From positions 1 through 37,090 of the forward strand of contig NZ_JAELTQ010000034.1 of assembly GCF_016428905.1 (NCBI RefSeq): DNA of 37,090 nucleotides, given 5' to 3'. The translations under genes and the position numbers were made by a program. Source of the stretch: Dyella sp. ASV24 (GTDB lineage Bacteria > Pseudomonadota > Gammaproteobacteria > Xanthomonadales > Rhodanobacteraceae). The notes under the pieces were generated by a model, which did no database searches, had not been told where the DNA came from, and worked only from the letters and a program-made list of their open reading frames with translations. Positions 1 through 37,090 of this stretch are shown here, piece after piece (position 1 is the first letter of the stretch; each line of letters opens with the position of its first letter).

Positions 1-1
1 C

Positions 2-427
2 TCGTGCATCGTCGCAGAGATTACCAATACGCCTTGGGGCGAGCGGCACGCCTACGTGTTGCCTGTCGATAGTGCCCACCCACAGGGGCGCGCGCTGGCC
101 TGGGATTTCGACAAGCGGTTTCATGTCTCCCCCTTCATGGCCATGGATTGCCGCTACGACTGGCGATTCACGCCGCCCGCGGATGACCTGCGCGTGCACA
201 TGAAGGTGTACCGGGACGAGGCCTGCCAATTTGACGCGACGCTGGCTATGCGCCGGCGACCTGTCGACCGACGCGCACTCAGTCGCGTGCTCTGGCGCTA
301 TCCACTGATGACGGCCCAGGTGATGGGCGCCATCCATTGGCAGGCGCTCAAACTATGGCTGAAGCGCAACCCGTCTTATGACCACCCCGGCAACTCGCAC
401 TCCTCCACGCTCAGGGAACCCTCATGA
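2..427 (+). CDS. DUF1365 family protein, 5' end outside window
   Basis: The reading frame is open from the first bases of the window, so the N-terminus lies upstream; 141 C-terminal residues are visible. The piece starting '[15 protein letters not shown]' and the later '[17 protein letters not shown]' are typical of DUF1365. These proteins usually sit between an FAD-dependent amine-oxidase-like protein and a cyclopropane-fatty-acid-synthase homologue. Its biochemical role is unknown; family context points to modification of membrane acyl chains. The stop overlaps the start of the next gene as ATGA (424-427), so the two are probably translationally coupled. An internal GTG at 56 is not the true start, because homologous sequence continues upstream of it. 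Confidence 0.9.
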
Positions 428-1722
428 ACGAGATCGTCAAGCCACGCCTGAACGAGGTACCCCAGATACAAGCAGGTGCGCTGGATCGTCTTCTGCGTGG
501 CAAGCTGCTTGATGCCATGCACGGTATTCGCCATGGCAGCTTGATCCTGCACGATGCGTTGGGTCGTATCGAACTCGGCGAACTTGCGGATGCAGCCCTC
601 CCATGGCAGGTGCAGCTTCGCGTCGACGATATGCGCTTCTATCGTGCCGTAGCCCTCAACGGCAGTGTTGGCGCGGGTGAGGCCTATGCGGATGGCTGGT
701 GGCATTGCGACGATCCAGTCGCGTTGGTGCGCTTGCTGGTGCGCAATCGCGAACTGCTCGACCAGATGGAAGGAGGCTTGGCCCGGGTGGGCGGCATGCT
801 TATGCGCGCTTGGCACGCGCTGCGCGACAATACGCGGGCCGGCGCCCGGCGCAACATCGCGGCGCACTACGACCTGGGCAACGCTTTCTTTGCGCTGTTC
901 CTGTCCCCCGACCTGATGTACTCGTCAGCGTTGTGGGCTGGCCATGACGACACGCTAGAGGTCGCGTCGGTGCGGAAACTGGATGCCATCTGCCGCAAGC
1001 TTGATCTCAAGCCCGGCGATCGGGTCGTAGAGATTGGCACCGGCTGGGGTGGGTTTGCGCTGCATGCGGCAAGCCATTACGGCTGCCACGTTACAACCAC
1101 GACGATCTCGCGCGAGCAACATGCCCTGGCTAGCAAGCGCATTGCGGAGGCCGGACTGAACGAGCGGGTCACCTTGTTGCAGAGGGACTACCGCGACCTC
1201 GAAGGAGAATACGACAAGCTGGTGTCCATCGAGATGGTGGAGGCCATCGGCGCACGCTTCCTGCCGGCATACTTCGGGAAGCTCAGTGCCCTGCTCACAC
1301 CCGATGGCATCGGCCTGGTGCAGGCGATCACGATTGAAGATCATCGCTATGCGCAGGCCCTGGCCTCGGTGGATTTCATCAAGCGCCACATTTTTCCGGG
1401 CAGCTTCATCCCCTCCCTGAACGCCTTGCTGGCGGCCAAGACGCAGGCCAGCGATCTCGCATTGGTGCATCAGGAGGATTTTGGGTTGTCCTACGCCCGG
1501 ACGTTGCGCGCCTGGCGGAGCCGGTTCCTGGCGAACTGGGCTGCGGCTCGTTCGCAAGGCTACGACGAGCGTTTTCTGCGCATGTGGGAGTTCTATCTGG
1601 CCTATTGCGAGGGTGGCTTTCTTGAGCGCTCCATCGGGGTATCTCATCTGTTGCTGGCCAAACCGGGTGCACGACCGGGCCCCGCTGGATGGGCCGTGCC
1701 CACGGAGGGGCCGCGGGCATGA
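424..1722 (+). CDS. cyclopropane-fatty-acyl-phospholipid synthase family methyltransferase
   Basis: A 432-residue SAM-dependent methyltransferase of the Cfa family, predicted to methylate the double bond of unsaturated acyl chains in membrane phospholipids. The N-terminal lipid-binding part spans roughly residues 1-140. The SAM-binding motif '[16 protein letters not shown]' is near residue 200, followed by '[11 protein letters not shown]' and the C-terminal '[16 protein letters not shown]' block. Where E. coli Cfa has the 'LLHTIG' motif whose His binds bicarbonate, this protein reads 'LVQAITIED', so that His appears to be absent. This could mean it makes a methyl or methylene product rather than a cyclopropane ring. 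Start and stop both overlap the neighbouring genes. Homologues of this operon belong to RpoE-ChrR regulons, and such a sigma/anti-sigma pair lies downstream at 7095-8386. Confidence 0.92.
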
Positions 1723-2252
1723 TGTTCTGGCTCAATCTGCTGGGGTACCAGTTGGTTTGGTTCCTTTTGGTCAGCGGCGCCGGCGAGGGTCACCTGGTCT
1801 GGCCGCTGCTCGCGGGTGTTCTGTTTGTGGTGAGCCAGCTGGCAACGGCAACGCACGTGAGGCGTGAGATGCGCCTACTGATCACGGCGTTGCTGATCGG
1901 AGCGGTGGTCGACGGCATGGCTGCCGCTACGGGTTGGCTGCGCTATGCCTCGCCATCCCCGGCGTGCCCTCCGGGCGGTGCGCCCGTGTGGATCCTGATG
2001 CTCTGGGCCTGCTTTGCCACCACCATCAATCGCTCCTTGTCTGTGCTGCGCGAACGCCGGTGGCTAGGGGCGTTGCTGGGTGGGCTGGGTGCGCCTATGG
2101 CGTATCTCGCGGCAGCACGGGGGTGGGGCGCGGTGCAGCTCTCACTATGGCCGGGCGCGGCCTGGATCGCCGCGAGTTGGGCGCTGGCCCTGCCGTGGCT
2201 GCTGTTCGTCAATCGAGACGACACCCGTCATGACCGCGCGAGGCTCGCATGA
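1719..2252 (+). CDS. DUF2878 integral membrane protein
   Basis: A 177-residue protein with about five hydrophobic segments ('FWLNLLGYQLVWFLLVSG', 'LLAGVLFVVSQLATA', 'LLITALLIGAVVDG', 'VWILMLWACFATTIN', 'WIAASWALALPWLLFV'), matching DUF2878. An earlier in-frame ATG exists at 1689. I place the start at 1719 because it forms the same ATGA overlap (1719-1722) used at the other junctions of this operon and begins directly with the first membrane segment. The function is not known. It is found with DUF1365, Cfa and DUF1295 genes, so a role in handling or modifying membrane lipids in the inner membrane is inferred from context only. Confidence 0.88.
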   Translation: MMFWLNLLGYQLVWFLLVSGAGEGHLVWPLLAGVLFVVSQLATATHVRREMRLLITALLIGAVVDGMAAATGWLRYASPSPACPPGGAPVWILMLWACFATTINRSLSVLRERRWLGALLGGLGAPMAYLAAARGWGAVQLSLWPGAAWIAASWALALPWLLFVNRDDTRHDRARLA

Positions 2253-3046
2253 GCGTCGAATGGCAACTCCTTTGGCTGGCCCTGATCATGGGGGCTGTCA
2301 TGACGCTAGGATGGGATTGGCAGCGTCGTCACCACAATGCCGGCGTGGTTGACGTGCTGTGGGCCGCAGGGCTTGGCATCGCAGCCGCGCTGATGGCAGC
2401 GACGGGCCGTGGCGCGACGTTGCCGCGGATCTTGCTCGCTCTGTTGGGTTGTATCTGGTCATGGCGGCTGGCGGCGCACCTGTGGCATCGCGTGAGGGGT
2501 GAGGCTGAGGATGGCCGCTATCGTCATCTTCGCGCGCATTGGAATGGCAGTCAGCTGAAGTTCTTTTTTTTCTTCCAGGCGCAGGCTTTGCTGGTTGTGC
2601 TGTTCGCGCTTCCTTTTGTCGCCGTCGCTGCCAACCCTACGGCTACCGCGGGCATCTGGCCGGTAGTCGGTGTCCTGATCTGGTTGGTCAGCGTGGCGAT
2701 GGAGGCACGTGCCGACCGGCAACTTGCCGTGTTCCGTGCCAATCCCGCGCACCAGGGCAAGACCTGCCGCACGGGACTGTGGCGTTACTCGCGACATCCG
2801 AACTACTTCTTTGAGTGGCTGCACTGGTTCAGCTACGTCGCGTTGGCCGTCGGCTCGCCCATGGGGTGGCTCGCCTGGTCGGGGCCGCTCGTCATGTACG
2901 TGTTTCTGCGCTGGATCAGCGGTGTCCCCTATACGGAGGCACAGGCTTTGCGGACGCGCGGCGAGGATTACCGCGCGTATCAGCAAAGTACCTCCATGCT
3001 GTTTCCATGGTTTCCCCGCACCGGCATCTCCAGGAGTTCCCCATGA
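2249..3046 (+). CDS. DUF1295 / steroid 5-alpha-reductase-like membrane protein
   Basis: A 265-residue multi-spanning protein. The C-terminal signature 'GLWRYSRHPNYFFEW' followed by 'FLRWISGVPYTEAQAL' is characteristic of DUF1295 in the steroid 5-alpha-reductase / isoprenylcysteine methyltransferase superfamily. Members are thought to be NADPH-dependent reductases or membrane transferases; the substrate here is unknown. It overlaps DUF2878 by ATGA at 2249-2252 and the next methyltransferase by ATGA at 3043-3046. With two methyltransferases in the same operon, reduction of a modified acyl chain is a reasonable but unproven guess. Confidence 0.9.
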   Translation: MSVEWQLLWLALIMGAVMTLGWDWQRRHHNAGVVDVLWAAGLGIAAALMAATGRGATLPRILLALLGCIWSWRLAAHLWHRVRGEAEDGRYRHLRAHWNGSQLKFFFFFQAQALLVVLFALPFVAVAANPTATAGIWPVVGVLIWLVSVAMEARADRQLAVFRANPAHQGKTCRTGLWRYSRHPNYFFEWLHWFSYVALAVGSPMGWLAWSGPLVMYVFLRWISGVPYTEAQALRTRGEDYRAYQQSTSMLFPWFPRTGISRSSP

Positions 3047-4131
3047 ACGCCACGCTCGCTCCCGCCACTGAACTGAGCACTGACCAGCCCGGTCCCGGCC
3101 TTCTCGGTCTGGCCGAGCGCGGGTTTATTCCCGATGTCCTGTTGCGTGCAGGCATTCGCCACCTTTGCGCCCAGCGACTGTCCACCTGCGAGGAGGGTGG
3201 CGTCCAGGCGTGCCAGGAACGCCATGAGCGGCTGATCAGTGTGCTTCGCCACGGCCCGGTGGCCATCCATACCGATACCGCCAACGCCCAACACTACGAA
3301 TTACCAACCGCGTTCTTCCAGCATTGCCTGGGGCCGCGCTTGAAGTACTCCGCCTGCTACTTCAGTGAAGCCACCCCATCGCTCGAGCAGGCGGAGCTGG
3401 CCATGCTGGAGCTCTATGCGCAGCGGGCGCAATTGATTGACGGTCAGGACGTGCTCGAACTCGGTTGCGGCTGGGGTTCACTCACGTTATGGATGGCAGG
3501 GCGATATCCCGGGTCGCGCATCACGGCCGTGTCCAACTCGCATTCGCAACGGGCCCACATCATGGCGCAATGCGAAAAAAGGGGGCTGCGCAATGTCCAG
3601 GTCATCACCTGCGACATCAATGCGCTCGATCTGCCTGGCGCAAGCTACGACCGCTGTGTATCGGTCGAAATGTTCGAACATGTGCGTAATCACGAGCTAT
3701 TGATGGCGCGCATCGCGGGATGGCTTCGCCCGGGTGGGCGACTATTCGTGCACATCTTCGCCCATCGCCATGCAGCCTATCCGTTCGAAACAGATGGCGA
3801 CGACAACTGGATGGGGCGTCACTTCTTCACCGGAGGCATGATGCCCGCCGCCGATACCTTGCTGTGGTTCCAGCGGGATCTTCACCTGGAGCGCCAGTGG
3901 CTCGTCGATGGCACCCACTACCAGCGCACCGCGAATGCCTGGCTGGCGCGCCAGGATGAACATCGCGCGCCCGTGTTGGCTTTGTTGCGTCAGACCTACG
4001 GCAGCGAAGCGTTGGCACGACTGTGGTTCCAGCGCTGGCGCATGTTCTGGATGGCCTGCGCTGAGCTCTTCGGATACGCCGGTGGCCAGGAATGGCTCGT
4101 GGCCCACTACCGATTCGTGCGCCATTCTTGA
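3043..4131 (+). CDS. SAM-dependent methyltransferase, Cfa superfamily, coclaurine N-methyltransferase-like
   Basis: A 362-residue methyltransferase. The start at 3043 is chosen because it makes an ATGA overlap with the preceding stop and has 'caggag' upstream; an in-frame ATG at 2815 would overlap DUF1295 by over 200 bases. SAM motif I is 'VLELGCGWGSLTLWMA'. The C-terminal half ('GDDNWMGRHFFTGGMMP', 'WLVDGTHYQRTANAWL', 'AELFGYAGGQEWLVAHY') closely follows the pattern of plant (S)-coclaurine N-methyltransferases ('GDDDWMTRYFFTGGTMP', 'NGKHYAQTSEEWL', 'AELFGYNNGEEWMVAHF' as I recall them). Bacterial members are usually annotated as cyclopropane-fatty-acyl-phospholipid synthase family. Whether the substrate is a lipid or an amine cannot be told from sequence. 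Confidence 0.9.
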   Translation: MNATLAPATELSTDQPGPGLLGLAERGFIPDVLLRAGIRHLCAQRLSTCEEGGVQACQERHERLISVLRHGPVAIHTDTANAQHYELPTAFFQHCLGPRLKYSACYFSEATPSLEQAELAMLELYAQRAQLIDGQDVLELGCGWGSLTLWMAGRYPGSRITAVSNSHSQRAHIMAQCEKRGLRNVQVITCDINALDLPGASYDRCVSVEMFEHVRNHELLMARIAGWLRPGGRLFVHIFAHRHAAYPFETDGDDNWMGRHFFTGGMMPAADTLLWFQRDLHLERQWLVDGTHYQRTANAWLARQDEHRAPVLALLRQTYGSEALARLWFQRWRMFWMACAELFGYAGGQEWLVAHYRFVRHS

Positions 4132-4145
4132 AGGAGGTCCTTCTC

Positions 4146-4679
4146 ATGCATCGACTTGTCGAGAGCTTGGCTGCCATCCTTTTGGCCGTATTGCCGCTTG
4201 CCGGCTGCGCCTCTTCGTCGGGGTCTTTCCCGATAGCTCCAGTAGCGCATGTGGACGTCCCGCGCTTCATGGGTGACTGGTATGTCATTGCGGCCATCCC
4301 AACGCGGTTCGAACGAAACGCTTATGGCGCCGTGGAGTCGTATAGGCTCCAACCGGACGGCCGCGTGCAAACCACGTTTCGCTATCGCGCCGGCGCCATG
4401 GATGGCGAACTCAAGACCATGCACGCCACGGGCTTCGTTCGAGACAACACCGGCAATGCCGTGTGGGGCATGCAATTCGTCTGGCCCATCAAAGCGGAAT
4501 ACATCATCGCGTGGCTGGATCCGGGTTACCAATCAGTCATCATCGCGCGCAACAAGCGCGACTACGTCTGGATTATGGCGCGGACGCCGACCCTTCCTCG
4601 TCCGCAATACGACCTTCTGGTCGAGCGTGTCTCGGCCATGGGTTATGACACCCGACAGCTGCGAAGGGTACCTCAATGA
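4146..4679 (+). CDS. lipocalin family lipoprotein (Blc-like)
   Basis: A 177-residue outer-membrane-type lipoprotein. It begins with a signal peptide ending in the lipobox 'PLAGC' (Cys at residue 21). The lipocalin signature 'VDVPRFMGDWYVIAAIPTRF' follows, with later blocks 'FVWPIKAEYIIAWLDPGYQ' and 'YVWIMARTP' as in bacterial Blc. A strong Shine-Dalgarno (aaggagg, about 4132-4138) precedes the ATG at 4146. It is the last intact gene of the 5' operon, separated by only 14 bases from the methyltransferase. Blc-type lipocalins bind lysophospholipids or fatty acids, which fits an operon that modifies membrane lipids. A second lipocalin lies at 6268-6813. Confidence 0.92.
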   Translation: MHRLVESLAAILLAVLPLAGCASSSGSFPIAPVAHVDVPRFMGDWYVIAAIPTRFERNAYGAVESYRLQPDGRVQTTFRYRAGAMDGELKTMHATGFVRDNTGNAVWGMQFVWPIKAEYIIAWLDPGYQSVIIARNKRDYVWIMARTPTLPRPQYDLLVERVSAMGYDTRQLRRVPQ

Positions 4680-4836
4680 TGCGGGCCAATTCATACCGCG
4701 GTTGATCGACGATGCGGCCAAGGCTTCTTACTGCTGGACCGCTTCGCGCTGCTGCTCGCCGTGGTCGGGTGTTGCTGTGAGCTGACGTTTGGCAGTGTCA
4801 GCGCGCTTCGCGGTCAGGTCGCGCCGCCGAATCCCC

Positions 4837-5070
4837 TCGCGCGGTAGTGTGAGCGCGCCTTCGCTCACACAGACGTCTTTGGCCTCCAGTATTGTGTCCA
4901 AGGAAAAGTTACGCGAGGCGGTCATAACGGCACACCCCGCGCGACGTTTCGGCACGCCGTACGATGAGGTGTACCTGGCGGCGTTCCTGTTGTCGCCACG
5001 ATGCGGCTGGGTGACTGGCCAAGTGCCAGGTGTCGATGGCGGGACCCGCGTCATAACCACCCGCCAATGA
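4837..5070 (+). pseudogene. C-terminal remnant of a short-chain dehydrogenase/reductase
   Basis: The plus-strand translation reads 'SAPSLTQTSLASSIVSKEKL', then 'AHPARRFGTPYDEVYLAAFL' and 'WVTGQVPGVDGG', the usual C-terminal third of a short-chain dehydrogenase. The Rossmann N-terminus with TGxxxGxG and the Tyr-x3-Lys catalytic pair is missing from the 160 bases between the lipocalin stop and this fragment. This is therefore a deletion remnant, not a gene. An SDR commonly accompanies the DUF1365/Cfa/DUF1295 operons, so it was probably an original member. A 9-bp hairpin at 4847-4870 lies at its 5' end. Confidence 0.75.
4847..4870. repeat. 9-bp perfect inverted repeat (hairpin)
   Basis: gtgtgagcg at 4847-4855 and cgctcacac at 4862-4870 form a perfect stem with a six-base loop. 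No T-run follows, so it is not a clear terminator. It overlaps the 5' edge of the dehydrogenase remnant. Confidence 0.5.
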
Positions 5071-5358
5071 CACCACCGCTTAACGACGCGCAGGCGCCTT
5101 CACCAAGCCATGGAGACGGAGAGGGAAGGCGGCAACGGTGCAATCCACGTTCAAGCCCTGACGCGCTGGCGTGCTGCCATCTTTGGCCGCGTTTCCACGA
5201 CAGAGCGAATACGCAGGCATCCACTCCTTGCCAAATATGCATCTACAAACTCGCTTGCAACGTATAGCTATCATCGTGCCGAGACGACCATCATGCGGGT
5301 GACTAGTGCGGCCTCCTGTTCTGCGGGCAAACGGGCGCTTTATTTCTGGAGTGGCATC

Positions 5359-6081
5359 ATGGATCAAAAGGTGGATTTGTTGCCGACGTCTCGAGATGAG
5401 CAGGGCGAGCCATCGACTTCTCAGCGCATTCGAAGCCGAATCCTTGGATCAGGCCGCCGTTTTCACGCGAATGACAATATCGCTTCCTTCTTGAGGGAAG
5501 GAGAGCTTGCGCTCCTTCAGCAAGAAGTGGCGGAGAAAGTGCGCGCGGTTCTGGAGTCCTTGGTGATTGATGTCGTCAACGACCACAACTCTCACGAGAC
5601 CGCAGAACGGCTCGCCAAGATGTATCTCCAGGAAGTATTCGCAGGGCGCTACGAAGCCATGCCTGCGGTGACGGAATTCCCAAACATCGAGCAGCTCACC
5701 GAACTGATGGTGGTGGGGCCTTTGCGTGTTCGCAGTGCTTGCTCCCATCATTTTTGTCCGATCATGGGGCGGATCTGGATCGGCGTGCTTCCGGCAAGAA
5801 CCTCAAATTTAATCGGACTCTCCAAATACAGTCGATTAGTTCAGTGGATCATGTCCCGTCCTCAGATTCAGGAAGAAGCAGTCGTCCAGGTGTGCAATGT
5901 GCTGGAAGATCGCCTGAAGCCAGAGGGGGTGGCAGTGGTTATGGAAGCTGACCACTATTGCATGCATTGGCGAGGCGTAAAGGACGACGAATCCCGCATG
6001 GTCAATAGCGTGATGCGCGGCGCCTTCTTGAAAGATGCATCGTTGAGGTCTGAGTTTCTTTCGCTATTGCCTGGGCGCTAG
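5359..6081 (+). CDS. folE: GTP cyclohydrolase I (FolE)
   Basis: A 240-residue enzyme that converts GTP to 7,8-dihydroneopterin triphosphate, the first step of tetrahydrofolate synthesis, in the cytoplasm. The core motifs are visible: 'VRSACSHHFCPIMGRIWIG' holding the first zinc Cys and His, 'LIGLSKYSRLVQWIMSRPQ', and 'ADHYCMHWRGVKD' holding the third zinc ligand. The usual Cys-Glu-His-His is Cys-Ser-His-His here. The ATG at 5359 with 'ctggag' 8 bases upstream is preferred. The frame is open further upstream but that part has no FolE character. Standing next to a folate-binding photolyase-type gene and a ChrR sigma system, it may be a stress-specific paralogue feeding folate antenna or repair needs rather than the housekeeping copy. 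Confidence 0.93.
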   Translation: MDQKVDLLPTSRDEQGEPSTSQRIRSRILGSGRRFHANDNIASFLREGELALLQQEVAEKVRAVLESLVIDVVNDHNSHETAERLAKMYLQEVFAGRYEAMPAVTEFPNIEQLTELMVVGPLRVRSACSHHFCPIMGRIWIGVLPARTSNLIGLSKYSRLVQWIMSRPQIQEEAVVQVCNVLEDRLKPEGVAVVMEADHYCMHWRGVKDDESRMVNSVMRGAFLKDASLRSEFLSLLPGR

Positions 6082-6267
6082 CGCGCAGCATGTGGCCGCT
6101 CTCCCTCACAGGTGGCTTGGTAATTCTTGAGATGAGCAACAGAGCGATCGAAGACCGACGATTCGCAGATATCGCTTCTGAAGGTCTTCGTTGCTTCTGG
6201 TGCGAGGGGGGCGTACAAACTCAACCCGGGAAGTTCTCCAGCCCGGGATTCATGTTTTATGCAAACG

Positions 6268-6813
6268 TCAGCGCAACGGTGCGTCCACGCGCAACTCGCC
6301 CAGCGCGTAGCCGCGTAGAGTCGCACGCGACCGAATGGCTTCAAATTGTGCACGGGTCATGTCGGGTGATCGCGAAAGTATCCATAGATACCGGCGACTG
6401 GGACTACCTACCACCGCCCACTGGTAGCCCGGATCGATCTCAACGACCCAGTAGTCGGCCCATGCCCACGGCAGCCAACTGAGGCAATCGGGAGCAAAGC
6501 GGACTTGAAGCGCACCCTCTGGACCGGGGCGGACCGTTCTCGCGACACCGATCGCCGTGTCGAGCGAACCGTCGCGGGTCCGGCAAGCATTGCGGACCCG
6601 AATTTGCCCGTCTTCGGTCGCCGTATATTCGGCGGTGACGTCGCTGACGCATTGCCGTTGAAACACCAGCGGCAGGTGAGCGATTTCATGCCACTGTCCC
6701 ATGTACCGACCTAGATCCAGGCGGGCTACCGGCTGATTGGGAAGGGGTTGGGGGTGCGCAGCATGTGCCGCCAACACCATGGCTGCCGTAGCCACCTGAA
6801 AGCATCGTTTCAT
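6268..6813 (-). CDS. exported lipocalin family protein
   Basis: A 181-residue protein with a cleavable signal peptide ('MKRCFQVATAAMVLAAHAAH') and no lipobox cysteine, so probably periplasmic or secreted. Lipocalin signatures: 'LDLGRYMGQWHEIAHLPLVF' (Gly-x-Trp motif), 'YWVVEIDPGYQWAVVG' and 'RYLWILSRSPDM'. The ATG at 6813 is chosen because it starts the signal peptide; a GTG at 6852 would add 13 polar residues. It faces away from the sigma factor gene, so the 281-bp gap 6814-7094 may hold promoters for both. It is only distantly like the lipocalin at 4146; the two may bind different lipids or deliver and retrieve the same one. Confidence 0.9.
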   Translation of the reverse strand: MKRCFQVATAAMVLAAHAAHPQPLPNQPVARLDLGRYMGQWHEIAHLPLVFQRQCVSDVTAEYTATEDGQIRVRNACRTRDGSLDTAIGVARTVRPGPEGALQVRFAPDCLSWLPWAWADYWVVEIDPGYQWAVVGSPSRRYLWILSRSPDMTRAQFEAIRSRATLRGYALGELRVDAPLR

Positions 6814-7094
6814 GGGATTCGTACCTGCGGAATGTCGTTTGGTTCTACGCACTCACCGTGCGGTTAGATGCAGGCTGTGTCCAGCTAGGCTCCAGGGATC
6901 GAGGATCCGAACGAAGGTGGGGGTGCATCCAAACACCCGCAGCCAGCGTATAGGCCACATGATCCGAATTGTGCCCATGTCATGAGCGTCAGTCTGGTGC
7001 CCGCTGGCGCTGACGGCTGCCTTTCCTTCCCCCCTGGGGTAGCTGGTGGCGCCAGCGGGCATCGCCGGTTTCCAACGGCAGGCCTTGTCTGGCT
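6814..7094. promoter_or_regulatory. divergent intergenic region between lipocalin and sigma factor
   Basis: No coding character is seen on either strand. It must hold the promoter of the ECF sigma factor operon and probably that of the exported lipocalin. TGATCC occurs at 6960-6965, resembling the -35 element I associate with RpoE-ChrR promoters, but I could not place a convincing -10 at a proper distance. Confidence 0.4.
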
Positions 7095-7730
7095 ATGATG
7101 ACGAGCCATCCACAGCCCACCAAGGTTAGGCCCCTAGAGGCCGTGCGCCGCGTGACTGAGCCATCCAGTCAAACCGTCGAGGACGCGCGCTACTGGTCCG
7201 CGCAAGTAGCTGCAGTCGCTGCCAGACAGGACGTGGATTGCTTTATGCGGATCTACGACTACTACGCGCCGCGCTTGCTCCGCTATTTGCTTGGCTTAAA
7301 CGTATCGCCTGGCCAGGCTGAAGAGCTCGTCCAAGAGTCGCTGCTGCGCTTATGGCGTCGCGCGGGGCAGTTCGATCCGGCGCGAGCTAGCGTATCCACG
7401 TGGCTCTTCCGGATTGCTCGCAACCTTTATCTGGACAGCGCCCGTGGGGAACCCCACTGGATCGACGTGCAGGACGGGCTCGAATGGCTGGACCGATGCG
7501 AAGCAGAAAGTGAAGGCACCAGCACGGAGGCCTTCGCCGATCACGCCAGGCTCGCGAGTGCGATCGAGCGATTGCCAGCCGTGCAAGCGCGCCTGGTTCG
7601 TATGTCATACCTTGAATCCAAAAGCCACAGCGAAATCGCCCAGGAATTGGGCATGCCGCTGGGTTCAGTGAAATCCAACCTGCGCCGCGCTTTCGCCAAA
7701 CTTCAGGCTGGATTGAGATCCGCCCCATGA
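7095..7730 (+). CDS. rpoE: ECF RNA polymerase sigma factor, RpoE of the RpoE-ChrR type
   Basis: A 211-residue ECF sigma factor. Region 2 is 'CFMRIYDYYAPRLLRYLL' to 'EELVQESLLRLWRRAGQFD' and 'SVSTWLFRIARNLYLDSAR' (about residues 45-120). Region 4 is 'AIERLPAVQARLVRMSYLES' to 'HSEIAQELGMPLGSVKSNLR' (about 155-205). It is followed with an ATGA overlap (7727-7730) by a ChrR-type anti-sigma factor. This arrangement defines the group known from Rhodobacter sphaeroides RpoE, which answers singlet oxygen. Typical targets there are its own operon, a photolyase and cfa-type lipid genes, all represented here within 9.5 kb. A second ATG at 7098 is an equally possible start. Confidence 0.95.
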   Translation: MMTSHPQPTKVRPLEAVRRVTEPSSQTVEDARYWSAQVAAVAARQDVDCFMRIYDYYAPRLLRYLLGLNVSPGQAEELVQESLLRLWRRAGQFDPARASVSTWLFRIARNLYLDSARGEPHWIDVQDGLEWLDRCEAESEGTSTEAFADHARLASAIERLPAVQARLVRMSYLESKSHSEIAQELGMPLGSVKSNLRRAFAKLQAGLRSAP

Positions 7731-8386
7731 AACCTCACCATCATCTCGATAGCAGCACCTTGATCGGCTATTCGGCAGGTTCGCTGCCCCATGCTTTTCG
7801 CGCCGTGGTGTCAGCCCATTTGAGCATTTGCGAGTATTGCCGCGCGCAGATGATGGATGCTGACCGGATTGGAGGGCAGCTGATCAGTCAACAGGAGGGC
7901 GCAATCTTGCCAAGCGGCGCGCGGAACATGATGCTGAAGCGCCTGGCGGAATCACCGACTGCATCGTCGGCGCACCATCAAGTGGCTCCCCGCGTTCACG
8001 ATCCTGATCAGCTGCCGGAGCCGCTTTGGCCGTACTTTGGGCAGACCTACGGTGGGCTGCGGTGGCGGACCATCGGGCCCGGCGTGCACCATATCCGGTC
8101 ACGCGTGGTGTGCGACGGCCACCTCATGCTTCTGCGAATCGCACCAGGACGAAGTGTTCCGATGCATAGTCATGGAGGCAACGAGCTGACCATGATCCTT
8201 CAGGGTGCCTATGACGATTCTTTGGGGCACTTCGCACCGGGTGACGTCGCCGACCTCGATTGTGACGTGGAGCATCAGCCGGTGACATCACCCGGTGTGC
8301 CTTGCGTATGCGTCGCCGCCACGGATCTGCCGCTGCGCTTCTCTGGCTGGCTTGCCCGCACTCTCCAGCCGTTCTTCAAGATGTAG
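7727..8386 (+). CDS. chrR: ChrR-type zinc/cupin anti-sigma factor
   Basis: A 219-residue anti-sigma factor that should hold the preceding sigma factor inactive until singlet oxygen or a related oxidant appears. The N-terminal zinc anti-sigma domain has His6, His31, Cys35 and Cys38 ('HLSICEYC'), the same positions as the zinc ligands of R. sphaeroides ChrR. The C-terminal cupin (about residues 110-205) shows His147-x-His149-x3-Glu153 and His183, the same spacing as the second metal site of ChrR (141, 143, 147, 177), shifted by six. All ligands are intact, so the sensor is predicted functional. It is translationally coupled to the sigma factor and 22 bases upstream of the photolyase-type gene. 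Confidence 0.95.
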   Translation: MKPHHHLDSSTLIGYSAGSLPHAFRAVVSAHLSICEYCRAQMMDADRIGGQLISQQEGAILPSGARNMMLKRLAESPTASSAHHQVAPRVHDPDQLPEPLWPYFGQTYGGLRWRTIGPGVHHIRSRVVCDGHLMLLRIAPGRSVPMHSHGGNELTMILQGAYDDSLGHFAPGDVADLDCDVEHQPVTSPGVPCVCVAATDLPLRFSGWLARTLQPFFKM

Positions 8387-8408
8387 CGGACGTCCAGCCT
8401 CACCTCGT

Positions 8409-9515
8409 ATGACGACGATACGTTTAGTTCTTGGTGATCAGCTCAACCCCTTTCATACCTGGTATGACCATGTTCGCCAGGACGTTGTGTACGTAATGAT
8501 GGAGGTGCGCCAGGAGACCGATTACGTTCTCCACCATGCGCAAAAGATCATTGCCATCTTCGCTGCGATGCGGCGCTTTGCGGCCAACCTGCGCAGTGAT
8601 GGGCATCGCGTCCACTATCTGACCATCGATGCGACAGACAACCAGGCCTCGTTGACCGCCAACCTGGATGATCTGATCGCGCTCTACCATGCGGATCGGT
8701 TCGAGTATCAGGCACCTGACGAATGGCGCCTTGACCAGCAGTTGCGGAGCTACGGCGAGCAGCTGTCCATAGCCTGCGTGATGATCGATAGCGATCACTT
8801 CTATACCACGCGCGAAGAAGTACGCCAGCATTTTGGCGGACGAGAACACTGGATGATGGAGTCGTTCTATCGCGCCATGCGCCGAAAGCATGGCGTGCTG
8901 ATGGACGACAAGGGCCGCCCGGTCGGTGGCACCTGGAACTATGATCACGACAATCGCGCGGCATGGCGTGGTATTCCAGATGAGCCGCTCGATCGTCGGC
9001 CCCATAACGACCACAGTGAGTTGTGGCAGACCATCCAGCGTAGCGGGGTAGCGAGCTTTGGCGAGCCAGGCGCTGCCGACTTTCGATGGCCCATCGATCG
9101 CACCGAGGCGTTGCAGCAGCTCGATCGCTTTGTGGAGGAGGCACTGCCCCACTTTGGCCCTTTTCAGGATGCGATGAGCAGCCAGGCTTCTCGCCTGTTC
9201 CACTCGCTTCTCTCGTTTGCACTCAACACCAAGATGCTTTTGCCCCGCGAAGTCGTTGACCGTGCGGAAGCGGCTTGGCGCCAGGGCAATGCACCCCTTG
9301 CTTCGATCGAAGGGTTCATTCGGCAGATCCTCGGCTGGCGCGAGTATGTGCGTGGGGTCTACTGGGCGCGGATGCCCGGGTACGACCGATTGAATAACCT
9401 TGACCACAACGCTGACTTGCCCGCTTGGTTCTGGCATGGCCGGACCCGCATGAATTGCATGGCGCAGTCCGTCGGGCAATCGCTGCGACACGCCCACGCC
9501 CCGTCTTTGGCTTGA
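8409..9515 (+). pseudogene. bacterial cryptochrome/photolyase (PhrB-like), C-terminally truncated
   Basis: 368 residues beginning 'MTTIRLVLGDQLNPFHTWYD', the start of the deoxyribodipyrimidine photolyase-related (FeS-BCP/CryPro) family, whose members run to about 500 residues. The antenna and linker parts and the beginning of the FAD domain ('LLSFALNTKMLLPREVVDRA', 'GFIRQILGWREYVRGVYW', 'TRMNCMAQSVGQSLRHAHA') are present. The sequence then stops at 9513-9515. About 120-140 residues are lost, including three of the four Cys that bind the 4Fe-4S cluster; the Cys of 'RMNC' would be the first. No continuation is found in other frames downstream. A different 40-codon open stretch ('DPKHGPDAEEAIRRALRERV') in another frame ends at 9636 and may be the other side of a deletion. 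The product is probably inactive. Confidence 0.85.
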
Positions 9516-9723
9516 CCCGAAACACGGCCCGGACGCCGAAGAAGCCATCCGCAGAGCGTTGCGCGAAAGGGTAAGAGCAAAGTACGCCTTCATGCAGACC
9601 TGTAGTTGGCAGTCTCGCCTCATCAATGAGCACTAGGATCGTCACGACTCGAACGTCGTGAGTACGTTGCATCACGACGACGTCCCAACTCCAGCTATTC
9701 GTCGGATATGAGCTTTTCGTAGT

Positions 9724-9942
9724 TCACTTGCCGTCTGCGCAATTGTCGGTGATCTCGAAATCGATGGATCTGTAAGCTGACGCCAATGAGCGTTCGACTG
9801 ATCGAATCTGCATGATTCCTGCGGAATGACGTCTAAGCTCGATGCGCAGCAGTTCGTTTTCCTCGATGAGTCGCCGATTGTGTTCCAATAAGATGTCAAA
9901 GTCCTTCTCTAGGCGGCTGTCGCTTCCCTGGGGTCTATTCAT
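9724..9942 (-). CDS. small hypothetical protein with coiled-coil character
   Basis: A 72-residue ORF. Residues 10-45 ('RLEKDFDILLEHNRRLIEEN' onward to 'LLRIELRRH') look like a charged amphipathic helix or short coiled coil. The ATG at 9942 is preceded by a gggga-type ribosome binding site. I do not recognise a family. It is on the opposite strand to its left neighbour and isolated, so no function can be suggested. Confidence 0.45.
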   Translation of the reverse strand: MNRPQGSDSRLEKDFDILLEHNRRLIEENELLRIELRRHSAGIMQIRSVERSLASAYRSIDFEITDNCADGK

Positions 9943-10137
9943 GGCGTTCCCCGATGTCGCCGCTGGTCATGTGCGGCATGTATGGATGTAGGCAGGAGGC
10001 CTATGCGAAACATGTGAGCGAAACACGAGCAGTGACGGATGCTTGGGCGGATCGCCCATGGCCCGCCCCGCTCTCCGGGCTATCTAGCCCGGGCGTGGCC
10101 GATGCGGGGGCGTATCGTCGAAGCCGCCTCGAATCTT

Positions 10138-10593
10138 TCACTTGGTCTGTGAGAGTGTGACCTCTCCGACGTCGACGCCAAGATCGATGCCTTGTCCGGT
10201 GCCGGACAAGGCCAAGGAGACATCGCCTTTGGTGAGCACCTGCGCCTCGCTCGCCTTGCCAGCGCCAGCATGGGCCTCGGCGTCACCGTAATGACCAAGG
10301 ACGTCCGCTATGGAGTGCACGTCGGTGAAGCGACCTGTTCCGTCGTCGATATGGGACTTGCCAACGGTAAGGCCGCCGCCTCTGGCGACAATCTTGACGT
10401 GCATGGATTGGCCGTTTTGGCAAGTAACGACGCCGTGTCCTTCTGATTGCTTGTAGATGATGGACCAAGTTGAAAGAGAGAACTGCATCTTACAGTCCAG
10501 GTCGGCGGGATGCTCGGCGCGAGCCTGGCCCGGGTGTACGGCCATGGTCGCGATGATCAAGATTGAACTCAGTGCGAGAGGATCACGTTTCAT
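10138..10593 (-). CDS. exported hypothetical protein
   Basis: A 151-residue protein with a signal peptide (about residues 1-26, ending 'PGQARA'). The mature part has many short beta-strand-like, glycine-rich segments: 'MQFSLSTWSIIYKQSEGHGV', 'VTCQNGQSMHVKIVARGGGL', 'LTKGDVSLALSGTGQGIDLG'. Two Cys (in 'DLDCKMQ' and 'VTCQNG') could form a disulfide. I believe this is a conserved periplasmic family in Xanthomonadales but cannot name it. Codon use and a clean start in front of an inverted repeat (10613-10650) support it as real. Confidence 0.7.
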   Translation of the reverse strand: MKRDPLALSSILIIATMAVHPGQARAEHPADLDCKMQFSLSTWSIIYKQSEGHGVVTCQNGQSMHVKIVARGGGLTVGKSHIDDGTGRFTDVHSIADVLGHYGDAEAHAGAGKASEAQVLTKGDVSLALSGTGQGIDLGVDVGEVTLSQTK

Positions 10594-11133
10594 GAGGTGT
10601 GTCCTGTGTCCGCCCTGTCACAACCACAGCGCACATAAGTGGTGACAGGGGTATGTGAGGCTATGCAGCCCGATCCACTTGCGTGGCAGCGCCGGTCACC
10701 GAAGGTACTTACCCTTAGCGAGCGTTGGTTCCTGGAAGGTTGGTTCCAGGTTTGCGTACGTTGCCATGAGTGCCTGCAGGTAGCATCGACCATCTCAATC
10801 CGGCTGTATGTGCGATGTGACACACACAACCACGATCGGCAGGCATACTCGTATGGTCGGGTGTCCGTATCCGATCCGTCGTGACGGATGCTTGGGCATG
10901 CCGGGCTCGATGTGGGATTGCGCACCGAGCGGATGATGCCAAGTGAGTACATTGTTGAGTGAGCATCAGGGCGGCCCCAGCGGATTAGGGCTACTGGGGT
11001 GCATTCCATCGCAGACGTATTCTGCGATGGCCCGATTGGGGGGTGTTTGATCAGCGCCGCAGTCAACCCAAGGGCAACTTCCCGGCGTGAGCCGACGCGA
11101 CGATGCCGCTTGATCACCCAAGGGAGTGTCATC
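10594..11133. other. intergenic region, no convincing gene
   Basis: 540 bases between divergently transcribed small genes. Open frames on both strands lack recognisable proteins. Besides the inverted repeat at 10613-10650 there is a small hairpin, cctggaa (10731-10737) with ttccagg (10744-10750). Confidence 0.5.
10613..10650. repeat. 9-bp inverted repeat upstream of the exported hypothetical gene
   Basis: ccctgtcac at 10613-10621 and gtgacaggg at 10642-10650 are perfect complements separated by 20 bases. They lie 20-57 bases upstream of the minus-strand start at 10593, so they could be an operator or a 5'-UTR hairpin. No regulator can be assigned. Confidence 0.4.
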
Positions 11134-11298
11134 ATGTTGTACTACGCACTCATTTTTCTTGTCATCGCGCTGGTAGCTGGGTTCCTTGGCTTTGCCGGCA
11201 TTGCAGGTGCCACGTACGGCATCGCAAAGATCTTGTTCTTCGTATTCCTGATCCTATGCGTGGTTTCTTTCTTCGTGGGCAGACGCAATCGAACCTGA
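11134..11298 (+). CDS. DUF1328 (YtjA family) small membrane protein
   Basis: A 54-residue protein with two hydrophobic helices ('[20 protein letters not shown]' and '[19 protein letters not shown]') and the short basic tail 'RRNRT', the standard form of DUF1328/YtjA. An agggag ribosome binding site lies at 11121-11126, eight bases before the ATG. The function is unknown. Such proteins are often induced in general stress or stationary phase; CsbD- and DUF3309-type genes nearby belong to the same class of small stress proteins. Confidence 0.92.
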
Positions 11299-11740
11299 GG
11301 CGGGGCGCTCGGTGGCTTGTCGGTATAGCAAACCTCTGGAGTGAACGCATGCCCCTGAATCCTTGGCTTCGCTTCGCCCCACGTTTTACGCATGGCGGCT
11401 CTTGCCATGGAGTTGGCGCTGTTGGGTTATTCGGCCTTGAGGAAGGACTTCGTCAAACGGTCCACCAGCGCTTTGCCAGCGATATCTGTTGCCTCGACGG
11501 CGTGCCATATCAGGGCCAGTCGACGTCCCATCTGGCAACGGGTGTCCGAGGGCTCTGGGTATCCCTGGCAGAAGCGGTGGCTTTATAGCGACACATGGGG
11601 CTGGCCGATATCCATGCGGGCCGTGAGCCTGGTACGATCTCGGGGCGGCGCATCGAAGCATTTGTCCTGCAGATACCTCGCCTGGGCAACATGCCTTGAT
11701 AGTTGGCGCGGCGTCATCGGCTATGTCACTGAAGCGTGCT
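11299..11740. other. intergenic region, no convincing gene
   Basis: 442 bases between DUF1328 and the end of the convergent Crp/Fnr gene. Open frames exist on both strands, but none has recognisable protein features or a good start site. Confidence 0.5.
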
Positions 11741-12469
11741 TCAGGTCGTCGCCGAGGGCAGCAGGCGGTCGTATTCGTTCTTGACCACCGCATAACATTC
11801 GCAGGTGCGTTTCTCGAGTCCGTTGCGATCCACCACGGTAATATGCCCTCGCTGGTAACGAATCAATCCTGCGTGCTGCAGGTTGCCGGCCGCCTCGGTA
11901 ACGCCCTCGCGGCGCACCCCCAACATATTGGCGATAAGCTCCTGAGTCATCACCAATTCCTTGGAGTGCAAGCGATCCAGGCTCAACAACAGCCAGCGGC
12001 ATAGTTGTTGATCCAGCGAGTGATGGCGGTTGCATACCGCCGTTTGCGACATCTGAGTGATCAGGGCTTGCGTATATCGCAGCAACAGGTGAAGCACGGG
12101 GCCAGCACGGTTGAACTCCTGCAGCATTAGGTCGGCCTTCAGCCGGAACCCCTGACCGGCGCTTTGCACCAGTGCCCGGCTCGGCGTTGATTCGCCACCC
12201 ATGAACAGCGAGATGCCGACGATGCCCTCGTTGCCTACCACGGCGATCTCGGCCGAGGCACCGTCTTCCATCACATAGAGCAAAGAGACGATCGAGGTCG
12301 TTGGAAAGTAGACATGGCTCTGTCGGCTGCCGGACTCGTAAAGCACTTTGCCGAGCGGCATGTCGACTGGCTCAAGGTGAGCCACCCATCGGGACCATTC
12401 GGCTTCTGGCAAGGCTGCAAGCAGCCGATTCTGTCGTGGGTCGGGAACGGTGGCCATACCTTTCCTCAT
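11741..12469 (-). CDS. Crp/Fnr family transcriptional regulator
   Basis: A 242-residue regulator. The N-terminal cyclic-nucleotide-binding-type beta-roll is about residues 20-140 ('VLYESGSRQSHVYFPTTSIV', 'GNEGIVGISLFMGGE'). The C-terminal winged helix-turn-helix is about 155-225 ('LVMTQELIANMLGVRREGVT', 'LQHAGLIRYQRGHITVVD'). There is no Fnr-type N-terminal Cys cluster, so it is not an oxygen sensor of that kind; a ligand cannot be predicted. A gaaggg sequence five bases before the ATG at 12469 supports that start over the ATG at 12457. A ten-base G run (12529-12538) lies about 60 bases upstream. Confidence 0.93.
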   Translation of the reverse strand: MRKGMATVPDPRQNRLLAALPEAEWSRWVAHLEPVDMPLGKVLYESGSRQSHVYFPTTSIVSLLYVMEDGASAEIAVVGNEGIVGISLFMGGESTPSRALVQSAGQGFRLKADLMLQEFNRAGPVLHLLLRYTQALITQMSQTAVCNRHHSLDQQLCRWLLLSLDRLHSKELVMTQELIANMLGVRREGVTEAAGNLQHAGLIRYQRGHITVVDRNGLEKRTCECYAVVKNEYDRLLPSATT

Positions 12470-12528
12470 CGCAGCCCTTCATGAATTTTAGCACTGGTTT
12501 ATTCCAATTCGTGGAGGATCTTGTACGA

Positions 12529-12538
12529 GGGGGGGGGG
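12529..12538. repeat. G10 homopolymer tract
   Basis: Ten consecutive G residues, 60 bases upstream of the Crp/Fnr start codon and 131 bases upstream of the csbD-like start. Tracts of this length are prone to slipped-strand length change and, within a promoter spacer, can vary expression. Confidence 0.6.
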
Positions 12539-12668
12539 CTCTCCAGCGTGGCCATGCACAGCTGTACGGCTTTCGCCCAGGTGTGTGTGCCGACGTACAG
12601 AGTTAGTGCTGGCCAGCGCGTAACGTCGTGGTGTCACTGATGTCGCAATCCGGCGACAGGAGTTCATC

Positions 12669-12842
12669 ATGGACAAGAACCGAATCGAAGGCACCAAGCA
12701 TGAAGTTAAGGGCGCGCTGAAAGAAGCCGCCGGGAAAGTGACCGGAAATCACGCCAAAGAGGCGGCCGGTCGCTTCGAGAAGGATGCAGGAAAGTTTCAG
12801 AAGGACGTAGGCAAGGCGCGCGACGATGATAAGAAACGCTGA
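12669..12842 (+). CDS. CsbD family stress protein
   Basis: A 57-residue, highly charged, Lys/Glu/Ala/Gly-rich protein starting 'MDKNRIEGTKHEVKGALKEA' with 'AGKVTGN', the defining features of CsbD. A caggag ribosome binding site at 12657-12662 precedes the ATG by six bases. CsbD proteins are small, soluble, probably disordered or helical general-stress proteins of unknown biochemical role. A strong intrinsic terminator at 12904-12939 ends the transcript, so it is a monocistronic gene. Confidence 0.93.
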   Translation: MDKNRIEGTKHEVKGALKEAAGKVTGNHAKEAAGRFEKDAGKFQKDVGKARDDDKKR

Positions 12843-12903
12843 GTATATCGTTTGGGAGGGTCGAGATTTCACTCGTCTCCTAATCGTAAATACGTGCAAA
12901 CCC

Positions 12904-12939
12904 AAAGAAGCTCCCGAGAGAGAAGCCGGGGGCTTCTTT
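12904..12939 (+). terminator. intrinsic terminator of the csbD-like gene
   Basis: aaagaagctccc (from 12904) pairs with gggggcttcttt (to 12939), giving a stem of about 12 bp flanked by A-rich and T-rich sides. It lies 62 bases after the csbD-like stop and could also end the minus-strand antiporter transcript. Confidence 0.8.
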
Positions 12940-12961
12940 GCGTGGCTGGCATCGACAGGTT

Positions 12962-14287
12962 TCAGGTGGATGGCGTTATTGGCGCTTGCGTGGCGATACG
13001 CCGTATATACCAGCGAAGCAGCGGCCGCACCGTGACACCGTGAATCAGGATAGAGGTGGCTACGGATGCGAGCGTAAGTGTGAGCAGCTGCTGAGCCAGT
13101 GCTCCCGAAACGCCGAGGCGCATGGCAAATAGCAGATAGAACACCGAGCCTATGCCGCGAATGCCGAACCATCCGATCATGGCCCGTTGCGGCAAGCCTA
13201 TCGGCTCGCCTAGGGTGCCCGCGAATACCGCCACCGGGCGGATCACCACAAACAGCAAGGGGATGAACCACCCTAGGGCGCCCCAGGGCGCCGCATAGGG
13301 AATCATCGCCCCGACCAGCAGCACCACGGTCAGTTCGGCAAGCTTTTCCAGTTGCCCATTGAAGCCGTGCACAGCGTGCGTCATGGCGGCACTGGCATGG
13401 TGAGAGTGTGTGGCAAGCACACCGTAGGCGTGTCGGCGGAAGTTGGGGGCCATGCTAAGAGCTGTTGTTCCTTCACGCGGACGCTCCTTTATCCGCTGCA
13501 GCGCCAGTCCTGCGGCAAACACAGCCAGGAAGCCCGACGCATGACATAGCTGGGCCACGCCATAAGTGACCGCTACGATGCCCAGAGATACGAATTCGTC
13601 AAGACCTATGGCCTGCTGATGGCGTGTGCGCAAGTGAACGATCAGCCTGCCGATCACGCTGCTCAGGGCGGCGCCCATGGTCAGTCCGCCCACGGTGGAC
13701 CACAACAGGTCGACCGACCACCAATGCAGCATGTGGGCTCCAAGCGCATGCTTGTCCAGCAGGCCAAGACCGAGCAGCACGAAGGGAAGGGCGGTGCCGT
13801 CGTTCAGGGCGCCTTCGCCAGCCAGGCTGAAACGAAGGCTATCCGGGTCGGCGCCGCGCTCGGTTTTGACGCCCGATGCAAGCACGGGGTCGGTGGGGGC
13901 CAGCATGCCGCCCAGCAGCACCGCCGCGCCCCAGGGAAGTCGCAACCCCCACACGCCGACCATGGCAATCAGTCCGACCGTGATGGACATGGAGATAAAG
14001 GCCAGCCGCAGCGACAGCATCCAGCGCCGGTCAAATATCGGCACTCCCATTCTCAATCCCACCGTGAATAGCGAGATAAGCAGCGCGACCTCGGCGACCC
14101 GCCCAAGCAGATTGGCATGGTCGCCTGGGTCTGGGGCCATCAGGCCCAGCCACGCAGGCCCGATGACGCAACCGATGCCAAGGTAAATCATGGCGCTAGT
14201 GAGGAAAATGCGCGCAAGCGCTGATCCGGCAAGCACCATCGCAATCAGCAAAGCTCCAACGAGGAGTGACCAGAGCGGGTCAGACAT
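12962..14287 (-). CDS. CPA1-type cation/proton antiporter
   Basis: A 441-residue inner-membrane protein with about 11-12 hydrophobic segments. The central 'GGMLAPTDPVLASGV' and 'GEGALNDGTALPFVLLGLGL' blocks carry the Thr-Asp-Pro and Asn-Asp motifs of Na+(K+)/H+ exchangers (NhaP/CPA1). It should exchange cytoplasmic Na+ or K+ for protons in pH and ion homeostasis. The ATG at 14287 starts directly before the first membrane helix; an upstream in-frame start at 14320 would add 11 residues. The desaturase gene ends 71 bases upstream on the same strand, so co-transcription is possible. Confidence 0.92.
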   Translation of the reverse strand: MSDPLWSLLVGALLIAMVLAGSALARIFLTSAMIYLGIGCVIGPAWLGLMAPDPGDHANLLGRVAEVALLISLFTVGLRMGVPIFDRRWMLSLRLAFISMSITVGLIAMVGVWGLRLPWGAAVLLGGMLAPTDPVLASGVKTERGADPDSLRFSLAGEGALNDGTALPFVLLGLGLLDKHALGAHMLHWWSVDLLWSTVGGLTMGAALSSVIGRLIVHLRTRHQQAIGLDEFVSLGIVAVTYGVAQLCHASGFLAVFAAGLALQRIKERPREGTTALSMAPNFRRHAYGVLATHSHHASAAMTHAVHGFNGQLEKLAELTVVLLVGAMIPYAAPWGALGWFIPLLFVVIRPVAVFAGTLGEPIGLPQRAMIGWFGIRGIGSVFYLLFAMRLGVSGALAQQLLTLTLASVATSILIHGVTVRPLLRWYIRRIATQAPITPST

Positions 14288-14358
14288 AAGGGCATGCCAA
14301 TGGATGAACACGATGACCATCCATCGAGTGCTGACCCGAAGGGGCGCGCAACTCCATG

Positions 14359-15594
14359 CTACAGGCTCGGGTGCTCATGCGCTCTGGCGACGACGAGGGT
14401 GCTAGGCGCGATCATGCCTTCGCTGAGGGACTGGGCAAATCGCTGGAGTGCATCGATGCCGCTTGCCTGGGCTATGCGTATCCATTGGGAGTACGCTTCG
14501 CGCGCACGCTCTGCATTTCGCATCTCCATCAACGCCGCAAGCTGGGTCCGTAGCTGGCAAATGGTATGCAGGCACGGCCGGGCCTCGATCCAGGCATTGA
14601 GATAAGCGCGCTCGTCCGCGGATAGCCAGCGTCCACCATCCGCCAACGCGCAACGCTGGCGTGACACCAGCCTCTGGTTACGACAACTCGGGCTCCTGAG
14701 CTCCTCGCGCACGACCGGCAATGTGACCTTATGGAAGAACTCCGTCATCACTTTTACCCGCGGAGCCAGCGCCACGATGCGCGCTGTCGTTGTGGACAGG
14801 GGTGACTCATCGGTGGCAACGACACTCCTGACGCGCGCAAGCCCGATCGCCGAGAGAGCCTGGATCACCAGCCAACCGAGATCAAATTCGAAGCGACGCA
14901 CGGAAAACTTCGCCGAACTTGGAAAAGCGTGATGGTTATTGTGCAACTCCTCACCACCCACCCAGATCGCCAAAGGCATCACATTGGCGGACTTGTCTGG
15001 TGTTTCGAAGTTTCGATAGCCCCACCAATGGCCGACGCCATTGACCACGCCTGCGGCCCAGAAGGGAATCCACAACATCTGTACGGCCCAGATCGCCATT
15101 CCACCAACACCGAACAGGGCGAGGCTGATAACCGCCAGTAGAGTGGGGCCCCAGTTGCAGTGCGGTGTATAGACATGGCGCTCGATCCAGTCATCGGGTG
15201 TGCCGCGACCGTACGTTGCCAACAATTGGCTGTCATGACGTGCCGCGGTGTACAGCTCCGTGCCGCGCCAAAGCAATTGGTGAATGCCAACCATGTAGGG
15301 GCTATGCGGATCCTGGTCGGTATCAGCGTACGCATGGTGCTTGCGATGTACGGCCACCCACTCACGGGTAATCATCGCGGTCGTCAGCCAGCTCCAGAAC
15401 CGGAACGCATGGGCGAGCGCAGGTTGAAAATCGACGGATCGATGGGTCTGGCTCCGATGCAGATACAGCGTCACGGTGAGTATCGTGAGCTGCGTCATAC
15501 CAAGGAGATACAAAAGCATCATCCCGAGCCGGGCCTGAAGCAGGCCATGCGATGCCAAATCCAGCAAGCGGTCGGACATGGAATTAACCGGCAT
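14359..15594 (-). CDS. membrane fatty acid (acyl-CoA) desaturase
   Basis: A 411-residue integral-membrane di-iron desaturase. The three histidine boxes are present: 'LHRSQTHRS' near residue 45, 'HRKHH' near 85, and 'ELHNNHHAFP' near 220, with hydrophobic segments between. It introduces a double bond into acyl-CoA or phospholipid acyl chains using O2 and an electron donor. The C-terminal ~140 residues ('LSADERAYLNAWIEARPCLH' region) are soluble and helical, an extension shared by DesA-like proteins of Xanthomonadales and pseudomonads. Its product could supply the unsaturated substrate for the methyltransferases at 424-4131, though nothing in the sequence links their regulation. Confidence 0.93.
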   Translation of the reverse strand: MPVNSMSDRLLDLASHGLLQARLGMMLLYLLGMTQLTILTVTLYLHRSQTHRSVDFQPALAHAFRFWSWLTTAMITREWVAVHRKHHAYADTDQDPHSPYMVGIHQLLWRGTELYTAARHDSQLLATYGRGTPDDWIERHVYTPHCNWGPTLLAVISLALFGVGGMAIWAVQMLWIPFWAAGVVNGVGHWWGYRNFETPDKSANVMPLAIWVGGEELHNNHHAFPSSAKFSVRRFEFDLGWLVIQALSAIGLARVRSVVATDESPLSTTTARIVALAPRVKVMTEFFHKVTLPVVREELRSPSCRNQRLVSRQRCALADGGRWLSADERAYLNAWIEARPCLHTICQLRTQLAALMEMRNAERAREAYSQWIRIAQASGIDALQRFAQSLSEGMIAPSTLVVARAHEHPSL

Positions 15595-15977
15595 GAAAGG
15601 GCGTCATCTGTCCTGCGAATTCGCCGCGATCCGCATATAACACTCGGCGCTGGCATCGCATCAGGCGGGGAAATCGTTTACTCCTTCTGTCCAGCCTGCC
15701 TTGAGACATTCAGCGACAAGGTGGCCCCGGAGTCACTGCGATGGTACGGCAGGCCAGGGCACATGTCTGTTCCAAAGCGCACATAGGCGGGCGCCCGCAC
15801 GTGCCTCGGTGTCACACTCCAGCGTTCGGTGCCGAACAGTGCAGGGCAAGCGGTAAAGGTATGTTGGGTTTAGCAAGGCACGCATGGCGGATCGAAGCAC
15901 CCGCGATCCTGATGCCTCGTTGGCGACAATGCGCAACGAGATGCGAAGCCTGCGTCGCCGATCCAAGGAGAGCCGAC
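15595..15977. other. intergenic region between divergent genes
   Basis: 383 bases separating the minus-strand desaturase from the plus-strand DUF3309 gene. No protein-like frame was found, so it presumably carries both promoters. Confidence 0.5.
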
Positions 15978-16136
15978 ATGACCATTGGTACCATTCTTCT
16001 CATCGTACTTGTCTTGCTGCTGATCGGTGCGATTCCAAGCTGGCCGTACAGCCGGCGATGGGGCTTTGGTCCAAGCGGCGGCCTTGGCATCATCCTGCTT
16101 GTAGTCGTCGTACTGCTGTTCATGGGTCGTATCTAG
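15978..16136 (+). CDS. DUF3309 small membrane protein
   Basis: A 52-residue protein. Two hydrophobic helices ('IGTILLIVLVLLLIGAIP' and 'GLGIILLVVVVLLFMGRI') flank the conserved 'SWPYSRRWGFGPSGG' loop, which is diagnostic for DUF3309. An aaggag ribosome binding site at 15965-15970 lies seven bases before the ATG. The function is unknown; the family is common among small stress-associated membrane peptides of proteobacteria. Confidence 0.93.
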   Translation: MTIGTILLIVLVLLLIGAIPSWPYSRRWGFGPSGGLGIILLVVVVLLFMGRI

Positions 16137-16159
16137 CGAAAAAAATGGGGAAGGTGTCT

Positions 16160-16177
16160 GCCGCCCTCCGGGGCGGC
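16160..16177 (+). terminator. probable terminator after DUF3309
   Basis: gccgccc (16160-16166) and gggcggc (16171-16177) form a 7-bp GC stem with a four-base loop. A short T-rich stretch follows seven bases later, making it a moderate rather than ideal intrinsic terminator. Confidence 0.5.
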
Positions 16178-16276
16178 GAGCACTTTTCGCGCTGATAAGA
16201 GACCGCGCACGCCAGCGCACCGTGATGAATGCTTCAACCGCGTATGGCTGGTTCTCAAGATCATGAGAGCAAGCAA

Positions 16277-16375
16277 ATGAGCTGCATCCATTCCATCACG
16301 GCATTGGGCTTCTCCTTGTTGGCATTCACCTCTGTCGTGACAACCATTGGTTATGTCGCCGGATTGGAAGGTTAG
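16277..16375 (+). CDS. possible 32-residue membrane micropeptide
   Basis: The ORF encodes a peptide starting 'MSCIHSITALGFSLLAFTSV' and ending 'VTTIGYVAGLEG'. It forms one continuous hydrophobic helix long enough to span a membrane. Only a weak gagagc-like site precedes the ATG, and a five-codon mini-ORF starting at 16263 ends at its start codon. It could be a real stress micropeptide like its neighbours or a chance ORF. Confidence 0.3.
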   Translation: MSCIHSITALGFSLLAFTSVVTTIGYVAGLEG

Positions 16376-16600
16376 CCGCTCTCGCTTGGGGGGGGCATCG
16401 TGAAGCGAGAAGGTCTGAAGGTGCCCAAGAAGCAGCCTCGTCGAGGCCGGCCGTCGGCAGCTGTTTGCGCCTTCGTCCTGAATACCCTGGACACGTCCGA
16501 AGCAGGGATTTCGTCATGGATCGCACCCAGGTGGCCGTGCCTTAAAGAATCTGGTGCTGATCTATGAATTTACGCTGCGATGCTTGGGCTCATCTAGTAG

Positions 16601-17350
16601 TCAGACGGTAGGGCTCTCCGCGGCTGCGCCTGTTTGGAAATAACCGATCATGCCGGACACGGCACAATGCTCGGTCATCGCCATTAAGACGGGCAGGGCG
16701 ATGCCTTGGCGGGCGCCCTCGGTGATGAAGCCCGAGCGCAGCCGGGCCTTCAAAATTGCCCTTCAAGCCGGCCTTGGTGGCTCGCCGTTGCGCAATTGCA
16801 CCGACCGCCGGGGGCGATAGGTCCCCGCCGATCTGCGTCTTCCAGCGGCGGCGAAAGATCGATCCTTCTGTGACACCGCTGGCGTCGAGCCACACTGTGA
16901 TCGCTTCGGCGGCGATCCCGAGAATCGGCTTGTCCGACTTGGAGGCGACCGTGGATTCGGCTTGCAGGGTCTTACTGTGCTCAAGGCGGTACACGTACTG
17001 ATCCGAAGCGAGCCGATGCAGATCCCGTAGATCGGCCGCGGCGACCTTGCTGCGCCGCTGCCCGCCGCCGGCAAAGGCGAAGCAGAGCAGGGCGCGGTCA
17101 CATTGTCCCGCCAATGAGTCGTCGCAGGCGGCGAGCGGGGCGTCGAGTTCTTCGCGCGCAATCGCAGTCTTCTTGGTCGGGCGCTCACCCCGCTTCACCG
17201 CGGCACGCCCGAGCCAGCAGATGGCGGATCGCCGGCGCCTCGCACGGATTGATGGCCTTATGGAGCTGGTGCACCTCAGATAGTACTGCCATCCGGTGTA
17301 CCAGGGTGCTCAGCGTGAATGGCCTAGGTTTCTGCTTGAAGGCGCCGGCG
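16601..17350 (-). pseudogene. tyrosine recombinase/integrase, frameshifted and inactive
   Basis: Three consecutive frames assemble into one site-specific integrase. The N-terminal part ('FKQKPRPFTLSTLVHRMAVL' to 'CEAPAIRHLLARA') breaks near 17200. A middle frame from 'VKRGERPTKKTAIAREELDA' through the Arg box 'GGGQRRSKVAAADLRDL' breaks near 16757. The last frame reads 'ARLRSGFITEGARQGIALPV' and 'MIGYFQTGAA', with the nucleophile Tyr, ending at a TGA at 16601-16603. The conserved catalytic His of 'GHSLR' is replaced, since the sequence reads 'ARLR'. Two frameshifts and loss of this residue make it a dead gene. It marks the left side of a decayed mobile region. Confidence 0.85.
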
Positions 17351-17459
17351 ATCAAGCGAGCATCCAGTGCCGAGGATGGCCCCAGGTCAAACCGCCTTTG
17401 GATCGCGGGTGGCATGATCAACCAGGAATTGCACCAGGGCCAGGAGGGGCGCACCACCA

Positions 17460-18189
17460 GGTCCGAATAATGCCCAGGCTGCTACTAGGCTCCTGCGGTC
17501 GCCCTCGATGGCAGTGGCAGGCGGAATTTCGCCTGTGCTCTCCAATTGTTATGGGCGCAAGGTGGCAATTTGGGCGCGAAGGGGCGTCAGCCCGCATGAG
17601 TGAATGTGGCAGCCTTCGAGCTTGAATGGGACCAAGACCCGAGGTCGGAAGGCGGTGGATGCTCAATACCCGGATTCCGGAGCGGCGCGGCATTGAGATC
17701 ACCCCGGCGCGGTCGACGGTGTCGACCGTCTGGCCGCGCATTCGGCAAAGAGGCCTGAACTCGATGCCGCCATCGTTGCCGGGATGGGCCGACGGCACTT
17801 CTTCCAGGCTATTGAGCGCAGGCGGCCAAAGGCTTGGAAGAAGCATGGAGTGAGTTCGTCGCAGTTATTCGTGAGCGGCGACTGATGTGGTTCAGTTGCC
17901 GCCAGTCGAAGATTGATGCCGTGGGGTGATCCACGGACCCGTAAGCCTCCTGACATCCTGCGAAACGATTTGAACTAGATGTTGCCGCCTCTCCACTCGC
18001 AATTCTGGCATGGTGGTACGCTTCAACCGGGCATCAAGGTAGTAGAGCATATGGCGATGTCCCAAATGCTTAGATATCTAGTTTTGCCTCGACGGAGGTC
18101 ATCCAAGGGATGATGGAAGACCAGCATGCGCATCGCCTTTCGTAAACGCGGGACGCCGCCATCATTGGTTTGAGTTCAAGGGCTCGCGT
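17460..18189. other. degenerate region without an intact gene
   Basis: 730 bases of broken frames. One plus-strand stretch of about 50 codons (about 17695-17884; 'GVDRLAAHSAKRPELDAAIV', 'GRRHFFQAIERRRPKAW') has coding-like composition but no start and no family I recognise. It probably belongs to cargo lost with the integrase. Confidence 0.45.
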
Positions 18190-18429
18190 ATGTCATTGCT
18201 CTTCCCCGCAGGTGATTTTTGGGTGACCACAGTGACGCTACCCATCTCCCAAAATAGCAAAGAGTGGTATGGCAGGTGGTGGATCTACAATCGTCGACCT
18301 GACTTAAAGGAAAACGCAGGGATGCGCCCCATGGCTGAGGGTGCCACTGGGACTTACGCTAGTGAGCGTGATGCCGGCCGAGCAGCAGAAATGGACGGTA
18401 GGCGACGCGCACTGATCATGACGCGCTGA
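18190..18429 (+). CDS. small orphan protein of the beta-N/helix-C type
   Basis: A 79-residue ORF. The N-terminal half ('GDFWVTTVTLPISQNSKEWY', 'GRWWIYNRRPD') should be beta-strand-rich with several Trp. The C-terminal half ('GTYASERDAGRAAEMDGRRR') is a polar helix. The layout (hydrophobic strands, G-x-W, Thr-containing turn, Ala-rich helix) resembles the ORFs at 31942-32178 and 32245-32463. No clear ribosome binding site is visible. No function is known; it stands alone between pseudogenes. Confidence 0.45.
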   Translation: MSLLFPAGDFWVTTVTLPISQNSKEWYGRWWIYNRRPDLKENAGMRPMAEGATGTYASERDAGRAAEMDGRRRALIMTR

Positions 18430-18662
18430 AAGCGACAGGAACTAACATCAGACGTTCACTGCCGACCGTGGGTAGTGCCGCGGCCTGTAACCGTGTCGAT
18501 GAATAGGTAACGGGCGGTCCTTCGGACCATGTTGGCGAGATTGAGTGGCCTGCAGCCGAACCGTGTTGTAGTGGTGCCGTCATTGCTCGATGAATCAAGC
18601 AGCACCATGAACTCCTTGCCACCCACCCTGCCCAGGATGTCCTTTTCGCGGATATGTCGCTT
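18420..18662 (-). pseudogene. fragment of a GGDEF (diguanylate cyclase) gene
   Basis: The minus-strand translation beginning right at the IS3 left end reads 'REKDILGRVGGKEFMVLLDS', the pattern of the GGDEF active loop (usually D-x-x-G-R-x-G-G-E-E-F). The Glu after the second Gly is Lys, and the following sequence drifts out of frame. The upstream part of the domain with the metal-binding Asp is absent on the far side of the IS. It is a relic cut by the insertion element and a later deletion. Confidence 0.65.
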
Positions 18663-18723
18663 CTGGACTGCCCCGGAGAAGACGGCACTTCCAGCCTATG
18701 ATTTGAGCATAGGAGGAAGCCCC

Positions 18724-19026
18724 ATGAGCAGTCAGCGGTTTACCCCGGAATTCAAAGAAGAAGCGGTCCGACAAGTGGTCGGTCGCGGCCATTCGGTGGC
18801 CGAAGTGGCCGCCCGACTCGGCGTGTCGACCCACAGCCTGTATCGGTGGGTCAAGGCGGAGAAGCCCGACCGGACTGAACAACAAGCTGCCGAATTGACT
18901 GAAGCCAAGAGCGAGATTCTCCGCCTGCGCGCTCGGCTGCGTCGCGTCGAAGAGGAGCGCGACATTAAAAAAATGCCGCACGGTACTTCGCCAAAGAACC
19001 CGAGTGAAGTACCGCTTCATCGATGA
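18724..19026 (+). pseudogene. IS3-family transposase OrfA, C-terminus frameshifted
   Basis: It starts 'MSSQRFTPEFKEEAVRQVVG' with the helix-turn-helix 'SVAEVAARLGVSTHSLYRWV' and a leucine-zipper-like stretch 'ILRLRARLRRVEEERD'. The usual end 'KKAARYFAKEPE' is found only in another frame (after the A-run at about 18967-18973). A one-base loss at the A-rich site has therefore moved OrfA into the wrong frame. This is the site where programmed -1 frameshifting to OrfB normally occurs, so the lesion should also block the fusion transposase. Confidence 0.85.
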
Positions 19027-19858
19027 CCATCGCCATGTCTTTCGTGTAGCCCCGATGTGTCGAATGCTGGAAGTGACACGCGGTGGCTTTTATCAGTGGC
19101 CGGAAAAGCCTTAGTCGGATCGAGCGGTGGAGGACCGGCGCCTGCTGGGTTTGATCCGTGATTCCTACGAGGCGAGCGGGGGTGTGTATGGCGCGCGCCG
19201 CGTGTTTGGAGATCTGCGCGAAGTGGGTGAGTCGTGCGGTAAGCATCGTGTGGCCAAGATCATGCGAAGCCATAAAATCAAGGCGATTCGCGGCTACAAG
19301 GCGCCACGCCGTATCGTGGGCAGGCCATCTTTGGTGGCGCCCAATCGGCGGCAACGGCAGTTCACGGTCGATCAACCGGACCGGGCGTGGGTCACCGACA
19401 TCACTTACCTACGCACCTGGCAGGGCTGGCTCTACTTGGCCGTCGTTATTGATCTGCCTTCGCGCAAGGTGATCGGTTGGTCGATGAAACCGACGCTGGC
19501 CCGCGAAGGCGTGCTCGATGCGTTGCTGATGGCGATCTGGCGGCGCAAGCCCACGCAACCCGTGATCGTGTATTCGGACCAAGGTTCACAGTACGGCAGT
19601 GATGACTGGCAACGTTTCTGCCGGGCACATGGTCTTCAACCGAGCATGAGTCGACGCGGCAATTGTTGGGATAACGCGGTGGCCGAATCGTTCTTCAGCA
19701 GCCTTAAAAAGGAGCGCATCCGCAAGCGGGTGTACAAAACCTGCGACCTGGCCCGCGCCGATGTCTTCGACTACATCGAAGTCTTCTACAATCGAACCCG
19801 TCGCCACAGCCACCTCGGCGGCGTCACTCCCGAGGCCTTTGAAAAGGCCTCACAGTGA
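19004..19858 (+). pseudogene. IS3-family transposase OrfB, interrupted by an in-frame stop
   Basis: The DDE integrase core is present: 'RAWVTDITYLRTWQGWLYLA' (first Asp), 'VIVYSDQGSQYGSDDW' (second Asp) and 'CWDNAVAESFFSSLKKERI' (Glu). It begins in frame with 'VKYRFIDDHRHVFRVAPMC', but a TAG at 19112-19114 interrupts it after 'YQWPEKP', before the catalytic domain. Translation could restart at 19127, giving a 243-residue partial protein without the N-terminal HTH_21-like region. Confidence 0.9.
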
Positions 19859-19892
19859 GGCTGGCGAGTGTCGTAAATCTCGGGTTAGTCCA

Positions 19893-20222
19893 ATGCTTGT
19901 GTGGCGTCAATCCGACTGGAGCAAGCGTCTACTCAATTTCCGCACTGTGCTAGAAGCATCGAAGCTAGTGATGGCTGCGTAAGTGGAATCGCCATGTGCG
20001 CGAGGCGTTCAATCGCTACGTGGATATGTCGCGCAGCACTGGCGAGGCGTGTAAGTAGGCAACCTGGATTTTCACCGTGGCTGTGCGCTGGTGGGATAAG
20101 GTTGGCCTATATCTCAGGCGAGGAAGCTCCATCATTGATCAGGTGATTAGCTATCCAGACAGCAGCATCCTGCTAGCGTCTTAGGCGAAAGATGTCCTTT
20201 CGCTATGCGGCTAGAAAGACAC
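19893..20222. other. non-coding flank right of the IS3 element
   Basis: 330 bases with no protein-like frame on either strand. The missing half of the GGDEF gene, which should continue here if the IS had inserted cleanly, was not found. Confidence 0.45.
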
Positions 20223-20444
20223 CTAGCTGGATTGGATCCATGCAAACTCGATGTCATCTTGCACGGCCTCGTCGACTTCGCCATCTGAAACTCCCAGCAG
20301 TTCGTTGATGCGTCCATGTCGCATGCCGAAGAAGACGCCGCTACGTCGGTAGGTTGCTGCCCACGTGACGCGATCAGCGCTGGCGCGCTCGTAGTCGCCT
20401 TCGTACGTAAAGCCATTGGTGGTCTTGCCAGAGATGCTAGTCAC
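20223..20444 (-). CDS. small hypothetical protein
   Basis: A 73-residue ORF starting with GTG at 20444, with aaagga about seven bases upstream. The sequence 'TTNGFTYEGDYERASADRVT', 'WAATYRRSGVFFGMRHGRIN' suggests three or four beta strands followed by a helix ('DGEVDEAVQDDIEFAWIQSS'). I do not recognise a family. The good ribosome binding site and balanced composition favour a real gene. Confidence 0.5.
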   Translation of the reverse strand: MTSISGKTTNGFTYEGDYERASADRVTWAATYRRSGVFFGMRHGRINELLGVSDGEVDEAVQDDIEFAWIQSS

Positions 20445-20525
20445 GATGGTTTCCTTTGGGTTAGATCGTCTCCTTGCCTTCCATGGGCGGTAGGAAGGAT
20501 CGAGCGCTCTTGGGCATTGACTACG

Positions 20526-20807
20526 TCAGCAATTGGGAAGCTCAGCATTATTTAGGCAGGGTGCACCGTCGTCGTCCATGCGATTGGCCTCCAGGTCTTG
20601 GCGGCTCTTAAGAGAATCGAGCAAACCGGTCTTCGGCACGACCTCACATCGTCGTTCTGGAACCTTGGATCGCGGCGAAGTAACTGATGCATCGAACCCT
20701 GGAAACCAGCGATTTCGCCTGTGGTTGTCTGCGGCATCCACAACGGGCTGGAAGCGCAACTTATGCGGGTAGAAGTAGAGCGAATTCGTTTGATTGATGA
20801 TGTACAT
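20526..20807 (-). CDS. possible small hypothetical protein
   Basis: A 93-residue ORF ('MYIINQTNSLYFYPHKLRFQ' onward) with a gagg-type site upstream of the ATG at 20807. The N-terminal quarter is aromatic and the rest is charged. No family is recognised. Opposite-strand frames are also open here, so the call is weak. Confidence 0.3.
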   Translation of the reverse strand: MYIINQTNSLYFYPHKLRFQPVVDAADNHRRNRWFPGFDASVTSPRSKVPERRCEVVPKTGLLDSLKSRQDLEANRMDDDGAPCLNNAELPNC

Positions 20808-20982
20808 GGAGTTGCCTCGAGTGTTGACCTGCGTCCTTCAGGTCGTAAGCAAGCGCTAGCCCGCGACTCCGCCCAGGGGGGAGAAAACTCAGAGGCCTTG
20901 CAAGAAGAACTACAGATAGTCTGAGGCATCCGAAGCGGGTCTAACGAAGCCTCGGTGCACGATCAACATGCGCCATCTTCTG

Positions 20983-21210
20983 TTATGCCACCGTAATGTG
21001 CCGCCAGATTGCTGGCGCGACTTTCATCTCAATCACGCCTAGCTCTTTCTCGCCTGCTTTTACGCGGATCGGCACTTTCAGCCGTGGAATTAAGCTGAGA
21101 TCTGCGATGTGCTGGCGAACTACGTAAACAGCGCTGTAATAGCCCGGTAGCCACCGATCGGGGAGTTGGCAGTCATAGAGCCTAGGAGGAATGAAGTATT
21201 CGCCATTCAT
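20983..21210 (-). CDS. small hypothetical protein
   Basis: A 75-residue ORF from the ATG at 21210, with aggtga five to ten bases upstream ('MNGEYFIPPRLYDCQLPDRW'). An earlier in-frame ATG lies at 21240. The body reads like a compact beta-rich domain ('YYSAVYVVRQHIADLSLIPR', 'LKVPIRVKAGEKELGVIEMK'). It has no recognised family. It is third in a row of short minus-strand ORFs (20223, 20526, 20983), which could form one transcript. Confidence 0.45.
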   Translation of the reverse strand: MNGEYFIPPRLYDCQLPDRWLPGYYSAVYVVRQHIADLSLIPRLKVPIRVKAGEKELGVIEMKVAPAIWRHITVA

Positions 21211-21240
21211 AAATTCACCTGGAGTGTTGGCTCGCATCAA

Positions 21241-21754
21241 ACGAGCGTAGGCGGACCGCAGTCCGCAACTCCAGCAAGAACCGGAGATGACTCAAAGGGC
21301 GTCAGGGATAGTGTCGCGCGACTGAGGCGCGTGGAATCGGTATTGGAGGATCTAGCGCTCGGCGAGCGTGCGCCACCTGGTGTGACGAGGATGTGCGGTC
21401 TGTCGACAGGCGGTTGTGTCGGTTCTTCCGTCATTTTATGGGGATCGGCTTAGAAAGTGTGTAATCACTCGATCGCCTATAACGAGTGAAGCTTGCTTCG
21501 TATCGCACTACCTGTGAAGCGATCGAGCCCATCACACCGGAATCTCGTCTGACCCATCCAGGCACATCACTCTCAGCTAACAACTACACGCGCATGCTGC
21601 TCGGGCGCCAGGAATGAAAGTCTCCTCCTTGGCAGGCGTCTCAGTTACGCGGTCCTCTCCCTAACGCCATCTGAGTTCTTCTCCGGTCTGCATCGGAGGT
21701 TGCGGCTTCGGCCGCTCAAAATCCGCCACGCGGATCACTACTCAAGGCAAATTC
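21241..21754. other. intergenic region upstream of the fasciclin gene
   Basis: 514 bases. A 65-codon minus-strand frame (21237-21434) has low-complexity Ser/Pro/Thr content and no ribosome binding site, so it is not called. The region should contain the promoter of the fasciclin-domain gene. Confidence 0.45.
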
Positions 21755-22207
21755 ATGTCCACTCATGATTCCAACACTTCTCGCGTTCCTGGCAAGAACA
21801 TCGTCGAGACAGCAGCCGCCAACGGCTCCTTCCATACGCTTAGCAAGGCTCTCGAAGCCGCCGGGCTCACCAGCGTGCTGAAAGGCACGGGCCCTTACAC
21901 GGTGTTTGCACCGACGGATGCGGCGTTCAAAAAGCTCCCGACGGGCACGCTGGAAAACTGGCTGAAGCCAGAAAACAAGGCGGAGTTGATCTCCGTACTA
22001 AAGTACCACGTGCTACCGGGCCGGGCATCGGTCGTCGATATCGGGAAACTGACCGCGCCGAAGATGCTGCAGGGCCAGACTGCAGCAATCACGAAGGACG
22101 GTGACAAGCTCAGCATCGGCGGCGCCGCCATCACGGGGCCGGACATCGCCTCGAGCAACGGCATCATCCATGCGATCGATGCGGTAATTGTGCCCACGAA
22201 GCACTAA
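21755..22207 (+). CDS. fasciclin (FAS1) domain protein
   Basis: A 150-residue protein consisting of one FAS1 domain. The H1 motif 'YTVFAPTDAAFKKLP' is near residue 48, followed by the 'LKYHVLPG' segment. The H2 motif 'NGIIHAIDAVIVP' is at the C-terminus. FAS1 domains mediate adhesion and are usually exported. This ORF begins with a polar stretch ('MSTHDSNTSRVPGKNIVETA') and has no signal peptide or upstream in-frame extension, so export by the Sec route is not evident. It is complete and isolated, with an aagg ribosome binding site. Confidence 0.93.
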   Translation: MSTHDSNTSRVPGKNIVETAAANGSFHTLSKALEAAGLTSVLKGTGPYTVFAPTDAAFKKLPTGTLENWLKPENKAELISVLKYHVLPGRASVVDIGKLTAPKMLQGQTAAITKDGDKLSIGGAAITGPDIASSNGIIHAIDAVIVPTKH

Positions 22208-22897
22208 CTGGCAGGATCTTGTGGTGGGGCCGAAAGTGTTGACGTTGAGAGCTGACGCTGCAGGGTTTAGAAGTTCCGCTGATTATGTTGCGCACCGTAC
22301 AGATGGCGACTGATCCATGGGGTAGCCTGCAGCTCACTACTTCGAGGGTTGCGCTATGTCCGCGGAAGACGGTCTGAGGTAGGGTGACATCGACTACCTG
22401 TTCTCGCTCGGCTACGGCGAGCTGATGAAGATGCCGATGGCAAGCGCCGATCGACCGATGGTGAAGGACTTTGTTGAGCCGGTTGGCGCGTTTGATGGTG
22501 CCAAAGTGAGCGGCATGAAGAACCACCACATTGGTATCACACGACGGGGACGCTTGATGGTGTCTTCCGTGCACACAGGGTGAGAGTCTCGATTCGTCGA
22601 GCCACGTCCTTAGGGTGAGGTGATGTGAATGAATCACAGGGGCACCTCCCCGCGCTGGGCGAATCGGGCGTGCAGCAGCGCCCAGGGCAGATTGGAGCGC
22701 CGAGCACCGGTCTAGGCGTGATTAGGCGCTGTTATCGCGGGTAGGGCATACCCTCATTCCATCTCATACTTTCACGCGACCCTTCCGGTCGGCAAGGTAC
22801 AAGTGATAGAGCGGAGTGGCGTCACTGGTGGAAGTCATCGATCAGTAGCTATAGCGGATGCCCGCTCCTTGGCGAATTCCCGAAGGGACGGAGGCTT
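22208..22897. other. intergenic region before the glucan synthase
   Basis: 690 bases. Frames on both strands around 22240-22630 are long and coding-like, but each carries stops or lacks a start. The minus-strand reading 'NIISGTSKPCSVSSQRQHF' reminds me of the ends of IS21-type elements but cannot be confirmed. The promoter of the large gene at 22898 should lie in the last 150 bases. Confidence 0.4.
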
Positions 22898-25800
22898 GTG
22901 AAGACCGGCAATCCATTCGCTTTGATCAAATTCCGCCAATTGAGGGCTATTCTTCGTCGAAATGCCGTTGTGCGCCGAGGCCTCGAACGTGAGCCCGCCC
23001 TTCGCTCCGAGCTATTCAGCGCCGACCAGATGGACCTCTATGGTGCGGCGTTGGCCAGCAGGCATCGTTCGAGTGAGCGCGCTGAAGCGAACTCGCTACT
23101 CGTACGCTTGGCGAGTAACAAAGCCGTTCTCGCACATTCGTGTGAAATGCTCACTCTGGCCATTCATGGAGGCCACCGTGTTACGCCGGCCGCAGAATGG
23201 CTACTCGATAATTACTATCTGATCGAAGAGCAAGTGCGCATAGCCCAAAGGCACTTGCCCAAAGGCTATAGTCGGGAACTACCGCGCCTTCTCAATGGGT
23301 CGTCAGCCGGTCTTCCCCGCGTCTACGACATCGCTCTGGAAACCATCTCGCACGGTGACGGCAGGGTGGATAATGAGAGTCTCAGGCGTTTCGTGGCCTC
23401 ATACCAGCGAGTGACGCCGCTCACGCTGGGCGAGCTGTGGGCCATCCCCATCATGCTTCGACTAGCACTGATCGAGAACCTTCGTCGTGTCGCCGCACGC
23501 GTCATGATCGATTGGAACGATCGCACGCTGGCGGCCCAATGGGCTGGCCGCATGACCGACATCGCAGAAAGGGATCCAAAGAGCGTAGTGCTCATCGTGG
23601 CCGACATGGCGCGTTCGGACCCGCCTATGGTCAGTCCATTCATCGCAGAGATGACACGACAGCTTCAAGGTCGGGGGGCGGCGCTGGCGATGCCCTTGAA
23701 CTGGCTTGAGCAACGGCTCGTCGAGTCCGGCCAGAGCATCGATCGACTCGTGCAGATGGAGGCTCAGCAGCAGGCGGCCAACCAGGTATCCATTGGTAAC
23801 AGCATCGGCAGTTTGCGCATGTTGTCAGCCACCGATTGGCGGGGGTTCGTTGAGAGCATGAGCATTGTCGAGCACGTTCTGCGTGAGGACCCGGCAAGCG
23901 TCTATCCAGACATGGATTTTGCTACCCGTGACCAGTATCGCCACATTGTCGAACGGTTGGCCAGACATGGTGCACGCTCCGAAGAAGATGTGGCGCGAGC
24001 GGCCATCGCGTTGGCGAGGAATGGTCATTCACACGGCCTGAGCAGTGCGGCTCAGTCCCATGTCGGCTTTTACCTGATCGACGAAGGTCTGGCGGCATTG
24101 GAGCGAAGCGTTGCCTTCAGGCCATCTTGTGCTGAGCTTTGGAGACGGCTCATTTCACGCATTCCCCTGGAAATCTATCTCGGACTCATCGTGCTCGCCA
24201 CGGGGCTACTCACCTGGCCTCTGCTGGCGATCCTTGAGCTTCATCATGTTCGTGAAGGGCTAATCGTACTCATGGCTCTGCCTATGGTTCTGATGGCCAG
24301 CCAATTGGCAATCAGCTTCACGAATTGGCTCGAGACGATAGTTGTGTCACCGCGGATGCTTCCGCGCATGGATTACTCGGGTGGTCTACCCGATGTTATG
24401 CGCTCGCTGGTGGTTGTTCCCGCGATGATATCCAGTCGCCAAGACGTGGAGGACCTTGTCGAAAGTTTGGAGGTCCGTTTTCTCGCCAATCGCGACGAAT
24501 GTCTGCACTTTGGCCTGTTGTCCGATTTCACGGATGCCGAAGAAGAGGTGTTGGAGCAGGATGCGCCCATGCTCCTACTAGCACGTCAGTGCATCGATGC
24601 GCTCAACCAGCGCTACGCCGATGCGAAATACGACCGCTTCTTCCTGTTCCATCGGCCGAGGCGCTGGAATTCGGTTGATAAGCTATGGATGGGTTACGAG
24701 CGGAAGCGTGGAAAGCTGGCCGAGCTCAACGCGCTGCTGCGCGGTGCCGGCCAGGATCGGTTTCTGATGATCGTTGGGCGCACCGATATCTTGAGCGAGG
24801 TCAGGTATGTCATCACGCTGGACACCGATACCCAGCTTCCCAGGGATTCGGCACGTCAGTTCGTCGGCGCCATGGCGCATCCGCTCAATCGCCCGGTCTA
24901 TAACTCCGCTAAACAGCGAGTGACCTCCGGATACGCGATCCTGCAACCACGTGTGGGTATCAGCTTGTCGAGTTCGACTCGTTCGCCCTATGCACGGTTA
25001 TATGGCAGCGACGCAGGCATCGATCCGTATACGCAGGCGGTTTCGGATGTCTATCAGGATCTTTTTCATGAAGGTTCATTCATCGGTAAGGGCATCTACG
25101 ATGTACAAGCCTTCGAGCTGGCGATGGGGGACCAGTTTCCCGAGAATTCCATACTCAGCCACGATCTCCTCGAAGGGTGTTTGGGGCGGTCTGGCCTTAT
25201 CACGGATGTGCAGCTCTACGAGGAGTACCCATCGATCTATAGCGTTGATGTGAAACGCCGTCATCGGTGGATTCGGGGCGACTGGCAACTTCTTCCATGG
25301 CTACTGACGCTTATCCCAACCAAGGACGGAGCGAAACGGCGGAATCCCCTTTCTTCGCTTTCGTGCTGGAAGATCCTGGACAACATGCGTCGGAGTCTCG
25401 TGCCATCGGCAATGATGTCGCTGCTTCTGTTCGGATGGATAGTGATACCGAAAGTCGCGTGGTGGACCGTCGCCGTACTGGCATTTGCATTTGTCCCACC
25501 GCTGCTCTCCTCCTTGCATGAATTGCTCAAGATGCAACGCGATGTGTTGTTTAATCAGTACGTGCGCGCGGCATTGCGGTCGATAGGCGGTCATTTCCTG
25601 CGTGCGCTGCTCTTTCTTGCATGGCTTCCGCATGAGGCGCATTACAGCCTGGATGCTGTAATACGGACCTTGTGGCGGTTAGGGGTAAGCCGGCGCCGAT
25701 TGCTTCAATGGAACGTATCCAGCGAGGTTGATAGAACTGCTACCAACGATCTCCGTGGGCTGTACCGATCGATGTGGATAGCGCCATCGCTTTCCGTGTT

Positions 25801-28800
25801 TGTTTTGGGGTTTCTCGTGCTCCGGAGCCCCGTGGCGCTTTGTGGGGCAAGCGCCCTCTTGCTGCTATGGATCGTCTCGCCGGCGATGGCGTGGTGGATA
25901 AGTAAGCCGCCCTCACGTGCAGTATTTGAGCCGACCCTTGAGGAAAGGAAACTTTTGCGAAGGCTTGCACGTAAGACCTGGGCCTTCTTTGAGACTCATG
26001 TCGGGCCGGAGGACAACTGGCTGCCTCCTGACAACATCCAGGAGCAACCTTCGCTCGTCATTGCCCACCGTACGTCGCCCACCAACATGGGTTTGGCTTT
26101 GCTGGCAAATCTTTCTGCCTACGATATGGGTTATCTGACGGTGGGTCGATTGCTCGAACTCACGGGTCGCGCCTTGGATACCATGCAGTCCATGGAGCGC
26201 TATCGCGGCCATTTTTATAATTGGTACGACACGATCTCGCTGAAGCCTCTGCAACCGCACTACGTCTCATCAGTGGACAGCGGCAATCTCGCCGGACATT
26301 TGCTGACTCTTCGCGCTGGTTTGCTGGCGCTGCCGGATGATCGTCTGTTTGACGTCCACTTTCTGGATGGCTTGATCGATACCATCGACATTCTGCGCGA
26401 CTTAGCCATCGCTGCGAATGCGGATGTCTCCCTGATGGATGATCTGCGCGCTGAAGTACAAACTGCGCGTCAGTCGCTGCCCAGGTCTCCGGCCGAAGGG
26501 GATGTTTTCGCGCGGCGGATGCTCAATGGAAGCGAAGCAATTTGTAGGTCGCTGGAAGGTGTTTCTGGCGATGAAATCGACTTTTGGCAGCGGGCGTTAC
26601 GGGTGCAGTGCCGTGATGCCTGTAACTATCTTGGCCGTTTTAGCAGCGCCGTGTCACTTGATGCCCAAGGGGCGGAGTGTGGCATTCAAACCCTGCGTCA
26701 GCTCGCCTCCAGCGATTCGGATGTGAGTCGTGTCGAGGCTCCTTCGCCAGTTGGCGGCGCACAACGGAGTGCCTCGGAGTTGATATTCGCCATTGCCAAG
26801 CTGGCGAAACAGGTTGGCGACCTAGCTGTGATGGATTATGGATTTCTGTATGACACGCGCCGGCATCTTCTGGCGATCGGCTACAACGTGGAAGAGTACC
26901 GGAAGGATGCGAGCTTCTACGACCTATTGGCGTCAGAAGCCAGGCTCGCTAGTTTTGTGGCGATTGCGCAGGAGCAAATTCCGCAGGAAAGCTGGTTCAC
27001 CCTGGGGCGGCTGCTAACCACAACAGCAGGTGAGCCGGTGCTGCTGTCATGGACAGGGTCGATGTTCGAGTACCTGATGCCCATGTTGGTGATGCCGAGC
27101 TACGAAGGGACTTTGCTTGACCAGACGTGTCGCGCGGCCGTGGCCAGACAGATCGAATATGGCCACCAGCTTGGACTTCCCTGGGGCGTATCCGAATCGG
27201 GATACAACGTACGGGACACGCATTTCAACTATCAGTATCGGGCGTTTGGCGTTCCTTGGCTCGGTCTCAAGCGCGGCTTAGAAGAGGAGATGGTCATCGC
27301 ACCCTATGCGACCGTACTGGCGCTGATGGTGGCACCCCAGGCGGCTTGCGCGAACCTTCAACGGCTTATGAGTCAAGGAATGGAAGGGCGCTTCGGTTTA
27401 TACGAGGCGGTCGATTACACCCCGGCACGCTTGCCACGAGGTCAAAGTGCGGCGGTGATTCGCTCATTCATGGCTCACCATCAGGGTATGAGCCTGTTGG
27501 CAATCAACTACCTGCTTCGAGACCGGCCGATGCAGGCGCGCTTTGGGTCCGACCCAAGCTTCCAGGCAACCCTGCTTCTGTTGCAGGAACGTGTCCCAAG
27601 AGCGGCTGTGGAATACCTGCACACGGCCGGATTTCCATTGGTGAATACGTTGCCATCCACGCCAGAAGCCACTCTGCGCGTCTTCACTAAACCGGACCGA
27701 TCCCAGCCAGCAGTGCAATTACTCTCCAATGGCCGATATCACGTCATGGTGAGCAGTGCGGGTGGCGGGTACAGTCGCCTTCGCGATATGGCGGTCACCC
27801 GATGGCGTGAAGACATTAGCTGCGACAACTGGGGGATATTTTGCTATCTGCGCGATGTCGCCAGTGGTGCATTCTGGTCGGGGTCGTATCAGCCAACGCT
27901 GCGAACACCAGAGAACTACGAAGCGATCTTCTCCGATGCCCGCGCTGAATTTCGCGTGCGCGAGCGGGATTTCGACGCCCATACCGAGATCGTAGTGTCG
28001 CCCGAGGACGATATCGAACTTCGTCGTACGCGCATCACCAATCATGGTCGATCCCACCGGACCATCGAGGTAACCACCTATGCCGAAGTAGTGCTAGCGA
28101 CCGCGATATCCGACTCGCTGCATCCGGCCTTCAGCAACCTGTTTGTGCAGACCGAGCTCATTCGACCGTTACAGGCTATCGTGTGTACGCGACGACCGCG
28201 CTCCGTCGGCGAAAAGGTGCCATGGATGTGCCATCTGATGGCTGTGCACGACGCCGATATTGACGATATATCGTACGAGACTGATCGATCCCGTTTCATC
28301 GGTCGCGGACGCAGCTTGGCAGATCCGGTCGTGATGGATGATGCGGAAGATGTTCCGATCCGCCTTTCGGATAGCGAGGGATCAGTGCTTGACCCCATCG
28401 TGGCTATTCGCTGCCGGATCACACTTGATCCCGGGCAATCGGCGGTGGTGGACATCGTCACGGGAGTTGGTGAAAGCCGCGATGCCACGCTTCACCTCAT
28501 CGAGAAGTATCGGGATCGACATCTGGCGGATCGCGTCTTCGATCTGGCATGGACGCATAGTCAGGTACTACTTCGACAACTCAATGCCAGCCTATCCGAT
28601 GCGCAACTGTACGAGCACATGGCCACATCGATTATTTATGCCAGCTCGTCTTTGCGCTCGGATCCGGTCATTCTACGGGCCAATCGCCGACCTCAATCGG
28701 GCTTGTGGGGGCAGGCCATCTCCGGCGATTTACCCATAGTTCTGTTGCATATTGCCGATCTGGCCAGTATCGAACTGGCCCGCCAACTCGTGCAGGCGCA

Positions 28801-31621
28801 CGCGTACTGGCGACTCAAGGGGTTGGCGGTTGATCTGGTGATCTGGAACGAAGATCACGCCGGCTACCGTCAACAGTTACAGGACCAGATCATGGGCCTG
28901 ATCGCGTCGGGCGTAGAGGTGAGTTTCATTGATCGCCCTGGCGGCATCTTCGTACGGTCCACCCAGCAGCTATCCAATGAGGATCGGATTCTCGTACAGG
29001 CAGTCGCGCGCCTGGTAATCACTGATAGCCGCGGCAGTCTTGCCGAGCAGGTGGGGCGCCGACAGATCGAGGTGAAGCCGGCACAATTGCAGCCGACTGC
29101 GGATCGTGCTGCCGGTACCGGCGGCGTACAGCCAACCTCCGAGACGAAGTCCGGCGAACTGTTGTTAAACAACCACTATGGCGGCTTCAGTGCGGACGGC
29201 ACCGAATACGTCATAGCGCTCTCGCCCGGGAAGACAACGCCGGCTCCTTGGGTCAACGTGCTCGCCAACTCTCAGTTCGGTACCGTGGTGTCGGAAAGTG
29301 GCAGCGCCTATACCTGGGCGGAGAACGCCCATGAGTTTCGTCTGACGCCATGGCAGAACGACCCTGTCACTGATGCCAGTGGCGAGGCGATGTATCTGCG
29401 CGATGAGCAGACGGGCCACTATTGGTCACCCACGCCGTTGCCTGCTCGTGGTGACGGCGTTTACCGGACGCGGCATGGTTTCGGATACACCGTGTTTGAA
29501 CATGACGAGTGGGGCATCCAATCGGAATTATGGACGTACGTGTCACTGGATGCACCGGTCAAGTTCTTGGTTCTCAAGGTGCGCAATGCCTCGGGCCGTT
29601 CGCGCCGGCTATCAGCAACGGGCTATGTCGAATGGGTGCTGGGTGATCTGCGCACTAAATCGGCGATGCATGTGGTGACCGAATCCGATCCGGTAACGGG
29701 CGCAATATTCGCTCGCAATGCCTACAACATCGACTTCCCGGACAGGGTGGCTTTCTTTGATGTCGATAATCCCACACGCACCATCACGGGCAACCGAAAG
29801 GAATTTATTGGTCGAAATGGCAGCTTTCGTGCACCTGCTGCCATGTTGAACGAGAGCCTTTCGGGTCAAGTGGGAGCGGGTTTGGACCCCTGCGCAGCCA
29901 TACAGATTGCCTTTGATCTGGACGATGACGATGAGTATGAAGTTATCTTCAGGCTCGGTGTGGCGGGTGACGCAAAGGCGGCGAGCAGTCTCGTTCAGCG
30001 GTTTCGAGGACGTGGCAGTGCGGCGTCAGCGTTAGACGCCGTACGCGCGCATTGGCACTGGATCCTGGGTAAGGTGCAGGTACGGACCCCCGATCCCGCC
30101 GTCAACGTGATGGTCAATGGCTGGTTGATGTATCAGACCATTGCCTGTCGCTTTGTCGCGCGCAGCGGCTACTACCAATCAGGTGGCGCGTTCGGCTTTC
30201 GCGACCAATTGCAGGATGCGATGGCGATGATCCACGCAGCTCCCTACTACGTGCGCGAACACCTTCTTCTGTGCGCTGAGCGACAGTTCATCGAGGGGGA
30301 TGTACAGCACTGGTGGCATCCACCGACAAATCGTGGTGTACGAACGCACTGTTCCGACGATTATCTATGGCTACCCCTTGCCACCAGTCGTTATGTGCTA
30401 ACTACTGGTGATCGGAGCGTGCTCGATGAAGATGCCGGCTATCTTGAAGGGCGAAAGATCAACCCCGATGAAGAGTCGTACTACGACCTGCCGACGCGTT
30501 CGGAGGTGCACGAAACGCTCTATCAGCATTGCATTCGCGCGATCGAGCGCAGTATGCCGCGTGGGGTGCATGGTTTGCCCCTGATCGGGAGCGGCGATTG
30601 GAATGACGGTATGAATCTGGTCGGGGAACAGGGTCGCGGTGAAAGCGTGTGGCTTGGGTTCTTTCTCTACGATGTGTTGCTGCGTTTTGCACCCATCGCG
30701 CAACTGCATAACGACGAGACATTCGCGTCGCTCTGTGAGAGCGAGGCCGGAAAGTTGCGCAGCAGCCTGGAGGAGCATGGGTGGGACGGTGACTGGTATC
30801 GTCGCGCCTATTTCGACGATGGCACGCCGCTGGGCTCCATCAGCAATGCTGAGTGCCAGATTGATTCGATATCGCAGAGTTGGTCAGTGCTGTCGGGAGC
30901 GGGTGGTGAGCCGCGCCGCAGCAAAGCGATGAACTCGCTCGATCAGCGCTTGGTGCGCCGGGACGTCGGGTTGATCCAGCTTCTTGATCCCCCTTTCAAT
31001 CGTTCCCGTCTGGAACCGGGTTACATCAAAGGCTATGTCCCTGGTGTTCGCGAGAACGGTGGGCAATATACCCACGCAGCCATCTGGGCAGCGATGGCCT
31101 TTGCCGAGCTGGGCGACGATGTTCGTGCGTGGGAACTGCTGCGCATGATCAACCCCGTCAACCATGCCCGGACCGACGAGGCCGTTGATATCTATAAGAC
31201 GGAGCCGTATGTCATGGCAGCCGATGTCTATGCCGTTGCCCCCCACGTCGGGCGTGGTGGGTGGAGTTGGTATACCGGCTCGGCCGGCTGGATGTATCGA
31301 CTCATCCTCGAGTCGCTACTCGGTTTGAGGATAGAGGGGGAGCGCTTGCGCATTGTCCCCTTGCTACCGGGCGATTGGCAGTCGTTCATGTTGGACTATC
31401 GGCATGGCGAAACGGACTACCACATCGTCGTGCTTCGCGCTTCCGATGCCGACGGCTCACTCAGCCTGGACGGAACAGTTCAGACGGATCAGTCCATATT
31501 GCTGATCGACGATGGCCTGGATCACTTTATCGAAGTTCGATGTCGAACTACGACAAGGAGGAGATTGTTCGTGCAAGTTGGCGGCGAGGAAACGTCCGCT
31601 TCCGACCCAAAGCAGACCTAA
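22898..31621 (+). CDS. ndvB: cyclic beta-1,2-glucan synthase (NdvB/Cgs type)
   Basis: A 2907-residue inner-membrane enzyme that builds cyclic beta-1,2-glucans from UDP-glucose for the periplasm. The first membrane segments are near residues 425-480. The family-84 glycosyltransferase domain has 'ITLDTDTQLPRDSARQF' (DxD near 642) and 'RRHRWIRGDWQLLPW' (QxxRW-like, near 787). More membrane segments lie at about 840-880 and 960-1000. The glycoamylase-like domain is about 1020-1540 ('AHRTSPTNMGLALLANLSAY', 'GVSESGYNVRDTHFNYQYRA'). Two beta-sandwich modules follow. The C-terminal GH94 phosphorylase-like domain has 'GGAFGFRDQLQDAMA' and 'GSGDWNDGMNLVGEQG' (near 2565, catalytic Asp kept). The length matches full-size NdvB. 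It starts with GTG, with ggagg only three bases upstream. The last residues ('EETSASDPKQT') come from a dispersed repeat. Confidence 0.95.
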   Translation: MKTGNPFALIKFRQLRAILRRNAVVRRGLEREPALRSELFSADQMDLYGAALASRHRSSERAEANSLLVRLASNKAVLAHSCEMLTLAIHGGHRVTPAAEWLLDNYYLIEEQVRIAQRHLPKGYSRELPRLLNGSSAGLPRVYDIALETISHGDGRVDNESLRRFVASYQRVTPLTLGELWAIPIMLRLALIENLRRVAARVMIDWNDRTLAAQWAGRMTDIAERDPKSVVLIVADMARSDPPMVSPFIAEMTRQLQGRGAALAMPLNWLEQRLVESGQSIDRLVQMEAQQQAANQVSIGNSIGSLRMLSATDWRGFVESMSIVEHVLREDPASVYPDMDFATRDQYRHIVERLARHGARSEEDVARAAIALARNGHSHGLSSAAQSHVGFYLIDEGLAALERSVAFRPSCAELWRRLISRIPLEIYLGLIVLATGLLTWPLLAILELHHVREGLIVLMALPMVLMASQLAISFTNWLETIVVSPRMLPRMDYSGGLPDVMRSLVVVPAMISSRQDVEDLVESLEVRFLANRDECLHFGLLSDFTDAEEEVLEQDAPMLLLARQCIDALNQRYADAKYDRFFLFHRPRRWNSVDKLWMGYERKRGKLAELNALLRGAGQDRFLMIVGRTDILSEVRYVITLDTDTQLPRDSARQFVGAMAHPLNRPVYNSAKQRVTSGYAILQPRVGISLSSSTRSPYARLYGSDAGIDPYTQAVSDVYQDLFHEGSFIGKGIYDVQAFELAMGDQFPENSILSHDLLEGCLGRSGLITDVQLYEEYPSIYSVDVKRRHRWIRGDWQLLPWLLTLIPTKDGAKRRNPLSSLSCWKILDNMRRSLVPSAMMSLLLFGWIVIPKVAWWTVAVLAFAFVPPLLSSLHELLKMQRDVLFNQYVRAALRSIGGHFLRALLFLAWLPHEAHYSLDAVIRTLWRLGVSRRRLLQWNVSSEVDRTATNDLRGLYRSMWIAPSLSVFVLGFLVLRSPVALCGASALLLLWIVSPAMAWWISKPPSRAVFEPTLEERKLLRRLARKTWAFFETHVGPEDNWLPPDNIQEQPSLVIAHRTSPTNMGLALLANLSAYDMGYLTVGRLLELTGRALDTMQSMERYRGHFYNWYDTISLKPLQPHYVSSVDSGNLAGHLLTLRAGLLALPDDRLFDVHFLDGLIDTIDILRDLAIAANADVSLMDDLRAEVQTARQSLPRSPAEGDVFARRMLNGSEAICRSLEGVSGDEIDFWQRALRVQCRDACNYLGRFSSAVSLDAQGAECGIQTLRQLASSDSDVSRVEAPSPVGGAQRSASELIFAIAKLAKQVGDLAVMDYGFLYDTRRHLLAIGYNVEEYRKDASFYDLLASEARLASFVAIAQEQIPQESWFTLGRLLTTTAGEPVLLSWTGSMFEYLMPMLVMPSYEGTLLDQTCRAAVARQIEYGHQLGLPWGVSESGYNVRDTHFNYQYRAFGVPWLGLKRGLEEEMVIAPYATVLALMVAPQAACANLQRLMSQGMEGRFGLYEAVDYTPARLPRGQSAAVIRSFMAHHQGMSLLAINYLLRDRPMQARFGSDPSFQATLLLLQERVPRAAVEYLHTAGFPLVNTLPSTPEATLRVFTKPDRSQPAVQLLSNGRYHVMVSSAGGGYSRLRDMAVTRWREDISCDNWGIFCYLRDVASGAFWSGSYQPTLRTPENYEAIFSDARAEFRVRERDFDAHTEIVVSPEDDIELRRTRITNHGRSHRTIEVTTYAEVVLATAISDSLHPAFSNLFVQTELIRPLQAIVCTRRPRSVGEKVPWMCHLMAVHDADIDDISYETDRSRFIGRGRSLADPVVMDDAEDVPIRLSDSEGSVLDPIVAIRCRITLDPGQSAVVDIVTGVGESRDATLHLIEKYRDRHLADRVFDLAWTHSQVLLRQLNASLSDAQLYEHMATSIIYASSSLRSDPVILRANRRPQSGLWGQAISGDLPIVLLHIADLASIELARQLVQAHAYWRLKGLAVDLVIWNEDHAGYRQQLQDQIMGLIASGVEVSFIDRPGGIFVRSTQQLSNEDRILVQAVARLVITDSRGSLAEQVGRRQIEVKPAQLQPTADRAAGTGGVQPTSETKSGELLLNNHYGGFSADGTEYVIALSPGKTTPAPWVNVLANSQFGTVVSESGSAYTWAENAHEFRLTPWQNDPVTDASGEAMYLRDEQTGHYWSPTPLPARGDGVYRTRHGFGYTVFEHDEWGIQSELWTYVSLDAPVKFLVLKVRNASGRSRRLSATGYVEWVLGDLRTKSAMHVVTESDPVTGAIFARNAYNIDFPDRVAFFDVDNPTRTITGNRKEFIGRNGSFRAPAAMLNESLSGQVGAGLDPCAAIQIAFDLDDDDEYEVIFRLGVAGDAKAASSLVQRFRGRGSAASALDAVRAHWHWILGKVQVRTPDPAVNVMVNGWLMYQTIACRFVARSGYYQSGGAFGFRDQLQDAMAMIHAAPYYVREHLLLCAERQFIEGDVQHWWHPPTNRGVRTHCSDDYLWLPLATSRYVLTTGDRSVLDEDAGYLEGRKINPDEESYYDLPTRSEVHETLYQHCIRAIERSMPRGVHGLPLIGSGDWNDGMNLVGEQGRGESVWLGFFLYDVLLRFAPIAQLHNDETFASLCESEAGKLRSSLEEHGWDGDWYRRAYFDDGTPLGSISNAECQIDSISQSWSVLSGAGGEPRRSKAMNSLDQRLVRRDVGLIQLLDPPFNRSRLEPGYIKGYVPGVRENGGQYTHAAIWAAMAFAELGDDVRAWELLRMINPVNHARTDEAVDIYKTEPYVMAADVYAVAPHVGRGGWSWYTGSAGWMYRLILESLLGLRIEGERLRIVPLLPGDWQSFMLDYRHGETDYHIVVLRASDADGSLSLDGTVQTDQSILLIDDGLDHFIEVRCRTTTRRRLFVQVGGEETSASDPKQT

Positions 31622-31624
31622 CGT
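31581..31624. repeat. dispersed repeat element, copy 1
   Basis: The core aacgtccgcttccgacccaa (31591-31610) followed by gcagac resembles the unit at 34834-34885. In one frame it reads 'GNVRFRPKADL', a peptide often seen in spurious ORFs of related genomes. GTCCGC and GCAGAC form an imperfect inverted pair. It supplies the last codons and the stop of the glucan synthase gene. Confidence 0.65.
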
Positions 31625-31634
31625 ACGCTTGAAT

Positions 31635-31892
31635 ATGGACCATTTGGTGGCATGCAAGAGATGCGGACGCTCGGGTATGAGTGTTTTCTGCTTTCGCTAT
31701 GGTGACTATGCGGTGTTCGTGGACTTCGAGGTCCGCTGGGCGTGGGCTATCTGGCAGGCAGTGGTGATTGATGACACCGGCTACGTCTGCGGCTGGGAGG
31801 GGTTCCTTCGGCTTGACCCGGACCATGGGCCGCCGGCGGTAGAGGCGATTCGCAAAGCCTTGCGCGGTCGCATCGGGGAGCTTCCCTTGTAG
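31635..31892 (+). CDS. small orphan protein with a Cys-x2-Cys motif
   Basis: An 85-residue ORF starting at 31635, 14 bases after the glucan synthase stop. Upstream in-frame sequence overlaps the repeat and is not protein-like. 'ACKRCGRSGMSVFCF' gives a Cys-x2-Cys and a nearby third Cys, a possible metal site. The Trp-rich 'FVDFEVRWAWAIWQAVVIDD' follows, then a C-terminal helix ('AVEAIRKALRGRI'). No family is recognised. It may be read through from the glucan synthase. Confidence 0.45.
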   Translation: MDHLVACKRCGRSGMSVFCFRYGDYAVFVDFEVRWAWAIWQAVVIDDTGYVCGWEGFLRLDPDHGPPAVEAIRKALRGRIGELPL

Positions 31893-31941
31893 CCGGCCCA
31901 GCGCGACCATGGGGCCGGTCATCAGGATGGGGGATTCACAC

Positions 31942-32178
31942 ATGATGTTCACGGTCGGTCACCTGGTAGTGATTTGTGACGGCGTGGAAGATGCTGGCTC
32001 GTGGCGCGGAAAGTGGACGATCCATCGACCGAGAGGAATCGGCTCCGAAACGGGCGGTGAACTGATTTATGTCGATGACGGCACAACAACCGAATTGCAT
32101 GGAACGCGGGAAGAGGCTGCTGTCGCGGCCGAGTCGATTGCCCGATCCCATGCGGAGATGCTCTACAACGAGCGCTGA
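31942..32178 (+). CDS. small orphan protein of the beta-N/helix-C type
   Basis: A 78-residue ORF ('MMFTVGHLVVICDGVEDAGS'). It has short beta strands with a G-x-W ('WRGKWTIHRPRG'), a Thr-rich turn ('DDGTTTELHGTREEA') and an Ala-rich helix ('AVAAESIARSHAEMLYNER'). A gggg stretch about nine bases upstream may be the ribosome binding site. The layout matches 18190-18429 and 32245-32463. The function is unknown. Confidence 0.5.
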   Translation: MMFTVGHLVVICDGVEDAGSWRGKWTIHRPRGIGSETGGELIYVDDGTTTELHGTREEAAVAAESIARSHAEMLYNER

Positions 32179-32244
32179 CATCACGCGGCCTCCACAACGC
32201 ACCTCAGAATCTGCGCTGCAAACATTCATGTCAGGAAGACGGGA

Positions 32245-32463
32245 ATGCAGTCGTCGGGTGTCAGTTCGATTGAAGTAGCCGCAGTGCCAGAGATTGTGAT
32301 CGGCAAGCGCCGCTTCCGAGGCTATTACCGGTTCCAATCGATTGATCACGGTGTGATTGATGGACGGACGCCCTTCACCTACACGACCGAGATTGACGCG
32401 ATCATGGCCGCCCGGGAGGCTGCGAGAGATGCGGTCGAGCGCGCCGAACGGAGAATGACCTGA
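32245..32463 (+). CDS. small orphan protein of the beta-N/helix-C type
   Basis: A 72-residue ORF from the ATG at 32245, with aggaagacggga just upstream. The strand-forming 'KRRFRGYYRFQSIDHGVIDG' and 'RTPFTYTTEIDAIMAA' lead into a long helix ('REAARDAVERAERRMT'). It resembles the preceding ORF in plan and in its helix with repeated Ala, Arg and Glu. No known family; the pair probably arose by duplication. Confidence 0.5.
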   Translation: MQSSGVSSIEVAAVPEIVIGKRRFRGYYRFQSIDHGVIDGRTPFTYTTEIDAIMAAREAARDAVERAERRMT

Positions 32464-32499
32464 CCGAACGCGGCCCTGACGCTGCGGTACGATGCCGAC

Positions 32500-32844
32500 A
32501 TTAGGAAAGGGTAGCCAGCGCGCATGGATGCTTCTGCGTTCCAGCCACTCGCGTAACGGCAATGGCCGGCGCGCGTCGTGGTCTGAGCGGTCTGCCTCGA
32601 ACCGGGATGCCTGACCATCGAGCACAATGACCTCTGTCGCTTCGGCAAGAAGGGGATAAGAAGCTCTCGCCGCGCGCGCGGCCTCGATGGAACCATTCCA
32701 CGCAATCAAGGCCTTCTTCACACGACCCGACCCGGCATAATGCTCAGGGACGAAGAGCACAGGAACGGAATCCGCCAGGATCGATCGGCCAAGCAGGCTG
32801 GCACCCCCGGAGCTCGACCAGGCTATTGCGCTATAGGATCGCAT
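32500..32844 (-). pseudogene. universal stress protein (Usp) fragment
   Basis: The minus-strand frame reads 'ILADSVPVLFVPEHYAGSGR', 'VKKALIAWNGSIEAARAARA' and 'SYPLLAEATEVIVLDG', the junction between two Usp domains and the first half of the second. Both the N-terminal domain and the C-terminal ATP-binding loop (Gly-x2-Gly-x9-Gly) are missing. Homology stops near 32510 and at about 32850, just before the IS256-family end. The gene was probably destroyed by that insertion and a later deletion. Confidence 0.75.
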
Positions 32845-32866
32845 CCTGGCGGTTGACCCTGGCTAC

Positions 32867-33372
32867 GAGGGCCTGTCCTAGATTTTGTGTAAACGGGCCA
32901 TTGGCAGGAAACTGCCATCTGACCCGGAGACACCATGAGTCCACGCAAACACGACGTGCCCGACGAACTGCTTAGCAGCCTGTTGGCCAACTACCAGAAG
33001 CCCGAAGATCTCGTTGGCGAGAACGGCCTGCTTAAGCAACTGACCAAGATGCTGGTTGAAAAGGCGCTAAATGCTGAGATGACCGAGCATCTGGGGCATC
33101 AAAAGCACGAGCCGGTGGCAAACGCCTCGGGCAACACGCGTAACGGCCATAGCCGGAAGGTTCTGAAGGGCGATTTCGGTGAGCTGCCTATCGAAATCCC
33201 GCGCGACCGTGATGGCACGTTCGAACCCCGGCTCGTCGCCAAGCACCAGACACGCTGGAGCGGCTTCGATGACAAGATCATCTCGCTGTATGCCCGAGGC
33301 ATGACCGTTCGCGAGATCCAAGCTCATCTGGAGGAGATGTACGGTGCTGAGGTGTCCCCAAGTCTGATCTGA
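32867..33372 (+). mobile_element. IS256-family element, right part missing
   Basis: A left terminal sequence (gagggcctgtcctagatttt at 32867-32886) resembling IS256-family inverted repeats is followed 49 bases later by the transposase start. The element breaks off within the transposase at about 33370, and no right terminal repeat was found before the next gene. This leaves about 0.5 kb of an expected ~1.3 kb. Confidence 0.75.
32935..33372 (+). pseudogene. IS256-family transposase, N-terminal 145 residues
   Basis: It begins 'MSPRKHDVPDELLSSLLANY' and continues through 'EKALNAEMTEHLGHQKHEPV', 'GNTRNGHSRKVLKGDFGELP' and 'YARGMTVREIQAHLEEMYGA', typical of IS256 (Transposase_mut) proteins of about 400 residues. 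It ends abruptly after 'EVSPSLI' with a TGA created at the junction. None of the DDE catalytic residues remains. Confidence 0.9.
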
Positions 33373-33430
33373 ACGCGGCCAAGGTGCTGTGATTCTGGAG
33401 AAGGGAGGGTGATCCCCCCGCCCGTGAGCG

Positions 33431-33462
33431 GCACGGACGATGGCGTGGCGGACCGTCCGTGC
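33431..33462. repeat. 9-bp inverted repeat upstream of the beta-propeller gene
   Basis: gcacggacg (33431-33439) and cgtccgtgc (33454-33462) are perfect complements with a 14-base loop, about 110 bases before the ATG at 33571. They may be an operator or a leader hairpin. Confidence 0.4.
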
Positions 33463-33570
33463 AACAGCGCATACGTCACGGGAGATCTGCCAATGCTGTG
33501 ATACCGTCTCGCGCGGCGTACGCCCGACCGCGGCGCCGCAAAAAACAGCGACTATCACAAGGAGATCGTG

Positions 33571-34740
33571 ATGAAACATGTGTTGCGCCTGGCCCTCCCG
33601 GCCATCGTTGGCGCCATCCTTTCCGGCGCTCCCGGCGCATGCCCCGCCACCGACGTGCGCCCGGCCACGATTGCCGAGTTCGCGACGCCTTCCCCCTCCA
33701 GCTCCCCGCAAGGCATCGACGTCGCCGTCGACGGCAGCGTGTGGTACGCGGAAACCACCGCAGGCAAGCTCGCGGTGCGCCATCCGGACGGCACCTCGTC
33801 CGAATTCCCGGTATCCAACGGCGGCCAGCCCTTCATCGTGAAGGCCGCTGCCGACGGGATCTGGTTCACCGACAGCTCTCGCCATGCGATCGGCCGCCTC
33901 GATCCGCGCAGCGGCAAGATCGACGAATACACGATTCCCTCCGGGGCTTCGCCGTTCTTCATCCAAATCGGCGCCGACGGCAGCAAATGGTTCACCGAGA
34001 GCGCCGGTGTGGGCCGGCTCTCGCCGCAGGGCGCCATCACCGAGTGGACGTTCACGCTGGAACATCCGGACGACAACATGGAGCAGTTGAGTCTGGCGCC
34101 GTGGGGCGACGTCTGGTTCGTCGAGCGCAACTTCGACGGCGTCGGCGCCGCGGGCACCAACAAAGTGCGTCGCCTGAACCCGCGCACCAACGTGGTCAGC
34201 ACCTACGCCGTGCCCACGCTCGGCGGCACGCCCTCCGGCGTGGTGGCCAATGCCGACGGCACGGTTTGGGTATCGGAGTATTACGCCAACGTCCTGGCGC
34301 TGCTCGATCCGCTGGTGGCCCCGCACAGCGACGAAACGGTAGCGCCGGACACGCGCAAGGCCACCGGCCAGTCCGCACCGTCGACGCGCACGGTGAGCGC
34401 GCGTGCGCTCTCCACGCAAACGCCCGCATCTCCTGTCGTGCATACCGTGCAACCCGTGGTGACGCGCGGCTGGATCGAATTTCCGCTGCCGACGGCCAAC
34501 GCTGAGGCGGAAGACATGCGTGTCGACGTCTTCGGCAACGTCTGGTTCGAAGAGGACGCGGGCTTCCTCGGCCGCCTCGATCCGTACGCGGCGCGCTTCA
34601 CCGAGTACGCGATTCCGTCGGCCAACAGCGGCTACTACAACATCGCAATGGACGCGAGGAACGGCCGGCTGTGGTTCACCGAGGCCGGCGTCTTTGCGCC
34701 GGTGACGACCAAGATCGGGTACCTGACCACCCGCCATTGA
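33571..34740 (+). CDS. secreted Vgb-like beta-propeller protein
   Basis: A 389-residue exported protein with a signal peptide ('MKHVLRLALPAIVGAILSGA'). Repeated propeller blades follow, each with a 'DGxxWFTE'-type strand: 'DGSVWYAE', 'DGIWFTDSS', 'DGSKWFTESAG', 'DGTVWVSEYYAN', 'GRLWFTEAGV'. The pattern is that of virginiamycin B lyase/NHL-type propellers. The His residues that Vgb needs beside its Glu (WFTE-x-H) are not seen, so antibiotic lyase activity is doubtful. A Thr/Pro/Ser-rich linker (about residues 250-300) separates the last two blades. An aaggag site six bases before 33571 favours this start over the GTG at 33568. The gene is noticeably more GC-rich than the DNA on either side, which may mean transfer. 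Confidence 0.85.
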   Translation: MKHVLRLALPAIVGAILSGAPGACPATDVRPATIAEFATPSPSSSPQGIDVAVDGSVWYAETTAGKLAVRHPDGTSSEFPVSNGGQPFIVKAAADGIWFTDSSRHAIGRLDPRSGKIDEYTIPSGASPFFIQIGADGSKWFTESAGVGRLSPQGAITEWTFTLEHPDDNMEQLSLAPWGDVWFVERNFDGVGAAGTNKVRRLNPRTNVVSTYAVPTLGGTPSGVVANADGTVWVSEYYANVLALLDPLVAPHSDETVAPDTRKATGQSAPSTRTVSARALSTQTPASPVVHTVQPVVTRGWIEFPLPTANAEAEDMRVDVFGNVWFEEDAGFLGRLDPYAARFTEYAIPSANSGYYNIAMDARNGRLWFTEAGVFAPVTTKIGYLTTRH

Positions 34741-34760
34741 GCACGTCGATGTTCGCGCAC

Positions 34761-34789
34761 GAGCCGGCCGCATGGCCGGCTCGTGTTTT
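34761..34789 (+). terminator. intrinsic terminator of the beta-propeller gene
   Basis: gagccggcc (34761-34769) and ggccggctc (34774-34782) form a 9-bp GC stem with a four-base loop, followed by gtgtttt. It lies 21 bases after the stop codon. Confidence 0.85.
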
Positions 34790-34833
34790 GGCGCGACGTA
34801 ACGGGCGTGATCTTCGGCTCTCACTAGATAGGC

Positions 34834-34885
34834 GGAACGTCCGCTACCGACCCATCCGTTGGTTTGGACCCAATGCGGACATTGG
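34834..34885. repeat. dispersed repeat element, copy 2
   Basis: It contains ggaacgtccgctaccgaccc and, after a short spacer, gacccaatgcggacatt. GTCCGC and GCGGAC form an inverted pair. The first half matches copy 1 at 31591-31610 with one or two differences. One reading frame gives 'RNVRYRPI', akin to the 'NVRFRPKADL' of copy 1. Confidence 0.65.
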
Positions 34886-35301
34886 CGGATCGGAAGGATG
34901 CCGAGCGTTCGGTCAAGAAGCTTTGAAGCAGGGTGTGTTGCGTTTGGCCGGTCGAGATCCTCAAAAATTGACGACATTGGGGTCCGCCGTTAGGTTTTGG
35001 GTTTTTAATTTGGCCTGTAGCCTTGCTCTATGCAGAATCGAAGCTACTCTCAGGTACAAAGAAGCGTTCTGATTCGTGCCAGTAGTGACATCGTTGTGTT
35101 TGATCAAAAAAGGCCATGAATTTCATGGCCTTTTTTAACGCCTAAGGAAGGCGTGTGATCTGTAAGAGGGGTGTCTTTCTCAACAGCGGCTCAATGCAAT
35201 TTGCTGCATGGGATCAATGTTCGCTGTGGCTCTACCCAAAACAGATGGTGCTTGGATGTTCGATATCTGAGACCTAATTCCATCTCGGAGGCTCCTCGGA
35301 A
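34886..35301. other. intergenic region with an orphan terminator
   Basis: About 415 bases with no protein-like frame. It is AT-richer than the neighbouring genes and holds the perfect hairpin at 35106-35136. The promoter for the gene at 35302 is presumably in the last 150 bases. Confidence 0.5.
35106..35136. terminator. perfect 15-bp bidirectional terminator hairpin
   Basis: aaaaaaggccatgaa (35106-35120) and ttcatggcctttttt (35122-35136) pair completely around a single T, giving A-run and T-run flanks in both directions. No intact gene ends just upstream on either strand, so either a small RNA or a lost gene may once have used it. Confidence 0.8.
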
Positions 35302-36012
35302 ATGAGAAAAAGTGGAATGGTAGAGAATGGATTGATGCGTCTTCTGGCGGCTTTGTGGCTCGTGACGCCATCTGCATCCTTTTCCGCAGTTGTCCAAGGA
35401 CGAGGTGAATCCGTCAATGCCAGTGCTCACAGTGATCCGAGCCAACGGCGTCCAATTTCTGATGATGTCAAAAGAGATGATGTCTGGCGCGCCGTCATGG
35501 ACTTGTCCACGACGCACGGCGGACAGATCTCCTTTCAAGACATGGAAGAGACCTTTGGGCTCAAATATGGCTGCGTTCGAGAGACATACACTGCTTCAGA
35601 AGGCGTCAAGAGCAACGATGCTGGCGTCAGATACATCTACGCGAAGCTGCATTGCTCGAACGACATGAGGGTTATATATGCGGGGCAGGAAAGTGTCCGC
35701 CCGGGAAGAGACTTTACCTATGACACTCAGATAGTTTGGGGGCTACGTACAACGTGCCTTCGCGCTGATCAGGCCCTGGAGTTCGTCAAGGGCGCTGGCT
35801 GGAGTGCCGTTCTGCCCGTAATTTCCAGCTATCCGAATCGTCCATCATCCAGCTCGAACATACCCAATTTCCTTGAGCACAGGTCAGGCTCCATGGCGGG
35901 CGTAACGCTATCTATGGCGTGGGTGTCATACGCGTCGCCGTACTTGGGCGCCAACACTCCGCCGGCGGAAAGTTGTTTGGAGTACGTGGAATTCTCAAAG
36001 AAAATGCCGTGA
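35302..36012 (+). CDS. exported hypothetical protein
   Basis: A 236-residue protein with a probable signal peptide ('GLMRLLAALWLVTPSASFSA', residues about 10-29). The mature part has four Cys ('YGCVRETYT', 'LHCSNDM', 'TTCLRADQA', 'ESCLEYVEF'), enough for two disulfides, and is rich in Ser and aromatics. I do not recognise a family. The ATG at 35302 follows a purine-rich cggag/cgga stretch. It is convergent with the serine hydrolase gene, with 63 bases between the stops. Confidence 0.7.
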   Translation: MRKSGMVENGLMRLLAALWLVTPSASFSAVVQGRGESVNASAHSDPSQRRPISDDVKRDDVWRAVMDLSTTHGGQISFQDMEETFGLKYGCVRETYTASEGVKSNDAGVRYIYAKLHCSNDMRVIYAGQESVRPGRDFTYDTQIVWGLRTTCLRADQALEFVKGAGWSAVLPVISSYPNRPSSSSNIPNFLEHRSGSMAGVTLSMAWVSYASPYLGANTPPAESCLEYVEFSKKMP

Positions 36013-36075
36013 TACTAGTTTTTCGCCATTAAGTATCTAGTTTCCCAACTATCGCTATTGGGCGCGGGTCATTTC

Positions 36076-37089
36076 TCAGTGGATGGCGTGCTTCGCAATC
36101 TGCGCTACAAACTCGTCGGAATCGAGGACGCTAGAGTTGCCGAGCAGGATGATGGTGATGTCCTGATCCATTACGTGAAAGAACTGTGCCTGGGCGCCCA
36201 TGATCAGTCCGGGTCGCTTCACGACCGGATGCTTGGCGCCGAGCACGGTGATGTCGTAGGACCACAAACCATCGCCGTAGTCATCCAGTCCCGGCTTGAG
36301 CATGCGCTGGAGCGTTGCCGGCACAATCAACTTTGCTCCGAACAGCGCATCGGCAAAGGTAAGAAGGTCGCCGGTGGTGGAGTACATGGCGCCGGCTGCG
36401 TACCAGTTTTCCGGGTAGACCGGTAAGTCATTGGAAAGCACCTTGCGTTCGTCCGGATACCAGTAGGTATCCGCCAACCGTTCGACTATGTCGCCCTGGT
36501 GAAGCAGCCCGCTGTCGGTCATCTTCAGAGGATCGAGAATCTTTTCCTTGAGTACCTGCTCGTAAGGCTTCTGATAGAGACTCTCGATGATCTTGCCGAG
36601 CACGACATAGTCTGCGTTGTTGTAATGAAAGGCATGGCCAGGCTCGCTGATGAGTTTTCCGCTGCTGAATTGCGTCAGCAATTGATCGCTGGAGTGCGGT
36701 AGCTGATAGACCGGAATGCCTTCACGGATGGCAGTGGCCTGGTCGGAGACCGCATCAAAGCTGGGTAGGCCCGAGGTGTGGTTCAGCAGCTGCTGGATCG
36801 TCACCTTGCTGCCCGCCTCGCCGGTATAGTCCGGCAGGTATGTCTTGATCGGACGATCGAGATCCAGCTTGTGTTGTTCATAGAGCTGCAGAATCAATAC
36901 CGACGTGAATAGCTTGGTGACCGAGGCAATCTTGTAGCGCGTCTGCTGCGTATTAGGGACGTCAAAGGATATGTTTGCCAGGCCGTAGCTTCGGGCAAAG
37001 CGCATGTTGCCGTGCTGCTGGATGACGATGGAGCCGCTGTAATGGTGCGTCTTCGCATAATCGTCGACAAACGTCGCCAACGTATTGGA
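36076..37089 (-). CDS. serine hydrolase of the beta-lactamase/class C PBP fold, 5' end outside window
   Basis: About 338 C-terminal residues are visible. The frame is still open at the window edge ('SNTLATFVDDYAKTHHYSGS'), so the N-terminus, probably with a signal peptide, lies beyond. The catalytic Ser-x-x-Lys is in 'YKIASVTKLFTSVLILQLYE', and the Tyr-x-Asn is in 'HAFHYNNADYVVLGKIIE'. 'LLNHTSGLPSF' is typical of AmpC-like esterases and D-aminopeptidases. The third motif, usually His-x-Gly, reads 'VVKRPGLIMGAQ', with Arg-Pro-Gly instead. Likely a periplasmic esterase or peptidase rather than a resistance beta-lactamase. A TTG at 37080 is not needed as a start. Confidence 0.9.
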   Translation of the reverse strand, partial: SNTLATFVDDYAKTHHYSGSIVIQQHGNMRFARSYGLANISFDVPNTQQTRYKIASVTKLFTSVLILQLYEQHKLDLDRPIKTYLPDYTGEAGSKVTIQQLLNHTSGLPSFDAVSDQATAIREGIPVYQLPHSSDQLLTQFSSGKLISEPGHAFHYNNADYVVLGKIIESLYQKPYEQVLKEKILDPLKMTDSGLLHQGDIVERLADTYWYPDERKVLSNDLPVYPENWYAAGAMYSTTGDLLTFADALFGAKLIVPATLQRMLKPGLDDYGDGLWSYDITVLGAKHPVVKRPGLIMGAQAQFFHVMDQDITIILLGNSSVLDSDEFVAQIAKHAIH

Positions 37090-37090
37090 T

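Follow-up and report, generated by a model that had tools for sequence, protein, structure and literature searches.

A predicted RpoE-ChrR photo-oxidative stress regulon with an extended furan-fatty-acid operon in Dyella sp. ASV24

Introduction

The RpoE regulon of Rhodobacter sphaeroides comprises 15 genes, among them rpoE, chrR, RSP_2144 (UfaM), phrA, RSP_1091-1087, the fasciclin gene RSP_1409, and folE2, according to the available part of that account (PMC7074977). UfaO, an enzyme of furan fatty acid synthesis, contains DUF1365, and FufM produces a dimethyl furan acid (PMC7380195, accessible portion). In Vibrio cholerae, the available excerpts describe a cfa gene that is induced by blue light under ChrR/sigma control, with a MerR regulator involved (PMC5241685), and VC1123, a DUF2878 protein that annotation places in the PhrR regulon (PMC12971978). 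A ufa-type operon of Aeromonas, given as NTF2-SDR-FAD-DUF1365-cfa-DUF2878 in the accessible section of its source, also places DUF2878 beside DUF1365 and cfa (PMC10012899). In the LitR/PplR system of Pseudomonas, phrB, an SDR gene, a FAD oxidoreductase gene, ufaM, and folE are light-induced, as far as the available text of that report goes (PMC9758184). The 104 SAK1-dependent singlet-oxygen genes of Chlamydomonas include CFA1, CFA2, DUF1365, DUF1295, and the fasciclin gene FAS2; in the accessible part of that paper, CFA2 is entered as a coclaurine N-methyltransferase in table 9, and table 5 does not name a lipocalin, a photolyase, or DUF2878 (PMC4067076).

Results and Discussion

The window, by which we mean the whole stretch of DNA analyzed, is one entire contig of 37,090 nt, and its start falls inside the DUF1365 gene. 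The reverse complement of a second contig (C68) is identical to the window over nt 1-127, a 127-nt overlap, and carries the missing half of this gene together with at least two further operon genes, a fatty acid desaturase and a UfaD-type flavoenzyme. Across the two contigs, the gene order is desaturase–ufaD–ufaO(DUF1365)–cfa1–DUF2878–DUF1295–cfa2–lipocalin 1. The product of ufaD, directly 5′ of ufaO on the second contig, is an amine-oxidase flavoenzyme (PF01593), and the 3′ part of ufaO (2..427, forward strand) covers positions 112-233 of the 235 in the PF07103 profile, which a full-length relative matches with 287 bits. The original prediction of a six-gene operon stands as to its content, in that both CMAS-family methyltransferases, DUF1365, DUF2878, and DUF1295 are confirmed, but the operon is longer and extends onto the second contig.

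The sigma/ChrR switch encoded near the operon is a known, ordinary type of light-damage defense. The ECF sigma factor gene rpoE (7095..7730, forward strand; Sigma70_r2 and r4_2 profiles) has R. sphaeroides RpoE (2q1z) as its best match among solved structures, at 103.5 bits against 67.4 for the next. The zinc anti-sigma factor gene chrR (7727..8386, forward strand) scores 174 bits with TIGR02451 (cut-off 124.5) and 152.8 bits with the stricter NCBIfam equivalog NF051881, under its cut-off of 300, and the ChrR profile matches R. sphaeroides ChrR (2z2s) across its 203 residues. The protein has H6, H31, C35, C38, H147, H149, E153, and H183, which we take to be the ligands of R. sphaeroides ChrR, plus C193 and C195; the eight zinc ligands, from both domains, and these two cysteines are invariant in 19/19 aligned ChrRs. 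The earlier claim of an ECF sigma factor with a ChrR that retains all metal ligands is borne out. Judged by family score, zinc ligands, closeness to RpoE, and a promoter element shared by its own gene and the predicted targets, the pair can be assigned on sequence to the ECF11 sigma and ChrR anti-sigma group. The photolyase-type gene that had been predicted beside them is present (8409..9515, forward strand; DPRP, PF04244), but its C-terminal part is gone; the protein stops at residue ∼365 of ∼510, and homology with four intact relatives of 509-510 aa ends near nt 9499. A genome search for the missing C-terminus gave no match, an empty result that is not conclusive alone.

A common ECF-type promoter motif, GCATCYR-N15-CGTA, was found at the sites where the original prediction had proposed to look for one, upstream of the operon (on the second contig), folE (5359), lipocalin 2 (6813), and the sigma gene (7095), and it also precedes a fasciclin gene elsewhere. 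Its recurrence before these four units supports a single RpoE-ChrR regulon at the level of sequence. The copies in the window lie at 5239..5265 (forward strand, GCATC-N17-CGTAT, folE), 6845..6871 (reverse strand, GCATC-N17-CGTAG, lipocalin 2), and 6925..6951 (forward strand, GCATC-N17-CGTAT, sigma). Genome-wide there are 14 matches, 5 of them well placed and 9 within ORFs, against 4 for a reversed-pattern control. Among fetched loci of relatives, the motif occurs 5′ of sigma in 16/18 with ChrR, 5′ of folE in 2/2 with folE, and at two of the four that have a lipocalin 2 homologue at least 55% identical. In 8 of the 18 ChrR-positive relatives, the strict motif has 26 matches versus 3 in the control. 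Of the 26, 15 precede the sigma, desaturase, or folE gene, 2 precede fasciclin-like genes, 2 precede other genes, and 7 are inside ORFs, where the sole match of one of these eight genomes (G061) falls. The −35 element of R. sphaeroides is TGATC. The element here, GCATC, is unlike the TGATC that the available text gives for V. cholerae (PMC5241685), a contrast that concerns promoter specificity and does not touch any feature by which the proteins are defined.

Within the genus, cfa2 (at least 75% identity) is found in 5/20 genomes and chrR in the same five, so that the association is more than chance. In a wider set, chrR lies in the examined flanks of only 9 of the best 80 cfa2 loci, and some loci that lack it have a different ECF sigma factor plus the same motif. 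The operon may be run in some relatives by another ECF sigma factor with an RskA-type anti-sigma factor from the same promoter, in which case ChrR might have taken over control here and would not be ancestral, a reading to which we give a little under an even chance. In its favor, the motif stands before the desaturase at 18/19 loci whose ECF sigma factor is 30-36% identical (opposite-strand control, 0), as it does at 9/9 loci with a ChrR-type sigma factor (control, 4) and at 6/30 with no sigma gene in view (control, 2), being missing from the other 24; all four anti-sigma factors scanned contain RskA_C. Against it, the best candidate motif 5′ of those ECF genes themselves has at least two mismatches at 19/20 loci. 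The low count of chrR in the flanks and the 24 loci that lack the motif weigh against the regulon reading given below.

The operon itself is well conserved, the examined flanks of the best 80 cfa2 loci holding cfa1 at 75, DUF1295 at 73, ufaO at 72, ufaD at 70, DUF2878 at 63, and the desaturase at 61. This conservation and the identity of UfaO with DUF1365 (PMC7380195, accessible portion) lend support to the earlier proposal of membrane-lipid remodeling. Directly after ufaO, cfa1 (424..1722, forward strand; CMAS, 263.7 bits) reaches the cut-off of none of the listed Cfa models and is a candidate UfaM-type fatty acyl methyltransferase. The two genes had been described as Cfa-superfamily methyltransferases, and both are of the CMAS family, but the product of cfa2 (3043..4131, forward strand) is nearest to coclaurine N-methyltransferase. 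Its family profile matches the plant enzyme 6gkv with 313 bits (18-358) versus 115 bits (82-357) for the nearest Cfa, 6bqc, plant N-methyltransferases head its structure list, and we rejected it as a true Cfa on this comparison. It remains a candidate furan-ring methylase; its identity to cfa1 is 32% over 230 columns, and that of FufM to UfaM is given as 26% in the available part of the source (PMC7380195).

These plant N-methyltransferase matches would also suit a less probable reading, which we hold only tentatively, that cfa2, DUF2878, and DUF1295 form an independent module, which for example N-methylates a membrane amine or modifies another lipid, recruited beside the furan operon. Among the best 30 DUF2878 loci, our own included, 28 have cfa1, cfa2, DUF1295, or ufaO within 1.5 kb, yet 16 showed no ufaO and no cfa1 over that distance, and 14 of these 16 have cfa2 or DUF1295 there. 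No DUF1365 was seen in 6 of the 16 corresponding DUF2878-positive genomes, five of which have cfa2 beside DUF2878, so that the module need not act on furan acids. What speaks for the furan connection is the frequent presence of ufaO in the examined flanks of cfa2 (72/80, as above), the occurrence of DUF1365 in 10/16 DUF2878-positive versus 2/14 DUF2878-negative genomes (Fisher p 0.011, ignoring phylogeny), and the location of six of those ten DUF1365 genes on the same contig as DUF2878, 3-5 kb apart.

The DUF2878 membrane protein (1689..2252, forward strand; PF11086, 112.9 bits) has a helical AF2 model (pLDDT 89) with no significant match among PDB folds. The DUF1295 membrane protein (2249..3046, forward strand; PF06966, 240 bits) resembles steroid and sterol reductases in sequence and predicted fold: PF02544 scores 33.9 over a cut-off of 22.6, and Foldseek, at E 0.004-0.034 and probability 1.0, places sterol C14 reductase and SRD5A at the top, with ICMT matching too. 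That it is instead an ICMT-type SAM-dependent methyltransferase rather than an NADPH reductase seems unlikely to us. ICMT 4a2n is its best PDB match by sequence (E 0.0012; SRD5A2, E 0.28), and the NCBIfam model for isoprenylcysteine methyltransferase matches weakly (22.7 bits versus a cut-off of 160), but in Pfam Steroid_dh exceeds its cut-off and ICMT goes unmatched at E 0.001, and Foldseek puts ICMT below two SRD5A structures and sterol C14 reductase, every E value being above 0.001. A chance or horizontally moved neighborhood without common control is very improbable: the island is in only 5/20 genus genomes, but the same oriented promoter motif precedes four units here and in relatives, and the functions match the known Rhodobacter regulon.

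The remaining members are folE (5359..6081, forward strand), a GTP cyclohydrolase I gene (PF01227, 147.6 bits; under the NCBIfam FolE cut-offs), and two lipocalin genes, and Pfam confirms both folE and the two Lipocalin_2 proteins of the original prediction. Lipocalin 1 (4146..4679, forward strand; PF08212, 140.9 bits), of Blc type with the lipobox LAGC, reads as a lipoprotein, and lipocalin 2 (6268..6813, reverse strand; PF08212, 164.3 bits) has a Sec-type leader without a lipobox, both leaders being read by eye. The proposed export path via lipocalins found no support in these leaders, or in the occurrence of a lipocalin-1-like gene in the examined flanks of 29 of the best 80 cfa2 loci.

We consider it probable that the locus encodes a regulon of the ECF11 type, in which RpoE and ChrR govern the response to photo-oxidative stress and an extended operon, probably for making furan fatty acids, is the chief output. 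From the gene content, ligands, promoter motifs, conservation, and cfa2 and DUF1295 relationships observed here, and with the ChrR mechanism and the UfaM/UfaD/UfaO/FufM chemistry carried over from published work on relatives, we infer the following course. Singlet oxygen made in light, or organic peroxides, would inactivate ChrR and free the sigma factor, which would read GCATCYR-N15-CGTA before rpoE (followed by chrR and the truncated photolyase gene), folE, lipocalin 2, the fasciclin gene, and the operon. The desaturase would supply cis-unsaturated chains, and cfa1 (in the UfaM role), UfaD, and UfaO would form a phospholipid-bound methyl-furan fatty acid; cfa2 may methylate the furan further in a FufM-like role, DUF1295 with DUF2878 may reduce an oxidized (enedione-type) furan lipid or an intermediate, and the lipocalins may hold damaged lipids in the envelope.

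DUF2878, DUF1295, and cfa2, which are without an assigned bacterial role, look like a genuine part of the light-stress response. The original statement that they have no assigned role appears to hold for the Rhodobacter response, but relevant annotations exist in the available portions of the Vibrio, Aeromonas, and Chlamydomonas papers (PMC12971978, PMC10012899, PMC4067076). A more speculative proposal, more doubtful than not by a good measure, is that the three form a hitherto unassigned second furan-lipid stage, in which the methyltransferase would add the second ring methyl and DUF1295 with DUF2878 would act as a reductase in the membrane, detoxifying or recycling the reactive enedione that arises when a furan lipid captures singlet oxygen. 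On this view, proteobacteria have kept the set under either of two types of ECF regulator, with a single promoter, and green algae have a counterpart among their singlet-oxygen genes. If true, the coclaurine-type enzymes of green algae would have a lipid role. For DUF1295 and DUF2878, which Pfam leaves without assigned function, and for bacterial coclaurine-type methyltransferases, the locus offers a prediction at the level of the operon; it also offers candidates for handling the reactive carbonyls left once furan lipids trap singlet oxygen. It further predicts the proteobacteria in which furan fatty acids would be made and the promoter that would drive their synthesis. Given the Chlamydomonas parallel, the question can be tested in either kingdom.

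Comparison with known systems

The singlet-oxygen genes of Chlamydomonas, in the available part of their description, share Cfa, a coclaurine-type enzyme, DUF1365, DUF1295, and fasciclin with our locus, matched by annotation names alone, and are under a eukaryotic regulator. Pseudomonas differs in its LitR repressor, LOV photoreceptor, and sigma-70-like promoter, and ChrR is not mentioned in the accessible text (PMC9758184). The V. cholerae and Aeromonas systems share ChrR/sigma control of cfa and the grouping of DUF2878 with DUF1365 and cfa; they differ in the MerR regulator, and the available excerpts do not mention DUF1295, a coclaurine-type methyltransferase, or a lipocalin. The UfaM-UfaD-UfaO-FufM pathway is matched by DUF1365 as UfaO, an adjoining amine-oxidase flavoenzyme, and a Cfa-type methylase, whereas here the genes form a single operon with a desaturase and further genes, and cfa1 and cfa2 are only candidates for UfaM and FufM. 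A close likeness in regulon content is to R. sphaeroides RpoE-ChrR (ECF11), with its sigma factor, ChrR ligands, photolyase, GTP cyclohydrolase, fasciclin, UfaD, UfaO, and Cfa-type methylase (PMC7074977, PMC7380195, accessible portions). In Rhodobacter, regulon membership is already known for the sigma factor and chrR, for photolyase and GTP cyclohydrolase, and for the fasciclin and ufa genes. Unlike R. sphaeroides, our locus has folE in place of folE2 and a truncated photolyase, and it additionally carries a desaturase, DUF2878, DUF1295, a coclaurine-type methyltransferase, and lipocalins; the less known part is the extension of the Rhodobacter-type regulon by DUF1295, DUF2878, and cfa2.

Operon Structure across the Contig End

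The assembly that holds the window comprises 5,625,695 bases in 635 contigs, and the window is the entire contig C270 (37,090 bases), whose left end falls inside the DUF1365 gene. A genome-wide promoter-motif search led us to a second contig, C68, the reverse complement of which shares an exact 127-nt overlap with the window, consistent with an assembly break. At its start, C68 carries two operon members on the minus strand, a fatty acid desaturase (319 aa) and a UfaD-type flavin amine-oxidase protein (426 aa), together with the 5′ part of ufaO, the DUF1365 gene, the remainder of which lies in the window. The operon is therefore ordered desaturase-ufaD-ufaO-cfa1-DUF2878-DUF1295-cfa2-lipocalin 1, as read from the two contigs. 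UfaO is described as containing DUF1365 (PMC7380195). In the window, the reading frames of cfa2 (the second methyltransferase), lipocalin 1, and the photolyase-related gene are taken to start on the plus strand at 3043, 4146, and 8409, and that of lipocalin 2 on the minus strand at 6813. The gene calls and families of the original prediction agree with the gene calling and family profile searches made here.

Elsewhere in the window, the ORF at 14359-15594 is a second one similar to fatty-acid desaturases, with a match to an ISL3 transposase domain in its C-terminal part, and 22898-31621 is a very large ORF of 2,907 aa, which we take to resemble a cyclic glucan synthase. In the host, a minus-strand gene upstream of the operon (L068 2786-3790) encodes a protein without a Pfam family match that looks, by eye, like a protein encoded upstream of an ECF sigma in Xanthomonas (L113 1236-2024).

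A Promoter Motif Shared by the Island Genes

R. sphaeroides RpoE is the best match of the sigma among solved structures, and ChrR scores above its family cutoff and matches the R. sphaeroides ChrR structure 2z2s. ChrR had been credited with all metal ligands; the eight zinc ligands, assigned as in R. sphaeroides, are present, and these and two C-terminal cysteines are conserved without exception in the 19 ChrRs aligned.

The V. cholerae element TGATC-N16-18-CGTAW (PMC5241685) was rejected as the island promoter: none of its 12 window matches at ≤1 mismatch precedes an island gene, and the sole exact match (542-569) lies within cfa1.

The pattern GCATC-N17-CGTAT occurs without mismatch upstream of folE (5239-5265), upstream of the sigma (6925-6951), and ∼28 nt upstream of the C68 desaturase; with one mismatch, it precedes lipocalin 2 (6871-6845, minus strand). 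The proposed check for a shared promoter therefore finds one motif common to the operon (through C68), folE, lipocalin 2, and the sigma, and at the promoter level the sequences make the observation stronger than originally stated. Genome-wide, GCATCYR-N15-CGTA gives 14 matches vs 4 for the backwards pattern used as a control. Five are intergenic and correctly oriented, preceding the desaturase, folE, lipocalin 2, the sigma, and a fasciclin gene on another contig (PF02469; C110, L072 1086-1741; motif 39 nt upstream), and the remaining nine sit within ORFs. A second fasciclin-domain gene, in the window at 21755-22207, has no motif upstream.

The motif lies upstream of the sigma in 16 of the 18 fetched ChrR loci. 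We scanned 8 of the 18 ChrR-bearing relatives with the stricter GCATCCR-N15-CGTAT and obtained 26 matches vs 3 for the control; 15 precede the sigma, desaturase, or folE, 2 precede proteins that resemble the C110 fasciclin by look, 7 are within ORFs, and 2 stand before other genes. In one of the eight (G061), the strict motif precedes no island gene. In another relative (G055), the gene of a secreted protein, which we take to resemble DUF4331, begins 233 nt after a strict motif (L177).

Conservation of the Extended Operon and Its Sigma Factors

The operon is found within the fetched stretch (≤20 kb) at 12 of 18 ChrR loci, and cfa2 occurs in 5 of 20 genomes of the genus, exactly those carrying ChrR. 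We surveyed the best 80 of 567 cfa2 relatives, with flanks of ≤10 kb and often less; the nearest belong to Luteibacter, Rhodanobacter, Frateuria, Dyella, and other Lysobacterales. At these best 80 loci, cfa2 is accompanied by cfa1 (75), DUF1295 (73), ufaO (72), ufaD (70), DUF2878 (63), the desaturase (61), and chrR (9), and by a lipocalin-1-like gene, not always adjoining, at 29.

The region upstream of the desaturase was usable at 58 loci. Nine of these have a ChrR-type sigma (≥50% identity), 19 another ECF sigma (30-36%), and 30 no sigma in view. Upstream of the desaturase, the motif is present at 9/9, 18/19, and 6/30, respectively, with 4, 0, and 2 matches in the opposite-strand control. 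Where the sigma is of the ChrR type, some of these control matches are probably promoters of a divergent sigma gene. All four anti-sigmas scanned for the other ECF type contain RskA_C. At L118 (2467-3827) and similar loci, the operon adjoins an ECF sigma with an RskA-type anti-sigma rather than ChrR, and the desaturase has the same promoter motif.

Of 229 genomes sampled from the class, 41 have DUF2878, and 28 of its best 30 loci, our own included, have a module partner (cfa1, cfa2, DUF1295, or ufaO) ≤1.5 kb away. From these 30 we chose the 16 whose short flank contained neither ufaO nor cfa1 and searched the genomes for DUF1365. Ten of the 16 have it outside that flank, one of the copies containing a stop codon, vs 2 of 14 genomes lacking DUF2878; it was not found in the other six, which speak against a strictly furan-bound role.

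Resemblances of the Module Proteins and Lipocalins

Against solved structures, the cfa2 profile matches coclaurine N-methyltransferase with 313 bits over its length and the nearest Cfa, 6bqc, with 115 bits. Cfa2 has E-M-F-E-H, and Cfa1 E-M-V-E-A, at the E-L-F-E-H of the plant coclaurine N-methyltransferase, which we take to be catalytic. Cfa enzymes have a bicarbonate site, and a Glu/His base in its place would suit ring-proton removal in C-methylation. DUF1295 passes Pfam Steroid_dh; its predicted model (pLDDT 90) ranks sterol C14 reductase and the steroid reductase SRD5A over the methyltransferase ICMT, none below E 0.001, and in sequence searches ICMT outscores the steroid reductases. DUF2878 gives a confident helical model, for which a fold search of the PDB returned 38 matches, none significant (best E 2.3). 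Among the papers listed from the open-licence PMC literature, none assigns a role to this gene set.

The leaders indicate a lipobox in lipocalin 1 and a plain leader in lipocalin 2. An export path including them had been proposed; a chloroplast lipocalin is reported to guard thylakoid lipids against peroxidation (PMC3813922), which would fit lipid holding better than export.

Comparison with Known Singlet-Oxygen Regulons

The predicted photolyase-type gene is present but C-terminally truncated: 8409-9515 aligns with four intact relatives to residue ∼365 of ∼510, homology stops near 9499, and the bases beyond hold no continuation in any frame. A genome search with the missing 145-residue C-terminus of a relative was empty, and the 49-aa frame after the break has no Pfam family. 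Its DPRP match is unique in the genome, which has one ordinary DNA-photolyase match besides (C355). In two of four same-genus relatives, an intact phr is followed by a convergent folE, and in the other two neither lies within the fetched stretch; in the window, folE is located between the two lipocalin genes with its own motif.

The 15-gene R. sphaeroides RpoE regulon includes rpoE, chrR, RSP_2144, phrA, RSP_1091-1087, rpoHII, folE2, and the fasciclin RSP_1409 (PMC7074977, table 1), the last paralleling our motif-bearing C110 gene. Photolyase, GTP cyclohydrolase, fasciclin, and ufa genes are therefore already known members, and the regulon itself is not new. In Pseudomonas, phrB, ufaM, and folE are light-induced under LitR (PMC9758184). 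The original prediction was right in outline with a core already known, and the proposed second-stage module of cfa2, DUF1295, and DUF2878 is the part worth testing. Chlamydomonas Cfa-annotated genes have already been likened to the Rhodobacter furan response (PMC8491031). The Chlamydomonas list of 104 SAK1-dependent singlet-oxygen genes, most rows of which carry no family name, does not name lipocalin or DUF2878; it includes CFA1, CFA2 (called coclaurine N-methyltransferase in table 9), DUF1365, DUF1295, and the fasciclin FAS2 (PMC4067076). Compared by family name alone, four of these five belong to the operon described here and the fifth to its regulon.
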